A stretch of DNA of 64,000 nt from Sphaerolaimus hirsutus (taxonomy: Eukaryota; Nematoda; Chromadorea; Monhysterida; Sphaerolaimidae). Positions 1-64,000 of the stretch are shown piece by piece; position 1 is the first letter of the stretch, and every line of letters starts with the position of its first letter. Both the position numbers and the translations under genes were made by a program. The stretch spans positions 7,331,469 through 7,395,468 of the forward strand of contig OZ038453.1 in NCBI GenBank assembly GCA_964036195.1, given 5' to 3'. Below the pieces are notes generated by a model. That model was not told the origin of the DNA and made no database searches. It worked only from the letters and a program-made list of their open reading frames with translations.

Positions 1-561
1 ACCACTCCCCTACTATACACTATTCAATAATGTGAGATAAATGTGAAAAATTTCTAAAAAATTCTATTATTCTCTAAAAAACACCACCCCCCAATAGATG
101 GATGACAAAAAATTCACTTTTTGGAACTTTTTTATTAGACACTTGAAGAGCTGGTTTACGATGCTTTAAAGGGAAGGGTTTGATGTTTAAAGTTATGTAA
201 AGAACCATACCTCTAAAATGCAGGCATTGCAAAATTTACTTGGGGGGAATTTTAAAGTGTAAATTTTGTAAATTTTTGTTCCTGCAATGATGTCATTATG
301 ATGTCATAAAATTCACCCTAAGTAAATTTTGCAATGCAGGCATTTTAGAGGTGTGGTTCTTTACATAACTTTAAACATCAAACCTTTCCCTTTGAAGTAT
401 CGTAAACCATCCATTCAAGTTTCTAATAAAAAAGTTCCAAAAAGTGAATTTTTTGTCATCCATCTATTGCGGAGTGGTGTTTTTTAGAGAATAAGCTTTT
501 TTTTTGAGAAAATTTTCACATTAATCTCACATTATTGAATAGTGTACAGTAGGGGAGTGGT
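1..561. repeat. Long inverted repeat (foldback), centre near 281
   Basis: The first and last parts of this stretch are reverse complements of each other: the opening ACCACTCCCCTACT pairs with AGTAGGGGAGTGGT at 548-561, and the 217-245 block (AATGCAGGCATTGC) pairs with 320-347. The arms are imperfect but continuous, so the whole would fold into one hairpin. It may extend left of the window. The centre (CCTGCAATGA, TCATTATGA, TCATA) is shared with the foldback at 35229-36404, so both belong to one family. Confidence 0.85.
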
Positions 562-867
562 GTTGGTAACACAACCCCAAAATTTGAGATTTATACCCCT
601 CCTACAGCTCAGAAATCAGCGGGTGCCGGACCTGTTGTGGGACACCAAAAAAGCCACAAAAAAATTTGCACTTCGGGAGACCCACCCTTAGAAGGGTCGC
701 CGCGACCCCCCAAATTCATGCGAAGTAGAGGGGGGTTGCGCCAATATCTCCCCAAAATTTCAGCCTCTGGGGCGCCCTAGAACTGGGGATAGGATGTAAG
801 AAGTAAAACCAAAAAATGGGTGCCGGACGTGACCGGGAAGGTGTTTAGTTTTTTTCACCATTTAGTG
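562..867. other. No recognisable gene
   Basis: Unique-looking sequence with several short G runs (GGGGGTTGCG, GGGAGACCC). No open frame with splice signals and no repeat shared with the rest of the window was found. It may be the outer part of the flanking foldback element. Confidence 0.4.
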
Positions 868-875
868 GTTGTGCT

Positions 876-2270
876 CAGAGTTGGCAAAATCGCAGATAAA
901 AATAAAAATAAAATAAAAATAAAATGGAAAATTTAAGAATAAAATAAAATAAAATAAAATGGAAAATTTCAAAATAAAAATAAAAATTGTATAAAAATTC
1001 GAATTTTTGTAAAATTTTTGTAAAATTGTATAAAAATTCATATTTTTGTAAAATTGTATAAAACTTCATATTATTTGTTAAATATTTTTCTTGTTGCTTG
1101 AGTTTCTACCTGTTTATTCGTGGAACTGGGAGCGGTCCCAAGCTTTGTAAAGTCTCAAATGTCATGAAAAATGCCATGCAAAGTGTCAATTGTCATGGCA
1201 AATAACTAGTAAAGTGTCAATTGTCATGACAAAAATAAATTAAAGTGCCAATTGTCAAGCAAATTGTATCCAAATCTTATGTTTTATATCCAAATCTTCA
1301 CTTTTATCCAAATCTTCTGTATTGTATCCAGATCTTATGTTTTGTATCAAAATCTTACATTCTGTATCCAAATGTGGATACTTAAACATAAGATTTGGAT
1401 AGAAAAACCTAAGATTTGGTTATACAATTTACATTTTCCGTGACACTTGACATTTTGCATGACAATTGACACTACTTTACATTTGTCATGACAATTGACA
1501 CTTTGCATGACATTTTACAAATGTGCCCAGCACAGTCCAGGGGCCACTTCCGCAAAATAAGAAGTGAGAAGTGAAATGGCAAAGACGAAGTAAAAGCGCA
1601 AAGGCCAAGCCGCCACCTTCAGCCTTTCTGACTTTGCCTTTGCTCGATTACTTCGCCTTTGCCATTTCACTTCTCACTTCTCATTTTGCGGAACTGGCAC
1701 CAGTAGTCCTTTAAAAAATGCAAACCATTGTTATCAATAATGGTAAGTTTACACTTGCTGCTAGCTAACAATGTGGCCACACAAGCTAGTTTTCAACTGA
1801 AATTTTGAAAACTTGTAGATCTGCATTGAATGCATTTGAGTTTTCTAGAATGAGGTGCCCATCATCTACAGTTGACAGAGAGTAAAAACGACTTATTCTA
1901 GAAAACTCATTACGTTCAATGCTGATTTACGAGTTTTCAAAAAGGAACATTGAAAACTAGCTTGTGTGGCCACAATACCTACTGCATGCAACTTTTGTCA
2001 AGTAATGGAAAAATTTGTCACAAGTTTTTCATGTATAATGTCTAATGATGAAATTTTTCTGGCCTTGCATGCATGATTCTGATTTTTTGTAACATTTTTG
2101 TAAAATTAATGTATAATTTTTGTAAAATGGGTCATTGTATTTTATTAACGACTTTTGGGAATAAAATAAAATAAAATAAAATGAAAGAAGAATAAAATAA
2201 AAATAAAATAAAATTTTTATACAATTTTTATACAATTTTACTAAAATGAATTTTTATAAAACCAACCCTG
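876..2270. mobile_element. hAT-like non-autonomous element, copy 1
   Basis: The element begins CAGAGTTGGCAAAAT and ends ACCAACCCTG, so its ends are short inverted repeats of the CAGGGTTGG type. It is flanked by a perfect 8-bp direct repeat GTTGTGCT (868-875 and 2271-2278), the target duplication length of hAT transposons. Both subterminal regions are very AT-rich (repeated AAAATAAAATAAAATGG). The core (about 1118-1545) contains repeats with TGTCATGCAAAGTGTCAATTG and ATCCAAATCTTATG words, shared with the copy at 40170-41203. There is no transposase. Confidence 0.85.
1548..1692. repeat. Short inverted repeat inside the hAT-like element
   Basis: TTCCGCAAAATAAGAAGTGA at the left pairs with TCACTTCTCATTTTGCGGAA at the right, and the pairing continues inward (AAATGGCAAAG with CTTTGCCATTT). 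It is a compact hairpin of about 145 bp. Related AAGTGAAATGGCAAG-type words recur near 60640-60710. Confidence 0.75.
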
Positions 2271-2405
2271 GTTGTGCTACTTCACTGCTTGTGCTTATTT
2301 GATTATAGAACTTCGCCAAAATAAAGTTTCCCGTCTATTTACGAACTTGGACCATCTGTGTAACATTACTAACAGCCAATTATAAGTAAATTAAATTAAC
2401 AACAG

Positions 2406-2815
2406 TCAACTGGTGATTAGTTCTGGCTCGATCGTGGGAAGTTGAGTGGCGAGCTAAGTGTAAAGTGTCAAATGTAAAGTCAAATGCAAAGTAGTGTCAA
2501 ATGCAAAGTAAAGTGTCAAATGTAAAGTCAAATGCAAAGTAAAGTGTCAAATGTGTATCCAAATCTTATTTTTTGGTATCCAAGTCTCATATTTTTGTAT
2601 CCAAATCTTACTTTATGACATGAAATTTGGATAAATAACATAAGATTTGGATACCAAAAATAAGATTTGGATACACAATTGACACTTTACATTACATTTG
2701 GCACTTGACTTTACACTTTACTCTACATTTGACACATTACTTTGCATTTGACTTTACATTTGACACTTGACTTTACACTTTACAGGGCTTGGGACTGCCG
2801 CCAGGAGCATGTCAG
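2406..2815. repeat. Degenerate copy of the CAGTCCC/TGTAAAATG repeat family
   Basis: This stretch is an imperfect inverted repeat of AAAGTGTCAAATGTAAAGTC words with a central ATCCAAATCTTA block, ending in TTTACAGGGCTTGGGACTGCC at 2780-2801. That right end matches the terminal inverted repeat of the intron-forming elements in gene 1. The left end is eroded. No coding potential is seen. Confidence 0.55.
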
Positions 2816-3088
2816 ATCCCCACTGGGTTCTGGAGATAAGATATTTATTTGCAATAAAAGGAGGTGTCATATTTATTTGCAATAAAATATAATTAAAATT
2901 TGTCATTTTCCATTACTTTTTATGTCTTGGCATTTACATTTCTGCAAGGCATTTTACAGGCTCTCAAAGTGTATCAAGTTCAATTTCGATGAGGTTTCCA
3001 TCATAAATATATCAAAAAAAGAAAAAAAATCACAAATTAACATTTTTTTTTAAATATGGAAGCGATATCCCAGCTCATAATCCAATCA

Positions 3089-5718
3089 TTACAAGCGACA
3101 TATAGTTTGATAGCTATCATTACAATATTCATCATATCGATGTCGTTCATCTTCAATTTCTTCACAATTGTGGACCCCTTCAAAGTAACACTTATTTGAC
3201 AAATTCTTATCTCCAGGAATCTTCACGTTGGTAAACCAGCCCCTGGAATTTACACCCACAACACATGTGATTTCCTTGTCCTGGTTGGCTGGTGGTTTTG
3301 GATCGCCTCTCATAGTGACCTTCAAACCTGCAAATTGCCTGTGAAGTGCCCGGTGATCAGGCTTGATCAGGCTCTGAAGTGTGATCACGAGAGGCACTTC
3401 CAACCGCTTCAGTGCACTTCACGAGCATTTTATTTGCAGTGATCGTTAATCATGTATGTGCATTGTATGCATGATGCCATGATGTACATCATTCAAGAGG
3501 GGAGGGTATTTTTTCCCCAGCTCGAAAACACCTCGGGTATTTCGAGGGGGAGGGTTAATTCAAAAGGGGGGGGATTTCGAGTAAATACGGTAATATGCTC
3601 AACTAAAAAATTTTAAAGCCATTTCTTACCTCCACACTTGGGATGGTTGATGGTATTGGGAGGGTATCCTCCAGGCACATCAAATTTCTCTATTTTGAGC
3701 ACGTCCCCAGGCTGCAACAAATTTTCAGTAACGTTTTATACCAGTCAAGTAAACATGGTGATGTAAGTAACTGACATAGGTAAACTATGTGATAGAAAAG
3801 TGCCATGACAAAATGTCCAAGTGAAATGTGGTGCTGTGCACCAACATATTTACAACTATTTACCTGGCTGGTATAAAATACATGGCCAGAATAGCACCAT
3901 GTGAATGGAAGTGTGAAATGCGTTGAGAATGCATTTACACATTTCACACTCAATGCGTTTCACAGAATGGTAACCATGGTTAGGGTGTCAACTTTCCGTT
4001 TTCCGTTTCCGCTTTCCGCAGGCATATTTTTTTCCGTTTTCGTTCCGTTTTCCGGCTAGTGCAAAGTTCTTCCTTTTCCGTTTTACGTTTCCGTTTTCCG
4101 CTTTCCAAATATTTTTTACCATTTCCGGTTTTCATAACAAAATTTTTTTGTAAACACTGTAGTCACCACGGTGCTTTTCAAAGGAAGCAATGCCATGGCC
4201 CAATTCTGTCACTAGCTGTGGTGAAACGAAACAAACACATTCCGTCCCAGCTGGGTGCGGGATGCAGGGCACACCACTGTCCATGGTGCCCACCCACTGG
4301 CCAGTGGCGCAGTCGCAGTCAATCCGGCAGCTCAGATCCCAGAAATGAAGCCACGATTTTGGCACACACCTGGGAGCAGTCCCAGACCCTGTAAAATGTC
4401 AAATGGCATGCAAAGTGTCATGTGAATGGTTTGCCATTTTACCAAGCATTCTACATGACTTTTGACACTTTGCATGACATTTAACATTTAACAGGGCATT
4501 TTACAGGGTCTGGGACTGGCACCTGCCAGTCACTCTGGCTATAGTCACTTTGGGCCCACGCGTGTGGTTCCCAGCTGGCAATCTGCAGTTTTGGTAGTCT
4601 ATGGTTGTAGTTTTGGGGCCAGTAGTTGTGGGGCCAGTAGTTGTGGGGCCAGTAGTTGAAGGGCCAGTAGTTGTGGGCCCAGTAGTTGTGGGGCCAGTAG
4701 CTGAAGGGCCAGTAGTTGTGGGGCCAGTAGTTGGAGGGCCAGTAGTTGTGAGGCCAGTAGTTGAAGGGCCAGTAGTGGTGGGGCCAGTAGTTGAAGGGCC
4801 AGTAGTTGTAGGGCCAGTATTTGTGGGGCCAGTAGTTGAAGGGCTAGTAGTTGTGGGGCCAGTAGTTGAAGGGCCAGTAGTTGAAGGGCCAGTAGTTGTA
4901 GGGCCAGTAGTTGTGGGGCCAGTAGTTGTAGGGCCAGTAGTTGTAGGGCCAGTAGTTGTAGGGCCAGTAGTTGTGGGGCCAGTAGTTGAAGGGCCAGTAG
5001 TTGTGGGGCCAGTAGTTGAAGGGCCAGTAGTTGTGGGGCCAGTAGTTGAGGGGCCAGTAGTTGAGGGGCCAGTAGTTGTGGTGTCAGTAGTTGTGGGGCT
5101 AGTAGTTGTGGGGCTAGTAGTTGTGGGGCCAGTAGTTGAAGGGCCAGTAGTTGAGGGGCCAGTAGTTGTGGGGCCAGTAGTTGTGGGGCCAGTAGTTGTG
5201 GGGCCAGTAGTTGTGGGGCTAGTAGTTGTGGGGCCAGTAGTTGTGATAGTGCTGGTGGCCCTGGGGGCAGTGTCAGACCCTGTTAAAGACCCACTAAAGT
5301 GTAAACAACTTAATGTAAAATGATAATGTAAAATGTCATATTTATTCAAATCTTATTGTATTGCATCCAAATCTTGTGTTGTTGCATCCAAATTCTACTT
5401 TATCAATAAGATTTACAGATGACACTTAACATGGTGTTTAACATAACACATGACATTTTACAGGGTCTTTTACACTTTACAAGGTTTTTTACATGGTGTG
5501 GGACTGGCGCCTGGTTGTTCCAGTGCTTGTGTTCATTCTGATTGTGTCTATGATGATAGGTAAATCTGTAAAGCAATATTACACTTGTGAGTCGTGTGTG
5601 TGGCTGTTAAAACAACATGGTTTGAAGAGGTACACTCACCTCTAGGAACATATTTTGCGGCTACATCTAGACAATTATCTAGAGCAGTATATCGTTGACA
5701 GATTTGAATATTGTAGTT
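3089..5718 (-). CDS. Gene 1: secreted/mucin-like Cys-rich protein, 5' end missing
   Basis: Six exons were assembled by hand on the minus strand: 5640-5718, 5511-5565, 4523-5260, 4213-4369 (or 4294-4369), 3630-3711 and 3089-3327, with stop TAA at 3089-3091. Frames join perfectly (phases 1, 2, 2, 0, 1) and the total is a multiple of three. Exon 1 carries a CX8C module with the words ALDNC, like the last cysteine exon of genes 2 and 3. Exon 3 encodes about 42 repeats of TTTGP, a likely O-glycosylated mucin stalk. The last three exons give a Cys-containing C-terminal region (about 12 Cys; words DCDCATGQW, PPNTINHPKCG, ITCVVGVNSRGWF) that I do not recognise. Introns 2 and 3 are TIR elements; intron 2 begins GC instead of GT. 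The end of exon 4 is uncertain: CTA|gtgaca at 4213 or TGG|gtgggc at 4294, both in phase 0. Upstream exons, including the signal peptide, were not found. Function is unknown; a secreted or surface role is inferred from the composition and its relatives. Confidence 0.7.
3438..3590. mobile_element. TA-MITE fragment in the last intron of gene 1
   Basis: Right half of a member of the CCGTATTTCCTCGAAATACC family. It ends TTTCGAGTAAATACGG followed by TA at 3591-3592, and it contains the family's internal words (ATGATGTACATCATTC, GGGTATTTCGAGGGGG, GGGTTAATTC). The left half is missing. It lies inside the intron at 3328-3629. Confidence 0.75.
3977..4155. repeat. CCGTTTTCC-rich repeat in intron 4 of gene 1
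   Basis: Begins AGGGTGTCAACTTTCCG and consists of near-tandem CCGTTTTCCGTTTCCG words. It is shared with 29055-29710, 39486-40032 and 59459-59830. Its right end (AAATTTTTTTGTAAACAC) is a mutated version of the GTTGACACC terminus seen in the other copies. It lies in the intron between exons 4 and 5. Confidence 0.65.
4370..4522 (-). mobile_element. Intron that is a 153-bp TIR element (introner-like)
   Basis: On the minus strand the intron starts GTGCCAGTCCCAGACCCTGT and ends ACAGGGTCTGGGACTGCTCC then CAG. The two ends are inverted repeats with core CAGTCCCAGACCCTGTAAAA, so the whole intron is one mobile-element copy. The word CAGGTG occurs at both edges (GGCAG|GTGCC and CCCAG|GTGTG). If this is the target duplication, splicing at CAG|GTG on both sides removes the element plus one duplicate and restores the exon exactly. 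It joins exons in phase 2 and the frame stays open. Related copies lie outside genes at 7719-7826, 7878-8025, 31261-31356, 36812-36936 and 42507-42843. Confidence 0.8.
4523..5260 (-). repeat. 15-bp coding minisatellite (TTTGP repeats), exon 3 of gene 1
   Basis: About 42 tandem 15-bp units (plus strand AGTAGTTGTGGGGCC) between roughly 4610 and 5245, encoding Thr-Thr-Thr-Gly-Pro on the minus strand with Ser, Asn, Pro or Ala variants. The unit is a multiple of three, so copy-number change keeps the frame. The exon is bounded on each side by a TIR-element intron. The opposite strand is also open for 240 codons (VVVGP repeats), a by-product of the repeat. Confidence 0.9.
5261..5510 (-). mobile_element. 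Intron that is a 250-bp TIR element (introner-like, GC-AG)
   Basis: Minus strand: exon ...ACAACCAG, then GCGCCAGTCCCACACCATGT ... AACAGGGTCTGACACTGCCC then CCAG, then exon GGCCACC. The ends are diverged inverted repeats of the CAGTCCCAGACCC family and the interior carries the family's ATTTGGATGCAA and TGTCATG words. The flanking exons (5511-5565 and 4523-5260) join in phase 2 to give an open frame. The donor is GC, probably GT mutated to GC. CCAGG is repeated at both edges, a possible target duplication. Confidence 0.72.
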
Positions 5719-5819
5719 CTGTATATAAATAGCTAAATAAACATTCATCAGTGAAACTACATACTACTTCAATGAAGGACCATTTATGTAAATATATTCT
5801 GCTCAGTTCTTAAAATGTA

Positions 5820-5934
5820 TTCACATTTACCCTGAAAATTGTAAAATGTAAATAGATCCTAGAGTACTTTGTAAAAACACACATATACTTTAAAAAGTAC
5901 CCATACTCAACTGTATGTGTACTTTTGAAAAGTA
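5820..5934. repeat. GTAC-rich short palindromic repeat
   Basis: Words such as AAAAAGTACCCATACTC and GTGTACTTTTGAAAAGTACA fold on themselves. Similar GTAC-rich blocks occur at 10225-10380, 34395-34510, 39040-40110, 47433-47910 and 58690-59045. No gene is seen. Confidence 0.45.
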
Positions 5935-6250
5935 CATGTTTACAGAATCAGGCTGTCCGGGAAGGGCACATACAAACTGGGGTACACTGGGCACATACAA
6001 ATTTGCATGTGCCCAAACTTGGAAACATACTTTTTGTTTGCAGTTTGTTTGTGCCCAAACCACCGGGCACATGCATGTTTGTATGTTCCCGCGGCTGGGC
6101 ACATACATGCGCACCCGCGCATGTATGTTTCCAAAACGCGGGCACATACAATTTTTTAGAAATCTGTATGTTCCCCATTGCGGGCACATACATATTTTGA
6201 AGAAAAAAAACTTTTTAGATAACGAAAAAATGGGATATCAGCCGGGCACC
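5935..6250. repeat. Array of GGGCACATAC hairpins, copy 1
   Basis: The stretch is built from alternating direct and inverted copies of GGGCACATACA and TGTATGTTCCC/TGCATGTGCCC with short spacers, so many small hairpins can form. One end reads CAGGCTGTCCGGGAAGGGCA. The same end and structure recur inverted at 8690-9010. Several overlapping open frames here (61-112 codons) are products of the repeat. Confidence 0.7.
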
Positions 6251-7718
6251 TAAATTTACTCTGATTCATTCTCTAGGTAAATGAACGTGCATGGATGTGC
6301 GACGAAAAGTTTGGCTGAAAAATTGACAAAAAATAGAAGCGAGAATTGATAAATGAAACAACATAAATTGTGATAAATGCTGCACAATTTATCAAATAGT
6401 TATGCTAATAATAAGTCTATAACGACATAATTGTACACACAAAATGATTAGCAGCAATGAGCGAATCAATAACAGCTGACACTTCAATTCAAATCACACC
6501 CAAACGGAACGTATTTTATTTACTTTGAGTGGTGCCGCCATAGTTTGTTGTGCGTACATGGTGGCCCAAAAAGTATTTGGTCAACTCTTACGGAATTATT
6601 AACTAATACTGCAATAACTATCAGATCAAAGTAGTAATGATTGCAAAGCAAGTTTTGGAGATTCTAAAATGTTTTTGAAATTTGAAAATTTGGTATTTTT
6701 ATTTCTCCATCAGGACAAAATCTTACAAATCTTCACTTAAAAATCCATAAAACATCGGTGGATGAAAGAGTTCTCTGATCAAGCCATTTTTTGGGCCACC
6801 CCGCATCCACTGCCACTGCAATTTCACTATGGTGACAAATATGTAAAACATTTCGAACCACCCGGTAATAGTGATAGCAAATCATGTGAGTCAAAAACAC
6901 ACACTCGACAGACCACAAAGTATGCGCAGAATCCTACCATAATTTAATGAACAAAATCTTGTGATAAAATTTGTAATTAATTTTTCTATAGTGAAAACAA
7001 AATATTATGATGAAAAAACTTGTAAAATTTTTGGTTCATCATTCAGATGGGTTATGGTAGGTTTCCATACTAAGTGTGATGTCCGCCAAGTATATTTATT
7101 CACATGGAGCTGCAAAAGTCGATATCGATATTATCAAAGAATCAATACTTAAATTGGGTGGGAGGGGTGTTTGGCAGCAATATAGATGAACGGCTCAGTG
7201 CGATGGGATTTAGCGGCGGGGAAAAAATGCAGTGGCTACAGATACGCATGTGCCTCTAAAAGAAGAGCGCCGTTATATTTTATCATCGATTTTTTTACTT
7301 GCCATTTTATTTAGCAAAAATAAATTAGCGGCCGCCGTTTCATCTCAGCGCTAACCAACCCTCAAAGTTGAGGTGTATTTACTCGTGTGTAAATAGATTG
7401 GTGTGCATTTACTCAAATATATGTACAGATTCAATAGTGATTTTTAGTACGCATCCTATTTACTGCAAAATACATTGGACCACATTCTCATTGGGTTGCA
7501 GACCAATCTTAGGCAATGAGTGTGTTATTTCCTAGCCTATGTAGATACGCCGCGCTGCGCATGCGCGGCGATACGCAGCCATCGATGAATTCCGCCAAGT
7601 ATAAGAAAATGATACTTAAAAATTGGGAGAAATCGAAAGAAATTTTTAGGGACGTTGTAATCCTTTGCGTAATTTTGTTCCAGTCTCATGTTACCCTTCA
7701 GATGAATTTTGTCGTTTC
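6251..7718. other. No recognisable gene
   Basis: Mostly unique AT-rich sequence. GTCCGCCAAGTATATTTATTCA near 7080 resembles words at 54968, 58658 and 41311, suggesting an eroded dispersed repeat. A GC-rich patch with palindromic words (GCTGCGCATGCGCGGCG) lies at 7550-7570. No spliced coding frame could be supported. Confidence 0.35.
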
Positions 7719-7826
7719 CAGGGGGCAGTCCCCCAGACCCTGTAAAATTTTGACGAGAATTTTGTAAGACCCTGTGACACCTTGCATGTCATTTGACATT
7801 TTACAGGGTCTGGGACTGCCCCCTGG
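7719..7826. mobile_element. Short TIR element of the intron-forming family
   Basis: CCAGGGGGCAGTCCCCCAGA at the left pairs with TCTGGGACTGCCCCCTGG at the right; inside are GTAAAATTTTG and CATTTGACATTTTACAGGG. It has the same termini as the gene 1 introns but lies outside any recognised gene and lacks a GT at its plus-strand left edge. Confidence 0.75.
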
Positions 7827-7877
7827 ATAAGAAACACGTGCAGAAACACGGCAATGTGCCAGCAAAGTGTTTCTTAT

Positions 7878-8025
7878 CCAGGGGGCAGTCCCAAACCGTG
7901 TAAAATGTAAAATGTCATGCAAATATTAAAAGTCATGTGACTTTTGACACTTTGCAGGGCATTTCACACGACTTTTGACACTTTGCGTGAGATTTGACAT
8001 TGTACAGGGTCTGGGTGTGGCACCA
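7878..8025. mobile_element. Second TIR element of the intron-forming family
   Basis: Begins CCAGGGGGCAGTCCCAAACC and ends GGGTCTGGGTGTGGCACCAG, with TGTAAAATGTCATGC and CACTTTGCAGGG inside. The 50 bp separating it from the element at 7719-7826 begin ATAAGAAACAC and end GTGTTTCTTAT, an inverted repeat, so the two elements form a symmetrical pair. Confidence 0.7.
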
Positions 8026-8129
8026 GTAAGCCAGTGGTGGTCCAAACCATCATTGGATTAAAATCAAAATCTGAAATATAAATGAGGCGTCCATTTAAGG
8101 CTCAAAATTTGGTTTTTTCAAACTGAAGT

Positions 8130-8480
8130 TCAAGTGACAAGCCACAGTTCAATTAATTGCACAACAGTGCAGGAAATTTAATTGAGCAATTACCACTTTT
8201 GCAATTGCAATTAATACAATTGCTCAATCAAATTGCCTGCATTTGCTAAATTAAAACTCATGATATCCATGAAACATTTTAGTAATTGTAACTTAGCAAT
8301 TTAGAGCAATTAGAATTTTAGCGAATACAAATTGCTCAATTAATTACATGATTGAATGTGTGAAAAACACAATTAAATTGCCTGTGCTGTAGTGCAATTA
8401 ATTTGAGGATTGAATTTGCGATAATTACAATTCAATCTGCCATTAAATTACCAGCGCTGTAAATGATGCAATTAGGTATT
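8130..8480. repeat. AATT-rich inverted-repeat element
   Basis: ACAGTGCAGGAAATTTAATTG near 8166 pairs with CAATTAAATTGCCTGTGCTGT near 8370-8391, with many internal CAATTAATTG palindromes between them; a second diverged right end (ATTAAATTACCAGCGCTGT) follows at 8443-8461. Ends and any target duplication are unclear. Confidence 0.55.
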
Positions 8481-8689
8481 AAATTTATACCTTTAGCCAC
8501 GCTTGTTTATCAGATGATGTATAGAAAATAAGCGAAATTCTTAGACAGGTTATTGCCCATTTTAATTCATTTTAAATGTCCTGTCATTGCACCAAAATTT
8601 TTTTTCGATGATAAATGATACATTTTCAAGTATTTATCTGGCCGCGCTATTTATTCAGTGCAATGAAACAAAGTGGGGGGCAAACATAG

Positions 8690-9010
8690 TTCCAGTGTAT
8701 GTTTCCAGTGTATATTCCAGTGTATGTTTCCAAACACGGGCACATACAATTTTTAAAAGGTTTGTATGTTCCCGTAACTGGGCACATACACGTTTTTCTG
8801 AAATGTATGTGCCTGAAATTATGGGGAACATACACGCGTGTATGTTTCCAAGTGCGGGCACATGCATTTTTTCAAAAGTTGCATGTGCCCGAAGCTGGAA
8901 ACATACATCGATTTGATCATATGCATGTGCCCAAATATGGGGAACATACATACCGGGCACATGCAGGGGCACATATGTATGTGCCCCTCCCGGACAGCCT
9001 GTACAGAATA
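8690..9010. repeat. Array of GGGCACATAC hairpins, copy 2 (inverted)
   Basis: Same alternating GGGCACATAC / GTATGTTCCC / GCATGTGCCC hairpins as 5935-6250, in opposite orientation, ending GTGCCCCTCCCGGACAGCCT. Shared ends in two inverted copies imply a mobile unit with an internal hairpin array. Open frames of 62-126 codons here are repeat artefacts. Confidence 0.7.
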
Positions 9011-9106
9011 CCTATGTATTTTTTGTTGCTAAAATCACATTTTTTGTTGCTAAAATATGAAAATCATACCATTTTCTAACTACTGCATTTCCTTGAAATA
9101 ACCTTA

Positions 9107-10046
9107 GGCCCCAGTTTTAATTGGGCAGATTATCCCTGAGAGGGAGGACATGATGGGCGTGTCTGGCAATTCGAGATTTGTTCAGGCAGGCATGCCCGCG
9201 CCGCCCACCCGTCATGCCAGGTGCCTGACAGCTGCTGCCCGACCGCCAGGCAGAGCGAGATTTAATTGTGTGCCAGTCAGGAGCTGTCAGGTGCCTGGCA
9301 AGACAGGCATGAACATAAGATTTGGATACACAAACATAAGTTTTCGATACAAAACATATTATTAGGATACCAGAAACATAAGATTTGGATAGATGAAAAA
9401 TAAGATTTGGATACAAAAAAATATTTGGATACACTATGGAAAAAGTCAAACTGAAAACATGAAAAGTTACCTGCCCTGCCTCTCTGAGGAGTCAGGGCAC
9501 ATTTATCATGTTCTGTGAAATTTTGCCAGGCATGCAAAACATTGCAAAACAAACAGGTTGCTCAACAGCATTTACGTTGATAATTTAGTTATCAGCGTAT
9601 ATGATGAAAAATATGCAATACAGCTCTATCGCTTAATTAAAGCTGTTTTTGCCAGAGCAAATTTCAACATGCGCGAATGGATGACAAATTCGCGTATTGT
9701 TTCGGAGAAAATCAAACCTGATGATCTCAACCCGAAACAGTCACAATATATCAAAGTAATGGGTCTCGTTTACGATCACATTGAAGACACCATTGCGGTG
9801 CCAGCTCCCAAGAAAGATTTCACGCTCATTGTCACAGCCACACGCCGCAATTTGAACAAATGCCCTCACAACTAAATCTCATTTTGCAATTTTCAGGCAA
9901 GTCAGGCACTCGTGAGGTGACAGGCACCTGGCATGCAGGCCGCAATTCAATCTTGTTTTACAAAATTTTGCCTGGCATGCATGACGGGTGTGTCAGGTGC
10001 CGGGCGCGGAGAGCAGAAATCTGTCTGCCCAATTAAATCTGGGGCC
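9107..10046. mobile_element. TIR element carrying a retroelement fragment
   Basis: GGCCCCAGTTTTAATTGGGC at 9107 pairs with GCCCAATTAAATCTGGGGCC at 10027-10046. A second, longer inverted relation follows inward (ATGCCAGGTGCCTGACAG against CTGCATGCCAGGTGCCTGTC read on the other strand). It contains ATAAGATTTGGATAC words also found in the hAT-like cores, and a BEL/Pao reverse transcriptase fragment. No clear target duplication was found. Confidence 0.6.
9558..9875 (+). pseudogene. BEL/Pao-type reverse transcriptase fragment
   Basis: The 105-codon open frame begins within an RT core: IYVDNLVISV, then IQLYRLIKAVFARANFNMREW, SNSRIVSEKI-like spacing and KVMGLVYDHIEDTI. The order YVDD block, aaxxLYxxxxxxFAxxxFNxRxW and KVLGLxWD is that of BEL/Pao retrotransposon polyproteins. 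The catalytic YVDD reads YVDN here, so the second Asp is lost. There is no ATG, protease, RNase H or integrase, so this is a dead fragment carried inside the element at 9107-10046. Assignment is from motif memory, not from a search. Confidence 0.65.
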
Positions 10047-10224
10047 AGGGGGTTTATTTTTTGAGAAAATTTTGAGGGGAGGGGTATTTCGAGGGGGGGG
10101 GCTTATTCGAGGGGGGTGGGGTTATTATTTCGCCAGAAATTTTCGAGACAGGTCGTACCCAAGAATGCTCTATTTCATACCCCAAAGTGGTAATAAATAC
10201 AGCGAACGAAATTATACTTGAACG

Positions 10225-10380
10225 TATCAACCAAAGTTGTTAAAAGGTATGTACGTTTACTCGAAAAATACGCGTACACGAGTACGCGGTAAATACGTTG
10301 ACATATACTTTTTTTAAAAAGTAACATACTCACGTGTACGCGTACGTTTTTGAAGCATACGCGTAAAGAAAATGTATTTC
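10225..10380. repeat. ACGTAC-rich repeat
   Basis: Starts GTTGTTAAAAGGTATGTACG and contains ACTCGAAAAATACGCGTACA and GTACGCGTACG palindromes. The same words occur near 47800-47910. No coding frame. Confidence 0.5.
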
Positions 10381-10420
10381 TGTGAATTCAATGTGGGACA
10401 GGTGACTACACTGCAATGTA

Positions 10421-10660
10421 CTCTATTTCCTCGAAATACCCCTCGAAATTGTTTCATAGTGTTAATTTTGAGGGGGGGGGGGGGTTATAGAAGGGCAGGT
10501 ATTTCGAGGGGAGTTTCTTACTTCGCCAGAATGTTTTGGAACTCTCAGTGCAAATTCGTTGTTTGTCATGTACGCTGAGGTAGAAAATATTACCTATGTA
10601 TTTAAGTATACCTATGTATTTATAGAGTTACCTATATAAGTATTTTAGTTACCTATTCGA
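10421..10660. mobile_element. TA-MITE, degenerate
   Basis: CTCTATTTCCTCGAAATACC preceded by TA, then GGGGTTATAG, CTTCGCCAGAATG, and a tail (AACTCTCAGTGCAAATTCGT) shared with 24847-25253. The right end is not definable. Confidence 0.55.
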
Positions 10661-10884
10661 ATTTTTTTACATACTTTTCGATTTTTTTGCAAAAAATATT
10701 GAATTAAGAGCTTTGAACTGTTAAGTTTTAGTTATGTTGAAATAGTTATGGGTGCTTGGTGCATTCCTGCACATTGCTCAATGTGACCGGGTCCACCCAT
10801 AGCTGGAATTGTGGGTGGCTGTTATGGGAGGGGTGGGTCCACCTGACTTTTGTGTCATTCCATTCTGTTGTACATTTTTATCTA

Positions 10885-11324
10885 CCGTATTACCTCGAAA
10901 TACCCCCATGGGGGTTTATTATTTCGCCAGCAAAATTTGAGGGGGGGTTAATTCGAGGGGGGGGGGGGTTATTCGAGGGGGGGTCTTATTATTTCGTCAG
11001 AAATTTCCGTAAGGATCGTAGTTAATAGTAGGCATTTGCATGCCCAAAACAGGTAATAAATGTGTCCAAACAAGATATATTTGGACATAAAAACGTAGAT
11101 TAGCTACACAAACATGTCCATGTGTAGCTGCAATACAGATAAACAGTAATATACATCATGTACATTGCATACATGAAGTATTTATTATGTACATGACGTA
11201 CATCATTCCGAAGGGGGGGGGGTATTTCGAGGGGGGGTTTATTATTTCCCCAGCCGATTTTGAGGGGGGTTAATTCGAGGGGGGGGGGGTTATTCAAGGG
11301 GGGGGATAATTCGAGGTAATACGG
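10885..11324. mobile_element. TA-MITE, full-length
   Basis: Left end CCGTATTACCTCGAAATACC and right end AATTCGAGGTAATACGG are inverted repeats and TA flanks both sides (10883-10884, 11325-11326). The interior has G-runs of up to 12, TTTATTATTTCGCCAG words and a central segment with ACATCATGTACATTGCATAC. The TA target is typical of Tc1/mariner-type cut-and-paste elements. There is no transposase, so it is a non-autonomous copy. It is taken as the reference for the family. Confidence 0.88.
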
Positions 11325-11334
11325 TATATATTTA

Positions 11335-11457
11335 CCATAAATCCTTCAATAAGTCCGCCTCAAATAACTCACCCTTGAATAAGTCCCCTCAAAAATCACT
11401 GACAACAAATAACCCCCACCCCCCCCCCCCCGGGGGGACGTATTTGAGGATATACAG
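11335..11457. mobile_element. TA-MITE, short variant
   Basis: CCATAAATCCTTCAATAAGT at the left and CGTATTTGAGGATATACAG at the right, flanked by TA. Internal CCCACCCCCCCCCCCCCGGGGGG run. It resembles the CCGTAAATCCTCGAATAAGT variant at 41325-41719. Confidence 0.7.
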
Positions 11458-12144
11458 TATATGATGGCATGTTCAGAAAAATTTATTTTACACATTGAAA
11501 TACTGGGTCAAATTGTATAATTTATTTATACATCACTAGTCCAACCTCAAAAATGGAATCTACATTCTGCAGATCATTTTAAGTATTTAACGGTCCAAAT
11601 ACGCCAAGAAATGACCGAGTTATTAAGCTTCAAAGTCACCTAGCCAGATCTGCCATGTAAAATCAACCCCTTTTTGAAAATAGACACCCCCCCCCCTTCT
11701 TGGGACTGGGGGACGATTCAAGGAAACAAAACAATTTGGTTGAGTGCAACAAAATGTGGCGACACAAAGTCTGGTGCACCCACCCCCTAAAATGCATTCC
11801 CCGATTCCATTTCCATTGATACCATTTCAACGTTCATTGACGTTTTTTCTGTTTCGTTAGACTTTTCCAGACGCACCGCGTATCAATTATCGATCGATTT
11901 AGCACATAGAACCTAAGAATGTGTTTTATTTCCTTGAATTCCCTGAAAAATTCGAAAACAATATTCTAAATAATAAACCCCCATGTGGGTGTTTCGAGGT
12001 AATACTGGTATTTATCTACATTTGTACGTTCTAATATGTCCCGTTTGGTGATGTTTATTACCAGTTTTGTGTATGTAAAAGCCCATTCTTTACTTTTTAC
12101 TATATTTACAAAAATTTATGGCAAATTAATACACCCCCCTCTAT
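11458..12144. repeat. Dispersed repeat without coding capacity
   Basis: About 11490-11810 resembles 26640-26960 and, inverted, 28690-28990: shared words are AAAAATGGAATCTACA, GAGTTATTAAGCTTC, CAGATCTGCCATG and GGGACTGGGGGA. The MITE right end ATTTCGAGGTAATACTGG lies near 11996-12011. No gene is seen. Confidence 0.55.
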
Positions 12145-13084
12145 GGTTCAAACGATATGACTTTTCGATATCGATATTCGATATTTGATATTTTTTTCTG
12201 AAACTCGATGTTCGATATCGATACGATATGGAACCTCGATATCGATATTCGATATTCGATATTAAAAAATGGTCGATATTCGATATTCGATATTTCGATA
12301 TTTTCGATATTCGATATTGCGATTTGCTTTAGGTATAGCGAGGCATATTTCAAGTGACATATTGTATTTTCATGTGGTTGCACGCATGGTTAATCATCTC
12401 TTTAGTTAAATGTGAATGGTACAAGTGATTTTAACAAGGTTTACGTCACTCAAAAGTAGAACATGTAGAAACAAACATGATGAATCAATGTGTATCAGAC
12501 AAATAACAATTGGTAGATATTACAGTTCATACTGATAACCTGATTGCTAAGGGCATGTTGCAAAAAATAGAATATCAGCATTTTCTGGCTTCAAATTTAG
12601 CACTCCAACAAAAATGACATTATAAGTACTGTACTTTTACTCATCTCCACCTATACAATTTCGAGAGAACTGCACGCTAAGGATGCTTCAATTCAATGCA
12701 AAAGATAGGAGGCACAATCACAGGCCTCATTGTGCCCGATTCGTGTGTGTTTTTGCACACAATGCAGTCACTATTTTTTAGTACAAATGCCCTTTACAAA
12801 CACGATCCACAATCTTGACAAACAGGGTTAGTAGATGGCAAAGTTGCTTCCCAAGAATGCAATTGCACATGTATAGGGGGTTGACTTGAGTTTTTAGGGG
12901 CTGAGTTTACAATTCAGGGTTGAGTTGATGGGTGTTGATAAATTAGGGTTGAGTTGACAGAAGTTTAAAGATAAGGGGCTGTTGACACAAGTTTAAAAAT
13001 TAGAGGCTGAGTTTATGGGAGTTGAGTTGATGGGTGTTTGCCAAATTAGGGGCTGAGTTTATGGGAGTTAACAATAACATTACC

Positions 13085-16000
13085 ATAATCCTTAAGTGAG
13101 GCCCCCGGGGCTAAAAAATATAAATTGTGATATAATGCATTTGTGGGTTACTGATTACAATGATTTGAAATATGCACTCCATTCTGACAGTACATTACGA
13201 TAACCCTGAAATTGAACCCAAAATGGGGCCAAAATTTTCAAATTGTGAAATGATGCATTGTGGGTTTCTAATTGCACTGATTTGATATATAATGCACTCC
13301 ATTTTGACACTACATTACCATAACCCTGAAAATGAACCACTGGGGCCAAAAACTTTCAATTTGTGAAATGATGCATTTTTGGGTTTCTGGTTGCACTGAT
13401 TTCAAATTTAGGTTTCTGATTGCACTGATTTGATATATGCACTCCATTGACACTACATTACCATAACCTGAAAAATGAACCCATGGGGCCAAATACTTTC
13501 AATTTGAGAAATGATGCATTTTCAGGTTTCTGATTGCACTCATTTGAAATATGCACTTCATTTTGACACTACATTACCATAACCCTGAAAATGAACCACT
13601 GGGGCCAAAAAATTTCAATTTGTGAAATGATGCATTTTTGGGTTTCTGATTGCACTGATTTCAAATTTGGGTTTCTGATTGCACTGATTTGATATATGCA
13701 CTCCATTTTGACACTACATTACCATAACCCTAAAAATGAACCCCCTGGGCCAAAAACTTTCAAACCATAAAATGATGGATTTGTGGGTTTCAGAGTGTAG
13801 CTATTTCAAACATGCCCAGGGCTTAAAAAATTAGAAATTGTGAAATGATTCGATGTGGGTTTCTAATTGCACTGATTTGAAATATGCAATCCATTTTGAC
13901 ACTACATAACCCTGAAAACTACATAACCATAACCCTGAAAATGAACCTCTGGAGCCAAAAACTTTCAATTTGTGAAATCATTCATTTTTGGGTTTCTGAT
14001 TGCACTCATTTGAAATATGCACTTCATTTTGACACTACATTACCATAACCATAAAAATGAACCCCCTAAGCCAAAAACTTTCAAATCATAAAATGATGCA
14101 TTTGTGGGTTTCTGATTGTAGCGATTTCAAATATGCACTCCATTTTGACACTACATTACTAAAACTCTGAAATTGAACCCCTAGACCCAAAAATTTCTAT
14201 TTGTAAAATGATGCATTTTGCAGGTTTCTTATTGCACTGATTTGAAATGACTCAATTTCAACTCTACATTACTGTAAGCCTTAAATTGAACCCATGGGGC
14301 TAATAAATTAGAAATTGTGAAATGATGCATTTGTGGCTTTTTGATTGCCTTGATTTGAAATATGCACTTCATTTTGACACTACATTACCATAACCCTGAA
14401 AATGAACCACTGGGGCCAAAAAATTTCAATTTGTGAAATGATGCATTTTTGGGTTTCTGATTGCACTGATTTCAAATTTGGGTTTCTGATTGCACTGATT
14501 TGATATATGCACTCCATTTTGACACTACATTACCATAACCCTCAAAATGGACCCATGGGGTAAATACTTTCAATTTGAGAAATGATGCATTTTCGGGTTT
14601 CTGATTGCACTCATCTGAAATATGCACTTCATTTTGACACTACATTACCATAACCCTAAAATGAACCCCCTGGGCCAAAAACTTTCAAATCATAAAATGA
14701 TGGATTTGTGAGTTTCTGAGTGTAGTGATTTCAAGTATGCCCAGGGCTTAAAAAATTAGAAATTGTGAAATGATTCAATGTGGGTTTCTAATTGCACTGA
14801 TTTGAAATATGCACTCCGTTTTGACACTACATAACCCTGAAAACTACATAACCATAACCCTGAAAATGAACCTCTGGAGCCAAAAACTTTCAATTTGTGA
14901 AATCATTCATTTTTGGGTTTCTGATTGCACTGATTTCAAATTTGGGTCTATGATTGCACCAATTTGATATATGCACTCCATTTTGACACTACATTACCAT
15001 AACCCTAAAAATGAACCCATGGCGCCAAATACTTTCAATTTGAGAAATGATGCATTTTCGGGTTTCTGATAGCACTCATTTGAAATATGCACTTCATTTT
15101 GACACTACATTACCATAACCCTAAAAATGAACCCCCTGGGCCAAAAACTTTCAAACCATAAAATGATGGATTTGTGGGTTTCAGAGTGTAGCTATTTCAA
15201 ATATGCCCAGGGCTTAAAAAATTAGAAATTGTGAAATGATTCGATGTGGGTTTCTAATTGCACTGATTTAAAATATGCAATCCATTTTGACACTACATAA
15301 CCCTGAAAACTACATAACCATAACCCTGAAAATGAACCTCTGGAGCCAAAAACTTTCAATTTGTGAAATCATTCATTTTCAGGTTTCTGATTGCACTCAT
15401 TTGAAATATGCACTTCATTTTGACACTACATTACCATAACCATAAAAATGAACCCCCTAAGCCAAAAACTTTCAAATCATAAAATGATGCATTTGTGGGT
15501 TTCTGATTGTAGCGATTTCAAATATGCACTCCATTTTGACACTACATTACTAAAACTCTGAAATTGAACCCCTAGACCCAAAAATTTCTATTTGTAAAAT
15601 GATGCATTTTGCAGGTTTCTTATTGCACTGATTTGAAATGACTCAATTTCAACTCTACATTACTGTAAGCCTTAAATTGAACCCATGGGGCTAATAAATT
15701 AGAAATTGTGAAATGATGCATTTGTGGCTTTTTGATTGCCTTGATTTGAAATATGCACTTCATTTTGACACTACATTACCATAACCCTAAAAATGAACCC
15801 CCTGGGCCAAAAACTTTCAAACCATAAAATGATGGATTTGTGGGTTTCAGAGTGTAGCTATTTCAAATATGCCCAGGGCTTAAAAAATTAGAAATTGTGA
15901 AATGATTCGATGTGGGTTTCTAATTGCACTGATTTGAAATATGCAATCCATTTTGACACTACATAACCCTGAAAACTACATAACCATAACCCTGAAAATG

Positions 16001-16563
16001 AACCTCTGGAGCCAAAAACTTTCAATTTGTGAAATCATTCATTTTCAGGTTTCTGATTGCACTCATTTGAAATATGCACTTCATTTTGACACTACATTAC
16101 CATAACCATAAAAATGAACCCCCTAAGCCAAAAACTTTCAAATCATAAAATGATGCATTTGTGGGTTTCTGATTGTAGCGATTTCAAATATGCACTCCAT
16201 TTTGACACTACATTACTAAAACTCTGAAATTGAACCCCTAGACCCAAAAATTTCTATTTGTAAAATGATGCATTTTGCAGGTTTCTTATTGCACTGATTT
16301 GAAATGACTCAATTTCAACTCTACATTACTGTAAGCCTTAAATTGAACCCATGGGGCTAATAAATTAGAAATTGTGAAATGATGCATTTGTGGCTTTTTG
16401 ATTGCCTTGATTTGAAATATGCACTTCATTTTGACACTACATTACCATAACCCTGAAAATGAACCCCCAGGGCCAAAAATTTTCAAATCATAAAATGATG
16501 TGTTTGTGGGTTTCTGATTGTAGCGATCTCAAATATGCACTCCATTTTGACACCACATTACTA
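13085..16563. repeat. Satellite array inside Helitron A (unit about 115 bp)
   Basis: Tandem units carry GGGTTTCTGATTGCACTGAT, TATGCACTCCATTTTGACAC, TACATTACCATAACCCTGAA, and ACTTTCAATTTGTGAAATGA. Units differ and are arranged in a higher-order pattern: the variant with CTCTACATTACTGTAAGCC recurs 668 bp apart (15651 and 16319) with the intervening variants repeated in order. The corresponding array in Helitron B (about 48830-50340) is shorter. No coding. Confidence 0.9.
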
Positions 16564-16564
16564 A

Positions 16565-17229
16565 AATTTTAACTAGTATGTAACAAAACGGTTTCGCCTT
16601 GAACCCAAAGACCGTTTTTTCAACACCAAGGCCCAAGGCTCATCAGTTTGGCAGCACCTGGTGCGGCCTAGAAACACTCTACCTAAACATCCGACCCAAA
16701 AAAACGTCCAAAGTAAAAAATATACGAAAACCCACCACATTGCTTCCTCCCCCAGCGGGGCTGCTGTTGTTTGACGCCATGCGCGGCCGCTTGAAGCTTC
16801 TAGAGTTGGTATTCGCGCCACGCTGTACGTTGCTGCCAGCGCGTCCACGTCCAGAGTTGAAATTCGGTCGCATCTGTATATCGACCAGTATTTTCACTAG
16901 GCTTCCTTAAACACACGTGAAAGTAGTATTTATGTGTCAACAAACCAACACTCAAGTAATCCTTGCGCTTTTACAGCTTTAGGATGTAGTCCTAACCATA
17001 CAGAGCAAGCGAAGGAAAAAACGAAGTTTTTTATTTTTATTTTGTGCAACTCAGTCGTACCAGTATTTCCGGAAAATGGAAACGAAACAGATTAGATACT
17101 GTAATTTTTACACATGACATCACGGGCTATAGCATCACCTTTTCTAGGAAATTTTCCACTGTCTTTAGGTCATTCAACCCAAGTTTTCTAATTAGCATTT
17201 GTTTTCCATTATAAAATCTGTGGAATGCC
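16565..17229 (-). repeat. Downstream pLTR of the Penelope-like element
   Basis: Direct repeat of 21570-22230, starting AATTTTAACTAGTATGTAAC and including the last 103 bp of ORF2. It carries the hammerhead core words CTCATCAG and GGTTTCGCC (plus strand), but here the left neighbour is satellite DNA, so the ribozyme's third stem cannot form. Confidence 0.88.
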
Positions 17230-19934
17230 CGTAATATGTCCTTAAGTTCAAAGTTATTTCCAAGTAATGTTTCAAACAGTTCTCTAACGACAGGGACAAA
17301 TCTATCCAAAGTACTACTTGTCCTAGCTAGGCGTACCAAACCACCAATTACCACAGTATTAAGTAATCGTGATGAAACGTTAGAGTCTCTTTGAATTAGT
17401 TTTACCACAGTAAAATTGAAAAGTCGTCTTTTATCGAAATTACTGTACTCTAGTGTTTCACCCCTGAAATCCAATTCTACGTCTAAAAATGGACACAGAC
17501 CTGTATCTGGGTCTGATGCTCTTTCCAGAGGCAACTCAGTGGGATATATTTGCATCGCATCTTGCAAGAAGTCAGAGTATTCAACAGCCAGACAATCATC
17601 CACATATCTGTAAATGTTGTTAACTTTATGTATACCCGGACTATTAATATTTGCTCTAACATACTTATATTCAATCATTGCGAGTGTCAAATTTGCCAGT
17701 GCCGGTGAGTGGGCACCCCCTGCGGGTATCCCGCATGTTTGTTGAAAAATAAGTCCCGCAAATTCAATGTAGCTCTCCCTAATGCTTAACTCAACACATT
17801 CCAAGAGTTCAAGTTTACTTAATGTCAAAATTGCTTTCTTTTTAGCAAAAGTATCCACCGATATATGTCGAGTAAACACATTAACAAAATCTGATTTAAT
17901 CAAAAGTGAGACAGCGTCCTTGACACTACCCATCATAACATCCGGAGGTAATTTGGGAAATAAGGTTGTAAAATCAGCAGTATATGCTATATTTACCTTT
18001 AATCCAGACCACTTCTCAAACTGTGAAATCGCCTCCAGTGAATTATCAACCATCCAATAATGTCGCACCCCTGTCCGCTCAAATATGACAGCACAGTATG
18101 ATCTGAGCATTTTTAAGAGCGTTTGTAGTATATTAGACACAAGTAGGCATAAGGGTTTAGTGCTCGATTTACTAGCACCACTTACAAAGCGGTATTTATA
18201 AGGCGATTTATGAAGTTTCGCCGTCCAAAAAAGCAGCGGAAGTGTTTCCGTAAAAAATCTTTCCCCATATGCGTATCTTTTACAAATGTTTCGGTGTCTC
18301 TTAATCAAATTTGGCCACTGCGTACCCTTACAACCAATCAGCTTATAGCTAACAGATTCACCAAACCTACTTTCCATAAAATTGTAACCCAATTCACGTG
18401 CAAGTACCTCAAGATAGTATTTGTCGCATATAAATGCGAAATTAGATGACGCTTTATCCACTGGGACTATAAAATATTCATCATGTATCTTATTCAAATC
18501 TATCCAGCAATCTGAATAGTTAATAATTTTACTGTCCTCCCCAGTGGGTAGCTTAAATATATGATCTCGCAGTATCTTTTTTACCTTGCTGACAAATTCT
18601 TGGACAAAATGTCCATTTCCTACTTTCTTTTTCAAATACGACAGGAGTCCATTTAACCCCATAACATAAGCATTAAATGCCTCACCTCTATTATCCGGTT
18701 TGGGCAGTCTAAATTTGCTGCCCATCCCAAATAGCTGTTGTAGTTTCCGATTCTGCACGAATTTCCTGTCACCTGTAAAAACATGTCCATAAGCATTCAA
18801 ACAGTATGCAGATGTATCACATGTGCACCTCCTTTCCAGCACACGTTTCAACTTTTCCATATCCAAATCTCGCAGCCGTTTAGTATAGTTGCACAATTTT
18901 AAAAAAGTGGGGGTACCGTATTTAAACGTTACAGATACATTATGTATCTCCCGCCACATATCAGGCGGTAAGGTATTCAAAACCAACGGATTTCTCAGTA
19001 CATATTTCATGTTTACCATGTCACACACTTTATTTTCAAACTTCACTATCATTCTGTAACCAGGTGTATTTATTGGGCGATTAGTTACCGTCGAATCGAT
19101 AAATGTCAATATTTCAGAAAATTTCCTAATAGCAGAACTAAGATTATGCCTACAGTGTGCGTAGGCGCCTAACCAGTCTGAATTTCGGGTTTGAGTTATA
19201 AGTCTGGTAAGCCGCCTATAAATAAAATATTCCGAACTTCCATTCAAATCAAATAAAATCGAACAAATATCACCTTGTGTCTTACCCTCTCTCTTCCCAG
19301 CACCATGTTTCCTAGGACGCCTAGGCACTTTTATACAAAAATACGGACAAAATTTCATTCTGTCAAAATTTGGAAAAATCGAACTTATATTACCGATGCC
19401 AATGATATTATCATTCAACCCAAATGGATGTACTGTATTCAAGACCAACATATATATTTTCTCGATCTGTCGTCGATTTTGATTGCTGTTGTCACATGTG
19501 TAGACAATCCTACACCGAAAATTATCAATTGTGCAATTACCGTTGTTGAAATGCTTATAAATAAGTTGCTGACTTTTATTGTCGCGAATGTGTCGTAAAT
19601 GTTCCAACATCCGCACTCTAAATTTTCTACCTGTTTCACCGACATATTGCACACCACAGCAGTTACAGCTAATCAAATATATTACGTTGGCTTGATTACA
19701 GTCTAAACAACTACCACTTGGGCAGGTGCCAAACTTTCTACCCGTAATCGTACTTTCAAATTCCTGAGTGAATTCGATATACTTACAAATAGAACAATTA
19801 ACCCGTACACACCTAACCAAATTGGCAGTACCATTTATTTCGGTATATTTAAATTTTACCGGGTCAAAAGTATCTAAAATCAAAACCTCACCACGATTTA
19901 TATGATTAGTTGTCGCAGGTGATTTACTGTCCAT
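17127..19934 (-). CDS. PLE ORF2: GIY-YIG endonuclease plus reverse transcriptase
   Basis: 935 codons, ATG at 19934, stop near the downstream pLTR. The N-terminus has Cys pairs (C42/C47/C50, C71/C76/C79, C90/C92/C93) and a GIY-YIG nuclease core at about residues 83-185 (VIYLISC, QYVGETGRKFRVRMLEH). The RT follows: VPVDKASSNF at about 490, KLHKSPYKYRFVSG at about 573, TADFTTLF at about 653 (catalytic Asp), IPAGGAHSPALANL at 736 and YRYVDD at 775-780. Canonical Penelope proteins have the nuclease at the C-terminus; the N-terminal order places this with the permuted group described from algae and invertebrates (Chlamys/Naiad-type). The protein would nick the target and copy element RNA there. All catalytic motifs are present and the frame is intact, so activity is plausible. 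Confidence 0.92.
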   Translation of the reverse strand: MDSKSPATTNHINRGEVLILDTFDPVKFKYTEINGTANLVRCVRVNCSICKYIEFTQEFESTITGRKFGTCPSGSCLDCNQANVIYLISCNCCGVQYVGETGRKFRVRMLEHLRHIRDNKSQQLIYKHFNNGNCTIDNFRCRIVYTCDNSNQNRRQIEKIYMLVLNTVHPFGLNDNIIGIGNISSIFPNFDRMKFCPYFCIKVPRRPRKHGAGKREGKTQGDICSILFDLNGSSEYFIYRRLTRLITQTRNSDWLGAYAHCRHNLSSAIRKFSEILTFIDSTVTNRPINTPGYRMIVKFENKVCDMVNMKYVLRNPLVLNTLPPDMWREIHNVSVTFKYGTPTFLKLCNYTKRLRDLDMEKLKRVLERRCTCDTSAYCLNAYGHVFTGDRKFVQNRKLQQLFGMGSKFRLPKPDNRGEAFNAYVMGLNGLLSYLKKKVGNGHFVQEFVSKVKKILRDHIFKLPTGEDSKIINYSDCWIDLNKIHDEYFIVPVDKASSNFAFICDKYYLEVLARELGYNFMESRFGESVSYKLIGCKGTQWPNLIKRHRNICKRYAYGERFFTETLPLLFWTAKLHKSPYKYRFVSGASKSSTKPLCLLVSNILQTLLKMLRSYCAVIFERTGVRHYWMVDNSLEAISQFEKWSGLKVNIAYTADFTTLFPKLPPDVMMGSVKDAVSLLIKSDFVNVFTRHISVDTFAKKKAILTLSKLELLECVELSIRESYIEFAGLIFQQTCGIPAGGAHSPALANLTLAMIEYKYVRANINSPGIHKVNNIYRYVDDCLAVEYSDFLQDAMQIYPTELPLERASDPDTGLCPFLDVELDFRGETLEYSNFDKRRLFNFTVVKLIQRDSNVSSRLLNTVVIGGLVRLARTSSTLDRFVPVVRELFETLLGNNFELKDILRAFHRFYNGKQMLIRKLGLNDLKTVENFLEKVML

Positions 19935-20205
19935 GCCCCACCTATGGCAAATGGACAGGATACGTGATACCTATTGTCCGGGGGCTGCCCGGATTTTTTG
20001 CGGCCGTATCGAACTAAATAGTTCTGCCACATGCCCACAGTTGGGTACATATCAACCCCCAGCTGCGGCACAGAAAAACGAAAAAAACAAAGCTGCATGC
20101 AGCTCATGAACACGTAACTTAAAAGAATCCTAATCACTCGCCCTACTTACCACCCGTGGAAGAGCGGAATAACTGCAGAAAAAACACATTCGGACGGCAT
20201 ATCAA

Positions 20206-21183
20206 TCACTCCATATTGCGACTGGCCTCCGCCATTTTTTTGGCGTACGCTTCGCGTTTGGCCTGCACAACAGCAACGTCAATGACGTTTTCATACTTCC
20301 TGGCGGGGGCCCTGGCACCCCCACCCCTATTTGGCGGTACAAACCTCCTACCAAACGACCTCAGCGCGGCACCCCCCCGAGAGTTCTGGACCCCACCCGA
20401 GGTGGACGGCCCCTCTTGGCTGGGTGGCGGCGCCCTAAACAACTGTGCCAGATTAACCGGCGGAACAACCGTTGGCGTAGAGACAGAACTTTTTTGCGAC
20501 ACGGCGCCGCTGGACACGCCGCTGTCCGCGCTAGACGAGTTAAAAATACCCGAGGTGTCACCTGAAAACCCTTCATACAACTTTTTTGCCCATCTCCACC
20601 AGGGCAACTTAATAATTTCGGCGCTATTCGCCTTCTTAACACCCACACGAGCATTATCGTATTGAAACACCTCGCAACCACAATCCTTCAACGCGGAAAT
20701 CACGCCCGCCACACTCTGCGCCTCCGAGCGTTCCTTTTCGGTACGCTCCTTATAAATTTTTATCTCACAAAACTGGGTCGCGCCATCAGCACCAGGCGCT
20801 TCCAAATAATACCCGCTTTCAGCCATTTGCTGGCGCTTAACTTGCACAATATCATTAACCAACATAGGGCTCCACAGCGAGACTTTAACGTCCTTGCTCG
20901 GCAGCCTCCTAAACTTGTACACCAACCCAAATTGCTCTTCGGTGCATTTGAGGCCATTCATGAAGATGTCGCGCAGCGTCTCCTTGAGCGGCCGCTCCAT
21001 CAGCGGTATCCCTTTGATGATCAGCCAGCAGTCCGTTGCAAATTCTTCTAATTTCTCCAAAAGCCTCCGATGGGTGTTCTGGTTCTGAACAATCGAGTTG
21101 AATTCACCGCGTCGTATCACATCACCGCCGCCCGAACGTCCACCACGATTCTGCAAAAATGTGTAGATTTCATCAGGAAGCAC
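20206..21183 (-). CDS. PLE ORF1: putative nucleic-acid-binding protein
   Basis: 325 codons, ATG at 21183, on the same strand and 270 bp upstream of ORF2, inside the Penelope-like element. The N-terminal half (LIIKGIPLMERPLKETLRDI, then FRRLPSKDVKVSLW) resembles in pattern the ORF1 proteins of LINE-type elements, where a GIP motif precedes an RRM-like fold; this is inference from motif shape. The C-terminal part is low complexity: Ser/Pro-rich (about 215-260), then Gly/Arg-rich (RGGAALRSFGRRF, RGGGARAPARK), as in RNA-binding tails. The segment is GC-rich compared with the window. Separate ORF1s are not standard in Penelope-like elements. A role in RNA binding or packaging is likely but unproven. 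Confidence 0.75.
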   Translation of the reverse strand: MLPDEIYTFLQNRGGRSGGGDVIRRGEFNSIVQNQNTHRRLLEKLEEFATDCWLIIKGIPLMERPLKETLRDIFMNGLKCTEEQFGLVYKFRRLPSKDVKVSLWSPMLVNDIVQVKRQQMAESGYYLEAPGADGATQFCEIKIYKERTEKERSEAQSVAGVISALKDCGCEVFQYDNARVGVKKANSAEIIKLPWWRWAKKLYEGFSGDTSGIFNSSSADSGVSSGAVSQKSSVSTPTVVPPVNLAQLFRAPPPSQEGPSTSGGVQNSRGGAALRSFGRRFVPPNRGGGARAPARKYENVIDVAVVQAKREAYAKKMAEASRNME

Positions 21184-21550
21184 AGCTTGCGAGATGAAAA
21201 CATCAAAGCAGAATATGGCATCGCCTGAAGTCGCTCAGCAAGCATCAGACGTCGGTGCCAGGGCAATGCTCAGCATGTATCCCTTGGCACCATGCCAAAT
21301 GTACTGAGACAAAGATGTATGTAACGTCTACACAAAACGTATAGACGCTTAAAAAGCGTTACAAATGAACGTCAAGACGCACAGCGTGCAGGACGTATAA
21401 AACAGAAAGGCTGTCCGTTAGCGATGCCAAGCATGCAAAAACGGACTGCGCACAGGCAGATGCACAGCATGCAGCCTGGCACAGCGCCAAGTTGGAATAA
21501 AAACCTAACCGATCAGCGGTTTCCAGCCAGGCGGGTTGCCCACAGCCTTA

Positions 21551-21677
21551 GCTAGACCTACCGTACAGCAAATTTTAACTAGTATGTAACAAAACGGTTT
21601 CGCCTTGAACCCAAAGACCGTTTTTTCAACACCAAGGCCCAAGGCTCATCAGTTTGGCAGCACCTGGTGCGGCCTAG
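21551..21677 (-). ncRNA. Candidate hammerhead ribozyme at the pLTR junction
   Basis: Minus strand holds CTGATGAG, then GCCTTG...CAAGGC (stem II), then CGAAACCGT ... ACGGTA: the box CTGATGA, the box GAAA and a GUA cleavage triplet, with ACCGT/ACGGT as stem III. CTAGGCC upstream can pair with GGTCTAG downstream as stem I, but a GCACCAGGTGC hairpin and a few bases intervene, which is unusual. Hammerhead motifs are known in Penelope-like pLTRs. Only this upstream copy has the sequence needed for stem III. Confidence 0.55.
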
Positions 21678-22230
21678 AAACACTCTACCTAAACATCCGA
21701 CCCAAAAAACGTCCAAAGTAAAAAATATACGAAAACCCACCACATTGCTTCCTCCCCCAGCGGGGCTGCTGTTGTTTGACGCCATGCGCGGCCGCTTGAA
21801 GCTTCTAGAGTTGGTATTCGCGCCGCGCTGTACGTTGCTGCCAGCGCGTCCACGTCCAGAGTTGAAATTCGGTCGCATCTGTATATCGACCAGTATTTTC
21901 ACTAGGCTTCCTTAAACACACGTGAAAGTAGTATTTATGTGTCAACAAACCAACACTCAAGTAATCCTTGCGCTTTTACAGCTTTAGGATGTAGTCCTAA
22001 CCATACAGAGCAAGCGAAGGAAAAAACGAAGTTTTTTATTTTTATTTTGTGCAACTCAGTCGTACCAGTATTTCCGGAAAATGGAAACGAAACAGATTAG
22101 ATACTGTAATTTTTACACATGACATCACGGGCTATAGCATCACCTTTTCTAGGAAATTTTCCACTGTCTTTAGGTCATTCAACCCAAGTTTTCTAATTAG
22201 CATTTGTTTTCCATTATAAAATCTGTGGAA
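21570..22230 (-). repeat. Upstream pLTR and 3' stub of ORF2
   Basis: Near-identical to 16565-17229. It includes the last roughly 100 bp of the ORF2 coding sequence (to CCACAGATTTTATAATGG at 22213-22229), then stops at the satellite. This partial tandem copy at the 5' side is the usual Penelope structure. The promoter probably lies within it, upstream of ORF1; no motif was recognised. Confidence 0.85.
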
Positions 22231-22479
22231 ACCCTGATAATGAACCCCTGGGCACAAAAACTTTCAATTTGTGAAATGATGCGTTTGTGGGTTTTTTATT
22301 GCAGTGATTTGAGATGTGCACTCCATTTCTACTCTACATTACCATAACCTTTTAAGTCTAACCCTTGGGGCTAAAAAATTGAAAATTGTGAATTGATGCA
22401 TTTGTGGATTGATGATAGTGATTTTTTGAAATATTCATACCATTTTCACACTACATTACCATAAACCTGAAAATGAGTT

Positions 22480-22875
22480 TACGGGAGTTTCCAAATTAGG
22501 GGCTGAGTTTATGGGAGTTTCCAAATTAGGGGCTGATTTTAAGGGAGTTTCCAAATTAGGGGCTGAGTTTATGGGAGTTTCTAAATTAGGGGCTGAGTTT
22601 ATTGGAGTATCCAAATTAGGGCTGAGTTTACAGCAGTTTCCAAATTATGGGTTGAGTTTACAAAAGTTTCCAAAATTGGGGGCTGAGTTTATGGGAGTTT
22701 TCAAATTAGAGGCTGAGTTTATGGGAGCTTACAAATAAGTGGCTGAGTTTATGGGAGTTTGCAAGTTAGGGGCTGAGTTTATGAGAGTTTGCAAGTTAGG
22801 GGCTGAGTTTATAGGAGTTTCCAAATTAGGGGCTGAGTTTACAGGAGTTTCCAAACTAGGGGCTGTGTTTACAGG
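22480..22875. repeat. 30-bp minisatellite in Helitron A
   Basis: Around a dozen units with GAGTTTATGGGAGTTTCC and AAATTAGGGGCT. A few related units also lie at 12890-13070, near the Helitron's 5' end. The matching block in Helitron B is 50810-51245. Open frames on both strands (KLGAEFMGVS and its antisense) are periodic artefacts. Confidence 0.88.
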
Positions 22876-22881
22876 ATTTAG

Positions 22882-23400
22882 AGGGGGTCCCCATGGGGTG
22901 CCATTTTTGGGGGGTCTCCAGGGGGTGCCATTTTCTGGAGGTACATATGGGGGTGCCATTTCAAGGGGGTCCACATAGGGTGCCATTTTTTGGGTGGTCC
23001 CCAGGGGTGCCATTTTTTGGTGGTCCTCAGGGGGGTGCTATATTTTTTTTGCAGGGGGGTCCTAAGGGGGTGCCATTTTGGGGTGGTCCCCAGGGGGTGC
23101 CATTTTTGGAGAGTCCCCAGGGGGAGCCAACTTTGGGTGGGTCCCCAGGGGGTGCTATTTTTGTGGGGGTTCCTAGGGGTTGCCATGTTTGGGGGGTCCC
23201 CAGGGGGTGCTATTTTGGGGGGTCCCAAGGGGGTGCCATTTTTGGGGGGTCCCTAAGGGGTGCCATTTTTCGGTGGTCCTCAGGGGGTGCCATATTTGTG
23301 GGGCCCTAGGGGGTCTCATTTTTGGGCGGTTCCCAGGGGGTGCCACTTTTGGGGGGTTCCCCGGGGGGTGCCATTTGGAGGGGGGTCCCCATTGGGGTGT
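22882..23400. repeat. GGTGCCATTTTTGGGGGG minisatellite in Helitron A
   Basis: About 19 units of roughly 27 bp (GGTGCCATTTTTGGGG plus GGTCCCCAGG). Dense G-runs could form quadruplexes. Matching block in Helitron B: 51252-51770. Open frames of 79-138 codons on both strands are repeat artefacts. Confidence 0.88.
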
Positions 23401-23437
23401 CAGTTTTTGCAAGCCTCTGAGTAGTGGGTACCTATAG

Positions 23438-23908
23438 CAGGATTCTCTCCAACCTTCAGTTGGGTTTTGTGGTTCTCTACAATTAATACCACAAGGATTT
23501 ACAAACACAAAAAGAACAGCAAAGCACAAATGTAACCAATTGAAGATTACAACAAAGTTTGACACCTTGCAAAAACCACACTATCATATCACAAAACCTA
23601 TACCACACAGAATGCACACTGCACACCATCATACCAAATCGCAAACTGTCCACATTTTACTACCGAGTTTCATGCCCAACCATTTTACAGTTAACAGTTT
23701 TACATTTTACCAACCAAGTTTACAAAAATCCATTCCAAAACATTGCATCTTTGGTATTGGTCGTGTTATTGTTGGTACATTACATACTGCATTTCAAAAC
23801 ACATGCCTAGCATGTGGGCAAACTTAACTAAAGTATCATATTTTCTCCAATGGTATTAATTGTAGAGAACCACAAAACCCGACCGAAGGTCGGAGAGAAT
23901 CCTGCTAG
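23438..23908. other. Helitron 3' tail with subterminal inverted repeat
   Basis: AGCAGGATTCTCTCCAACCT at 23438, continuing into TTGGGTTTTGTGGTTCTCTA, is the reverse complement of the terminal 55 bp (23853-23908). Helitron B has the same arrangement (51803-52249). The last bases contain the hairpin and CTAG terminus, so the transposition terminator is duplicated in inverted form 415 bp upstream. Confidence 0.8.
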
Positions 23909-24145
23909 TCTAATACAATTCTCAGATCAGATCAAGCACATCAGATCAATCATAAATATCTCAAAATAAAAATAATAACTTTTTTTAGGGACACAATATA
24001 GGTTCGATATATCGAAAAAATGGTCGATATTCAATATCGATATTCGATATTTTTTCAAAATTTTCTATATCGATATTCGATATTCGATATTAAAAAATGG
24101 TCGATATCCGATATTCGATATTCGATACGATATATCGTTTGAACC

Positions 24146-24846
24146 CTACCCCCCTCGAATAAGCCCCCTCCTCGAAATACCCCGTCAAAGTTTCCATTCT
24201 GAAAAAATATAAAACGTAATTGAGTATTTTACATAAAACATAAAATAATTGAGAAATTGTTTGGGGTGCATAAAAAAGCAAAAACCACTCAACTGAATTG
24301 AAATGGCTGCATAAAATGGCAGCGGAAATGATAGGAGTTACGACGATAGCTGGGGTAATCAACAACTCTCGCTTTTAGTAATTTTTACATCTTTCTAGGT
24401 ACAAAATCTTTAAAAAATTCTTGGTTTTACATTTTTCCTTAAAGCTGCGTTTACACTGCGTTTTGTGCCGACAACTAAAAAAGCGAAAAAGTTCCATAAT
24501 TTCGGAATTAAGTTCCATATCTGCAAAAAAAACAGTAAAGTATACTCACTAGTTAAGTGCACTCACATGCCAAATTTAAGATAAATCGGGCTTTTCGTTC
24601 CATAGTTATAAGCATTTGAAAAATTTGACGTTGTCGGTTCGCTTTTTTGGATCGAAAAAAACTTGTTGTCGGCACAAGTTTTTGATTGACGACAATGCGA
24701 CGACAAACGCATGTCGTCACACTAGACATAATGTCATCACACCAGCTTAATTTTTTTTGTTAATTGTCATCATAAAGCTGTGAACGTGCTTTTTGTGACG
24801 ACAACAAGTAAATTTGAAATAGAATTTAATATACTGTGTTTATATA
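24146..24846. repeat. MITE remnant and GCTGCGTTTACACTGCG repeat
   Basis: 24146-24190 is a MITE fragment (CCCCCTCGAATAAGCCCC, CCTCGAAATACCCCG). From 24443 a separate repeat starts AAAGCTGCGTTTACACTGCG, with TGTGCCGACAA and GTCGTCACA words; it reappears at 28275-28548 and, inverted, at 30850-31020. No gene. Confidence 0.55.
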
Positions 24847-25253
24847 CCATATTTCCTCAAAATACCCCTAGGGGATTTATTTTTTCATTGTGGAAATTTT
24901 GATGGGGGAGTAATTTTTTTGCCAGGAGTTTTTATAACTCTCAGTACTAATTTGTCGTTGTTAACGTACACTGAGCGCTGAGGTAGAAAAATGCATCGAT
25001 AACTGACATGTATTAATGTCTAGACTTATTATGTATATAAGTATTTATGTAGATGGTACAAACCCTGTTCTAATGTGCCTTAATTATTGTTTTAACTTGT
25101 GTTCTGCATTACGCAGAACACACGCTGCGTCTACATTCTCTTTACACTCAATTTTTTTGGGGTGTGGGTATTTCGAGGGGGGGGGGGGGTTATAAGTTCA
25201 TAGTGGCCATTTTGAGGGGGTATTTCAGAGGGGGGTATTTTGAGGAAATACAG
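24847..25253. mobile_element. TA-MITE, second subfamily
   Basis: CCATATTTCCTCAAAATACC at the left, TTTTGAGGAAATACAG at the right, TA on both sides. Its interior differs from 10885-11324 (GTTGTTAACGTACACTGAG, GTGTTCTGCATTACGCAGAACAC), matching 33803-34230 and 57860-58212. A further left end starts right after the shared TA at 25256 and stops near 25317. Confidence 0.82.
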
Positions 25254-25317
25254 TACTGTATTTTCTTTTTAATACCCCCTTGACTTACCACCCCCTCGAA
25301 ATACCCCCTAGGTGTAG

Positions 25318-26199
25318 TGATGTAAAAAGTGTTTTTGGCATGCTTAGCGCCAACTGCCAATGGTGCCGCAGCAAAATAGTGCCAGGCACCAAGAGTGTCA
25401 TGGCACTTTTCTAGACGATGGATAGGGTTCAAACGATATATCGTATCAAATATCGTATTTATATCGGATATTGACCATTTTTTATAACGATAATCAATAT
25501 TGCAAATTTTGAAAAATTATTGAATATCAATATGAAAAATTTTGAAAAAATATTGAATATCGACCATTTTTTGATATATCGAACCTGTATTGTGTCTCTA
25601 ATTAAAGTTATTATTTTCATTCTGAGTTATTTGTGATTGATCTGACTTACTTATAGTATTTTATTTGATGACTAAAATTACAATATTCTTAGTCATTTTT
25701 GTTAAAGTGCTCAATTTAAGGCCTTAAAATGCTGATATGCAATTGTTTGCAACATGCATTAAGCAATTCAGTTATAAGTATGAACTGTAATATCTACCAA
25801 TTGTTGTTTGCCTGATACACTTTGATTCATCAGGTTTTTCTTCCATTTTCTACATTTGACTGATGTAAATCTTTCTAAAATCGCTTGTACCATTCACATT
25901 TCAGTAAAGGGATGATTAACCATGTGTGCAACCATATGAAAATACAATATGCCACTTAAAATTTGCCATGCTATGACAAAAGCAAATCAAAAGCAAAAGC
26001 AATATTGAATATCGACCCTTTTCAATATTGAATATCCATATCGAGGTTCCATATCGTATCGATATTGAATATCCAGTTTCAGAAAATTTTTTATCGATTA
26101 TTGAATATTGATATCAAAAAGTCATATCGTTTGAACCAGAAGATGTTGGTGCCAAACACCAAATAGCGCCAGTGCCAAAAAAGTCGTGCTGCTCATATA
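25318..26199. mobile_element. GCGCC-rich repeat containing an intact CGATAT element
   Basis: AGTGATGTAAAAAGTG at 25316 opens a repeat with AGCGCCAACTGCCAATGG and TGTCATGGCACTTTTC words, like 31427-31500 and 42430-43012. At 25426-26137 it is interrupted by a complete element with ends GGTTCAAACGATATATCG and CATATCGTTTGAACC; its middle matches 12350-12640 inverted. GGTGCCAAACACCAAATAGC resumes after it. Confidence 0.65.
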
Positions 26200-26493
26200 C
26201 CATAAATCCTGGAATATTTCCTCCCCCTCGAATAACCCCTCTCCTGTTAGCTGATGTGGGGGAAAAAAATCCCCCCCTTATTAACTCCCCCCTACTTTAT
26301 GGGCGGAAACGACGTACATGTATAAACACATTGTAGATGTATGTGTACATAAAAAATGTGTCCTTTTGCAGCTGATGTTTACTAGCATTGATTCCATTGC
26401 ATCAAATATGGATTCATGCATGATCATACAATTTATTGATCATGCATTTTACTCAATATTCTGACAAAAAATAACTCCCCTAAGGATCTACGG
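26200..26493. mobile_element. TA-MITE, CCGTAAATCC variant
   Basis: CCATAAATCCTGGAATATTT ... CCTAAGGATCTACGG, flanked by TA. Internal CCCCTCGAATAACCCC and TTCTGACAAAAAATAACTCC words are shared with 41325-41719 and 63458-63650. Confidence 0.75.
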
Positions 26494-27302
26494 TATGCAA
26501 TGCAGCTGTACTAATGCAGTAAATGGTATTCTTTTAAGTTTCAAGTGGAAAAGTTTGAAGAACCATAACTTCTGATCGGAAAGAGATATTGAACTCATTT
26601 GTGTTTTATATGAATCCTTGTCATCTAAAGTTTATGATAGTATGTTCTGGTAGTGTGTTGAAAAACTGGGTCAAAACAGCATTGGGAATATTTTTCAGTA
26701 AGCCCACCATAAAAATGGAATCTACAGGTTGTCACAATCATTGTAAGTGTTGCATGGTCAAAGCCCAGAAATGGTTGAGTTATTGAGCTCCGAAGTCAAT
26801 CAGCCAGATCGGCCATGCAAAATGACCATGTTTTTATAGACCACCCTTAGCTCGGGACTGGGGGATTATTGAAGAAGCAATTTTTTTTTGACATAGCCCT
26901 GACCCAAAACCCCACATACTCAAATGGCATCAAAATCGGCCAATGTACTTGGTCCGACTGAAACGTCCCCGTGCAGTGCTTGCCATTCGCGCTAGGGGTA
27001 AGCTAATACGGTCATAAAATGATGACAGGTTAAGATATCAGGTGTTTTGAGTTTTCACCTAAAATTTTACCCCTCTAGCTCGACCCACTACTGTGGGGGT
27101 TACAATACAATTTCGGTCATTTTGTACTGATGTACAAATGGTGCTCTAGCTCAATGCTGCTTTAAGTTGTGATAATGAAACTTTGGCTAGTGTAAGCCAC
27201 CAATATTGGCAATGTGCCAGCACTAACCAACATTAGCTATGAGGAAAAAAATAGAGAAAAAAGCGAAAAATAGGAATAAAAATTGTCTTGAAAAAAAAAT
27301 TA
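26494..27302. repeat. Dispersed repeat, no gene
   Basis: 26640-26960 is a copy of the repeat at 11490-11810 (AAAAATGGAATCTACAGG, CAGCCAGATCGGCCATGC, CGGGACTGGGGGATTATT), and CATCAAAATCGGCCAATGTA recurs near 60130. The remainder is unassigned. Confidence 0.55.
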
Positions 27303-27718
27303 ACGTATTACCTCGAATTATCCCCCCCTTGAATTAACCCCCCCTAAAAATGGGCTGGGGAAATAATAAACCCCCCCTCGAAATACCCCCCCCCCTTCGG
27401 AATGATGTACGTCATGTACATAATAAATATGTCATGTACACAATGTACATGATGTATATTACTGTTAATTTGCATTGCAGCTACACATAGAGTAGTTTGT
27501 GTAGCTATCTACATTTTTATGTCCAAATATATCCTGTTTGGACACATTTATTACCTGTTTTGGGTATGCAAATGCCTACTATTTACTACGATCCTTACGA
27601 AAATTTCTGACGAAATAATAATAAAAACCCTCGAATAAACCCCCCCTCGAATTAACCCCCCCTCAAATTTTGCTGGCGAAATAATAAACCCCCATGGGGG
27701 TATTTCGAGGTAATACAG
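27303..27718. mobile_element. TA-MITE, first subfamily, inverted
   Basis: Left end ACGTATTACCTCGAATTATC, right end TTTCGAGGTAATACAG, TA on both sides. The interior is the reverse complement of 10885-11324 (ACATGATGTATATTACTG, CTACACATAGAGTAG). Confidence 0.85.
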
Positions 27719-27750
27719 TACATGCAAATCAGAAGTTTGATGATAAATTA

Positions 27751-27906
27751 TTTGCAAATTGAAATTTCGATTTGCAAATAAATTTATTTTTAAACATGCA
27801 AATCGAAATTTTGATTTCCAAAAAAATCAATGTCTACATGTGCAAATCGAAATTTCGATTTGCAAAAAAAAAATTTTTGAACATGCAAATCGAAATTTCG
27901 ATTTGC
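27751..27906. repeat. Four regularly spaced 22-bp palindromes
   Basis: Half-site GCAAATCGAAA followed by its reverse complement occurs perfectly at 27842-27863 and 27885-27906, and with one to three changes at 27751-27778 and 27798-27819. Centres are about 43-44 bp apart. The interval is AT-rich with a short ORF of no significance. Confidence 0.88.
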
Positions 27907-27976
27907 AAAAATACAATTTTTATGCATTTTTATGTTTTTTTCACATTCATTTTTGTCATTTTTTCATTTTTTGTAT

Positions 27977-28548
27977 TTGTCGGTTTGGGTCTCGTTAACG
28001 AGACCCGAACCGACAAATTGAGCAAAAACGATGGTGGTTGCGTCGATCTTGCGATTGTTTGTCGTCACATAGCCGTCACAAGCTGTGAATGGTTTTTCTG
28101 TGACGACAACAGTCAGGAGTAAAACATTCAACGAGGCCAAACCGACAAACGCCGATAACGAGGCTTTCTGTCGGCACACGCGAAAAACTTTAAATAATTT
28201 GTGCGTTGTCGTGACAAAATGAGCATTGCCGACAGAAAAAAATTTGTTGGCACAGCTCGCAGTGTGAACGCCGCTTAAAGCTGCGTTTACACTTGTGCCG
28301 ACAATTCGAACTAATTCTATGTCGACACACGAAGCCGTGTAGGTAAACATTGCTAAAGCTGCGTTTACACTGCGACTTGTGCCAAAAATTTTAAAAAGTG
28401 AAAAAGTTGGATTTTGGAACAATCTTTGGAATTAAGTTTCATATCTGCAAGAAAATGCAGTGAAGTATACTCACTAGTTAACTGCACTCACATGCCAATT
28501 TGCAGATGAATCATCAATGTCGATACAGAGTTATAAGCATTTTAAAAA
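27977..28548. repeat. Perfect hairpin and GTCGGCACA repeat
   Basis: GGTTTGGGTCTCGTTAACGA continues into its reverse complement (27980-28013), a near-perfect 30-bp palindrome. Then come GTTGTCGTGACAAAATG and ACAGCTCGCAGTGTGAACGC, and from 28275 the AAAGCTGCGTTTACACT repeat. The palindromes and TTAAAGC/GCTTAA ends suggest a small TIR element. 28370-28548 is the reverse complement of 30860-31020. Confidence 0.5.
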
Positions 28549-29054
28549 TGCACTACCGTGCATAATAGTTGAGACTTTTCACCCATAGAGAAACAGAGGC
28601 TGGGGGTCCGCCACACTTTTGTTGCTTCCCATTATGTTATACCTTGTTCAATTAAAATTCTGTTCGGGTATGTTGAGGTTTTATGTTGAGGCTATATGCA
28701 AAAAATTTTGATTGCTTGAATAATCCCCCAGTCCTGAGATAAAGGGGTCTATAAAAAGGTGTTTGATAATAAAAAAAATTGGCAGATTTGAATGATTGAC
28801 TTTGAAGCTTAATAACTCAGCCATTTCTGGGCCGATTTGTGTCATTGAACACTTAAAATGATCAGGACAGCCTGAAAATTCTATTTTTGAGGTTGAATCA
28901 GTGATGTCTATATTAATTAGCTCGATTTGACCCTGTCTTCAATAGGAAAAATAACTTTTTTGAACATTCCATCATATACTATGGACTTTTCAATCGTTTC
29001 AATATTTCATTCCAATCAAAAGTTATGACACTTCAAACTTATCAGTGGTGTCTA

Positions 29055-29710
29055 GGGTGTCAAATTTCCGTTTTCCTTTTTCCGTTTCCATTTTCTGCAG
29101 GCAAATTTTTTTCCCTTTTCCCTTCTGTTTTCCGGCTGCTACAATTTTTTTCCATTTTCCACTTCTTTTTCTTGCCACTTTGTTCCATTTATGTTTTTTC
29201 CGGCTCATTTTTCATTTTCCAGCTAAATTTTCAGTTTTTCCGCTTTTTTTCCGCTTTCCGCCTCAATTTCCAGTTTTTCCGCCTTTTTTCCATTTTCTGC
29301 CTCAATTTTCCATTTTTCTGCCTCATTTTATCTTTTTCTGGCTGAACTTTCTGTTTTCTGTTCCAGCCAAACTGGTAGACATTCATGCAGATTGTCAATT
29401 ATGTAAATTTTTTTCTGTTTCCAGCAAAATTTCTGCAAATTTTTCTCACTTCCAGCAAAATTTCAGCAAATTTTATCTGTTTTCCAGCAAAATTTCAGCA
29501 AATTTTTCCGTTTCAGTGCATATTTCATTTTTCTGTTTCTGTTTCTCCAGCCCATTTTTCCGTTTTCCATCCGCTGAATTTTTTTTCCGTTTCTGTTTCC
29601 GTTTTCTGCCAAGTGCAAATTTTTTCCCATTTTCCTTCCGTTTTCTGGCCGCTGAAAAAAATTTTCCGTTTAAGTTTCCGTTGTCCGTTAAAAAATTTTT
29701 TTGACACCAC
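29055..29710. mobile_element. CCGTTTTCC-rich element
   Basis: Ends GGGTGTCAAATTTCCG and TTTTTTTGACACCAC; flanks GGTGTCTA (29047-29054) and AGTGTCTA (29711-29718) match at 7 of 8 bases, a hAT-like duplication. The interior is a run of pyrimidine-rich words (TTTCCGTTTTCC, CAGCAAAATTTC). The 219-codon Phe-rich open frame is compositional. Confidence 0.65.
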
Positions 29711-30330
29711 AGTGTCTAAATTTTTATGCATTTTGACTGGGGCTTTCAGTATGACATTTTTGTGTTTGAACATGCTATAAAATACTGTAGACAAAGATGA
29801 CTCATGGCAACAAATTTTCTTCAATATCTCATTCTAGTCGAAAGTTATAGAACTTCAAACTTTCACTATCTTTCCATACTAAAAACTTACATTTCACATT
29901 TCAGTTGGGTCAACTTTTCTCCACAATAGAGCAAAGCCAAAACCTCACATTTACACACCAAATAGCCCTACTGACTAGTATGCCCACCCACATTTCTGAG
30001 TCGCTGGCAATGAATGCAAAACTGCAGCTGAGATAGATACATGCTACTGTCCAACATATGCTGTTCATGCTTAGAATGTTCCTTGCTGTGCACACAGCAC
30101 AGCAACACTGGTGGACATCCACCATATTGAAAATCTTGTTCAAAAATGAACCTAGGTATTGGATAACCACTATAAAATAAGAGATTGGGCAGCTACTGCC
30201 CAAAACAAGAAAAGTCTAAACTATTCTGAAACACAAAGAAACTGAATGAATATGTTACTGCACTAAGAATATAAGCATATATATGAAGTCAAGGAGCAGT
30301 CAACCTGGGCACATGTAGCCGGGGCAGGCC

Positions 30331-30697
30331 TGATACGCACACGCGCCCGATACGCACATATGCCCGTTTTCACTTGACACTTTTTCAAGTGATTTTCAGA
30401 TATGAGTAAAGTGAAAAAAAGTTGCGCAATGACATTAGTGAACTTTTTCCACTTCACTCATATCTGAAAATCACTTGAAAATGTGTCAAGTGAAAAAAAC
30501 ACAGTGAAAAATAGCCATTTTTCACTGTTTTTCATTTGACACATCTTCAAGTGATTTTCAGATATGAGTGAAGTGAAAAAAGTTCACTAATGTCATTGCG
30601 CAACTTTTTTTCACTTTACTCATATCTGAAAATCACTTGAAAAAGTGTCAAGTGAAAAAAACGGGCATATGTGCGTATCGGGCGCGTGTGCGTATCA
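30331..30697. repeat. Palindrome made of palindromes
   Basis: TGATACGCACACGCGCCCGA at 30331 is inverted at 30678-30697, and the arms match almost perfectly to the centre near 30514. Each arm is itself an inverted repeat: CTTGACACTTTTTCAAGTGA against TCACTTGAAAATGTGTCAAG. Immediately outside are GGGGCAGGCC and GTGCACGCCC, then ATGTAGCC and GTGTAGCC, a likely 8-bp target duplication; the Tc1-like copy 2 (near 61645) shows the corresponding uninterrupted GTGTAGTC. Confidence 0.85.
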
Positions 30698-31260
30698 GTG
30701 CACGCCCGTGTAGCCAACCCCCCATGGTACCCACCAATGGTATCCAAATGTTGTGCACACACAACATTTCAAAATTTTGGCAATGTTAGTCGTGCAGCAA
30801 AAAAAGTCTCAACTATTCTGCACGGTAGTGTATTTCAGTTTTCGATCCAAAAAAGCGAACCGACAAGCGAAATATTTTTGAAATGCTTATAACTCTGGAA
30901 CGACATGGACAATTTATCTGCAAATTGGCATGTGAGTGCACTTAACTAGTGAGTATGCTTCACTGCATTTTCTTGTATATATGGAACTTAATTCCAAAAT
31001 TATGGAACTTTTTCACTTTTATGGAACCTCATGAGTACGGGTAAAAAAAGTATTTTACATATACATATACTTTAAAAGAGGTTCAGTATTTATAAAAACT
31101 CTGCCGACAACTCACCATCCACCGGCTTTTGTGTTTTCCAAGCTCATTGCACTCGACATAACACGAATGTTTCGCCGCTCCTGATTCCTTTTCACATAGC
31201 AATTCAAAACAGAGCTGTGGTAATATGGACATTAAAATTTTTACAAATATCTGTCCTATC

Positions 31261-31356
31261 AGGTGCCAGTCCCAGACCCTGTAAAATGCCCTGTCAAATG
31301 TCAAACATACGTTTGACATTTTACTGGGCATATACAAAGTCTGGGACTGCACCCAT
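31261..31356. mobile_element. 96-bp TIR element of the intron-forming family
   Basis: CAG|GTGCCAGTCCCAGACCCTG at the left and GTCTGGGACTGCACCCATG at the right; the centre is a perfect TGTCAAACATACGTTTGACA palindrome. On the plus strand it keeps the donor-like CAGGTG, but the acceptor position reads CATG rather than CAG. No exon was recognised around it. Confidence 0.75.
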
Positions 31357-31426
31357 GTAACAAATGAAACCGCTGCAACATGCAGCTCACTGACAGCTGG
31401 CTGACAACGTGCTGACACTTGACTAG

Positions 31427-31500
31427 TGATGTAAAAGCGCCATGGCGCTGGCGCCTGGCGCTAGCGCCAAAGCAAAAAGCGCAATGGCACTTTTGGCGCT
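31427..31500. repeat. GCGCCATGGCGC repeat
   Basis: AGTGATGTAAAAGCGCCATG, GGCGCTGGCGCC and AATGGCACTTTTGGCGCTA: a palindrome-rich short element related to 25318 onward and 42430-43012. Confidence 0.55.
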
Positions 31501-31510
31501 AACCAGGAGT

Positions 31511-32436
31511 AGTGATGTAAAGGCACCCCCCGGTGCTGGGCACCGAAGGGCACCAGCACCGGTGCTAGTGCGGTGCCATTGCAATCTTCAGGGGTGCCCT
31601 GCCGGTGCCGGTGCCATTTTTTCTCAGAATAGCACCGGTGCCGGTGCGGATCGGTGCCATTTTTTGGCCGGTGCCAAAGGTGCTAGCACCAGGGCCAAAG
31701 TAAAAGGCACCGGGAAAAACACCGGCTAAGGCTTCATGTGCTGTGCATGTCTATTCACGTATTTATGTGCTTATTCATATTTCGAAAAATAGCGATATAT
31801 TGACCCAACCGTTTTTTTGCCTATTTTATAAACATCCCATCAAATAAATGTACCTACTGTGAAATCTATTATTTACATGATCTGATGAGTGAATCTAAAA
31901 TTTTGTTGGATTTTAAATCATATTTATATATCATATTTATCTTACTTTTTTGTTCAAAATTTGTTGTCAGTTTATGACAGACTATAGTTCCATTCTCTGT
32001 ACAGCAACGACTCCGATCAGTAGATAATAGTGGCTATGGGCATTATAGTGTATTAAATATTTTAGTTTTCATTTGTAATCATTGTAATTGCTTCATCAAA
32101 GTGATCGCCACATCATTTTGATCATTTTAAGTGCTCAACCATCAAAATCGGTAGAAAATTCATGGAGTTATGCACTTCCGAAGGTGTGGCCACTGAGAAA
32201 CTGCCCGATATTTACTTCGGAAATTCCAGCCCGGTGCGGTGCCTTTCGGTGCTAGCACCGGCAACCCGCCGGTGCCCTTCGGTGCCGGTGCCATTTTTTT
32301 CCGAATGGCACCGGTGCCGGTGCGGTGCGGTGCCATTTTCTGGCCGGTGCCCCAGGGTGCCAGGTGCCCTTTCCATGCGTTGGCAAAGGTGCCGGTGCGG
32401 TGCGGTGCCATTTTTCCCGGTGCCTTTAACATCACT
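31511..32436. mobile_element. GGTGCCGGTGC-rich TIR element
   Basis: AGTGATGTAAAGGCACC at the left pairs with GGTGCCTTTAACATCACT at the right. Flanking AACCAGGAGT (31501-31510) and AACCAGGACT (32437-32446) form a 10-bp direct repeat with one mismatch. Subterminal arrays of GGTGCCGGTGCGGTGCC lie on both sides of an AT-rich core. Open frames of 78-114 codons here are artefacts of the array. Confidence 0.75.
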
Positions 32437-32446
32437 AACCAGGACT

Positions 32447-33802
32447 CTCTCTGGTGGAGTTCTTCTGCACATTGAAAGCCACGGGGTCAGAAAAATTGAA
32501 AAGTAGAATAGCAAATTGCCAGTCATACTTGAAATCACTGTGTTAAATGTTTTCTGGTTTCAATTCAATTTTTGGATATGATTATGATAATGGGTTGGTT
32601 ATATGGATACTGCAATTATAACTTTCAAAGTAAAATTTTTTTTCGCTGTACATACCAAAGTTGGTGTGATTCAGGTTTATATTGTGACTCAGAAAAATTT
32701 TTATCAAGCATTGACGTATGACGTTTTCAATTCTCTGGAATCATACCACTACCAGACTCTGTAAAATACCCTGTGAAATGTGATGCAATGTGTCAAAATT
32801 CACATAAAATGGCATGTAAAACGTAAAATGTCATGCAAAATGTAAAAATGTTTCAAAAATCATGTAAAAAAATGTGAAATGTGACATGCCATACAAAATG
32901 TGTCAAAAGACGTGTAAAATGTCATGGAACACTTCGAGCAACTTCATAATATGAAAGGTCTGCTTCTAAAAGTACCGATCTACAAATTTTTCAAATTTGA
33001 GTTAAGACCATTTTTGGGGTCCCCATAAAAATGCGCTTCAAAAAAATATATAATATGTGGGGGGGTGCAAAATTCAACTTTGAGATATGGGGGTCGAAAA
33101 ATACAAAAAATAGCAAAATACAGTTAATTTGATTTAAAAAGTACCGTTTTCAGCTTTTGTATCTTCAAAAGTACTGATCTACACACTTTTTGCAAAATTG
33201 TTTTTTTTAAAGTACCTGCACAATATTTTGTGTGCTTCTAAAAGTACCGATGTCAGATCGGCACTTTTCAGTGCAAAAACTAACTTTGTGCTGTTTCATT
33301 ATGGGTAAAAGTACCGATCTACATCAATCTGATTTTGTGCTTTTAAAGGTACCGATCTTCACGCGCTTCACAAATTGTACCATTCAAGGTACGGATCTAG
33401 AATGGAGGCAATTCACTAAATTTTATATAGCTTGTAACACAAGTGTCAGCAAAATACTATACCATGCATAACAATAACCAAGTACACATACTCAAAATAC
33501 CCATACCCAATACTCATGTGTGGGAATTGCATACTCCAAACTTTGAATTGTGATTATCTCAAAATCAATTTGTTGTATACCAGTACTTTTAGAAGCACGT
33601 CCTTCATATGGCAAAACATCTCTTGACATTTATTCTTTGGCACTTGGATATTGAGCATTGCATTGAACATTTTACAGGGTCTGATCTGAGTGGCACCGCA
33701 TTCAAAATTCTGCTGAAACAAATCGTGTTAAAAATGCCTTCACAACCACCAACAGCTAGGCACATAATTATAAAGGTGTTGTTACTTTTATTATTTTTAT
33801 TA
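32447..33802. repeat. Low-complexity repeat, possibly one large TIR element
   Basis: ACTACCAGACTCTGTAAAAT near 32752 and CATTTTACAGGGTCTGATCTG near 33669 look like the two ends of a diverged CAGTCCC-family element. Between them are TGTAAAATGTCATG words (32760-32930) and AAAGTACCGATCTACA words repeated about seven times (32960-33600). No gene. Confidence 0.45.
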
Positions 33803-34230
33803 CCGTATTACCTCGAAATACCCCCAGGGGGTTTATTATTTCGCCAGCAAAATTTGAGGGGGGGATAATTCGAGGGGGGGGGGTTATTCGAGGGGGGGTC
33901 TATTATTTCGCCAGAAATTTTCGGAAATTCCCTATACGCGGACGTAAAAAAATCGAACAATTTCATTGATGTATATGTGTTTATACGCATATATAACTGT
34001 ATACATACAAAAACCCTACCCTAACGTCACTTAATCATCAGTTTTAACATGTGTTCTGCATTGTACAGATCACAAACTGCGGTATTTGTCATGTACGTTC
34101 ACGTTACACTCAATCTTAGGGGGGGGGTATTTCGAGGGGGGGTTTATTATTTCCTCAGCCGAAATTTAGGGGGGGGTATTTCGAGGGGGGGGGGGTTAAT
34201 TCAAGGGGGGGTTAATTCGAGGTAATACGG
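33803..34230. mobile_element. TA-MITE, second subfamily
   Basis: CCGTATTACCTCGAAATACC ... TTAATTCGAGGTAATACGG with TA on both sides; GTGTTCTGCATTGTACAGAT and TTACACTCAAT words as in 24847-25253. Confidence 0.88.
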
Positions 34231-34394
34231 TACATTAATTATTATTACAGCTAAATCATGTTGTGAAATAGCAGCTACCACTGTTATATTTCTTCGTAAA
34301 AGCATCCTTAATGTGCAATTATTGTCAAGTAGATTGAACAATAGATCGAGCAATGAAATGCAATGAAAAATAATACCAATTTTCTGTCAGGCTT

Positions 34395-34510
34395 TAAAAA
34401 AGTATGCCAGTAAGTATTTTTTCGGGAGTAAACGTAACCGTATCTACGCAGTACTCGAGTATACGTACGTATTTATCGAGTACTGCTTAAATACGTTTTC
34501 ACAACTATGG
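34395..34510. repeat. GTACTCGAGTAC-rich repeat
   Basis: CAGTACTCGAGTATACGTACGTATTTATCGAGTACTG is a palindrome; the block ends CGTTTTCACAACTATGGTG, as at 47890-47915. Part of the GTAC-rich family. Confidence 0.5.
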
Positions 34511-34743
34511 TGATTGGTTTAATTGTTAATCGCACCTAAACCTTCATATTTATCCATTCAATAAGAATACCGGAATGTTTTCTTTTGAATTAAAAAATGA
34601 GTTGAATCATGTTAACAAAATTGGTAAGATTGATGAATCCTGTGACAAGAAACATTGAATTTCATTCAAGCTATAGCTTTGACTTTGTGGAAATGGAATG
34701 ACGCTGGGATATTTCTGATCAAAATGTGTTCGCAACTGATATA

Positions 34744-35055
34744 CCGTATTTCCTCGAAATACCCCCAGGGGGTTTATTTTTTCAGAGTGGAAATTTTGAG
34801 GGGGGTATTTCGAGGGGGGCTTATTCGAGGGGGGTTTATGATTTCGCCAGAAATTTTCATAAAGGTAAAGAATGGGCTTTGACGTACCCAAAACAGTGAT
34901 AAAGGTGACCTCACAAGATATTTCCATACATATAAACGTAGATAGGTATACACTAGTCTATGTATCGCTGCGATGCAAATTTACATCAATAAATACATCA
35001 TGTACCTTATATACATGAAGTGCCTTTTTCCAGATGGGGGGTATTTCGAGGGAAA
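34744..35055. mobile_element. TA-MITE, first subfamily, right end eroded
   Basis: CCGTATTTCCTCGAAATACC after TA; interior as in 10885-11324 (GTACCCAAAACAGTGATAAAGG, ACATCATGTACC). The right end GGGGGGTATTTCGAGGGAA lacks the terminal TACGGTA. Confidence 0.72.
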
Positions 35056-35228
35056 CATAAGCGAAGGGAAGCATAAGTGGAACAAAATTGTAAACACCTT
35101 CCCGGTCAAGTAAGCCACCCATTTTTTTATTTCACTTCGGAAGCTATATCTCGGGCCATGGTGGGGTTATAGAGCTTAAACTTTGTGAATATATAGTTGT
35201 AACATCCCTCTACTCTGCATCAATGAGG

Positions 35229-36404
35229 GGAGGCATGGCGACTCACTACAGGGTGGGTCGCCCTATATGCAACAATTTTTTGCCACGATTTCAGTGTCCC
35301 AAACAAGTACACCACCCACTTGATTAGCTACACTAAAGGGGCTGTATCTCCAGTTGTGGGGGTGGTAGAAAGCTAAAATTTTGGGTGTATCTTGGCAACA
35401 TCCACCCCTATTATACTCCAGTAGGGCAGCTCCCGACGACCCACTACACTTTGTGCTGCTTTATATAAAGTTGTTTTTTTATTTAAATGACTCAAGTGTC
35501 CCAAGCAAGTTCACCACCTAAACAAATTAAAAATTTGTTTTGACAACATACCTTCTATAAAAACTGAATCGGGTTTTAACCCTAGTTCTGCTAATTAAAT
35601 TTTTTTCCTTTGTTTAGCCACGCCCACCATAAATGGCAGACCAAAAATTTCACTTTAAACCAATTTTTTGTTCTACACTTTAAAAGTTGGTTTACAAAGT
35701 TCAGTAGAAAAAGGTCTAAGGTTCAAAGTTACGTAAACAACATGACCTCCAAAATGGCGACATATGTAAATTTATTTGGGTGGAATGAAAAAGTGAAAAT
35801 TCTGCAAAATTTTGTTCCTGCAATGACATCATTATGACATCATAGAATTCACCCCAAATAAATTTCCTTATGTTGCCATTTTGGAGGTCATGTTGTTTAC
35901 ATAACTTTGAACCTTAGACCCTTTTCTACTGCACTATGTAAACCAACTTTTAAAGTGTGGAACAAAAAAGTGGTTTACGGTGAAATTTTTGGTCTGCCAT
36001 TTATGGTGGGGGTGGCTAAACAAAGGAAAATAATTTAATTAGCAGAACTAGGGTTAAAACCTGATTCAGTTTTTATAGAAGGTATGTTCTCAAAACAAAT
36101 TTTTTATTCATTTAGGTGGTGAACTTGCTTGGGACACTTGACTCATTTAAATAAAATAAAAACTTTATACAAATCGGCACAAGGTGTAGTGGGTCGTCGG
36201 GAGCTGCCCTACTGGAGTATAGTAGGGGTTGGTGTTGCCAAGATACTCCCAAAATTTTAGCTTTCTACCACCCCCACAACTGGAGATACGGCCCCTTTAG
36301 TGTAGCTAATCAAGGGGGTGGTGTACTTGTTTGGGACACTGAAATCCTGGCAAAAAATTTTTGCCTATAGGGCGATCCACCCTGTAGTGAGTCGCCATGC
36401 CTCC
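35229..36404. repeat. 1.2-kb foldback, same family as 1-561
   Basis: GGAGGCATGGCGACTCAC at 35229 pairs with GTGAGTCGCCATGCCTCC at 36387-36404, and pairing continues to a centre near 35816 with few gaps (for example CCAGTAGGGCAGCTCCCGAC with GTCGGGAGCTGCCCTACTGG). The centre CCTGCAATGACATCATTATG matches 285-305. No open frame of note. Confidence 0.9.
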
Positions 36405-37177
36405 GCCATGGAAAGTGTTTAAAATATCATGTCTGCCGAGTTTACTTATGTATGCATTTTCACAACAAAAAAAATATTCTGAAAGGAAAAAAGGCGGAGT
36501 TGCGTACATGCGAGATAATGTTGTTTTTTTCTTATTTTTTTGTATAATTGTTATTTTATTAACAATTATGTCATGATGGAGTTTTTCGGTCAGAAAAATG
36601 CACAGCATTTCGTCCACGAGTATAACAGATTTATATTTTTATTAAATACATGTATAATACACTATTTTTGTTGGGGTTTTAATTGAATAAAAACAAAAAC
36701 CTATCAGGCTTTTTAGGACATAAACTGGGTTTTCAAAAGAGAATGTATGGTTTTGCAGAGCAGCTGCAAAGTGAATTCAATTGTGACAGTACCCAGTAAC
36801 CAGTAAAATGCAGGTGCAACTCCCAGACCCTGTAAATGTAAAATGGCATGCAAAGTGTCAAAAGTCATGTAAATTTTTAATTTTTAATTTTTTTTCTGTC
36901 AGTCATTTGACATTTTACAGTGTCTGGGAGTCACCTATGAACAGCGTTTCTCCGGTATTTACTTCACAGAACATCATTTCTACTCTCAGACAATAAAGTA
37001 ATCACTGATCACACAACAGTTTAATATAACTCCAGACTTTCACCATACAATTTTCCTTGTATCAGATGGATTTATTGTTGGAAGATATGGGCAACTATCA
37101 GAGTCCACTCCAAAAACTGCAATGATGGCATATTAATGTATTTTTGCACAATTTATGTTATACCTTGCAGTGCTAAG
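36405..37177. repeat. Dispersed repeats including a 125-bp TIR element
   Basis: 36425-36630 contains ATGTCTGCCGAG and GTCATGATGGAGTTTTTC with CAGAAAAATGCACAGCA, shared with 41257-41325. At 36812-36936 a short element with ends AGGTGCAACTCCCAGACCCT and TGTCTGGGAGTCACCT belongs to the intron-forming family. No gene is seen. Confidence 0.6.
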
Positions 37178-38969
37178 TAGGGTTGGGAATTTCATAAGTT
37201 TTGGGTTCGGGTATCGGGTATCACTATCAGGTCCTAAAAATTTCAGGTCAGGTATTGGGTATTGGTTCCACAAATTTTGTGGGTATCGGGTTTGGGTTCG
37301 GGTATTGAGGTTGGGTATCGGGTCAGGTTTTCAGGTCAAAATGTCGGGTATCGGGTAATAGAATTGTCAGGTATCGGGTAACAGATTGTTGCTATCAAGT
37401 ATTAAAATCATCTGACATTGCATTGAACAACAAAAATACAGCATGGTAGTATCTAGCAATGTAGTGTATCTATCACAAGGTGCATAACTAAGTGCAAATA
37501 CACATGGAGATGCAGCAGTTTTTCCAAAGAAATTGTATTGCTCAAGAAAAAAGGATGACCAATGAATTGTGATAAAAACATAGCTCCAGTTATTGTGGGA
37601 TACCATCACACCATAGGCAGCACAATTTGCGCTTGTGACATTCACATTAGCCAAAGTTTCACCTTGTGACACCTTTTTATCGCAGCCCTTGGCATGTGAA
37701 GTTGGAAGCAGCCAAAAATTTTGAAATCCTATAAATATGAACGAATTTGGCTAAAAGTAGGTAGAAACCCATGTATATAGATGGGAATAGTGATTATAAC
37801 ATTGAAAATTGGCAAAATGGAGCAAATCTTACCAATTTTGAGCTAATTTTGAGCTTTCACTCTCGTTTGTACAATATCCCCTTGTGAATGTCACAATGTG
37901 ACAGTGAAATTTCTGCTTGTGAACCCAAAAATCACCCTTGTGACATTCACAAGCGTACAAGCACTTACGCAGCCTATGCATCACACCATGGTGGCTGAGT
38001 CCCCTAAAATAGTGAAACATATTTTTCATGGATTCAGATTGGCCCACAGTGTTATCTCAACACACCAGGGTAATAACTGTTGAAGCCGTTGCACTGTGAA
38101 CCTAAAAGAAATGTGTTTCAATGATACTTAGTAATCATTTTCAGTTGTAGCAATTGTGCAATTTGGAGAGTGAGTGATGGTTACACCTGTTGGGGTTTAT
38201 TCTCATGCCATGGCTACTGCTGAAGCCCTATGAATGGTGTAACATATTTTCTGCAGGTTTCATTTTCGCCCACAGTTTTTACCTCAGTATGTTTGGGTAA
38301 AAACCAGTGGCAAACTAGAATACCTATAGAGAATATTAAACACTAAACCCACCAAAAAAATTCAACAGTGCTTGAAACATGGTGGCAGTATTACAGTGGC
38401 CTTCACAGGATGCCAATAAAGTGCATCTGTTGGCACACTCAACTCAGGGTATGTATTCTCATTGCCTGATGACAAAACAGTTGCAAACTCAACTGTGTGG
38501 ACACACACCAGTTGAGCAAACAACTTTTTCTAAGTCACTCTGGCCCCATGCCTGACAGTGCACCCAGTCAGACTGTCTACCTCACTGAACCAGTACAACT
38601 ACACACACTCTGAGGAGAAAACAGGAATCAAGGGCACCCAGCTATATGGCAGCCATTTTGGCCAAGGGAAAGTCAGCCATCTGAATTGTCTTCAATTGAA
38701 TCAAATGTGAATGAAAACATGCAGTACATAATAAAATCAGATCTGAATTAATTGAAACAAACGAATTAGAAGTGTCTAAATTACAACTACACCAAACAAC
38801 TGGGAGTTGTATTTCCCAAACTGCTTGAAAGATTCAACTGTGGGAAATTTTTGCAGGGTATTTTTGGGTATTGAGTGTGGGTAGTAGTCCGGTTCAGGTA
38901 TTGGGTTTCGGTTCCAAAAAGTGTGCGGGTATCGGGTTCAGTTCAGGCCGGGTCGGGTTCCCAACCCTA
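37178..38969. mobile_element. TAGGGTTGGGAA TIR element
   Basis: TAGGGTTGGGAA at the left, TTCCCAACCCTA at the right, each followed inward by tracts of GGGTATCGGGT/GGGTATTGGGTT. Copies of CCTTGCA lie close to both ends. A single end recurs at 47926-48005. The middle has no protein I recognise; the 101-codon frame at 37367-37672 crosses it without family motifs. Confidence 0.6.
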
Positions 38970-39039
38970 CCTTGCACCTTACGTTTACTTGGTGAACTAG
39001 AACGTATGCATCCAAAATTACTAGTCAATATTAGCTGAG

Positions 39040-40110
39040 TTGTTAAAAGTACCAAACTTTTTCCAATGCATGTGTATGCATAATGTATTGTTTTTATTCA
39101 CCCCCAGGTACAGAAAGCGTAAAGTAATTTTTTTAACGTTTACTTGCAAGCAAATAAGAGTGAAATTCTTTTTCTCCCAGAAAGTGTAAATGTGTGTATT
39201 TTTCCTTCAAAAAGCAAGTAAAATTACCTTTTCTTTCTGGAAAATGTAGAAGGAGCATTATGAATGTTTACCTTGGACAACAAAAAGGTGGTTTCTTTAT
39301 ATTTATAAGTATTCTTTATGAAAACAAAACAAGGGTCTCGAATGGCAAAAATATTCTTTCTGTACTCGCAAAAAATTACTCTACTGTACTCGAGTACGCT
39401 CAAAAAGTAAGTATACAGGCAAGTACAGATACTTTTTTGCAAAATATGCATACCAATGCATACCCACCTACTTGGGTGTGAGTATGGTGTCAACAAAAAG
39501 TTTTTGGCGGAAAACGGAAACAGAAACTGAAAATTTTTTGCACTTGCCGGAAAACGGAAACAGAAACAGAAAATTTTTTGCACTTGCCAGACAACGGAAG
39601 CAGAAACAGAAAATTTTTTGCACTTTCCGGAAAACGGAAAACGGAAAAATGAAAGGTCGGAAAACGGAAATGGAAATGGAAAAATTTGCCAAATATATGC
39701 CGGAAACGGAAAAAAAATTGCAGAAATTTATTCAGAAATAGAAAAAATTTGCAGAAATTTTGCTAAAAATAGGAAAAATTCACATAATTGTGAGCCTCCA
39801 TGCATGTTTACCAGTTTGGCTTAAACAGAAAACAAAAAATTCAGTTGGAAAGTGCAAAAAAAGTTGGAAAAACAGACAATTGATCCGGAAAACAGAAAAA
39901 AAGCGGAAAAACCGAAACTTTAGCCGGAAAAACGGGAAAAAAATTTAGCAGCCGGAAAACAGAAACGGAAACAAATTTGCCTGCGGAAAGCGGAAATGGA
40001 AAACGGAAAATGGAAAGTTGACACCCTAGGTCGCCCTAGGTGTGAGTAAAAGTAAAGACGCATAAACAATTGTGAATATTAACTCTAGCAGCATAAATAC
40101 TTATGCAGGC
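39040..40110. repeat. GTAC-rich repeat split by a CCGTTTTCC element
   Basis: 39040-39480 holds GTTGTTAAAAGTACC, CTCGAGTACGCTC and AAAGTAAGTATACAGG words. At about 39486-40032 it is interrupted by a GGAAAACGGAAAC array with ends GGTGTCAACAAAAAG and GTTGACACCC; GGTGTGAGTA stands on both sides, the right copy after 12 extra bases. GTAAAAGTAAAGACGC resumes after it. Confidence 0.6.
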
Positions 40111-40169
40111 ACTTTCACAAAAAAAATTTTTTTAAAGCGGAGTAGTGACAGCAGTGTACAAGTGACAGG

Positions 40170-41203
40170 CAGGGTTGGTTTTATAAAAATCATTTGTATA
40201 CAAATTGTATAAAAATTGTATAAAAATGTATTTTATTTGTATTTTATTCTTGTTTCATTTTATTTTATTTTATTTTATTCCAAAATCATAATAAAATAAT
40301 AAAATGGAACCATTTTACAAAAATTTTACAAAAATGTACAGAAATTTTACAAAAAATCAGAATCTTGCATGCAAGGCCAGAAAAACTTTATAATTAGACC
40401 TAAACATGAAAAACGGGCGACAAATCTTTCCATTACTTTACAGAACTTACATGCAGTAGGTAGTTGCATGCAATAGGTAGCAAGTGTAAAGTAACAATAA
40501 TTGATAATAATGGTTTGCATTTTCAGTAGAAGGTGTACTGGAGTGTGCGTGGACATTTGTAAAATGTCATGCAAAGTGTCAATTGTCATGATGACTGTAA
40601 AGTAAAGAGTCATTTGACATCTCAAATGTCAAACAAATTGTCAATTGTCATGATAAATGTCATGAAGTGTCAATTGTGTATCCGAATATTGTGTTTTTGT
40701 ATCCAAATCTTATGTTTTCGTATCCAGGTCTTACATTTTGTATCCAAATGTTGACATAAGATTTGGATACAGAACCAACAACAAGATTTGGATACAAAAC
40801 AAGATTTGAATACAATTTGCTTGACAGTTGCCATTTTAATTGTTATTTGTCATGACAATTGACACTTTACTTAACCTTTGTCATGACAATTTATGCTTTG
40901 CATGACATTTCATATGACATTTGACACTTTACAGGGCTTGGGACTGATCCAGCTCCATGGATAAACATGTTGAACCATAAGCAAGAAAAGAAAAATTTTA
41001 CAAAAATTATGAATTTTTATACAATTTTTACAAAAATATGAATTTGTATACAATTTTACAAAATTTTTACAAAAATTCGAATTTTTATACAATTTTTATT
41101 TTTATTTTGAAATTTTCCATTTTATTTTATTTTATTTTATTCTCAAATTTTCCATTATATTTTTATTTTATTTTTATTTTTTTCTGAGATTTTGCCAACC
41201 CTG
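40170..41203. mobile_element. hAT-like non-autonomous element, copy 2
   Basis: Starts CAGGGTTGGTTTTATAAAAA, ends TTTTGCCAACCCTG, with a perfect 8-bp duplication GTGACAGG at 40162-40169 and 41204-41211. AT-rich subterminal arrays as in copy 1; the core is the inverse of copy 1's core. The flanking repeat continues on both sides, confirming insertion into an older repeat. Confidence 0.9.
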
Positions 41204-41324
41204 GTGACAGGTATGTCTTTTACTCAAACTTTTTTCTACCTTTGGCAAAACATTCAATTAACGATAACGTCATGGTGGAGTGTTTCCTTCAGAAAAATGC
41301 ATAGCACACAGTCCGCAGAGTATA

Positions 41325-41719
41325 CCGTAAATCCTCGAATAAGTCCTTCCCCTCGAACAACCCCCCCTCGAATAACTCCCCCCTTTTGCGAGCGTGAGGA
41401 AAAAAAACTCCCCCCCCCCTCGACTAACTCCCCCCTGTGATCGATGCAAATAAGTCATGTCACATTAAAAAACATTTCGATCAAGCCAGACAAACAAAAA
41501 AAGCCATGGTTTGGTTCATCGAATGCAAAGGCAGTGCAGCATATGAAATGTAAACACAAATGAATGTTTACCTAAAGCGGCGATGTACGTACTTATGTAC
41601 TCAATATTCTGACGAAAAAACAACTCCCTCCCTCGAATAACTCTCCCCTCGATTAACCCCCCCTCAAAATATTCTGACGAAAAAATAACTCCTCCGGGGA
41701 CTTATTCGAGGGTTTACGG
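41325..41719. mobile_element. TA-MITE, CCGTAAATCC variant, full
   Basis: CCGTAAATCCTCGAATAAGT ... ACTTATTCGAGGGTTTACGG with TA on both sides; internal CCCCTCGAATAACTCCCC, TTTTGCGAGCGTGAGG and ATTCTGACGAAAAA repeats. Confidence 0.88.
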
Positions 41720-42122
41720 TATGTAAGTATATAAAAACATAAAAATCGTACGCTAAAGCACTCACGTACAAAGCAGCCCCTCCTGCATCCTGTCATAAAA
41801 CGAATATCTGAACAGATACTGTTGCATATAAACTGTGGAAGAAAAGTGGGTTTGATTTTAATTTGTGGGTTTGATTTTAATTTTCGGTTCTGGGGCATTG
41901 CAACTTTTTTTGTGAGCATAAAGCATTGTACTGAATGACTGAAGAGTATTCAAAAAATGTTATATGGTAATAACTGTTGTTGAAGTATATGTGGTTGAAA
42001 TACAATAACTCAATTAATATCTGACTTATGCGATCAAATGTACAAAGTTTCAGATTGACACTTTCCGCGCAATTTTGTTTTTAATCCACGCATAAAACTT
42101 TACAATAAACGCTTATCTTTTT
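41720..42122. other. Downstream flank of gene 2
   Basis: Unique sequence after the likely stop codon of gene 2. No polyadenylation signal could be assigned with confidence, and no other gene is seen. Confidence 0.3.
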
Positions 42123-44829
42123 TCACTGGCACAGTTCCAACGTAAGACACAAATGTGTGTGCTTGTACAGCGTCAAGTCAGCAAGTTCACTAACACAATT
42201 GTCCAGTTGATCAACATCATGACATTGCCTTGTGCAATGGTAATAATCTAGTTCTACCACTGGTTGCGACAATTGGCACCATAATTTGCACAGCTGCGCA
42301 ACAAGGAGTTTTTGATTAGAGAGTATTCATGGTGTTTTGCTTTGTTTGAATGTAAATCAGTCAAACAAAGACAGCAAGATATTGGGTTGTAGTGTGTCTG
42401 CTCTGAGTAGTGCTGTGAACAGTTTTGGAAAAGTGCCAGGACTTTGGCGCCAAGCCGCACAAGCGCCATGGCGCTTTTCGTACACCCAGCGCCAAGCGCC
42501 GATGTCTCCTGGAGGCACTCCCAGACCGTGTAAAAGACCCTGTAAAGTTGCATGTGTATCCAAATCTTGTTGTATCGTATCCAAACTTATATTTGTGTAT
42601 CCAAATATTATGTATAAATGTACAATTTGGATACAAAACATAAGATTTGGATACGATAAAAAAAATTGGGATACATATGACACTTTACAGAGCCTTTTAC
42701 ATGACATCTGACACTTTACAGGGTATTTTACATGACACATGACATTTTACAGGGTCTTTCACATGACACATGACATGTTACAGGGCCCTTGACACTTTAC
42801 AGGGCCTTTTACAGGGTCTGGGAGACTGGGAGTGACACCAGGGCAAAGCAGTGCTAAGACCACCATGGTTCTTTTTGCTTTGGCGCTACACCACTAAGTT
42901 CCAGCGCCAGGTTTTTTTGTTCCCCGCTATGGCTATGGCGCTTTTTGGTTTAGCACTGGCACCATGTGCTAGACTAGCACCATCCAAAAGTGCCATGGCA
43001 CTTTTCCATCACTAGCTGTAAAGTGTCTTCACACTGAAACCTTGATGCTTCACCCACCGCATGCTAACACTTTGTTTATAGTTTGGGCAAAATTTAAAAT
43101 TGTTGACACACCTCTTTCACATTTATTTTTGTTGTTGTAGTAGTCGTGGTTGTTGGTGTGTTTGTCATTGGTTTGCCAGGGGTGCTTTTGTATATAACAT
43201 AAAATGAACATGCAGTGGGGTATGATCCAAGTTCTGTGTGGGATATTTAGGCACCAAATTTCCTCAATTAAAGCAACCCCATCTTGAATACCCCCCCCCA
43301 CAGAAACACCCTGGGTCTGAGTTAGAATAGCGACTATGAAATTAAATTTATTATGTGTTAGGTTTGATGAGCAGAAATCTTTTCAAATTGTATTTCAAAA
43401 TACATGTGCATTTGTGAATGCATGTTTGTAATTCTTAAAACCCACTGGGTGAACTTTAGAGGAAATATGGTAAATAAAATAAATACATTTGTGAAGTAGT
43501 GGATAGTGTTATATTGCGCAAAACAAAAATATTAACCTTCTGCAATTTTGCTCAAACACATTTTGTGACAAACCGCACCCTCACGTTCACAAAATTTCCT
43601 GCACATATCCTGTGATTTGTGTGATCCATGGATATAATGAAAGTAATCACTCAAGCTATTTATTACTTTCTTACTTTTTATCAAATTCTTAAGAATGAAA
43701 CAGAAATACACTGGGTGGTCTGAATCTGGGATATAATCATATTGTTTCTGCAATAGTGATGATAGAATTGATGATATTCAAATCAATTGAATATTGAAAT
43801 TGAATGTGCCAGCTTTGATGAACAGAAAGCTTTTCATATTGTATTTAAAAATACATGTGCATTTGTGAATACACTATGAGAGTAGAAACTTTGAATGAAA
43901 ATAGGGGAAAATCACCCAAACTTTGCTACACATTGGTGGCTGATTTGGAGGGCCGCCCCCCAGCCCCCCAACATTTTGGAGGCCTCTATAAGTATGTGCA
44001 GATGCATACTCAGCTGTCCAAGGAGTCCAATATTTACTATTTCTTTATGTTTGAATTGAATTGAACACACTGCTTTCATTTATAAAGTGTTGTTTTTAGC
44101 GCATCACCAACATTGTTGTGTAAGCAGTGATTGATGGTAAAAGCACCAACATTGTTGTGTAAGCAGTGATTGATGTTGATTGGTAAAAGTTATCCAAATT
44201 AAATGTCTATCTCACATTATTGACACAATGAATATAACGAATCTGGTTGCAAACCAGAAAAATAACTCATCCACTTAAATGGTTTCCCCTTCAAAAAAAG
44301 ACACAAATACAATCCCATTATTCCAGGATGTATGGTATTTCCTACAGCAGAGGGAAATAATGTGAAAACAAGTATAACATAACTTACACACTGTAAACCC
44401 TTATTGCTCACAAGTGCATCACATTTTGCCTTACACTCATTTCCTTCTTCAGAGCACTCAATCAATTTGCATAGCTGTATTGTATGAAAATGTAAAAATT
44501 AATTGTTCATCACTAAACAGTAGAGATATTATAAATTGCCACAGTTCACTGTCCTCTACTGCCTCAAATTTAAAATGTTTTCATGTTTAGTCATATTTAT
44601 GATCACTAAAGCAATGTTCAATTGAGTCAATATAAACTGACAAACTCAAATATTTCTAAAAAATACAAAATTTTGTAACTTTCTGGCAGTACAACCATTT
44701 TGCAGACAACATACACTACCAGAAAACAAAAAATATAATAATTACCAAATTCACCTTTATAAAGTATCCTGTACTGCTTTGAAACAATGCAATTAGCAAT
44801 ACAGTGAGAAGCAGAAAGCATTTTGCCAT
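42123..44829 (-). CDS. Gene 2: small secreted Cys-rich protein
   Basis: Minus-strand exons 44755-44829, 44388-44474, 43537-43609 and 42123-42253 give 121 residues with phases 0, 0, 1. Exon 1 is a signal peptide (MAKCFLLLTVLLIALFQSS). Exon 2 has Cys at 2, 7, 14, 18 and 29 of its 29 residues; exon 3 has C-x3-C-x6-C-x3-C; exon 4 has C-x3-C-x8-C (CTRQCHDVDQLDNC). Splice sites: AAG|gtgaat, aatacag|CTATGC, TGT|gtaagt, atcacag|GATATG, GAAG|gttaat, ggtag|AACTAG. Exons 1-3 match gene 3 in length class, phase and Cys spacing. Exon 4 might instead end at DNC|gttagt, so the C-terminal tail (with two more Cys) is uncertain. The protein is likely exported and disulfide-bonded; I do not recognise the family. 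Introns contain a degenerate MITE and a TIR element of the intron-forming family. Confidence 0.68.
42507..42843. mobile_element. TIR element of the intron-forming family inside gene 2's last intron
   Basis: CCTGGAGGCACTCCCAGACC at the left, CTGGGAGTGACACCAGG at the right; interior ATCCAAATCTTGTTGTATC and repeated TTTACAGGG/GACACTTTAC. Read on the minus strand its edges are CTG|GTGTCACT and CTCCAG|GAG, so a donor-like GT and acceptor-like AG are again present. It sits in a GCGCCATGGCGC repeat (42430-43012), within the intron from 42254 to 43536. Confidence 0.72.
43136..43204 (-). other. Thr-rich open stretch, possible exon remnant
   Basis: The minus strand reads TPGKPMTNTPTTTTTTTT before a possible donor GAAAGAG|gtgtgt. 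It recalls gene 1's Thr-rich exon and would need phase 2, but no exon that could feed it in phase was found. It could equally be an ACN microsatellite. Confidence 0.2.
43253..43476. mobile_element. Degenerate TA-MITE in gene 2 intron 3
   Basis: CCAAATTTCCTCAATTAAAG and TTAGAGGAAATATGG are eroded family ends; CTTGAATACCCCCCCCCACA lies inside. About 70 bp near 43353-43425 (GAGCAGAAATCTTTTCA ... GTGCATTTGTGAATGC) is repeated at 43806-43872 in the next intron. Confidence 0.5.
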
Positions 44830-44888
44830 TTTTTAAATCAGCCTGAATTCAGAATTGTTACAATTATCACAAGTTCAATAACTGATAA

Positions 44889-45000
44889 ATGCAATAACTG
44901 TTTATTGTTTGGCATGGGAAAGAAACAATGCTACAATGTATTCCTACAATACACATTGTTTTATCTCTTAAATAGTGATGGAAAATATGAGAGATTGATT
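44889..45000 (-). promoter_or_regulatory. Conserved upstream block of gene 2
   Basis: Starting about 60 bp before the ATG, this block matches 62808-62920 before gene 3: GGGAAAGAAACAATGCTAC against GGGAAAGAAAGAATGCTAC, then ACACATTGTTTT and AATAGTGATGGAAAA in both. Similarity outside exons at the same place in two paralogues suggests promoter and 5' UTR, or simply recent duplication. No TATA box is clear here. Confidence 0.45.
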
Positions 45001-45741
45001 CAATTCCTCAAATGATATACCACCACAATTTTTTCAGCAGAATACCAGGGTCATTGAACATATTGGGAGGATAGTTATTGTCTACTTTGTGCCCAGTAAA
45101 CAGATTTTGGTACTGCCATCATAATTTTTCTGTAAAGTGTCCAAAAGTTGGTTATTGAGCTGGGGATTTACTTCTTACTTACTAGTTATCCGCACTGATA
45201 AAATGGTTTTTACTTAACAACATGTGAATTGACACCCGATGTGTAGACATGGGGGGGGGATTGACACCAAGTGGTGGTGAGTAGCTACACAGAGTATAGG
45301 TAGTATTGTGCCAATTCTGTTACCCACTTCATGCCACTAGCATACAAAAGTTGAGCATGTGAATTTTTCAGTCATGATTTGCATATAAATAATTACTATG
45401 TGGCAACAAAGAAGTATGCTTGTTGTCAGAAAAGAAAAAAAGGAATATGTTAGGTATACATAGGTACATATTTAGATATGAGATAAGTAGTCATTTTTTA
45501 ACTCAAAAAAATAATTATTACAAAAAAATTCAAGCCCACATCTGCACACTACCAGAAACATATCATTTTTGGCAGTGACCCAGATCACTACAGAGAGCAC
45601 ATATTTCGGTTTGCATCAGTCCGCACCACTATCGATTAGTGCACAATCTTCATTCGGGTTGCGAGCGTTCGGTCAGGCTTGACGCTCGCTCAATTTTGTT
45701 TACGAAAATGACAAGGTTGTATTTCATAAACGTGGATATCG
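45001..45741. other. No recognisable gene
   Basis: Unique AT-rich sequence. No repeat of the main families and no spliced frame was found. Confidence 0.35.
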
Positions 45742-46004
45742 GCGCAGCGCACACTGAAATTTAGCGTTCAACGGTCGAACGTTTTTGCACGCTGAACTAC
45801 AAACGCTAAAATCGATATCTAAAGAACACAACATTTTTGAAGCGTAAAAATTCTACTCGCATGTGAATTGCGCGAAATATTGCAAATTCCGAAATTTTGA
45901 CGCTTCAAAAACGTTGCGTTCTTTAGATTTTGATTTCAGCATTTGTAGTTCAGCGTGCAAAAACGTTCGAACGCTGAACGCAAAATTTCAGTGTGCGGTG
46001 CGCC
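45742..46004. repeat. 263-bp foldback
   Basis: GGCGCAGCGCACACTGAAAT at the left pairs with ATTTCAGTGTGCGGTGCGCC at the right, and most of the interior pairs too (GAACGTTTTTGCACGCTGAA with TTCAGCGTGCAAAAACGTTC). No target duplication is obvious. Local GC content rises here. Confidence 0.85.
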
Positions 46005-46957
46005 AATAGTCGCGCGCGCGGGCGAGCAATTTTGGGCGTGGTTTAGAGACCTTAAGGCATGCGCGAGTGGGCGGAGCTACGGGGTGTGCATAAACAGAAA
46101 TTTGCGTGTCCACTCAGTAGAAATTCTAAGTAATGTGAGTCAACCGACAAGCACACATCATCCTTAATGTGCGCTGCTTCACGCTTCATGTTGGCATTGA
46201 GCCAAAATGATCGAGCAAGGGGTGTCCAGCATTTTACCTCCCCTCTGGTCTCCAGCATTTCGATCTTTTGCATCGCTCCTCTGGAGGGATATAAATAGCT
46301 GATAAAACGATGGAGGGGGCTGGGGGGGGGGGGGGATTTGCCCCTACTGGAAAACTCTGAACCGAGCCAATAATTACTTTCAAAAATTTTGAGCCCAAAA
46401 AACTGCAGAAAGGCAGACCACCCCAGAAACTTTCATCGATGTGCAACAAAACGTAATTAGTAAATAATTCAAACGAATTAAGGGGAAAAATGAACGGACT
46501 TTTCACTATATAAAATTTTGTACCACTGAATTACGATTGATTTATTTAAGTCTTAAATTAGAATTTGAATGGATCGATTCCATGTTTTTTTACGTGGGGA
46601 ACAATCTACCGTGTGTACGATTATTTTGGCCCAGTGCCAAAAAATTTTAAAATGTGTTTGAAACGTACTGCTTCGCGAAAAATATGACGTGCGCATTCCG
46701 TTGGACCGTTTTATTTTATTACATCGAATTGGAATTGTATAGCGAAAACTCCGTCAACTTAATGTGGATGAATTAGAGAACATTGTTACCTTTAATATCG
46801 CTCTCAACTCGCATTCGGTAAGTAGCGTGAATTTTGGCCTTGATTTGCAGGCAAATTGGCAGCCTGCCAAAGTGTGATTTACGCTAATCTTCGTAAATAC
46901 GTCATGAAATGAAGGACACTTTTTATTTACACAAGTGACGAAAAATTCACAACAAAA
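46005..46957. other. Possible promoter/5' region of an unknown gene
   Basis: Includes GC-rich GCGCGCGCGGGCGAGC at about 46011 and a 13-G run at 46319-46334. It has no major repeat, unlike most of the window, which fits a 5' region for the exon that follows; no specific element is recognised. Confidence 0.3.
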
Positions 46958-47143
46958 ATGAAATCGACTGTTTTCAGATTAAAATCCATTGAAATAAAAA
47001 CCTGGGCGATTCATCAAAACAACGGGAATGAGTTGAGCGGACGAACGACTTCCACAAAAGAAGGTGCTTTTTCAATTTGTTGTACTGCTGAACCGTATGC
47101 TATGTCAACTTTTGATTCTTTTGATATTATGTCCAACGATGGG
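46958..47143 (+). CDS. Possible first coding exon of an unrelated gene
   Basis: An open frame from ATG runs 62 codons to a strong donor, GATGG|gtaagttc at 47143-47144 (phase 2). It encodes MKSTVFRLKSIEIKTW..., ending EPYAMSTFDSFDIMSNDG; an alternative start is the second Met of that tail. The sequence is not repetitive. No downstream exon was found: the following DNA is occupied by repeats and Helitron B. Function unknown. Confidence 0.35.
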
Positions 47144-47149
47144 TAAGTT

Positions 47150-47345
47150 CTCAAATAACAAAAAACACTTTCTGTGTTTTGAGTTTTTCAAAAATGAATA
47201 CCTGTGTTTTGAGTATTTTCATGAAAAAAAAACTTGAGTTTCCGTGTTTTATTTCTGTCTTTTTTTTGTCAAAACTCAAGTTTTCTTGTAAAAACTGAAA
47301 GTTTCTAGTAAAAACTCAAGTTTAAAAAAAACAGGTTCATACGGA
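47150..47345. repeat. GTGTTTTGAGTTTT repeat
   Basis: Tandem and inverted TGTGTTTTGAGTTTTTCA and AAAACTCAAGTTT words. Related words (GAGTTTCCGTGTTTCCGTG) occur at 54450-54610. Confidence 0.5.
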
Positions 47346-47432
47346 GATGCCTAGCACCCAATATCACTGGGCACTGGCTTGAGGGACCCTCCACGCCGCC
47401 AGTGGACACTGACATGCTAAGTACACCGCAGA

Positions 47433-47910
47433 GTTGTTAGAATTACTGAACTTTTTTCAAAAGTATATGTAAATGTAAGTATTTCATTTTTACTCACCAG
47501 AAAGTATAGAAAATGTCAAATACTTTTTTTACTCATACTCATGTGTAAATGTGAGTAAAATACTTTTATTCCCAAGGAAAATGTAAAAGTGAGTACTTTC
47601 CACTGGAAAGCGTATTTTTACACTAATTTTTTACCTGTGAGGGTGAGTTTTACAATGGAAGACACAATATATGTTCTTTTTAGTGTTCAATTAATATTTT
47701 TTAGAAAAATATATGATTTCTTCAAAATTGTATTATTTTAGCAACAGAAAATTGCGAATTTAGCAACAAAAAATACATTTTCTCTGTACGCGTGTACTTT
47801 TAAAATGTACGCGTAAAAGTAAGTACATTACTTTTGGAAAAAGTAAATGGATTTACCGCGTACTCGCGTACGCGTATTTTTCGAGTAAATGTACGTACGT
47901 TTTAACAACT
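47433..47910. mobile_element. GTAC-rich element with AGTTGTTA ends
   Basis: AGTTGTTAGAATTACTGAAC at the left and ACGTTTTAACAACT at the right are imperfect inverted ends. The interior is made of AAAAGTAAGTACATT, GTACGCGTGTAC and TTACTCGCGTACGCG words. It is the most complete of the GTAC-rich repeats. Confidence 0.5.
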
Positions 47911-47925
47911 ATGGTGCAAGGTACG

Positions 47926-48005
47926 GTTGGGAACCCAACCCGACCCAACCCGAACCCAATACCTGCACACTTTTTGGAACCGAAACCCAATACCTGAACC
48001 GTATT
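47926..48005. repeat. Single end of the TAGGGTTGGGAA element
   Basis: CGGTTGGGAACCCAACCCGA followed by CCCAATACCTG words, inverse of 38880-38969; the other end is absent. Confidence 0.5.
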
Positions 48006-48352
48006 TACACCATAAAAAATGGCTAAAGCCAACAAAAAGTGGACGCTGCACCTAAACATGTGTATGCTTTTGAATGCACAAAAGTAATATATCATATACC
48101 ATGCCATTTTCTTATCGAGCTATCAAAAGCTGTATATGAAGGGAAATGTATACAAATGCTAATAATATAGGCTATCAACACAGCAAACTGCATCACAAGA
48201 AACAATTTCACCAAACTTTTGCATGGCAGTGTGAGCTGTGTCAAAGTGCTGCAATCATTAAAGATACAAAAAGCTCACGCTGCTATGCAAAAGTTTGGTG
48301 AAATTGTTTCTTGTGATGCAGTTTGCTGTGTTGATAGCCTATATTATTAGCA

Positions 48353-51300
48353 TCAACACCTATACAATTGCGAGAGAACTGCACTCTAAGGATGCTTCAA
48401 TGCAAAAGATAGGAGGCACAATCACAGGCCTCATTGTGCCCGATTCGTGTGTGTTTTTGCACACAATGCAGTCACTATTTATTAGTACAAATGCCCTTTA
48501 CAAACACGATCCACAATCTTGACAAACAGGGTTAGTAGATGGCAAAGTTGCTTCCCAAGAATGCAATTGCACATGTATAGGGGGTTGACCTGAGTTTTTA
48601 GGGGCTGAGTTTACAATTCAGGGTTGAGTTGATGGGTGTTAATAAATTAGGGTTGAGTTGACAGAAGTTTAAAGATAAGGGGCTGTTCACACAAGTTTAC
48701 AAATTAGAGGCTGAGTTTATGGGAGTTGAGTTGATGGGTGTTTGCCAAATTAGGGGCTGAGTTTATGGGAGTTAACAATAACATTACCATAATCCTTAAG
48801 TGAGGCCCCCGGGGCTAAACAATATAAATTGTGATATAATGCATTTGTGGGTTACTGATTACAATGATTAGAAATATGCACTCCATTCTGACAGTACATT
48901 ATGATAACCCTGAAATTGAACCCAAAATGGGGCCAAAACTTTCAAATTGTGAAATGATGCACTGTGGGTTTCTAATTGCACTGATTTGATATATGCACTC
49001 CATTGACACTACATTATCATAACCCGAAAAATGAACCCATGGGGCCAAATACTTTCAATTTGAGAAATGATGCATTTTCGGGTTTCTGATTGCACTCATT
49101 TGAAATATGCACTTCATTTTGACACTACATTACCATAACCCTGAAAATGAACCACTGGGGCCAAAAACTTTCAATTTGTGAAATGATGCATTTTTGGGTT
49201 TCTGATTGCACTGATTTCAAATTTGGGTTTCTGATTGCACTGATTTGATATATGCACTCCATTTTGACACTACATTATCATAACCCTCAAAATGGACCCA
49301 TGGGGTTAAATACTTTCAATTTGAGAAATGATGCATTTTCGGGTTTCTGATTGCACTGATTTGAAATATGCACTTCATTTTGACACTACATTACCATAAC
49401 CCTAAAATGAACCCCCTGGGCCAAAAACTTTCAAATCATAAAATGATGGATTTGTGGGTTTCTGAGTGTAGTGATTTCAAATATGCCCAGGGCTTAAAAA
49501 ATCAGAAATTGTGAAATGATTCAATGTGGGTTTCTAATTGCACTGATTTGAAATATGCACTCCGTTTTGACACTACATAACCCTGCAAACTACATAACCA
49601 TAACCCTGAAAATGAACCTCTGGAGCCCAAAACTTTCAATTTGTGAAATCATTCATTTTCAGGTTTCTGATTGCACTCATTTGAAATATGCACTTCATTT
49701 TGACACTACATTACCATAACCCTAAAAATGAACCCCCTGGGCCAAAAACTTTCAAACGATAAAATGATGGATTTGTGGGTTTCTGAGTGTAGCCATTTCA
49801 AATATGCCCAGGGCTTAAAAAATTAGAAATTGTGAAATGATTCGATGTGGGTTTCTAATTGCACTGATTTGAAATATGCAATCCATTTTGACACTACATA
49901 ACCCTGAAAACTACATAACCATAACCCTGAAAATGAACCTCTGGAGCCAAAAACTTTCAATTTGTGAAATCATTCATTTTCAGGTTTCTGATTGCACTCA
50001 TTTGAAATATGCACTTCATTTTGACACTACATTACCATAACCATAAAAATGAACCCCCTAAGCCAAACACTTTCAAATCATAAAATGATGCATTTGTGGG
50101 TTTCTGATTGTAGCGATTTCAAATATGCACTCCATCTTGACACCACGTTACTAAAACCCTGATAATGAACCCCTGGGCACAAAAACTTTCAATTTGTGAA
50201 ATGATGTGTTTGTGGGTTTTTTATTGCAGTGATTTGAGATGTGCACTCCATTTCTACTGTACATTACCAAAACCTTTTAAGTCTAACCCCTGGGGCTAAA
50301 AAATTGAAAATTGTGAATTGATGCATTTGTGGATTGATGATAGTGATTTTTTGAAATACCATATTTACTCGAATAATTCCCCCCACTTGAATAATTCCCC
50401 CCCTCGAATAATTCCCCCCTGCTAGACGAGTGAGGAAAAAATAATTCCCCCACTTGAATAATCCCCCCCTCCCTATGAGAGGATAGATAATGCACGTACA
50501 TTTAAAAAAAACTATCAATGAAATGAAACCGAGTGAAAAAGCTGTGCCTGGACTGATTCATCGAATATAAATGCAGCACATCCGGTATGCAAAGATGCAA
50601 TGGAATGTGCATTACCAATTGAAATTGGACGTACAGGCGTATGTAGTGTGATGAAAACATACCTGAAAATTTTGAGGAAATAATAATTCCCCCCCTTGAA
50701 TAGTTCCCCCCTCAAAAATGTCTGAGGAAAAAATAATTCCCCGGGGGAATTATTCGAGTAAATACGGTATTCATACCATGTTCACACTACATTACCATAA
50801 ACCTGAAAATGAGTTTACTGGAGTTTCCAAATTAGGGACTGAGTTTATGGGAGTTTCCAAATTAGGGGCTGAGTTAATGGGAGTTTCCAAATTAGGGGCT
50901 GATTTTAAGGGAGTTTCCAAATTAGGGGCTGAGGTTATGGGAGTTTCTAAATTAGGGGCTGAGTTTATTTGAGTATCCAAATTAGGGCTGAGTTTACAGC
51001 AGTTTCCAAATTATGGGTTGAGTTTACAGGAGTTTCCAAAATTGGGGGCTGAGTTTATGGGAGTTTTCAAATTAGAGGCTGAGTTTATGGGAGCTTACAA
51101 ATAAGGGGCTGAGTTTATGGGAGTTTGCAAGTTAGGGGCTGAGTTTACGAGAGTTTGCAAGTTAGGGGCTGAGTTTATAGGAGTTTCCAAATTAGGGGCT
51201 GAGTTTACAGGAGTTTCCAAACTAGGGGCTGTGTTTACAGGATTTAGAGGGGGTCCCCATGGGGTGCCATTTTTGGGGGGTCTCAAGGGGGTGCTATTTT

Positions 51301-52249
51301 CTGGAGGTACATATGGGGGTGCCATTTCAAGGGGGTCCACATGGTATGCCATTTTTTGGGTGGTCCCCAGGGGTGCAATTTTTTGGTGGTCCTCAGGGGG
51401 GTGCTATATTTTTTTTGTGGGGGAGGTCCATAGGGGGTGCCATTTTGTGGGGGTCCCCAAGGGGGTGCCATTTTTGGAGTTTCCAGGGGGAGCCAACTTT
51501 GGGTGGGTCCCCAGGGGGTGCCATTTTTGTGGGGGTTCCTAGGGGGTGCCATGTTTGGGGGTCCCCAGTGGGTGCTATTTTTGGGGGGTCCCAATGGGTG
51601 CTATTTTTGGGGGGGTCCCTAAGGGGTGCAATTTTTTGGTGGTCCTCAGGGGGTGCCATATTTGTGGGGCCCTAGGGGGTCCCATTTTTGGGCAGTTTAC
51701 AGGGGGTGCCACTTTTGGGGGGTTCCCCGGTGGGTGCCATTTGGAGGGGGGTCCCCATTGGGGTGTCAGTTTTTGCAAGCCTCTGAGTAGTGGGTAACTA
51801 TAGCCGGATTCTCTCCAACCTTCAGTTGGGTTTTGTGGTTCTCTACAATTAATACCACAAGGATTTACAAACACAAAAAGAACAGCAAAGCACAAATGTA
51901 ACCAATTGAAGATTACAACAAAGTTTGACACCTTGCAAAAACCACACTATCATATCACAAAACCTATACCACACAGAATGCACACTGCACACCATCATAC
52001 CAAATCACAAACTGTCCACATTTTACTACCAAGTTTCATGCCCAACCATTTTACAGAAGTTTACAAAAATCCATTCCAAAACATTGCATCTTTGGTATTG
52101 GTCTTGTTATTGTTGGTACATTACATACCACATTTCAAAACACATGCCTAGCATGTGGGCAAACTTAACTAAAGTATCATATTTTCTCCAATGGTATTAA
52201 TTGTAGAGAACCACAAAACCCGACCAAAGGTCGGAGAGAATCCTGCTAG
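48353..52249. mobile_element. Non-autonomous Helitron B
   Basis: Begins TCAACACCTATACAATT after A and ends with hairpin CCGACCAAAGGTCGG, AGAGAATCCTG, CTAG before T. The left foldback arm, read in reverse, gives the empty site TTAGCA|TTTGTATAC, proving A|T insertion. Order of cargo: 5' region to about 48830, satellite array (about 48830-50340), 30-bp minisatellite (50810-51245), GGTGCC minisatellite (51252-51770), 3' tail. It lacks the PLE of copy A and has a MITE at 50359-50767. No Rep/helicase. Confidence 0.9.
50359..50767. mobile_element. TA-MITE inserted in Helitron B
   Basis: CCATATTTACTCGAATAATT ... AATTATTCGAGTAAATACGG. Helitron A has the uninterrupted GAAATATTCATACC near 22436; here TA is duplicated on both sides, directly confirming the TA target. 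It is the CTCGAATAATTCCCC variant of the family. Confidence 0.93.
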
Positions 52250-52539
52250 TTTGTATACATTTCCCTTCATATACAGCTTTTGATAGCTCGATAAGAAAAT
52301 GGCATGGTATATGATATATTACTTTTGTGCATTCAAAAGCATACACATGTTTAGGTGCAGCGTCCACTTTTTGTTGGCTTTAGCCATTTTTTATGGGATA
52401 TATTTACTTCTTTTTGAGGGCCACAGGCCCAAATTTTATAAGTTATTGCAAATCAAGCAAATGTCAAATGTGGCACTGAGCAATACAATCTATAGTCAAG
52501 AAGAACCCAAATACTAAGATTCAAAAGATTTTCAACATG

Positions 52540-53575
52540 ACATTTAGAACCTGAAAGTTATCACTTGACATTTATGACTTGAAATTACCCAGTTGACAAT
52601 AACTTGACATAAACCATTTGACATTTATGACTGAATGGCATCACTTGATATTTATGACTTGACATAAACTGCTTGCCATTTTTTCACCTGATAGTTGTCA
52701 CTTGACATAAACAACTTGACAGGTATCACCTGAAAATTGTTACTTGACATATTACTTGACATTTGACATGACATTTATCACTTGACATTAAACTTGACAT
52801 TTCACTTGAAATTTATCACTTGACGTTAAACTTGACATTTTACATGACATTTATCACCCGACATTAAGCTTGACATTTAACTTGACATTTGACTTGACAT
52901 CTCACTTGAAATTTGTTTCTTGACATTTCATATGAAATTTATCACTTGGCATTTGACTTGACATTTCAATTGAAAGTTATCACTTTATATCACCTTGACA
53001 TTTATCACTTGACATTTGACTTGAGTTGACTTTAGACTTGACATTTATAACTTGACATTTGACTTGATATTTGATCACTTGACATTAAACTTTACATTTG
53101 ACTTGACATTTCTCACTTGAAATTTGACTTGACATTTATCACTTGAAATTTGACTTGACATGTGACTTGATATTTGACTTGACATTTATGAGTTGACATT
53201 AAACTTGACATTTCACTTGAAATTTGTCACTTGACATTTGACTTGAAATTTGTCACTTGACATTTGACTTAACATTTCACTTGAAATTTATCACTTGACA
53301 TTTATCACTTGACATCTATCACTTGACATCTATCACTTGACATTTGGCCTGACATTTATTGCTTGACATTTATCACTTGACATTTCACTTGAAACTTACC
53401 ACTTGACATTTATCACTTGATATTTGACTTGATATTTTATCACTTGATATTTTATCACTTGACATCTATCACTTGACATTTATCACTTGACATTTGGCCT
53501 GCCATTTATTGCTTGACATTTATCACTTGACATTTGACTTGACATTAACCACTAGACATTTATGACCTGATAGTA
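52540..53575. repeat. CACTTGACATTTATC minisatellite
   Basis: About 1 kb of irregular tandem units with CACTTGACATTTATC and GACTTGACATTT. Unit length varies between about 10 and 22 bp. No coding frame. Confidence 0.85.
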
Positions 53576-53579
53576 ATCA

Positions 53580-55770
53580 CCATGCAAGGTCACATGCTCA
53601 GTATCACATCAAGCAGTAGTTCAGGCATGTTTGCGCATTTTACACAAAATAAGCAAACTTGAATAACTTTTGTAAATCTGTACCAAAATTGCCAAAAATT
53701 GGCTCATTTGAAAGCTCTAGTCATGGCGCACATCAACAAATTTTTTTTATTGCCGCATTTGTATTCAAATTTTGAATTTATTGAGGTTTGAAAATTTCAA
53801 ACAGATTCCGTCCCGAAGTGGGCGGAGCCTGTGAAAAAAATTCCAGAAAATAAGAAATGGCATCATATGCTCTTTCATATGAGCCATCAACCATGAAAAT
53901 CGGTCGGGTTTTCAAGGAAGTTATTGCAGTTTGAAGATTGTCGGGAGAACAAGATGAAGAACAACAACAACAACAACAACACTGCCTAGAAAAGAAAATG
54001 TGTAATAACTTCCTCCCAACTCAACCATTTGATCTGAAAATTTGCATGGGGGTACTTTTCGACACGGGCTATTCAATGGTATAATGGGTTTTGCCGTAGC
54101 TTGTCGCGTTCCGAAGTTATCGCGATTTAAATTTTGCGATTTCCGCATTTTGGTGTGTCTGACCATATTATGTGTGGGTCGCTTGCGCCCTCCCTCGGCA
54201 GCGAGGGATGGCGCTGGCGCGCCCACCCGATCTTTAAAACTGCGGTACACCGCCTTGTCACCAAATCCACACCAAAACTTGACAGCAGCAAAATCTTTTT
54301 TTATTCATTAAATCATCACATTCTTTCTGCAAAAACCATGTCTGCTGATTAACTGACTCATGTAAATACATATTAAAATACTATAAATACCTGCATTATG
54401 TATGCGCATACTTACATTGTTCAGTTCAAATCATGCACCTGAAAGAAAACTCAAAAAACATTCCTGTGGTTTCCGTGTTTCCTCGTTTCCGTGTTCTCCC
54501 AAAAAAAACTAATTTCAGTTTCTGTGTTTTTCAAAATTGTTGAGTTTCCGTGTTTCCGTGTTAAACAAAAACACGGAAACTCAATGAGTTTCTGTATTTA
54601 ATATGTGTGTTTTTGCCATCGTTCATTATGTCAACTTTGGGTTGATCAACTTTGATATGACTTTTCGATAACGAAATTCAATTTTTTTTCTGAAACTCAA
54701 TATTTGATATCGATATCGACCGTCGTTATCGATATCCAATAGGAAAAATTGCTTAGTATCCGATATTCAATATGGAGATATAGTGAATATTCAATACGAT
54801 ACATCGTCCTGACCCCAGTATGATTTGCACAAAACGTTACCGTAACTTCATGAATAAAGTTAACTTAAAATCTTTGTGCCAAATTCACCCATGGTGAAAC
54901 CAATTTATCCGTGTGAAAAACGATAAATATTCATTTTTACTTAGGTAGGTTTCCTGCAAAGTGTTAGGTCCGCCGAGTATATTTAATCAATAAATTTATA
55001 GATCACTTCACAATCAAAACAGTTTAATAACTAATAAATCACAGCGCATTTCCATCTTCAGTCATTCTTGTTCCATCCTCATTTTTAAAGTGATTACCAC
55101 AGGTATACCATTTGTCGCGCGGCGGACTGCCGAATGCTGTGTGTTTTTTTCAATTTGTTGTTTTTTAAAAATTCTTGTGTGCATCGGATTTTTGAAATTA
55201 TTAAAAGGGAAAAGTCCCCGTATGATGACTTGGGAACTTGCCAAATTTTTTGACATTGCTGGAAATAAAAATCAAATATGGTAAAAATAAATAAAACCAC
55301 ATCTATATGCAAAATATCGATTATGAAAGTGAAAATTTGCAAAATGGAGCATATTTTAGCGATTTTGAGCAAAAAATTAGGGAAACATCGCTCAGACTTG
55401 GACATGGGTCAAATCACTTGTGTAAGTTGTCCACTGGAACAAGTCATCATACGTGACCCGATCCATTAAAAATTGCACCTTCAAGACATCTGGGGAAGCA
55501 TTTGCTGGAAACGATGTCAGCGCACATTTGCGTGCAGAAAACCTGCGGAGAAATTTGCGGCGCCCGTATTTTTGTAGTCACTGATGTGAAAACGGGGGCT
55601 ATACATTGTGGACAGCAAATTACGATATTTTCACGAAATACCCCCTCGAAGTACCCCCTGAAATACCCCTGAAATATGGTTAATAAGATTTTTTTTCCAA
55701 AAAAGTTTGTTTTGGTTTGTGGAGTTAGCTATTATGGTGGCACTAGTTGTCATTTGTTATGTGGGGCGAA
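53580..55770. other. No supported gene; repeat remnants
   Basis: Contains a CAACAACAACAACAACAAC tract (53961-53980), a GC-rich patch near 54190, the GTGTTTCCGTG repeat (54450-54610), CGATAT-type words (54650-54810), and a MITE remnant (55630-55685, ATTTTCACGAAATACCCC). A repeat with GCAAAATGGAGCATATTTTAG (55340) recurs near 37815 and 57490. Confidence 0.4.
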
Positions 55771-58700
55771 TTAAAAACTGACACATTGGTTATCTGGTTC
55801 CCATTTATCACACTTTTTCATACAATCAATGGCCTTCATGGGATCTGCAGCCAGCAAAGGGCACATAAATCTACATATCTGAGTGTATAAGTGAATATTG
55901 GCAAACAAAGTTGCAAAGTTTTATTTCAAAAGATAAAAACTTTTTTCTAGGAAATTTTTTCTTGAATTTTTCAATTATTTTTCAATTTTTGAATTGTATT
56001 TTATTGGTTGAAAATACATGCAAAATACAAAAACACAATATAATTATTTGCTTTATTGTGGATCTATTTGTGGAAGAATAACAAATTATGCATGATGACT
56101 CCTGAATTGCCCAGATAAGCTCAACAGTTTAATAATGAAGACTAGCAAAATTATATGATTCTAAAATCCAACATTTTTTTATGGAAAAAATTCAAGAAAT
56201 CATTATGAAAATTTCACATTTGAACCAAGCACTCAAATTTCTATTTCATACCATTTTAATTTTTGGCTTTCTCTTATCCCCAGCTATGGTTGCAGTTGTA
56301 GCTTTTGGTGTTTCAGTTGGAATAATATTTGGTAAAGGTTTAGTGACAGCTTCGGTTGCAGTATTGATAAATAGACATGAGGCTGGCTTAGTTCCAAGTT
56401 CTGCGTTTTTAAGATGTGTAGATCGTTGAGTATTACCTAGGTAATATATCGTATTACCTAGAAATACCCCCAGGGGGTTTATTATTTCCCCGGGAAAATT
56501 TGAGGGGGGATAATTCGAGGGGGGTCTATTATTTCACCAGAATTTTCCCCATACCCAGACGATCAAACAGTTATGGGTGTATTGGGCGGTACCTAATTAA
56601 AGGGGGGAGGGATTTGAGTGGGTTGTTGATGTAATACGTTTTATACCCCAGTCATTTTACACCCTGCACGCGTGGTCCCCGCTGGAAGCGTGCCAGCTAA
56701 TTTTTACCCATGCTATTTTCATAAAAAAGTTGAAAAAGTCATCTCTGATATATAACGATGGCAAACCCCCGAGAAAAAGTATTTAAATTTTTAAGTGTTT
56801 TTTCTAAAATTAATTTTCGAATTTTCGAATTTTTCCCCACATTAATTTTCGAATTTCGAATTGAATTTTCGAATTTTCGAATTATCGAATCTTTTTTTAG
56901 CAATTTTCGAATTTTCTTGGCCAGTTTTCGAATTTTTTCAAATAATTTTCGAATTTTTTTGGAAAAGTATTGAATCTGAAGCTTTAAACACATTATTTGG
57001 ACTGTTTTCATATTCTCCTCAGTTTTTATAACTTTATTTTTACCATAATTTAGCATTAAAAATGGCGGAAGGAGTTATACATAAAGTCAGCGGACATTTC
57101 ACCCTACAAAATCGGAGAGTTAGAATTCGCTCGTGAATAGAGCGAACAACGAAACTTGTGTCCCACGCAGACGCTAGAAATTGAAAAAGAAAATCATATT
57201 AAAAGAAAAATGGACGTTTCGCTGCGTCCGTGCGTGCCACGCCCGAGTTATCTACATTTTCAACGTTGCTCGTAAAGAATTTGACTGTTCAAACTACCGT
57301 TTTACCGTTCAAACTACCGTTTTTGTTTTTATTTTATTTTTCATTCGTTGGCTCCGTTCCAACAAAAGAGAACTTGGCAGCCGGCCAAAATTTCGAAATC
57401 CGCTATTAATATGAGTAAAATAGGCTCACAATAGCTATATAACCATGTATATAAACAAAAATAGCAATTATGAAGGTGGAAATTGGCAAAGCGAAGCAAA
57501 TTTTGCCCATTTTTAGCTAACTTTCAGTTTTCACTCTCATTTGTATAATACGCAACTGGTAACTGGGATAAGGGCCAAGTTTTCATACATGACCCGATCT
57601 ATTCCAATGGTTAAAATATTGCGTCACAATACCTAATGCCGTCATGCACTCTCCACTGGAGAGATTGACGCAAATGTTTGTAGGGCGATACGTCTGCCGA
57701 CTTTACCAGTGTCTTGCTTCTTCATTTAATTCACACATTGACACATTCAATTCACCAACGCAGCAAAGGCAATAAAAACAACAATTTAAAAATCGGTGTC
57801 AAATAAAATATTGGCATCAAATAGAATATTGGCCTCAAATAAAATATTGGCATCGAATACCGTATTTCCTTGAATTAACCCCCCCCCCCCCCCCTGGGGG
57901 TCTATTACTTTGCCAGAGATTTTTCTGAAATCCCAGTGCTAAATTGTTTTTTTTTGTAAGTAACACAGATGTAAAAAAGGCAACAAAAACCGCCATTTAT
58001 AAGACTCTATAGACTTATGTAAGTACGTAGATGGTACAAACACTGTTCTAACGCAACACAGTCATTGTTTTTAACGTGTTTCCCAGATAACAAACCACAC
58101 AAACGTTCTCTATACACCAAATTTGGGGGCGGTATTTCGAGGGGGGTTATAAATTCATGGGGCAAATATTGAGGGGGGTATTTTGAGGGGGGGATATTTC
58201 AAGGAAATACGGTATAAAAACGGATGTGTCGAAGTCCGTCTCTTCCGCCGCGGATGACATTTCAATTTTTTTTTGTTACGTTTCGCTTTTTCATACGTGC
58301 CACATATCAATTGTCGCTTTATTCGGCACGTTGAACTTAAGAATGCGTTTTGTTGCCTTGAATTGCCTCAAAAATTCGAAAACTATTTTCGAATTTTCGA
58401 ATTGTTTGAAAAATAAATCGATTTTTAAGTGTTTTTTCTAGGGGTGAAATAAAAATTCGAAAATTCCGAAAAAATACGAAAATTCGAAAATGTTTTCGAA
58501 TTTCGAATCTTTTTTGGCCATCGTTACTGATATAATGCTATACGTTAATTTATTTACAACAATGACTTTTTCATCTTTAATACAAAAAATCGCATGCTTT
58601 ATCATCATTGGCACGCTTCCAACGTGAGACATAAATGAGTGCGAGGGCAGAGTATCATGTCCGCCGAGTATACGACATATGCGTGCACACCAGAGTTGAT

Positions 58701-61700
58701 ACTCGGTATTTACGTTTACTATGAGATACGCGTAAAACTGCATACGGATCAAATACACATGGGTACAATACTCAAATTGTACCAGTACCCATCTGTATGC
58801 GTATTTTTTCATGAGTACTGGGTAGTACCTTTGGGTATTTAAGAAAATTCAACTGCTAAAATCGTCAAACACGATTTTATACTAACGTGATGAAAAAATA
58901 CTTGATTTATTCAAAAATACTCAAAAAATACTTCACGCAATTTTACTCAGGTACTGGGTAAAAAAAGTATTTTACCCAGGTATTTTTTGAGCATGTGTAA
59001 AAATGAAGGTATTTACCTGTACCCATACTTTTGAAAAAGTTCAGTAAATCTAATAACCCCTGTGATGCACACTCGAGTATTGAAACAAACATTTCAATTG
59101 TAGTTTCAATGCAAAGAAACATACCTTCAGCTATCTTCGATAAGCATAGTTTATGACAGGATGTACTCAAAACTCCACACAATGCCTCGCAAACATCCTG
59201 TGCAAAGTGTGCCATGTGTAATTAATAGTATACTTTTTTTAGCAGTGACAATCTATTCTAAATTGACAAATTGTTCAGACTGTTTGAACATGGCTATAAA
59301 TATTCAGCCTAAGATTTAAGGTTGTATGCAGGGACCAGATTTGATCCTCGCATAATGCGCCCTACATGCACGTAATGCGCCCAAAATCGGGCAGCCTCCC
59401 AACAAATTGTTTACGGTTGCCCTACATGCGAAAACGCAATTCAATTGTGTGTTGGGTGTAGGGTGTCAACTTTCCGTTTTCCGGAGGAAAATTTTTACTC
59501 TTTCTGTTTTCCATTTTCCAGCCACTGAAATTTTTACCCTTTCCGTTTTCCGTTTTCCGGAAGCAAATTTTTTTTACCTTTTCCGTTTCCGTTTTTCCGG
59601 ATTATTTTTCCGTTTTCTGGCTAGATCCATTTCCGTTTTTCCGGACCATTTTTCTGGCTTGATCCATTTCCGTTTTTCCGAACCATTTTTCCGTTTTCTG
59701 ACTATATCCATTTCCATTTTTCCGGACCATGTTTCCATTTTCTGGCTAGATTTTCAGTTTTCTGACATCTTCCCATTATTTTTCTGCTCAGTATTTTATC
59801 TTTTTCCACTGGTATTTTTAAGTCCCACTTTCTTTGTAGCAATTTGAAGGCTGAAACAGCTGAGAAGTTGATTATGTTGCATCAACTGTTGCCTCAAATT
59901 GATTATTGTTACACCATTTGATTTTGATGCAGTGATATTTTGTGGCACTATGTGGCATTTTATTATCTCATATACTCTGCAGACTGCATGCCATGCATTT
60001 TTCAGAAAAAAATGCTCCATAAGGATACCATCTCCATGAAACATCACTTGTATCCAACTGACCTGCCCTAACCCGACCCGACTTGTATCTAACCCGACCC
60101 CAAACCCCAACATACTCAAAGGGCATAAAAATCGGCCAATGTATGACAGAATGGGACGACACGAAAGACCGGTGACCCCCCCCCCCCCTAAAATGCCACC
60201 CTCGATTCATCATGTGGGTGACACCAAGTCACAAAATTACACTAAAAACTGTGTGTTCCACAACTCACCCAAAATGTGGCCGTTTGGGTTGCAAACTTCA
60301 GAATAGGTGTCCTATGGAGTCTACTCTATTGTGTAAAAATTTCACTGTGGTAGCTCAATCGTAGCGCAAGCTATCGCGTTTTTCCAGCGGTAACTGAAAA
60401 TGCCCACCACTGTACTACCGTATTTCCTGGAAATACCCCCCCCCCCTCGAAATACCCCTCCCCCCCTCGTTCTTACCCCCCCCCCCCTCTCGGGACCACT
60501 ATGAAACAATCACCCCCCGGGGGGGTATTTCGAGGAAATACGGTATATTTATTTCATCATATTTACCTCACCTGTACATAAACATTTGCCTGCATTAACC
60601 CAGTGACAATGGTGCCATGACAATTTGAGGAGTGTGAAGTGAAGTTAGAAATGAGAAGTAAAATGCAAGTAAAATGACAAGTGAGCAGGGAAATGACAAG
60701 TAAAAAGCGCAGAATAGCAGAGCCTATGGGCTACACATACTATTCTATAGTATCCAAATCTTATTTTTTGTAATGAAAAGTTACATTAAAATAAAATCTG
60801 GATACAAAAACATAAGATTTGGATACACTAATGAAAATGATACACACTCTTTCGGCCTGGCGGCTCGGGTGTTCTGCTATTTTACTTGTGGAATTGGCAC
60901 AAAGAATGTTTTTCCTGAAATATTTTTGTTATTTGTTAACAGTTTTGATTTTATTAATCATGCCTTCATTAGGTGGAGCATTTCCTTTTAAAAAATGCAT
61001 AGCAGGCGGTTTGTGGAATTTAAATACACTACCATGCAGAATAGTTGAGACTTTTCACACATAGAGAAACAGTAGGCTGGGGTCCACCACACTTTTTTGC
61101 TTCCCAATTTCTTGTCCCTTGACCAATTTTGATGCCATTTGAGTATGTCGGGGTTTGATGTCGAAAGCACTTACAAACTTCCATCTTCATTCCATCCAAA
61201 AAAATTGCACATTACTCATTCACAGTTGGGCCAACTCTTCTCCCTAATAGAGCAGAGCCAAAACATCAAATTTACACACCAAATAGCCCAACCCAGTAGT
61301 ATGCCAACCCCCATTTCTGAGTTGCTGGCAATGGATTCAAAACTGCAGCAAAAATAAATAAATGCCACATTTCCATAAATGCATTGCCATATGCTGTTCA
61401 TGCTTAGAATGTTTCTTGCTGCACACAGAGCTCAGCAATGCAGGCAAGCAGTTGCAATGGTGAAAATTTTTGTTAAAAAATGAACATAGGGATTGGATAT
61501 AGACTTTAAAGTGAGATACTGGGTGGCTACTGCCCAAAACAAGAAAAGTCTCAACTATACTGAAACATGAACAAACTGAGTTAATATGTTTGTACACTAG
61601 ACTAGGTATATACACAGATTTGAACTTGAGGGGCGGTTATCCCGGGCATGTGTAGTCAACCCCCCAGGGTACCCATGTATAGTATCCAAATGTTTTGCAT

Positions 61701-62749
61701 ATCGACCATTTTGAAATTCTGGCAACATTAATCACGCAGCACAAAAAGTCTCAACTATTCTGCACGGTAGTGTATAACAAAACTAACACATTGCAAATGT
61801 TTGTTCCTAGGAAGGTCTTCACACATTCTTTCACATTGACCCCCTTGAGTTTTGCACAGGAACTGTGCGCATGCCTGCATTGAGGGATTTTAAGGTGATT
61901 TGTGAATACCACATTTCTTATAATATAAAGGGACGTCCAATGGAAGGTACACTTTTTCACGTTTTTTGTCCACGAAAATAGATGGACTGTCTCCAACATT
62001 AATATCATACTCATGGCAAAACCGCTGGAACTGAGCCAAATGAAAACATAAAAATGTTTATAAATGGCAGAAGATGGCTTTTTTGTTTTGGGCCATTCAT
62101 TTGTTGTCATTTCTAGATTAAATGTTGAATGACTTCTATAGAAAACAATACAAGGTGACATCCAATAGAACGGCTCCTCCAAAAGAAGTGTGGGTTGAAA
62201 AGTTGACAAAAATAACGGGCTAGGGCAACCTTATATTTAAAAGAATATGGTAATACACATAAATTGACACATTTGCATTTGCATATCGTCTACAAGTTAT
62301 CAGAGGCAGGGTTGGTTTTAGTAAAAATTCTTTTTACTAAAATTGTAGTAAAATTGTAAAAAATATTTTATCATTATTTTATTATTCAATTTTCCATTTT
62401 TTTAAATTTTATTCTTCAATTTTCCATTTTACTTTTTATTTTATTTTTATTATTTTAGATCGTGACCAGAATTGGTTTTTGTACAATTCTTTTTACTCAA
62501 ATTGTAGTATAATTGTATAAAAATTATTTTATTTTAATTTTATTCTTCAATATTTCATTTTATTTTTATTTTGTTCTTCAATTATCCATTTTATTTTTAT
62601 TTTATTTTTATTTATATCTGACATTTTGCCAACCCTGATCAGAGGACAAAAATTGTTACTGACTGCACCTTTCTGTAATTGCCAGCTGATATATTGATTT
62701 GAAACATTGCGATCAGTAGTACAGTCAGAAAGTGAAGGGAATTTGCCAT
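55771..62749 (-). CDS. Gene 3: small secreted Cys-rich protein
   Basis: Minus-strand exons 62669-62749, 61788-61874, 59125-59197 and 55771-55844 give 104 residues with phases 0, 0, 1 and stop TAA at 55771-55773. Exon 1 is a signal peptide (MANSLHFLTVLLIAMFQ). Exon 2 has Cys at 2, 7, 14, 18 and 29, identical to gene 2; exon 3 has C-x3-C-x6-C-x3-C and shares CLSKIAE with gene 2; exon 4 has C-x3-C-x8-C (CMKKCDKWEPDNQC). Splice sites: AAG|gtgcag, aatgcag|GCATGC, TGT|gttagt, tgcacag|GATGTT, GAAG|gtatgt, ggctgcag|ATCCC. Twelve cysteines in a regular pattern suggest a disulfide-stabilised secreted peptide; no family or function is recognised. Long introns hold MITEs, GTAC repeats and a Tc1-like element. 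Confidence 0.72.
56252..56400 (-). other. Open stretch that could be an extra gene 3 exon
   Basis: After acceptor-like aacgcag at 56401-56403 the minus strand is open in phase 1 for 49 codons (words NTATEAVTKPLPNIIPTETP, KATTATIAG) up to ATG|gtatga. The Thr/Pro content recalls gene 1, but the outgoing phase (0) does not fit exon 4 (phase 1). It may be an alternative exon or chance. Confidence 0.25.
56449..56640. mobile_element. TA-MITE, degenerate
   Basis: TCGTATTACCTAGAAATACC ... GATGTAATACG with near-TA flanks; internal GGGGTTTATTATTTCCCCG and TCTATTATTTCACCAG. Confidence 0.65.
56641..57859. repeat. TTCGAATTTTCGAA array and dispersed repeat
   Basis: 56810-56975 consists of TTTTCGAATTTTCGAATT words, also seen at 58370-58520. 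57390-57700 resembles 37680-37880 and 55290-55460 (GAAATTGGCAAAGCGAAGC, CATGACCCGATC). ORFs here are compositional. Confidence 0.5.
57860..58212. mobile_element. TA-MITE, second subfamily
   Basis: CCGTATTTCCTTGAATTAAC ... ATTTCAAGGAAATACGG, TA on both sides; a run of 16 C near the left end. Confidence 0.85.
58690..59045. repeat. GTAC-rich repeat beside gene 3 exon 3
   Basis: GTACCAGTACCCATCTGTATGCG, ACTGGGTAGTACC and GGTACTGGGTAAAAAAAGTA words. It belongs to the GTAC-rich family and ends about 80 bp from exon 3. Confidence 0.5.
59459..59830. repeat. CCGTTTTCC-rich repeat, one end only
   Basis: TAGGGTGTCAACTTTCCG then TTTCCGTTTTCCGG and CCATTTCCGTTTTTCCG words. No matching right terminus. 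The 146-codon frame is compositional. Confidence 0.6.
59831..60417. repeat. Dispersed repeat
   Basis: CCCAACATACTCAAAGG, GCATAAAAATCGGCCAATGT and CACCCTCGATTCATCATG match the 26900-26960 and 11750-11815 copies. CCCGACCCGACTTG words near 60070 resemble 47940. No gene. Confidence 0.45.
60418..60543. mobile_element. TA-MITE, minimal 126-bp copy
   Basis: CCGTATTTCCTGGAAATACC ... GTATTTCGAGGAAATACGG, TA on both sides. Only the termini and C/G-runs remain, showing how little internal sequence the family needs. Confidence 0.92.
60544..61026. other. No gene; short repeat words
   Basis: GAAGTGAAGTTAGAAATGAGA and AAATGACAAGTGAGC resemble 1548-1692. ATAAGATTTGGATACAC near 60816 is shared with the hAT-like cores. 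ORFs are not supported. Confidence 0.4.
61027..61772. mobile_element. Tc1-like element, copy 2
   Basis: CACTACCATGCAGAATAGTT ... AACTATTCTGCACGGTAGTG, TA on both sides (61025-61026, 61773-61774). 746 bp, no transposase. It lies in gene 3 intron 2 and ends 13 bp from exon 2's donor. Internal sequence matches 29880-30230 and 30700-30830. Confidence 0.85.
62307..62637. mobile_element. hAT-like non-autonomous element, copy 3
   Basis: CAGGGTTGGTTTTAGTAAAA ... ATTTTGCCAACCCTG with a perfect 8-bp duplication ATCAGAGG (62299-62306, 62638-62645). A second start (CAGAATTGGTTTTTGTAC) at about 62468 suggests a tandem dimer. It lies in gene 3 intron 1 and ends about 30 bp from exon 1. Confidence 0.9.
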
Positions 62750-62807
62750 TTTTAAAAAGTTACTTTCAATTTGGAAGTTGTATTTTGCTATTAAAAATGA
62801 CTCAAAC

Positions 62808-62920
62808 AAATGCAATGACTGTCTATCTTATAGTATGGGAAAGAAAGAATGCTACTATAATGAATTCCTAAAATACACATTGTTTTGTATCTAGAATAGT
62901 GATGGAAAAGTGTGAGGGCA
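62808..62920 (-). promoter_or_regulatory. Conserved upstream block of gene 3
   Basis: Starts about 60 bp before the ATG and matches 44889-45000 upstream of gene 2. The minus strand contains ACTATAAGATAG (near 62823-62834), a TATA-like word about 80 bp before the start codon, which gene 2 lacks in this exact form. Confidence 0.45.
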
Positions 62921-63457
62921 CTATGTGATTTCTTTTTTCTAATTACTTTGAAAATTGGCATAAATCCCATGAATTTGCTTACAATGTAAAATTGTTGCCT
63001 CATTTTTTCTCATAATTACATTTCTCATTCAAATTAGAAAATAACATCTATCATATAATTAATTTTTGAAATAAATTTAGTTATGAACGTTTAAAATAAC
63101 GAGTTATAGTTGAGTTAAAAATTCAAAGTGTGAATAAACACCTTTAAGTGACTTTTTTTTACAGTTCACCTGTATTATTTGTCAAGCTGTAATTGTTTCT
63201 ACCTATTGATTGCTCTTAAAGTGTTTCACTTTCCATTCCAATTTCTACTTGGAACTTTACTTGGAAAATTCCCACCACTAGTTGGGCGTGTGATCTTTTC
63301 CCCATGATTTGCATACACCACCTGGAGAATCAAATAGTGTTTCGTTTAAGGTTTCCGCATGCAAATAGCGTGGGAACTACGTGTTAGCATTTTAAAGTGT
63401 GTAAAGGTATCTTAAATTTCTCAAAGGTATTTGCAAATGGAAAGTATCAATTAGCAT
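62921..63457. other. No recognisable gene
   Basis: AT-rich unique sequence upstream of gene 3; nothing supported. Confidence 0.35.
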
Positions 63458-63650
63458 TGGATAAGACCCCACTTGAATAACACCCCCTTGAATAACTCCC
63501 CACTGTTGGCCAGGTGAGGCAAATAACCCCCTCTTTCGAATAACTCCCCCTCTTGTATAGCCCCCTCCTCCCCACCCCTTGAATAACTACCCCTTCAAAA
63601 CTTCTGACGAAAAATGACTCCCCCGCAGTCGAAATTCAAGGATAACTCTG
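63458..63650. mobile_element. TA-MITE, degenerate CCGTAAATCC variant
   Basis: CCCCACTTGAATAACACCCC, GGCCAGGTGAGGCAAATAAC, CTTCTGACGAAAAATGACTC and AATTCAAGGATAACT match the interior of 26200-26493 and 41325-41719; the termini are eroded. Confidence 0.6.
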
Positions 63651-64000
63651 AATTTGAACACTTCAAAAAACTAATTTGCTTTACTAAATAGTTGCTGCTT
63701 AAGGGGTATTTTTAAAGTTATTCAAGGCAGGTATTATCTTCTCGTCGGAGTATTGTTTAAAATTGTTAATAAAAATATTCAGCAGTTGAACTGGATCACT
63801 GTATACACAAATATTTCAATCAAACATCAATGTAAAGACCCAAACAACTAAAGCAAAACGCTTTAATACCACTGGTTCAAAGAGCGTATCCAATTCTTTA
63901 CCCACTGCGCAGTATATCAATGTAATAAAAAGCGCAACTCTGTCATGGCTCACATATTGATTTCTCAATGCACAGCTGAATTATTTATGTGAAAACATTC
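63651..64000. other. No recognisable feature
   Basis: Unique AT-rich sequence to the window end; nothing supported. Confidence 0.3.

Follow-up and report, generated by a model that had tools for sequence, protein, structure and literature searches.

Known introners and transposons

The origin of new introns is an old question. Introners derived from DNA transposons have been described by Gozashti et al. (2022; PMC9860276), including a class (Fig. 2C therein) whose elements bring a 5' splice site and make use of an existing 3' splice site. Very few introners have been reported in animals, where PMC9860276 names two groups. The family of elements that we describe from Sphaerolaimus hirsutus resembles the introners in the parts of PMC9860276 that characterize them: both are multi-copy, element edges coincide with (here predicted) intron edges, one splice site is element-borne and the other comes from the target, mRNA length would be unchanged (as in most published cases), GC donors occur in some copies, and animals are among the hosts. 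Terminal inverted repeats (TIRs) and/or short target site duplications (TSDs) are found in many of the published families, and both are present here. The example in Fig. 2C of PMC9860276 has a 4-bp TSD and no TIR, whereas the S. hirsutus family has a CWG TSD and TIRs. As read from its sequence, the family is a putative introner of known DNA-transposon type.

NuwaI, a group of the PHIS (PIF/Harbinger, ISL2EU, Spy) superfamily, is marked by a 5'-CWG-3' target duplication, which the present family shares, and was found only in animals in the survey that PMC4482050 reports. According to the same account, NuwaI TIRs usually start with GGG, as does the right end of the present family; in contrast, our left end starts with GTG, and our copies are non-autonomous. 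The passages of PMC4482050 on NuwaI do not mention intron formation. In the copepod Eurytemora affinis, many idiosyncratic and apparently recently acquired introns have been described (PMC5714493). Like those of the present family, they have an obligate AG before unusual donors; however, their unusual donors are GA and GG, and the sections of PMC5714493 on these introns name no transposon.

We estimate a probability of about 0.9 that the S. hirsutus elements are a real introner family, and consider it just as probable that they belong to a PIF/Harbinger-like family of NuwaI type that targets CWG, consist of short non-autonomous DNA transposons (MITEs), and act as introners.

Element termini, copy number, and target site duplication

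The window (the whole stretch of 64,000 nucleotides that was analysed) contains 15 matches to the 20-nt terminus with up to three mismatches on both strands, and 100 shuffles contained none. Four of these matches (4377, 4499, 5268, and 5487) are the ends of two introns, E1 and E2, in a mucin-like gene, and the other 11 lie outside these two introns. These observations agree with the original prediction that both introns are complete inverted-repeat elements and that the element occurs at least five more times outside the gene. A genome-wide search for the terminus, which had been proposed as a check, returned 21,619 matches at ≤2 mismatches (10,794 + 10,825) in 348 Mb, and a reversed-terminus control returned 0 and 0. 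Because neither the shuffles nor the reversed control yielded matches, the termini are not due to chance. The terminus count suggests a family size of the order of ten thousand copies, not all of which are introns.

A first sample of 68 loci yielded 65 end pairs (61 after removal of near-duplicates). The ends of sampled copies are asymmetric, with GTGCCAGTCCC on one side and GGGACTGCCCC on the other; the left end reads GTGCCAGTCCC and the right end GGGGCAGTCCC. Flanking 3-mers were equal on the left and right in 38 of the 65 copies, compared to 20.7 under random pairing (sd 3.2, maximum 32 in 5000), and 35 of these 38 were CAG/CAG or CTG/CTG, pointing to a 3-bp CWG target duplication. Of the 45 copies that had CWG as both flanks, 35 had equal flanks; the other 10 (among them L095) had unequal ones, which counts against the introner reading. 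A second sample comprised 20 loci picked for an exact CAG left end; both ends were recovered for 17 (L146 and L149 are near-copies), with right ends of CAG as expected (9), CAG shifted (5), CTG (2), or CAT (1).

We also judged by eye a 6-bp duplication of CAGGTG, an 8-bp duplication of hAT type, and ends of CACTA type; the copies support CWG instead. The motif CAGGTG had been noted at both edges of E1: its CAG is indeed a target copy, whereas its GTG belongs to the element on one side and to the exon on the other.

At least 163 DDE_Tnp_4 matches were reported. The family termini were absent from the flanks of the one readable Harbinger transposase copy (C4:7407225-7407857), a point against the introner reading, and in this check of a single copy an autonomous partner sharing the termini was not found; the transposase would presumably be supplied by an autonomous relative. 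No exact terminus occurred in the viral contigs searched, and scans of the window with Rfam (gathering threshold) and for tRNA gave no matches.

Introns E1 and E2 in the mucin-like gene

The features of the window are listed in Table 1, where ^ marks a junction. On the minus strand, the edges of E1 read CAG^GTGCCAGTCCC...GGGACTGCTCCCAG^GTG and those of E2 read CAG^GCGCCAGTCCC...GACACTGCCCCCAG^GG. E2 thus begins with GC rather than GT.

Table 1. Coordinates of the mucin-like gene, its element introns, and other family copies in the window.
Feature	Position	Strand	Remarks
E1 intron, whole element, 153 bp	4370..4522	-	donor CAG^GTGCCA, acceptor CTGCTCCCAG^GTG; comprises element and a single CAG copy
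E1 left (donor-side) terminal repeat core	4499..4518	-	20/20
E1 right (acceptor-side) terminal repeat core	4377..4396	+	20/20
E1 upstream target copy CAG, last 3 nt of exon	4523..4525	-	CWG duplication from sampled copies
E1 downstream target copy CAG, provides AG acceptor	4370..4372	-	CWG duplication from sampled copies
E2 intron, whole element, 250 bp	5261..5510	-	donor CAG^GCGCCA (GC), acceptor CTGCCCCCAG^GG
Exon (NYNIQICQRYTALDNCLDVAAKYVPR)	5640..5718	-	ends at AG^GTGAGT; gene extends further upstream
Exon preceding E2 (DLPIIIDTIRMNTSTGTT)	5511..5565	-	sequence followed by a split codon
Exon between E1 and E2	4523..5260	-	15-bp minisatellite, TTTGP mucin-like repeat, then start of cysteine-rich domain
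Cysteine-rich exon (CVPKSWLHFWDLSCRIDCDCATGQWVG...)	4228..4369	-	coding part compared in five copies; predicted, 3' limit approximate
Exon PGDVLKIEKFDVPGGYPPNTINHPKCG	3630..3711	-	donor GGAG^GTAAGA
Last exon	3089..3327	-	stop codon at low end
Family copy	7728..7818	+	outside mucin-like gene; termini at 7728 and 7799
Family copy	7886..8019	+	CAG on either flank
Family copy	31267..31349	+	left flank CAG, right flank CAT
Family copy	36818..36932	+	left end CAG^GTGCAACTCCC; right flank other than CAG
Family copy, longer	42516..42826	+	left flank CTG, right flank CAG
Related longer element	2459..2797	.	variant end CAGTCCCAAGCCCTGTAAAG; no recognisable left end
Related longer element	40562..40946	.	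variant end CAGTCCCAAGCCCTGTAAAG, as in 2459..2797 element

E1 is present in five close gene copies, with lengths of 153, 171, 186, 172, and 676 bp, and in each it contains in-frame stops together with GT and AG. The 135 coding nucleotides that follow E1 are 98-100% identical to the window copy across the five, one of which carries an extra insertion of ~0.5 kb. E2 is common to the C122 paralogue, where it lies at the same place (282 bp, donor GCACCA); the donor is GC in both. This distribution, with E1 in every one of the five close copies and E2 in two or more, suggests that both introns are older than duplications of the mucin-like gene.

The edge donors count against the introner reading, GTGCCA being weak and GCGCCA weaker. 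An alternative is that splicing uses sites inside the terminal repeats, with a donor at CCT^GTAAAA, 18 nt within the element, such that each insertion would leave a scar of six residues. GTAAAA is a plausible donor, 18 nt keep the frame, and the edge of E2 is only GC in both copies read; a stronger-looking acceptor, TTTTACAG, also precedes the terminal CAG by 19 nt. However, one nucleotide is missing just inside the E1 acceptor in three of the five gene copies, and use of the inner acceptor would therefore shift the frame. Moreover, of the 65 first-sample copies, 58 have a left end that starts with GT and 4 have one that starts with GC (with orientation chosen by that end), and six extra residues would break conserved sequence that aligns without gaps after exact excision (FBXL2, PFAS, and MAP3K2, below). 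We consider internal splicing unlikely, although of the alternatives it is the one that we take most seriously.

Empty site for an insertion in a distant paralogue, and candidate kinase-domain introns

In L040, a distant paralogue of the window gene, a 127-bp element intron interrupts SCR^IHCDCATGQWVG; the window gene runs on unbroken there (SCRIDCDCATGQWVG). The position differs from those of E1 and E2 but is in the same domain. We regard this comparison as decisive, as far as sequence can show: the L040 intron would represent an independent insertion into coding sequence, with the window gene as the empty site.

Among 40 stretches surveyed for kinase domains, 25 had a gap between neighbouring Pkinase matches (L101-L116, L121-L127, L129, and L140), including two (L107 and L129) in which 35-44 model positions are unaccounted for and which may hold more than one intron each. 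Two of the 25 short gaps are exact elements (L104 and L115). The protein alignment of L104 has gaps at or beside the junction, which counts against exact excision there. A variant terminus pair in L130 lies outside any gap, and L108, L128, and L134 have single weak terminus matches (5-6 mismatches). For an STK32 kinase, the closest match was a metagenomic protein (57%); among named proteins those of nematodes came nearest (about 51-54%), with only a small margin over other animals.

The paired termini of L121 sit within a gap between kinase exons that is larger, at 396 bp, than the element, as would be expected if ordinary transposons had inserted into pre-existing introns. In contrast, E1, E2, L040, L104, and L115 retain no trace of a former intron; the ends of the element are the splice boundaries inferred from coding sequence, and together with CAG they would form the splice sites. 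Given also that the empty site indicates insertion into coding sequence, we consider prior introns a highly improbable source of the family's introns, the least probable of the alternatives.

Copies in unrelated conserved genes

Putative element introns were identified in FBXL-like, PFAS-like, MAP3K-like, other kinase, VWA, AMP-binding, and mucin-like genes, and in the distant paralogue of the latter. In several conserved genes, excision of the element and one target copy restores the frame and a homologous protein. The exact-excision peptide of L008 aligns across the junction with the FBXL2 PDB chain over 106 residues without a gap, with its best Pfam LRR stretch falling behind the junction. 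Another such peptide aligns gap-free with the PFAS PDB chain over approximately the first 60 residues (junction after 27), and a third aligns with the MAP3K2 PDB chain without a gap at the junction. These comparisons are at the protein level and in each the alignment is uninterrupted at the junction.

Pfam matches span the junction in L095 (AMP-binding), L159 (VWA), L151 (AIRS_C), and, by five residues, L147 (Glyco_transf_7N). The last three are from the second sample, in which 10 of 17 sense peptides were tested, giving seven Pfam matches up to E 0.1, four of them above the curated cut-off; the ten longest of the 17 antisense control peptides had no Pfam match. In the first sample, 15 of 19 CAG/CAG copies tested in sense gave three recognisable proteins, one of them (L008) across the junction, and 12 gave none, which counts against the introner reading. 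Matches to cadherin (L066) and, by PDB, to SIRT6 (L084) adjoin the junction in this class, as does a GDT1 match in antisense (L077, CAG/CAG). CTG/CTG copies yielded sub-threshold matches only, in L068, in sense (12 of 14 tested) and a zinc finger in L063 only in antisense (11 of 14 tested). L095 alone was tested among the 28 other copies, and its alignment has a one-residue gap beside the junction, again counting against exact excision.

Within a zinc-finger coding stretch, L063 is oriented such that GT cannot be used, which counts against the introner reading. This copy, at least, is compatible with unspliced exonic insertions in broken alleles or pseudogenes. As an account of the family this seems very improbable, since E1 is kept in five gene copies whose compared exons are free of frameshifts, conserved coding sequence is in frame on either side of the element in the FBXL- and PFAS-like genes, and the elements checked contain stops in the frames read that would truncate the protein if retained.

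Joined open-frame length is a weak test: the exact joint did better than both of the other two shifts in 9/19 sense and 8/19 antisense cases for CAG/CAG, in 4/14 and 3/14 for the CTG classes, and in 7/28 and 7/28 for the others. Because GC-rich flanks are open in several frames, homology was relied on instead.

Proposed mechanism

Element edges, excision that restores conserved proteins, and the paralogue empty site favour the original prediction that this family makes introns and created E1 and E2. We propose that an element would insert in sense orientation into an exonic CAG and duplicate this 3-bp target. Following CAG, the first two bases of the element (GT, or GC in E2) would then serve as the 5' splice site; at the other end, the second copy of CAG, which comes after the C-rich end of the element, would provide the AG for the 3' splice site. 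The spliceosome would remove the element precisely, leaving the host protein unchanged. E1 and E2 would have arisen by such insertion into CAG before the mucin-like gene duplicated, and an independent copy would have given rise to the intron in the distant paralogue.

We lean, with less confidence than for the family itself, toward an ongoing intron invasion of an animal genome that a single NuwaI/Harbinger-like MITE family is driving. The transposase would target CWG, which matches the CAG of the protosplice site, and a change of one terminus from an ancestral GGGGC to GTGCC may have given the element a 5' splice site, so that a sense insertion into an exonic CAG would be a ready-made intron. 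This may explain new introns in numbers from the hundreds to the thousands, of which some might still be polymorphic. The copies of the family are well preserved, its insertions in conserved genes are exact, paralogues provide an empty site within the genome, and the proposed mechanism is simple and tied to a target trinucleotide. It is therefore possible to test in an animal how introns are gained, how splice sites are recruited, and what becomes of weak GT and GC donors.

Coding sequence of the mucin-like gene

Searches with the window gene against Pfam, PDB, and a database of 5.8 billion proteins (the C-terminal part alone in the last) returned no useful relative, and the gene may be lineage-specific. 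The exons had been described as joining in phase with a total length that is a multiple of three. The E1, E2, and last junctions do read as in phase in the window sequence; the stated total is not supported, since no good in-phase donor was found between the exons at 4369 and 3711 and the gene continues past 5718. A pN/pS of 1.41 in one paralogue pair counts against the introner reading. Each of the three minus frames of the minisatellite exon contains long open stretches within the window, and thus frame openness proves little for it. In a paralogue with a 7.7-kb version of the minisatellite, open runs reach 1171 and 1229 aa in two antisense frames, and the TTTGP frame is open for 2576 aa, with 36 and 20 stops in the other frames of that strand.

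Introns of the Window Gene and Its Paralogues

The original prediction held that two introns of the window gene, here E1 and E2, start and finish at the termini of inverted-repeat elements. This was borne out by their edge sequences, which therefore give E2 a GC donor. Within the window, which covers C4:7331469-7395468, the 20-nt terminus has 15 matches (<=3 mismatches) versus none in 100 shuffles, and both introns are predicted to fold into hairpins as RNA. The accompanying claim that the exons join in phase held at E1, E2, and the last junction, while the junction between the 4369 and 3711 exons lies outside that support. The gene extends upstream beyond the exons listed, and no relatives were recovered in Pfam, PDB, or protein-database searches.

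Coordinates of the window gene, its element-bounded introns, and other features (window positions unless a locus or contig is named; slashes mark intron edges)
Feature	Position	Strand	Size	Edges or description
Window-gene exons	5718-5640, 5565-5511, 5260-4523, 4369 downwards, 3711-3630, 3327-3089	minus		
E1	4370-4522	minus		CAG/GTGCCAGTCCC...GGGACTGCTCCCAG/GTG
E2	5261-5510	minus		CAG/GCGCCAGTCCC...GACACTGCCCCCAG/GG
L040 intron	L040 4595-4721		127 bp	CAGTTGCAG/GTGCCAGTCCC...GGGACTGGCCCCCAG/GATT
Minisatellite, window gene	4607-5245		~42 units	15-bp unit, coding
Minisatellite, A2	C4:7312804-7320540		~7.7 kb	15-bp unit, coding
Uninterrupted ORF	17130-19970	minus	947 aa	GIY-YIG on N-terminal side, reverse transcriptase match further on
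Adjacent family copies	7716-8033			common flank GTTTCTTATCCAG inverted between them
Longer element relatives	1105-1520, 2459-2797, 40562-40946			variant ends such as CAGTCCCAAGCCCTGTAAAG, inner GTATCCAAATCTTATG repeats
Tandem-array pair	13107-16561, 48829-50332		units ~116 bp	related arrays
Tandem-array pair	22474-23409, 50810-51775		units ~30 and 27 bp	related arrays
Large fold-back	35229-36404		558-nt arms	93% complementary

Paralogues of the window gene were identified in tandem on the same contig, C4 (A1, A2, and B'), and on contig C122. The compared exons of the five copies, window gene included, are free of frameshifts. Values of pN/pS were 0.26-0.70 in nine of ten paralogue pairs and 1.41 in the remaining pair (pairs involving B' exclude the last exon), values that indicate weak constraint. 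The mucin exon of A2 spans 7.7 kb, with the frame encoding the TTTGP repeat open over 2576 residues; stops interrupt the remaining same-strand frames 36 and 20 times, and open stretches reach 1171 and 1229 in two frames of the opposite strand. The underlying 15-bp minisatellite is hugely variable among paralogues, with just a few units in C122 (about position 91600).

E1 occupies the identical place in all five copies (153, 171, 186, 172, and 676 bp), each with in-frame stops, a GT start, and an AG end; the B' copy holds an extra insertion of ~0.5 kb. Exon conservation begins directly after the terminal CAG, and the first 135 coding nt past it share 98-100% identity with the window copy. A1, A2, and B' lack one nucleotide between an inner TTTTACAG and this CAG, such that use of the inner TTTTACAG as acceptor would introduce a frame difference. 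E2 is common to the window gene and C122 (250 and 282 bp), with a GC donor in both. Given these distributions, both introns predate duplications of the window gene. No empty site for E1 occurs within the five-copy cluster, since every copy carries it.

An empty site came to light through a distant paralogue ~0.9 Mb away (L040), where a family copy lies elsewhere in the same domain. Exact excision restores SCRIHCDCATGQWVG in the L040 protein, versus an unbroken SCRIDCDCATGQWVG in the window gene, which is uninterrupted at that site. One element family thus appears to have created introns independently within one gene family. L040 also lacks an element at the E1 site, where the alignment is gapped and the comparison is not clean.

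Distribution and Termini of the Element Family

A genome-wide search for the terminus (348.5 Mb, 762 contigs) recovered 10,794 forward and 10,825 reverse matches (<=2 mismatches) and none for the reversed pattern; CAG plus the first 17 nt of the element occurs in 744 exact copies. The first sample of 68 loci comprised eight from the search and 60 fetched in list order, and is thus biased toward copies with one perfect end and toward one chromosome. Both ends were located in 65 of these loci, four of them near-duplicates. The consensus following CAG, oriented by the GTGC end, is GTGCCAGTCCCAGACCCTGTAAAATG...CATTTTACAGGGTCTGGGACTGCCCC, and the median length is 180 bp (range 113-412; 82 copies from both samples). 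Elements open with GT in 58/65 and GC in 4/65. Left and right flanking 3-mers were equal in 38/65, versus 20.7 by random pairing (sd 3.2, maximum 32 in 5000), with CAG/CAG in 21, CTG/CTG in 14, and unequal CWG pairs in 10. Mean G+C of the flanks was 49% versus 38% in the window, in keeping with insertion in genes.

Probable Introns in Other Genes

Translation after exact excision yielded recognizable proteins at several loci. For L008, a gap-free alignment of 106 residues to F-box/LRR-repeat protein 2 spans the junction, which lies after residue 40. For L151, the match to phosphoribosylformylglycinamidine synthase has no gap through roughly its first 60 residues, with the junction behind residue 27 and an unexplained 16-residue surplus further on. 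At L151 (C2:4280023-4280822), GCCGTTCAG precedes the element and recurs at its unusual right end, making a repeat longer than CWG. Two loci were picked up among kinase introns with element presence not known beforehand: L115 (YCRQILQ/GLAYLHEQ) is gap-free at the junction versus MAP3K2, and L104 carries an in-phase element inside the activation segment, where the alignment is gapped at the junction or next to it. Among 25 short gaps between neighboring kinase matches (L101-L116, L121-L127, L129, and L140, from 40 fetched kinase stretches), two were exact elements and one held an element within a larger gap. The junction falls within a Pfam match in L095 (AMP-binding; CTG on the left and CAG on the right; top PDB match with a one-residue gap next to the junction) and in L159 (VWA), and in L147 (Glyco_transf_7N) the match covers it by only five residues.

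In the first sample, 12 of the 15 CAG/CAG sense copies that were tested lacked a recognizable protein, so introns of conserved genes need not make up the bulk of the copies. No Pfam match was obtained for second-sample antisense peptides (the ten longest out of 17), and among the 12 of 14 CTG/CTG sense peptides tested, matches were sub-threshold only. The 11 of 14 CTG/CTG antisense peptides tested included one zinc finger, L063 (C1:7144650-7145469), where the copy lies within the coding stretch in the orientation that places GG, not GT, behind CAG. This copy may be unspliced, may use an inner donor, or may use a GG donor, as described for some introns of the copepod Eurytemora affinis (PMC5714493).

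Proposed Mode of Intron Gain and Affiliation

At the level of sequence, the terminus copy numbers, the ends, the CWG duplication, the exact coincidence with coding interruptions, and the restoration of conserved proteins are established. The element would transpose into an exonic CAG and supply the donor GT (or GC), with the acceptor AG supplied by the target copy; one target copy would be removed along with the intron. The family probably represents intron gain by introners, in the class whose elements bring the 5' site and co-opt the 3' site. The survey describing this class reports introners from no more than two groups across animals and land plants, both of these being animal groups (PMC9860276). 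Literature searches, mainly over open-access journal papers, turned up no Harbinger-type or CWG introner. Relatives of its STK32 protein place the host among animals, the closest named ones being from nematodes, and the host may fall within a group from which introners have already been reported.

According to a second survey, what defines NuwaI within the PIF/Harbinger-related PHIS superfamily is a CWG target duplication; this group was found there only in animals, and its terminal inverted repeats usually start GGG (PMC4482050). The right end of our family starts GGGG and the left end GTG; we infer that the donor arose through change at the left end. DDE_Tnp_4 transposases are abundant in the genome, with at least 163 matches. 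Family termini were absent around the single Harbinger-type copy examined (C4:7407225-7407857), and thus NuwaI membership rests on the CWG duplication. That copy contains stops and sits between exons of B'.

Other Features of the Window

The 947-aa ORF, both Pfam matches of which fall under the curated cut-off, appears to be a Penelope-like retroelement with permuted domains, a type known as Naiad. The two adjacent family copies share an inverted flank, as if produced by a fold-back rearrangement.
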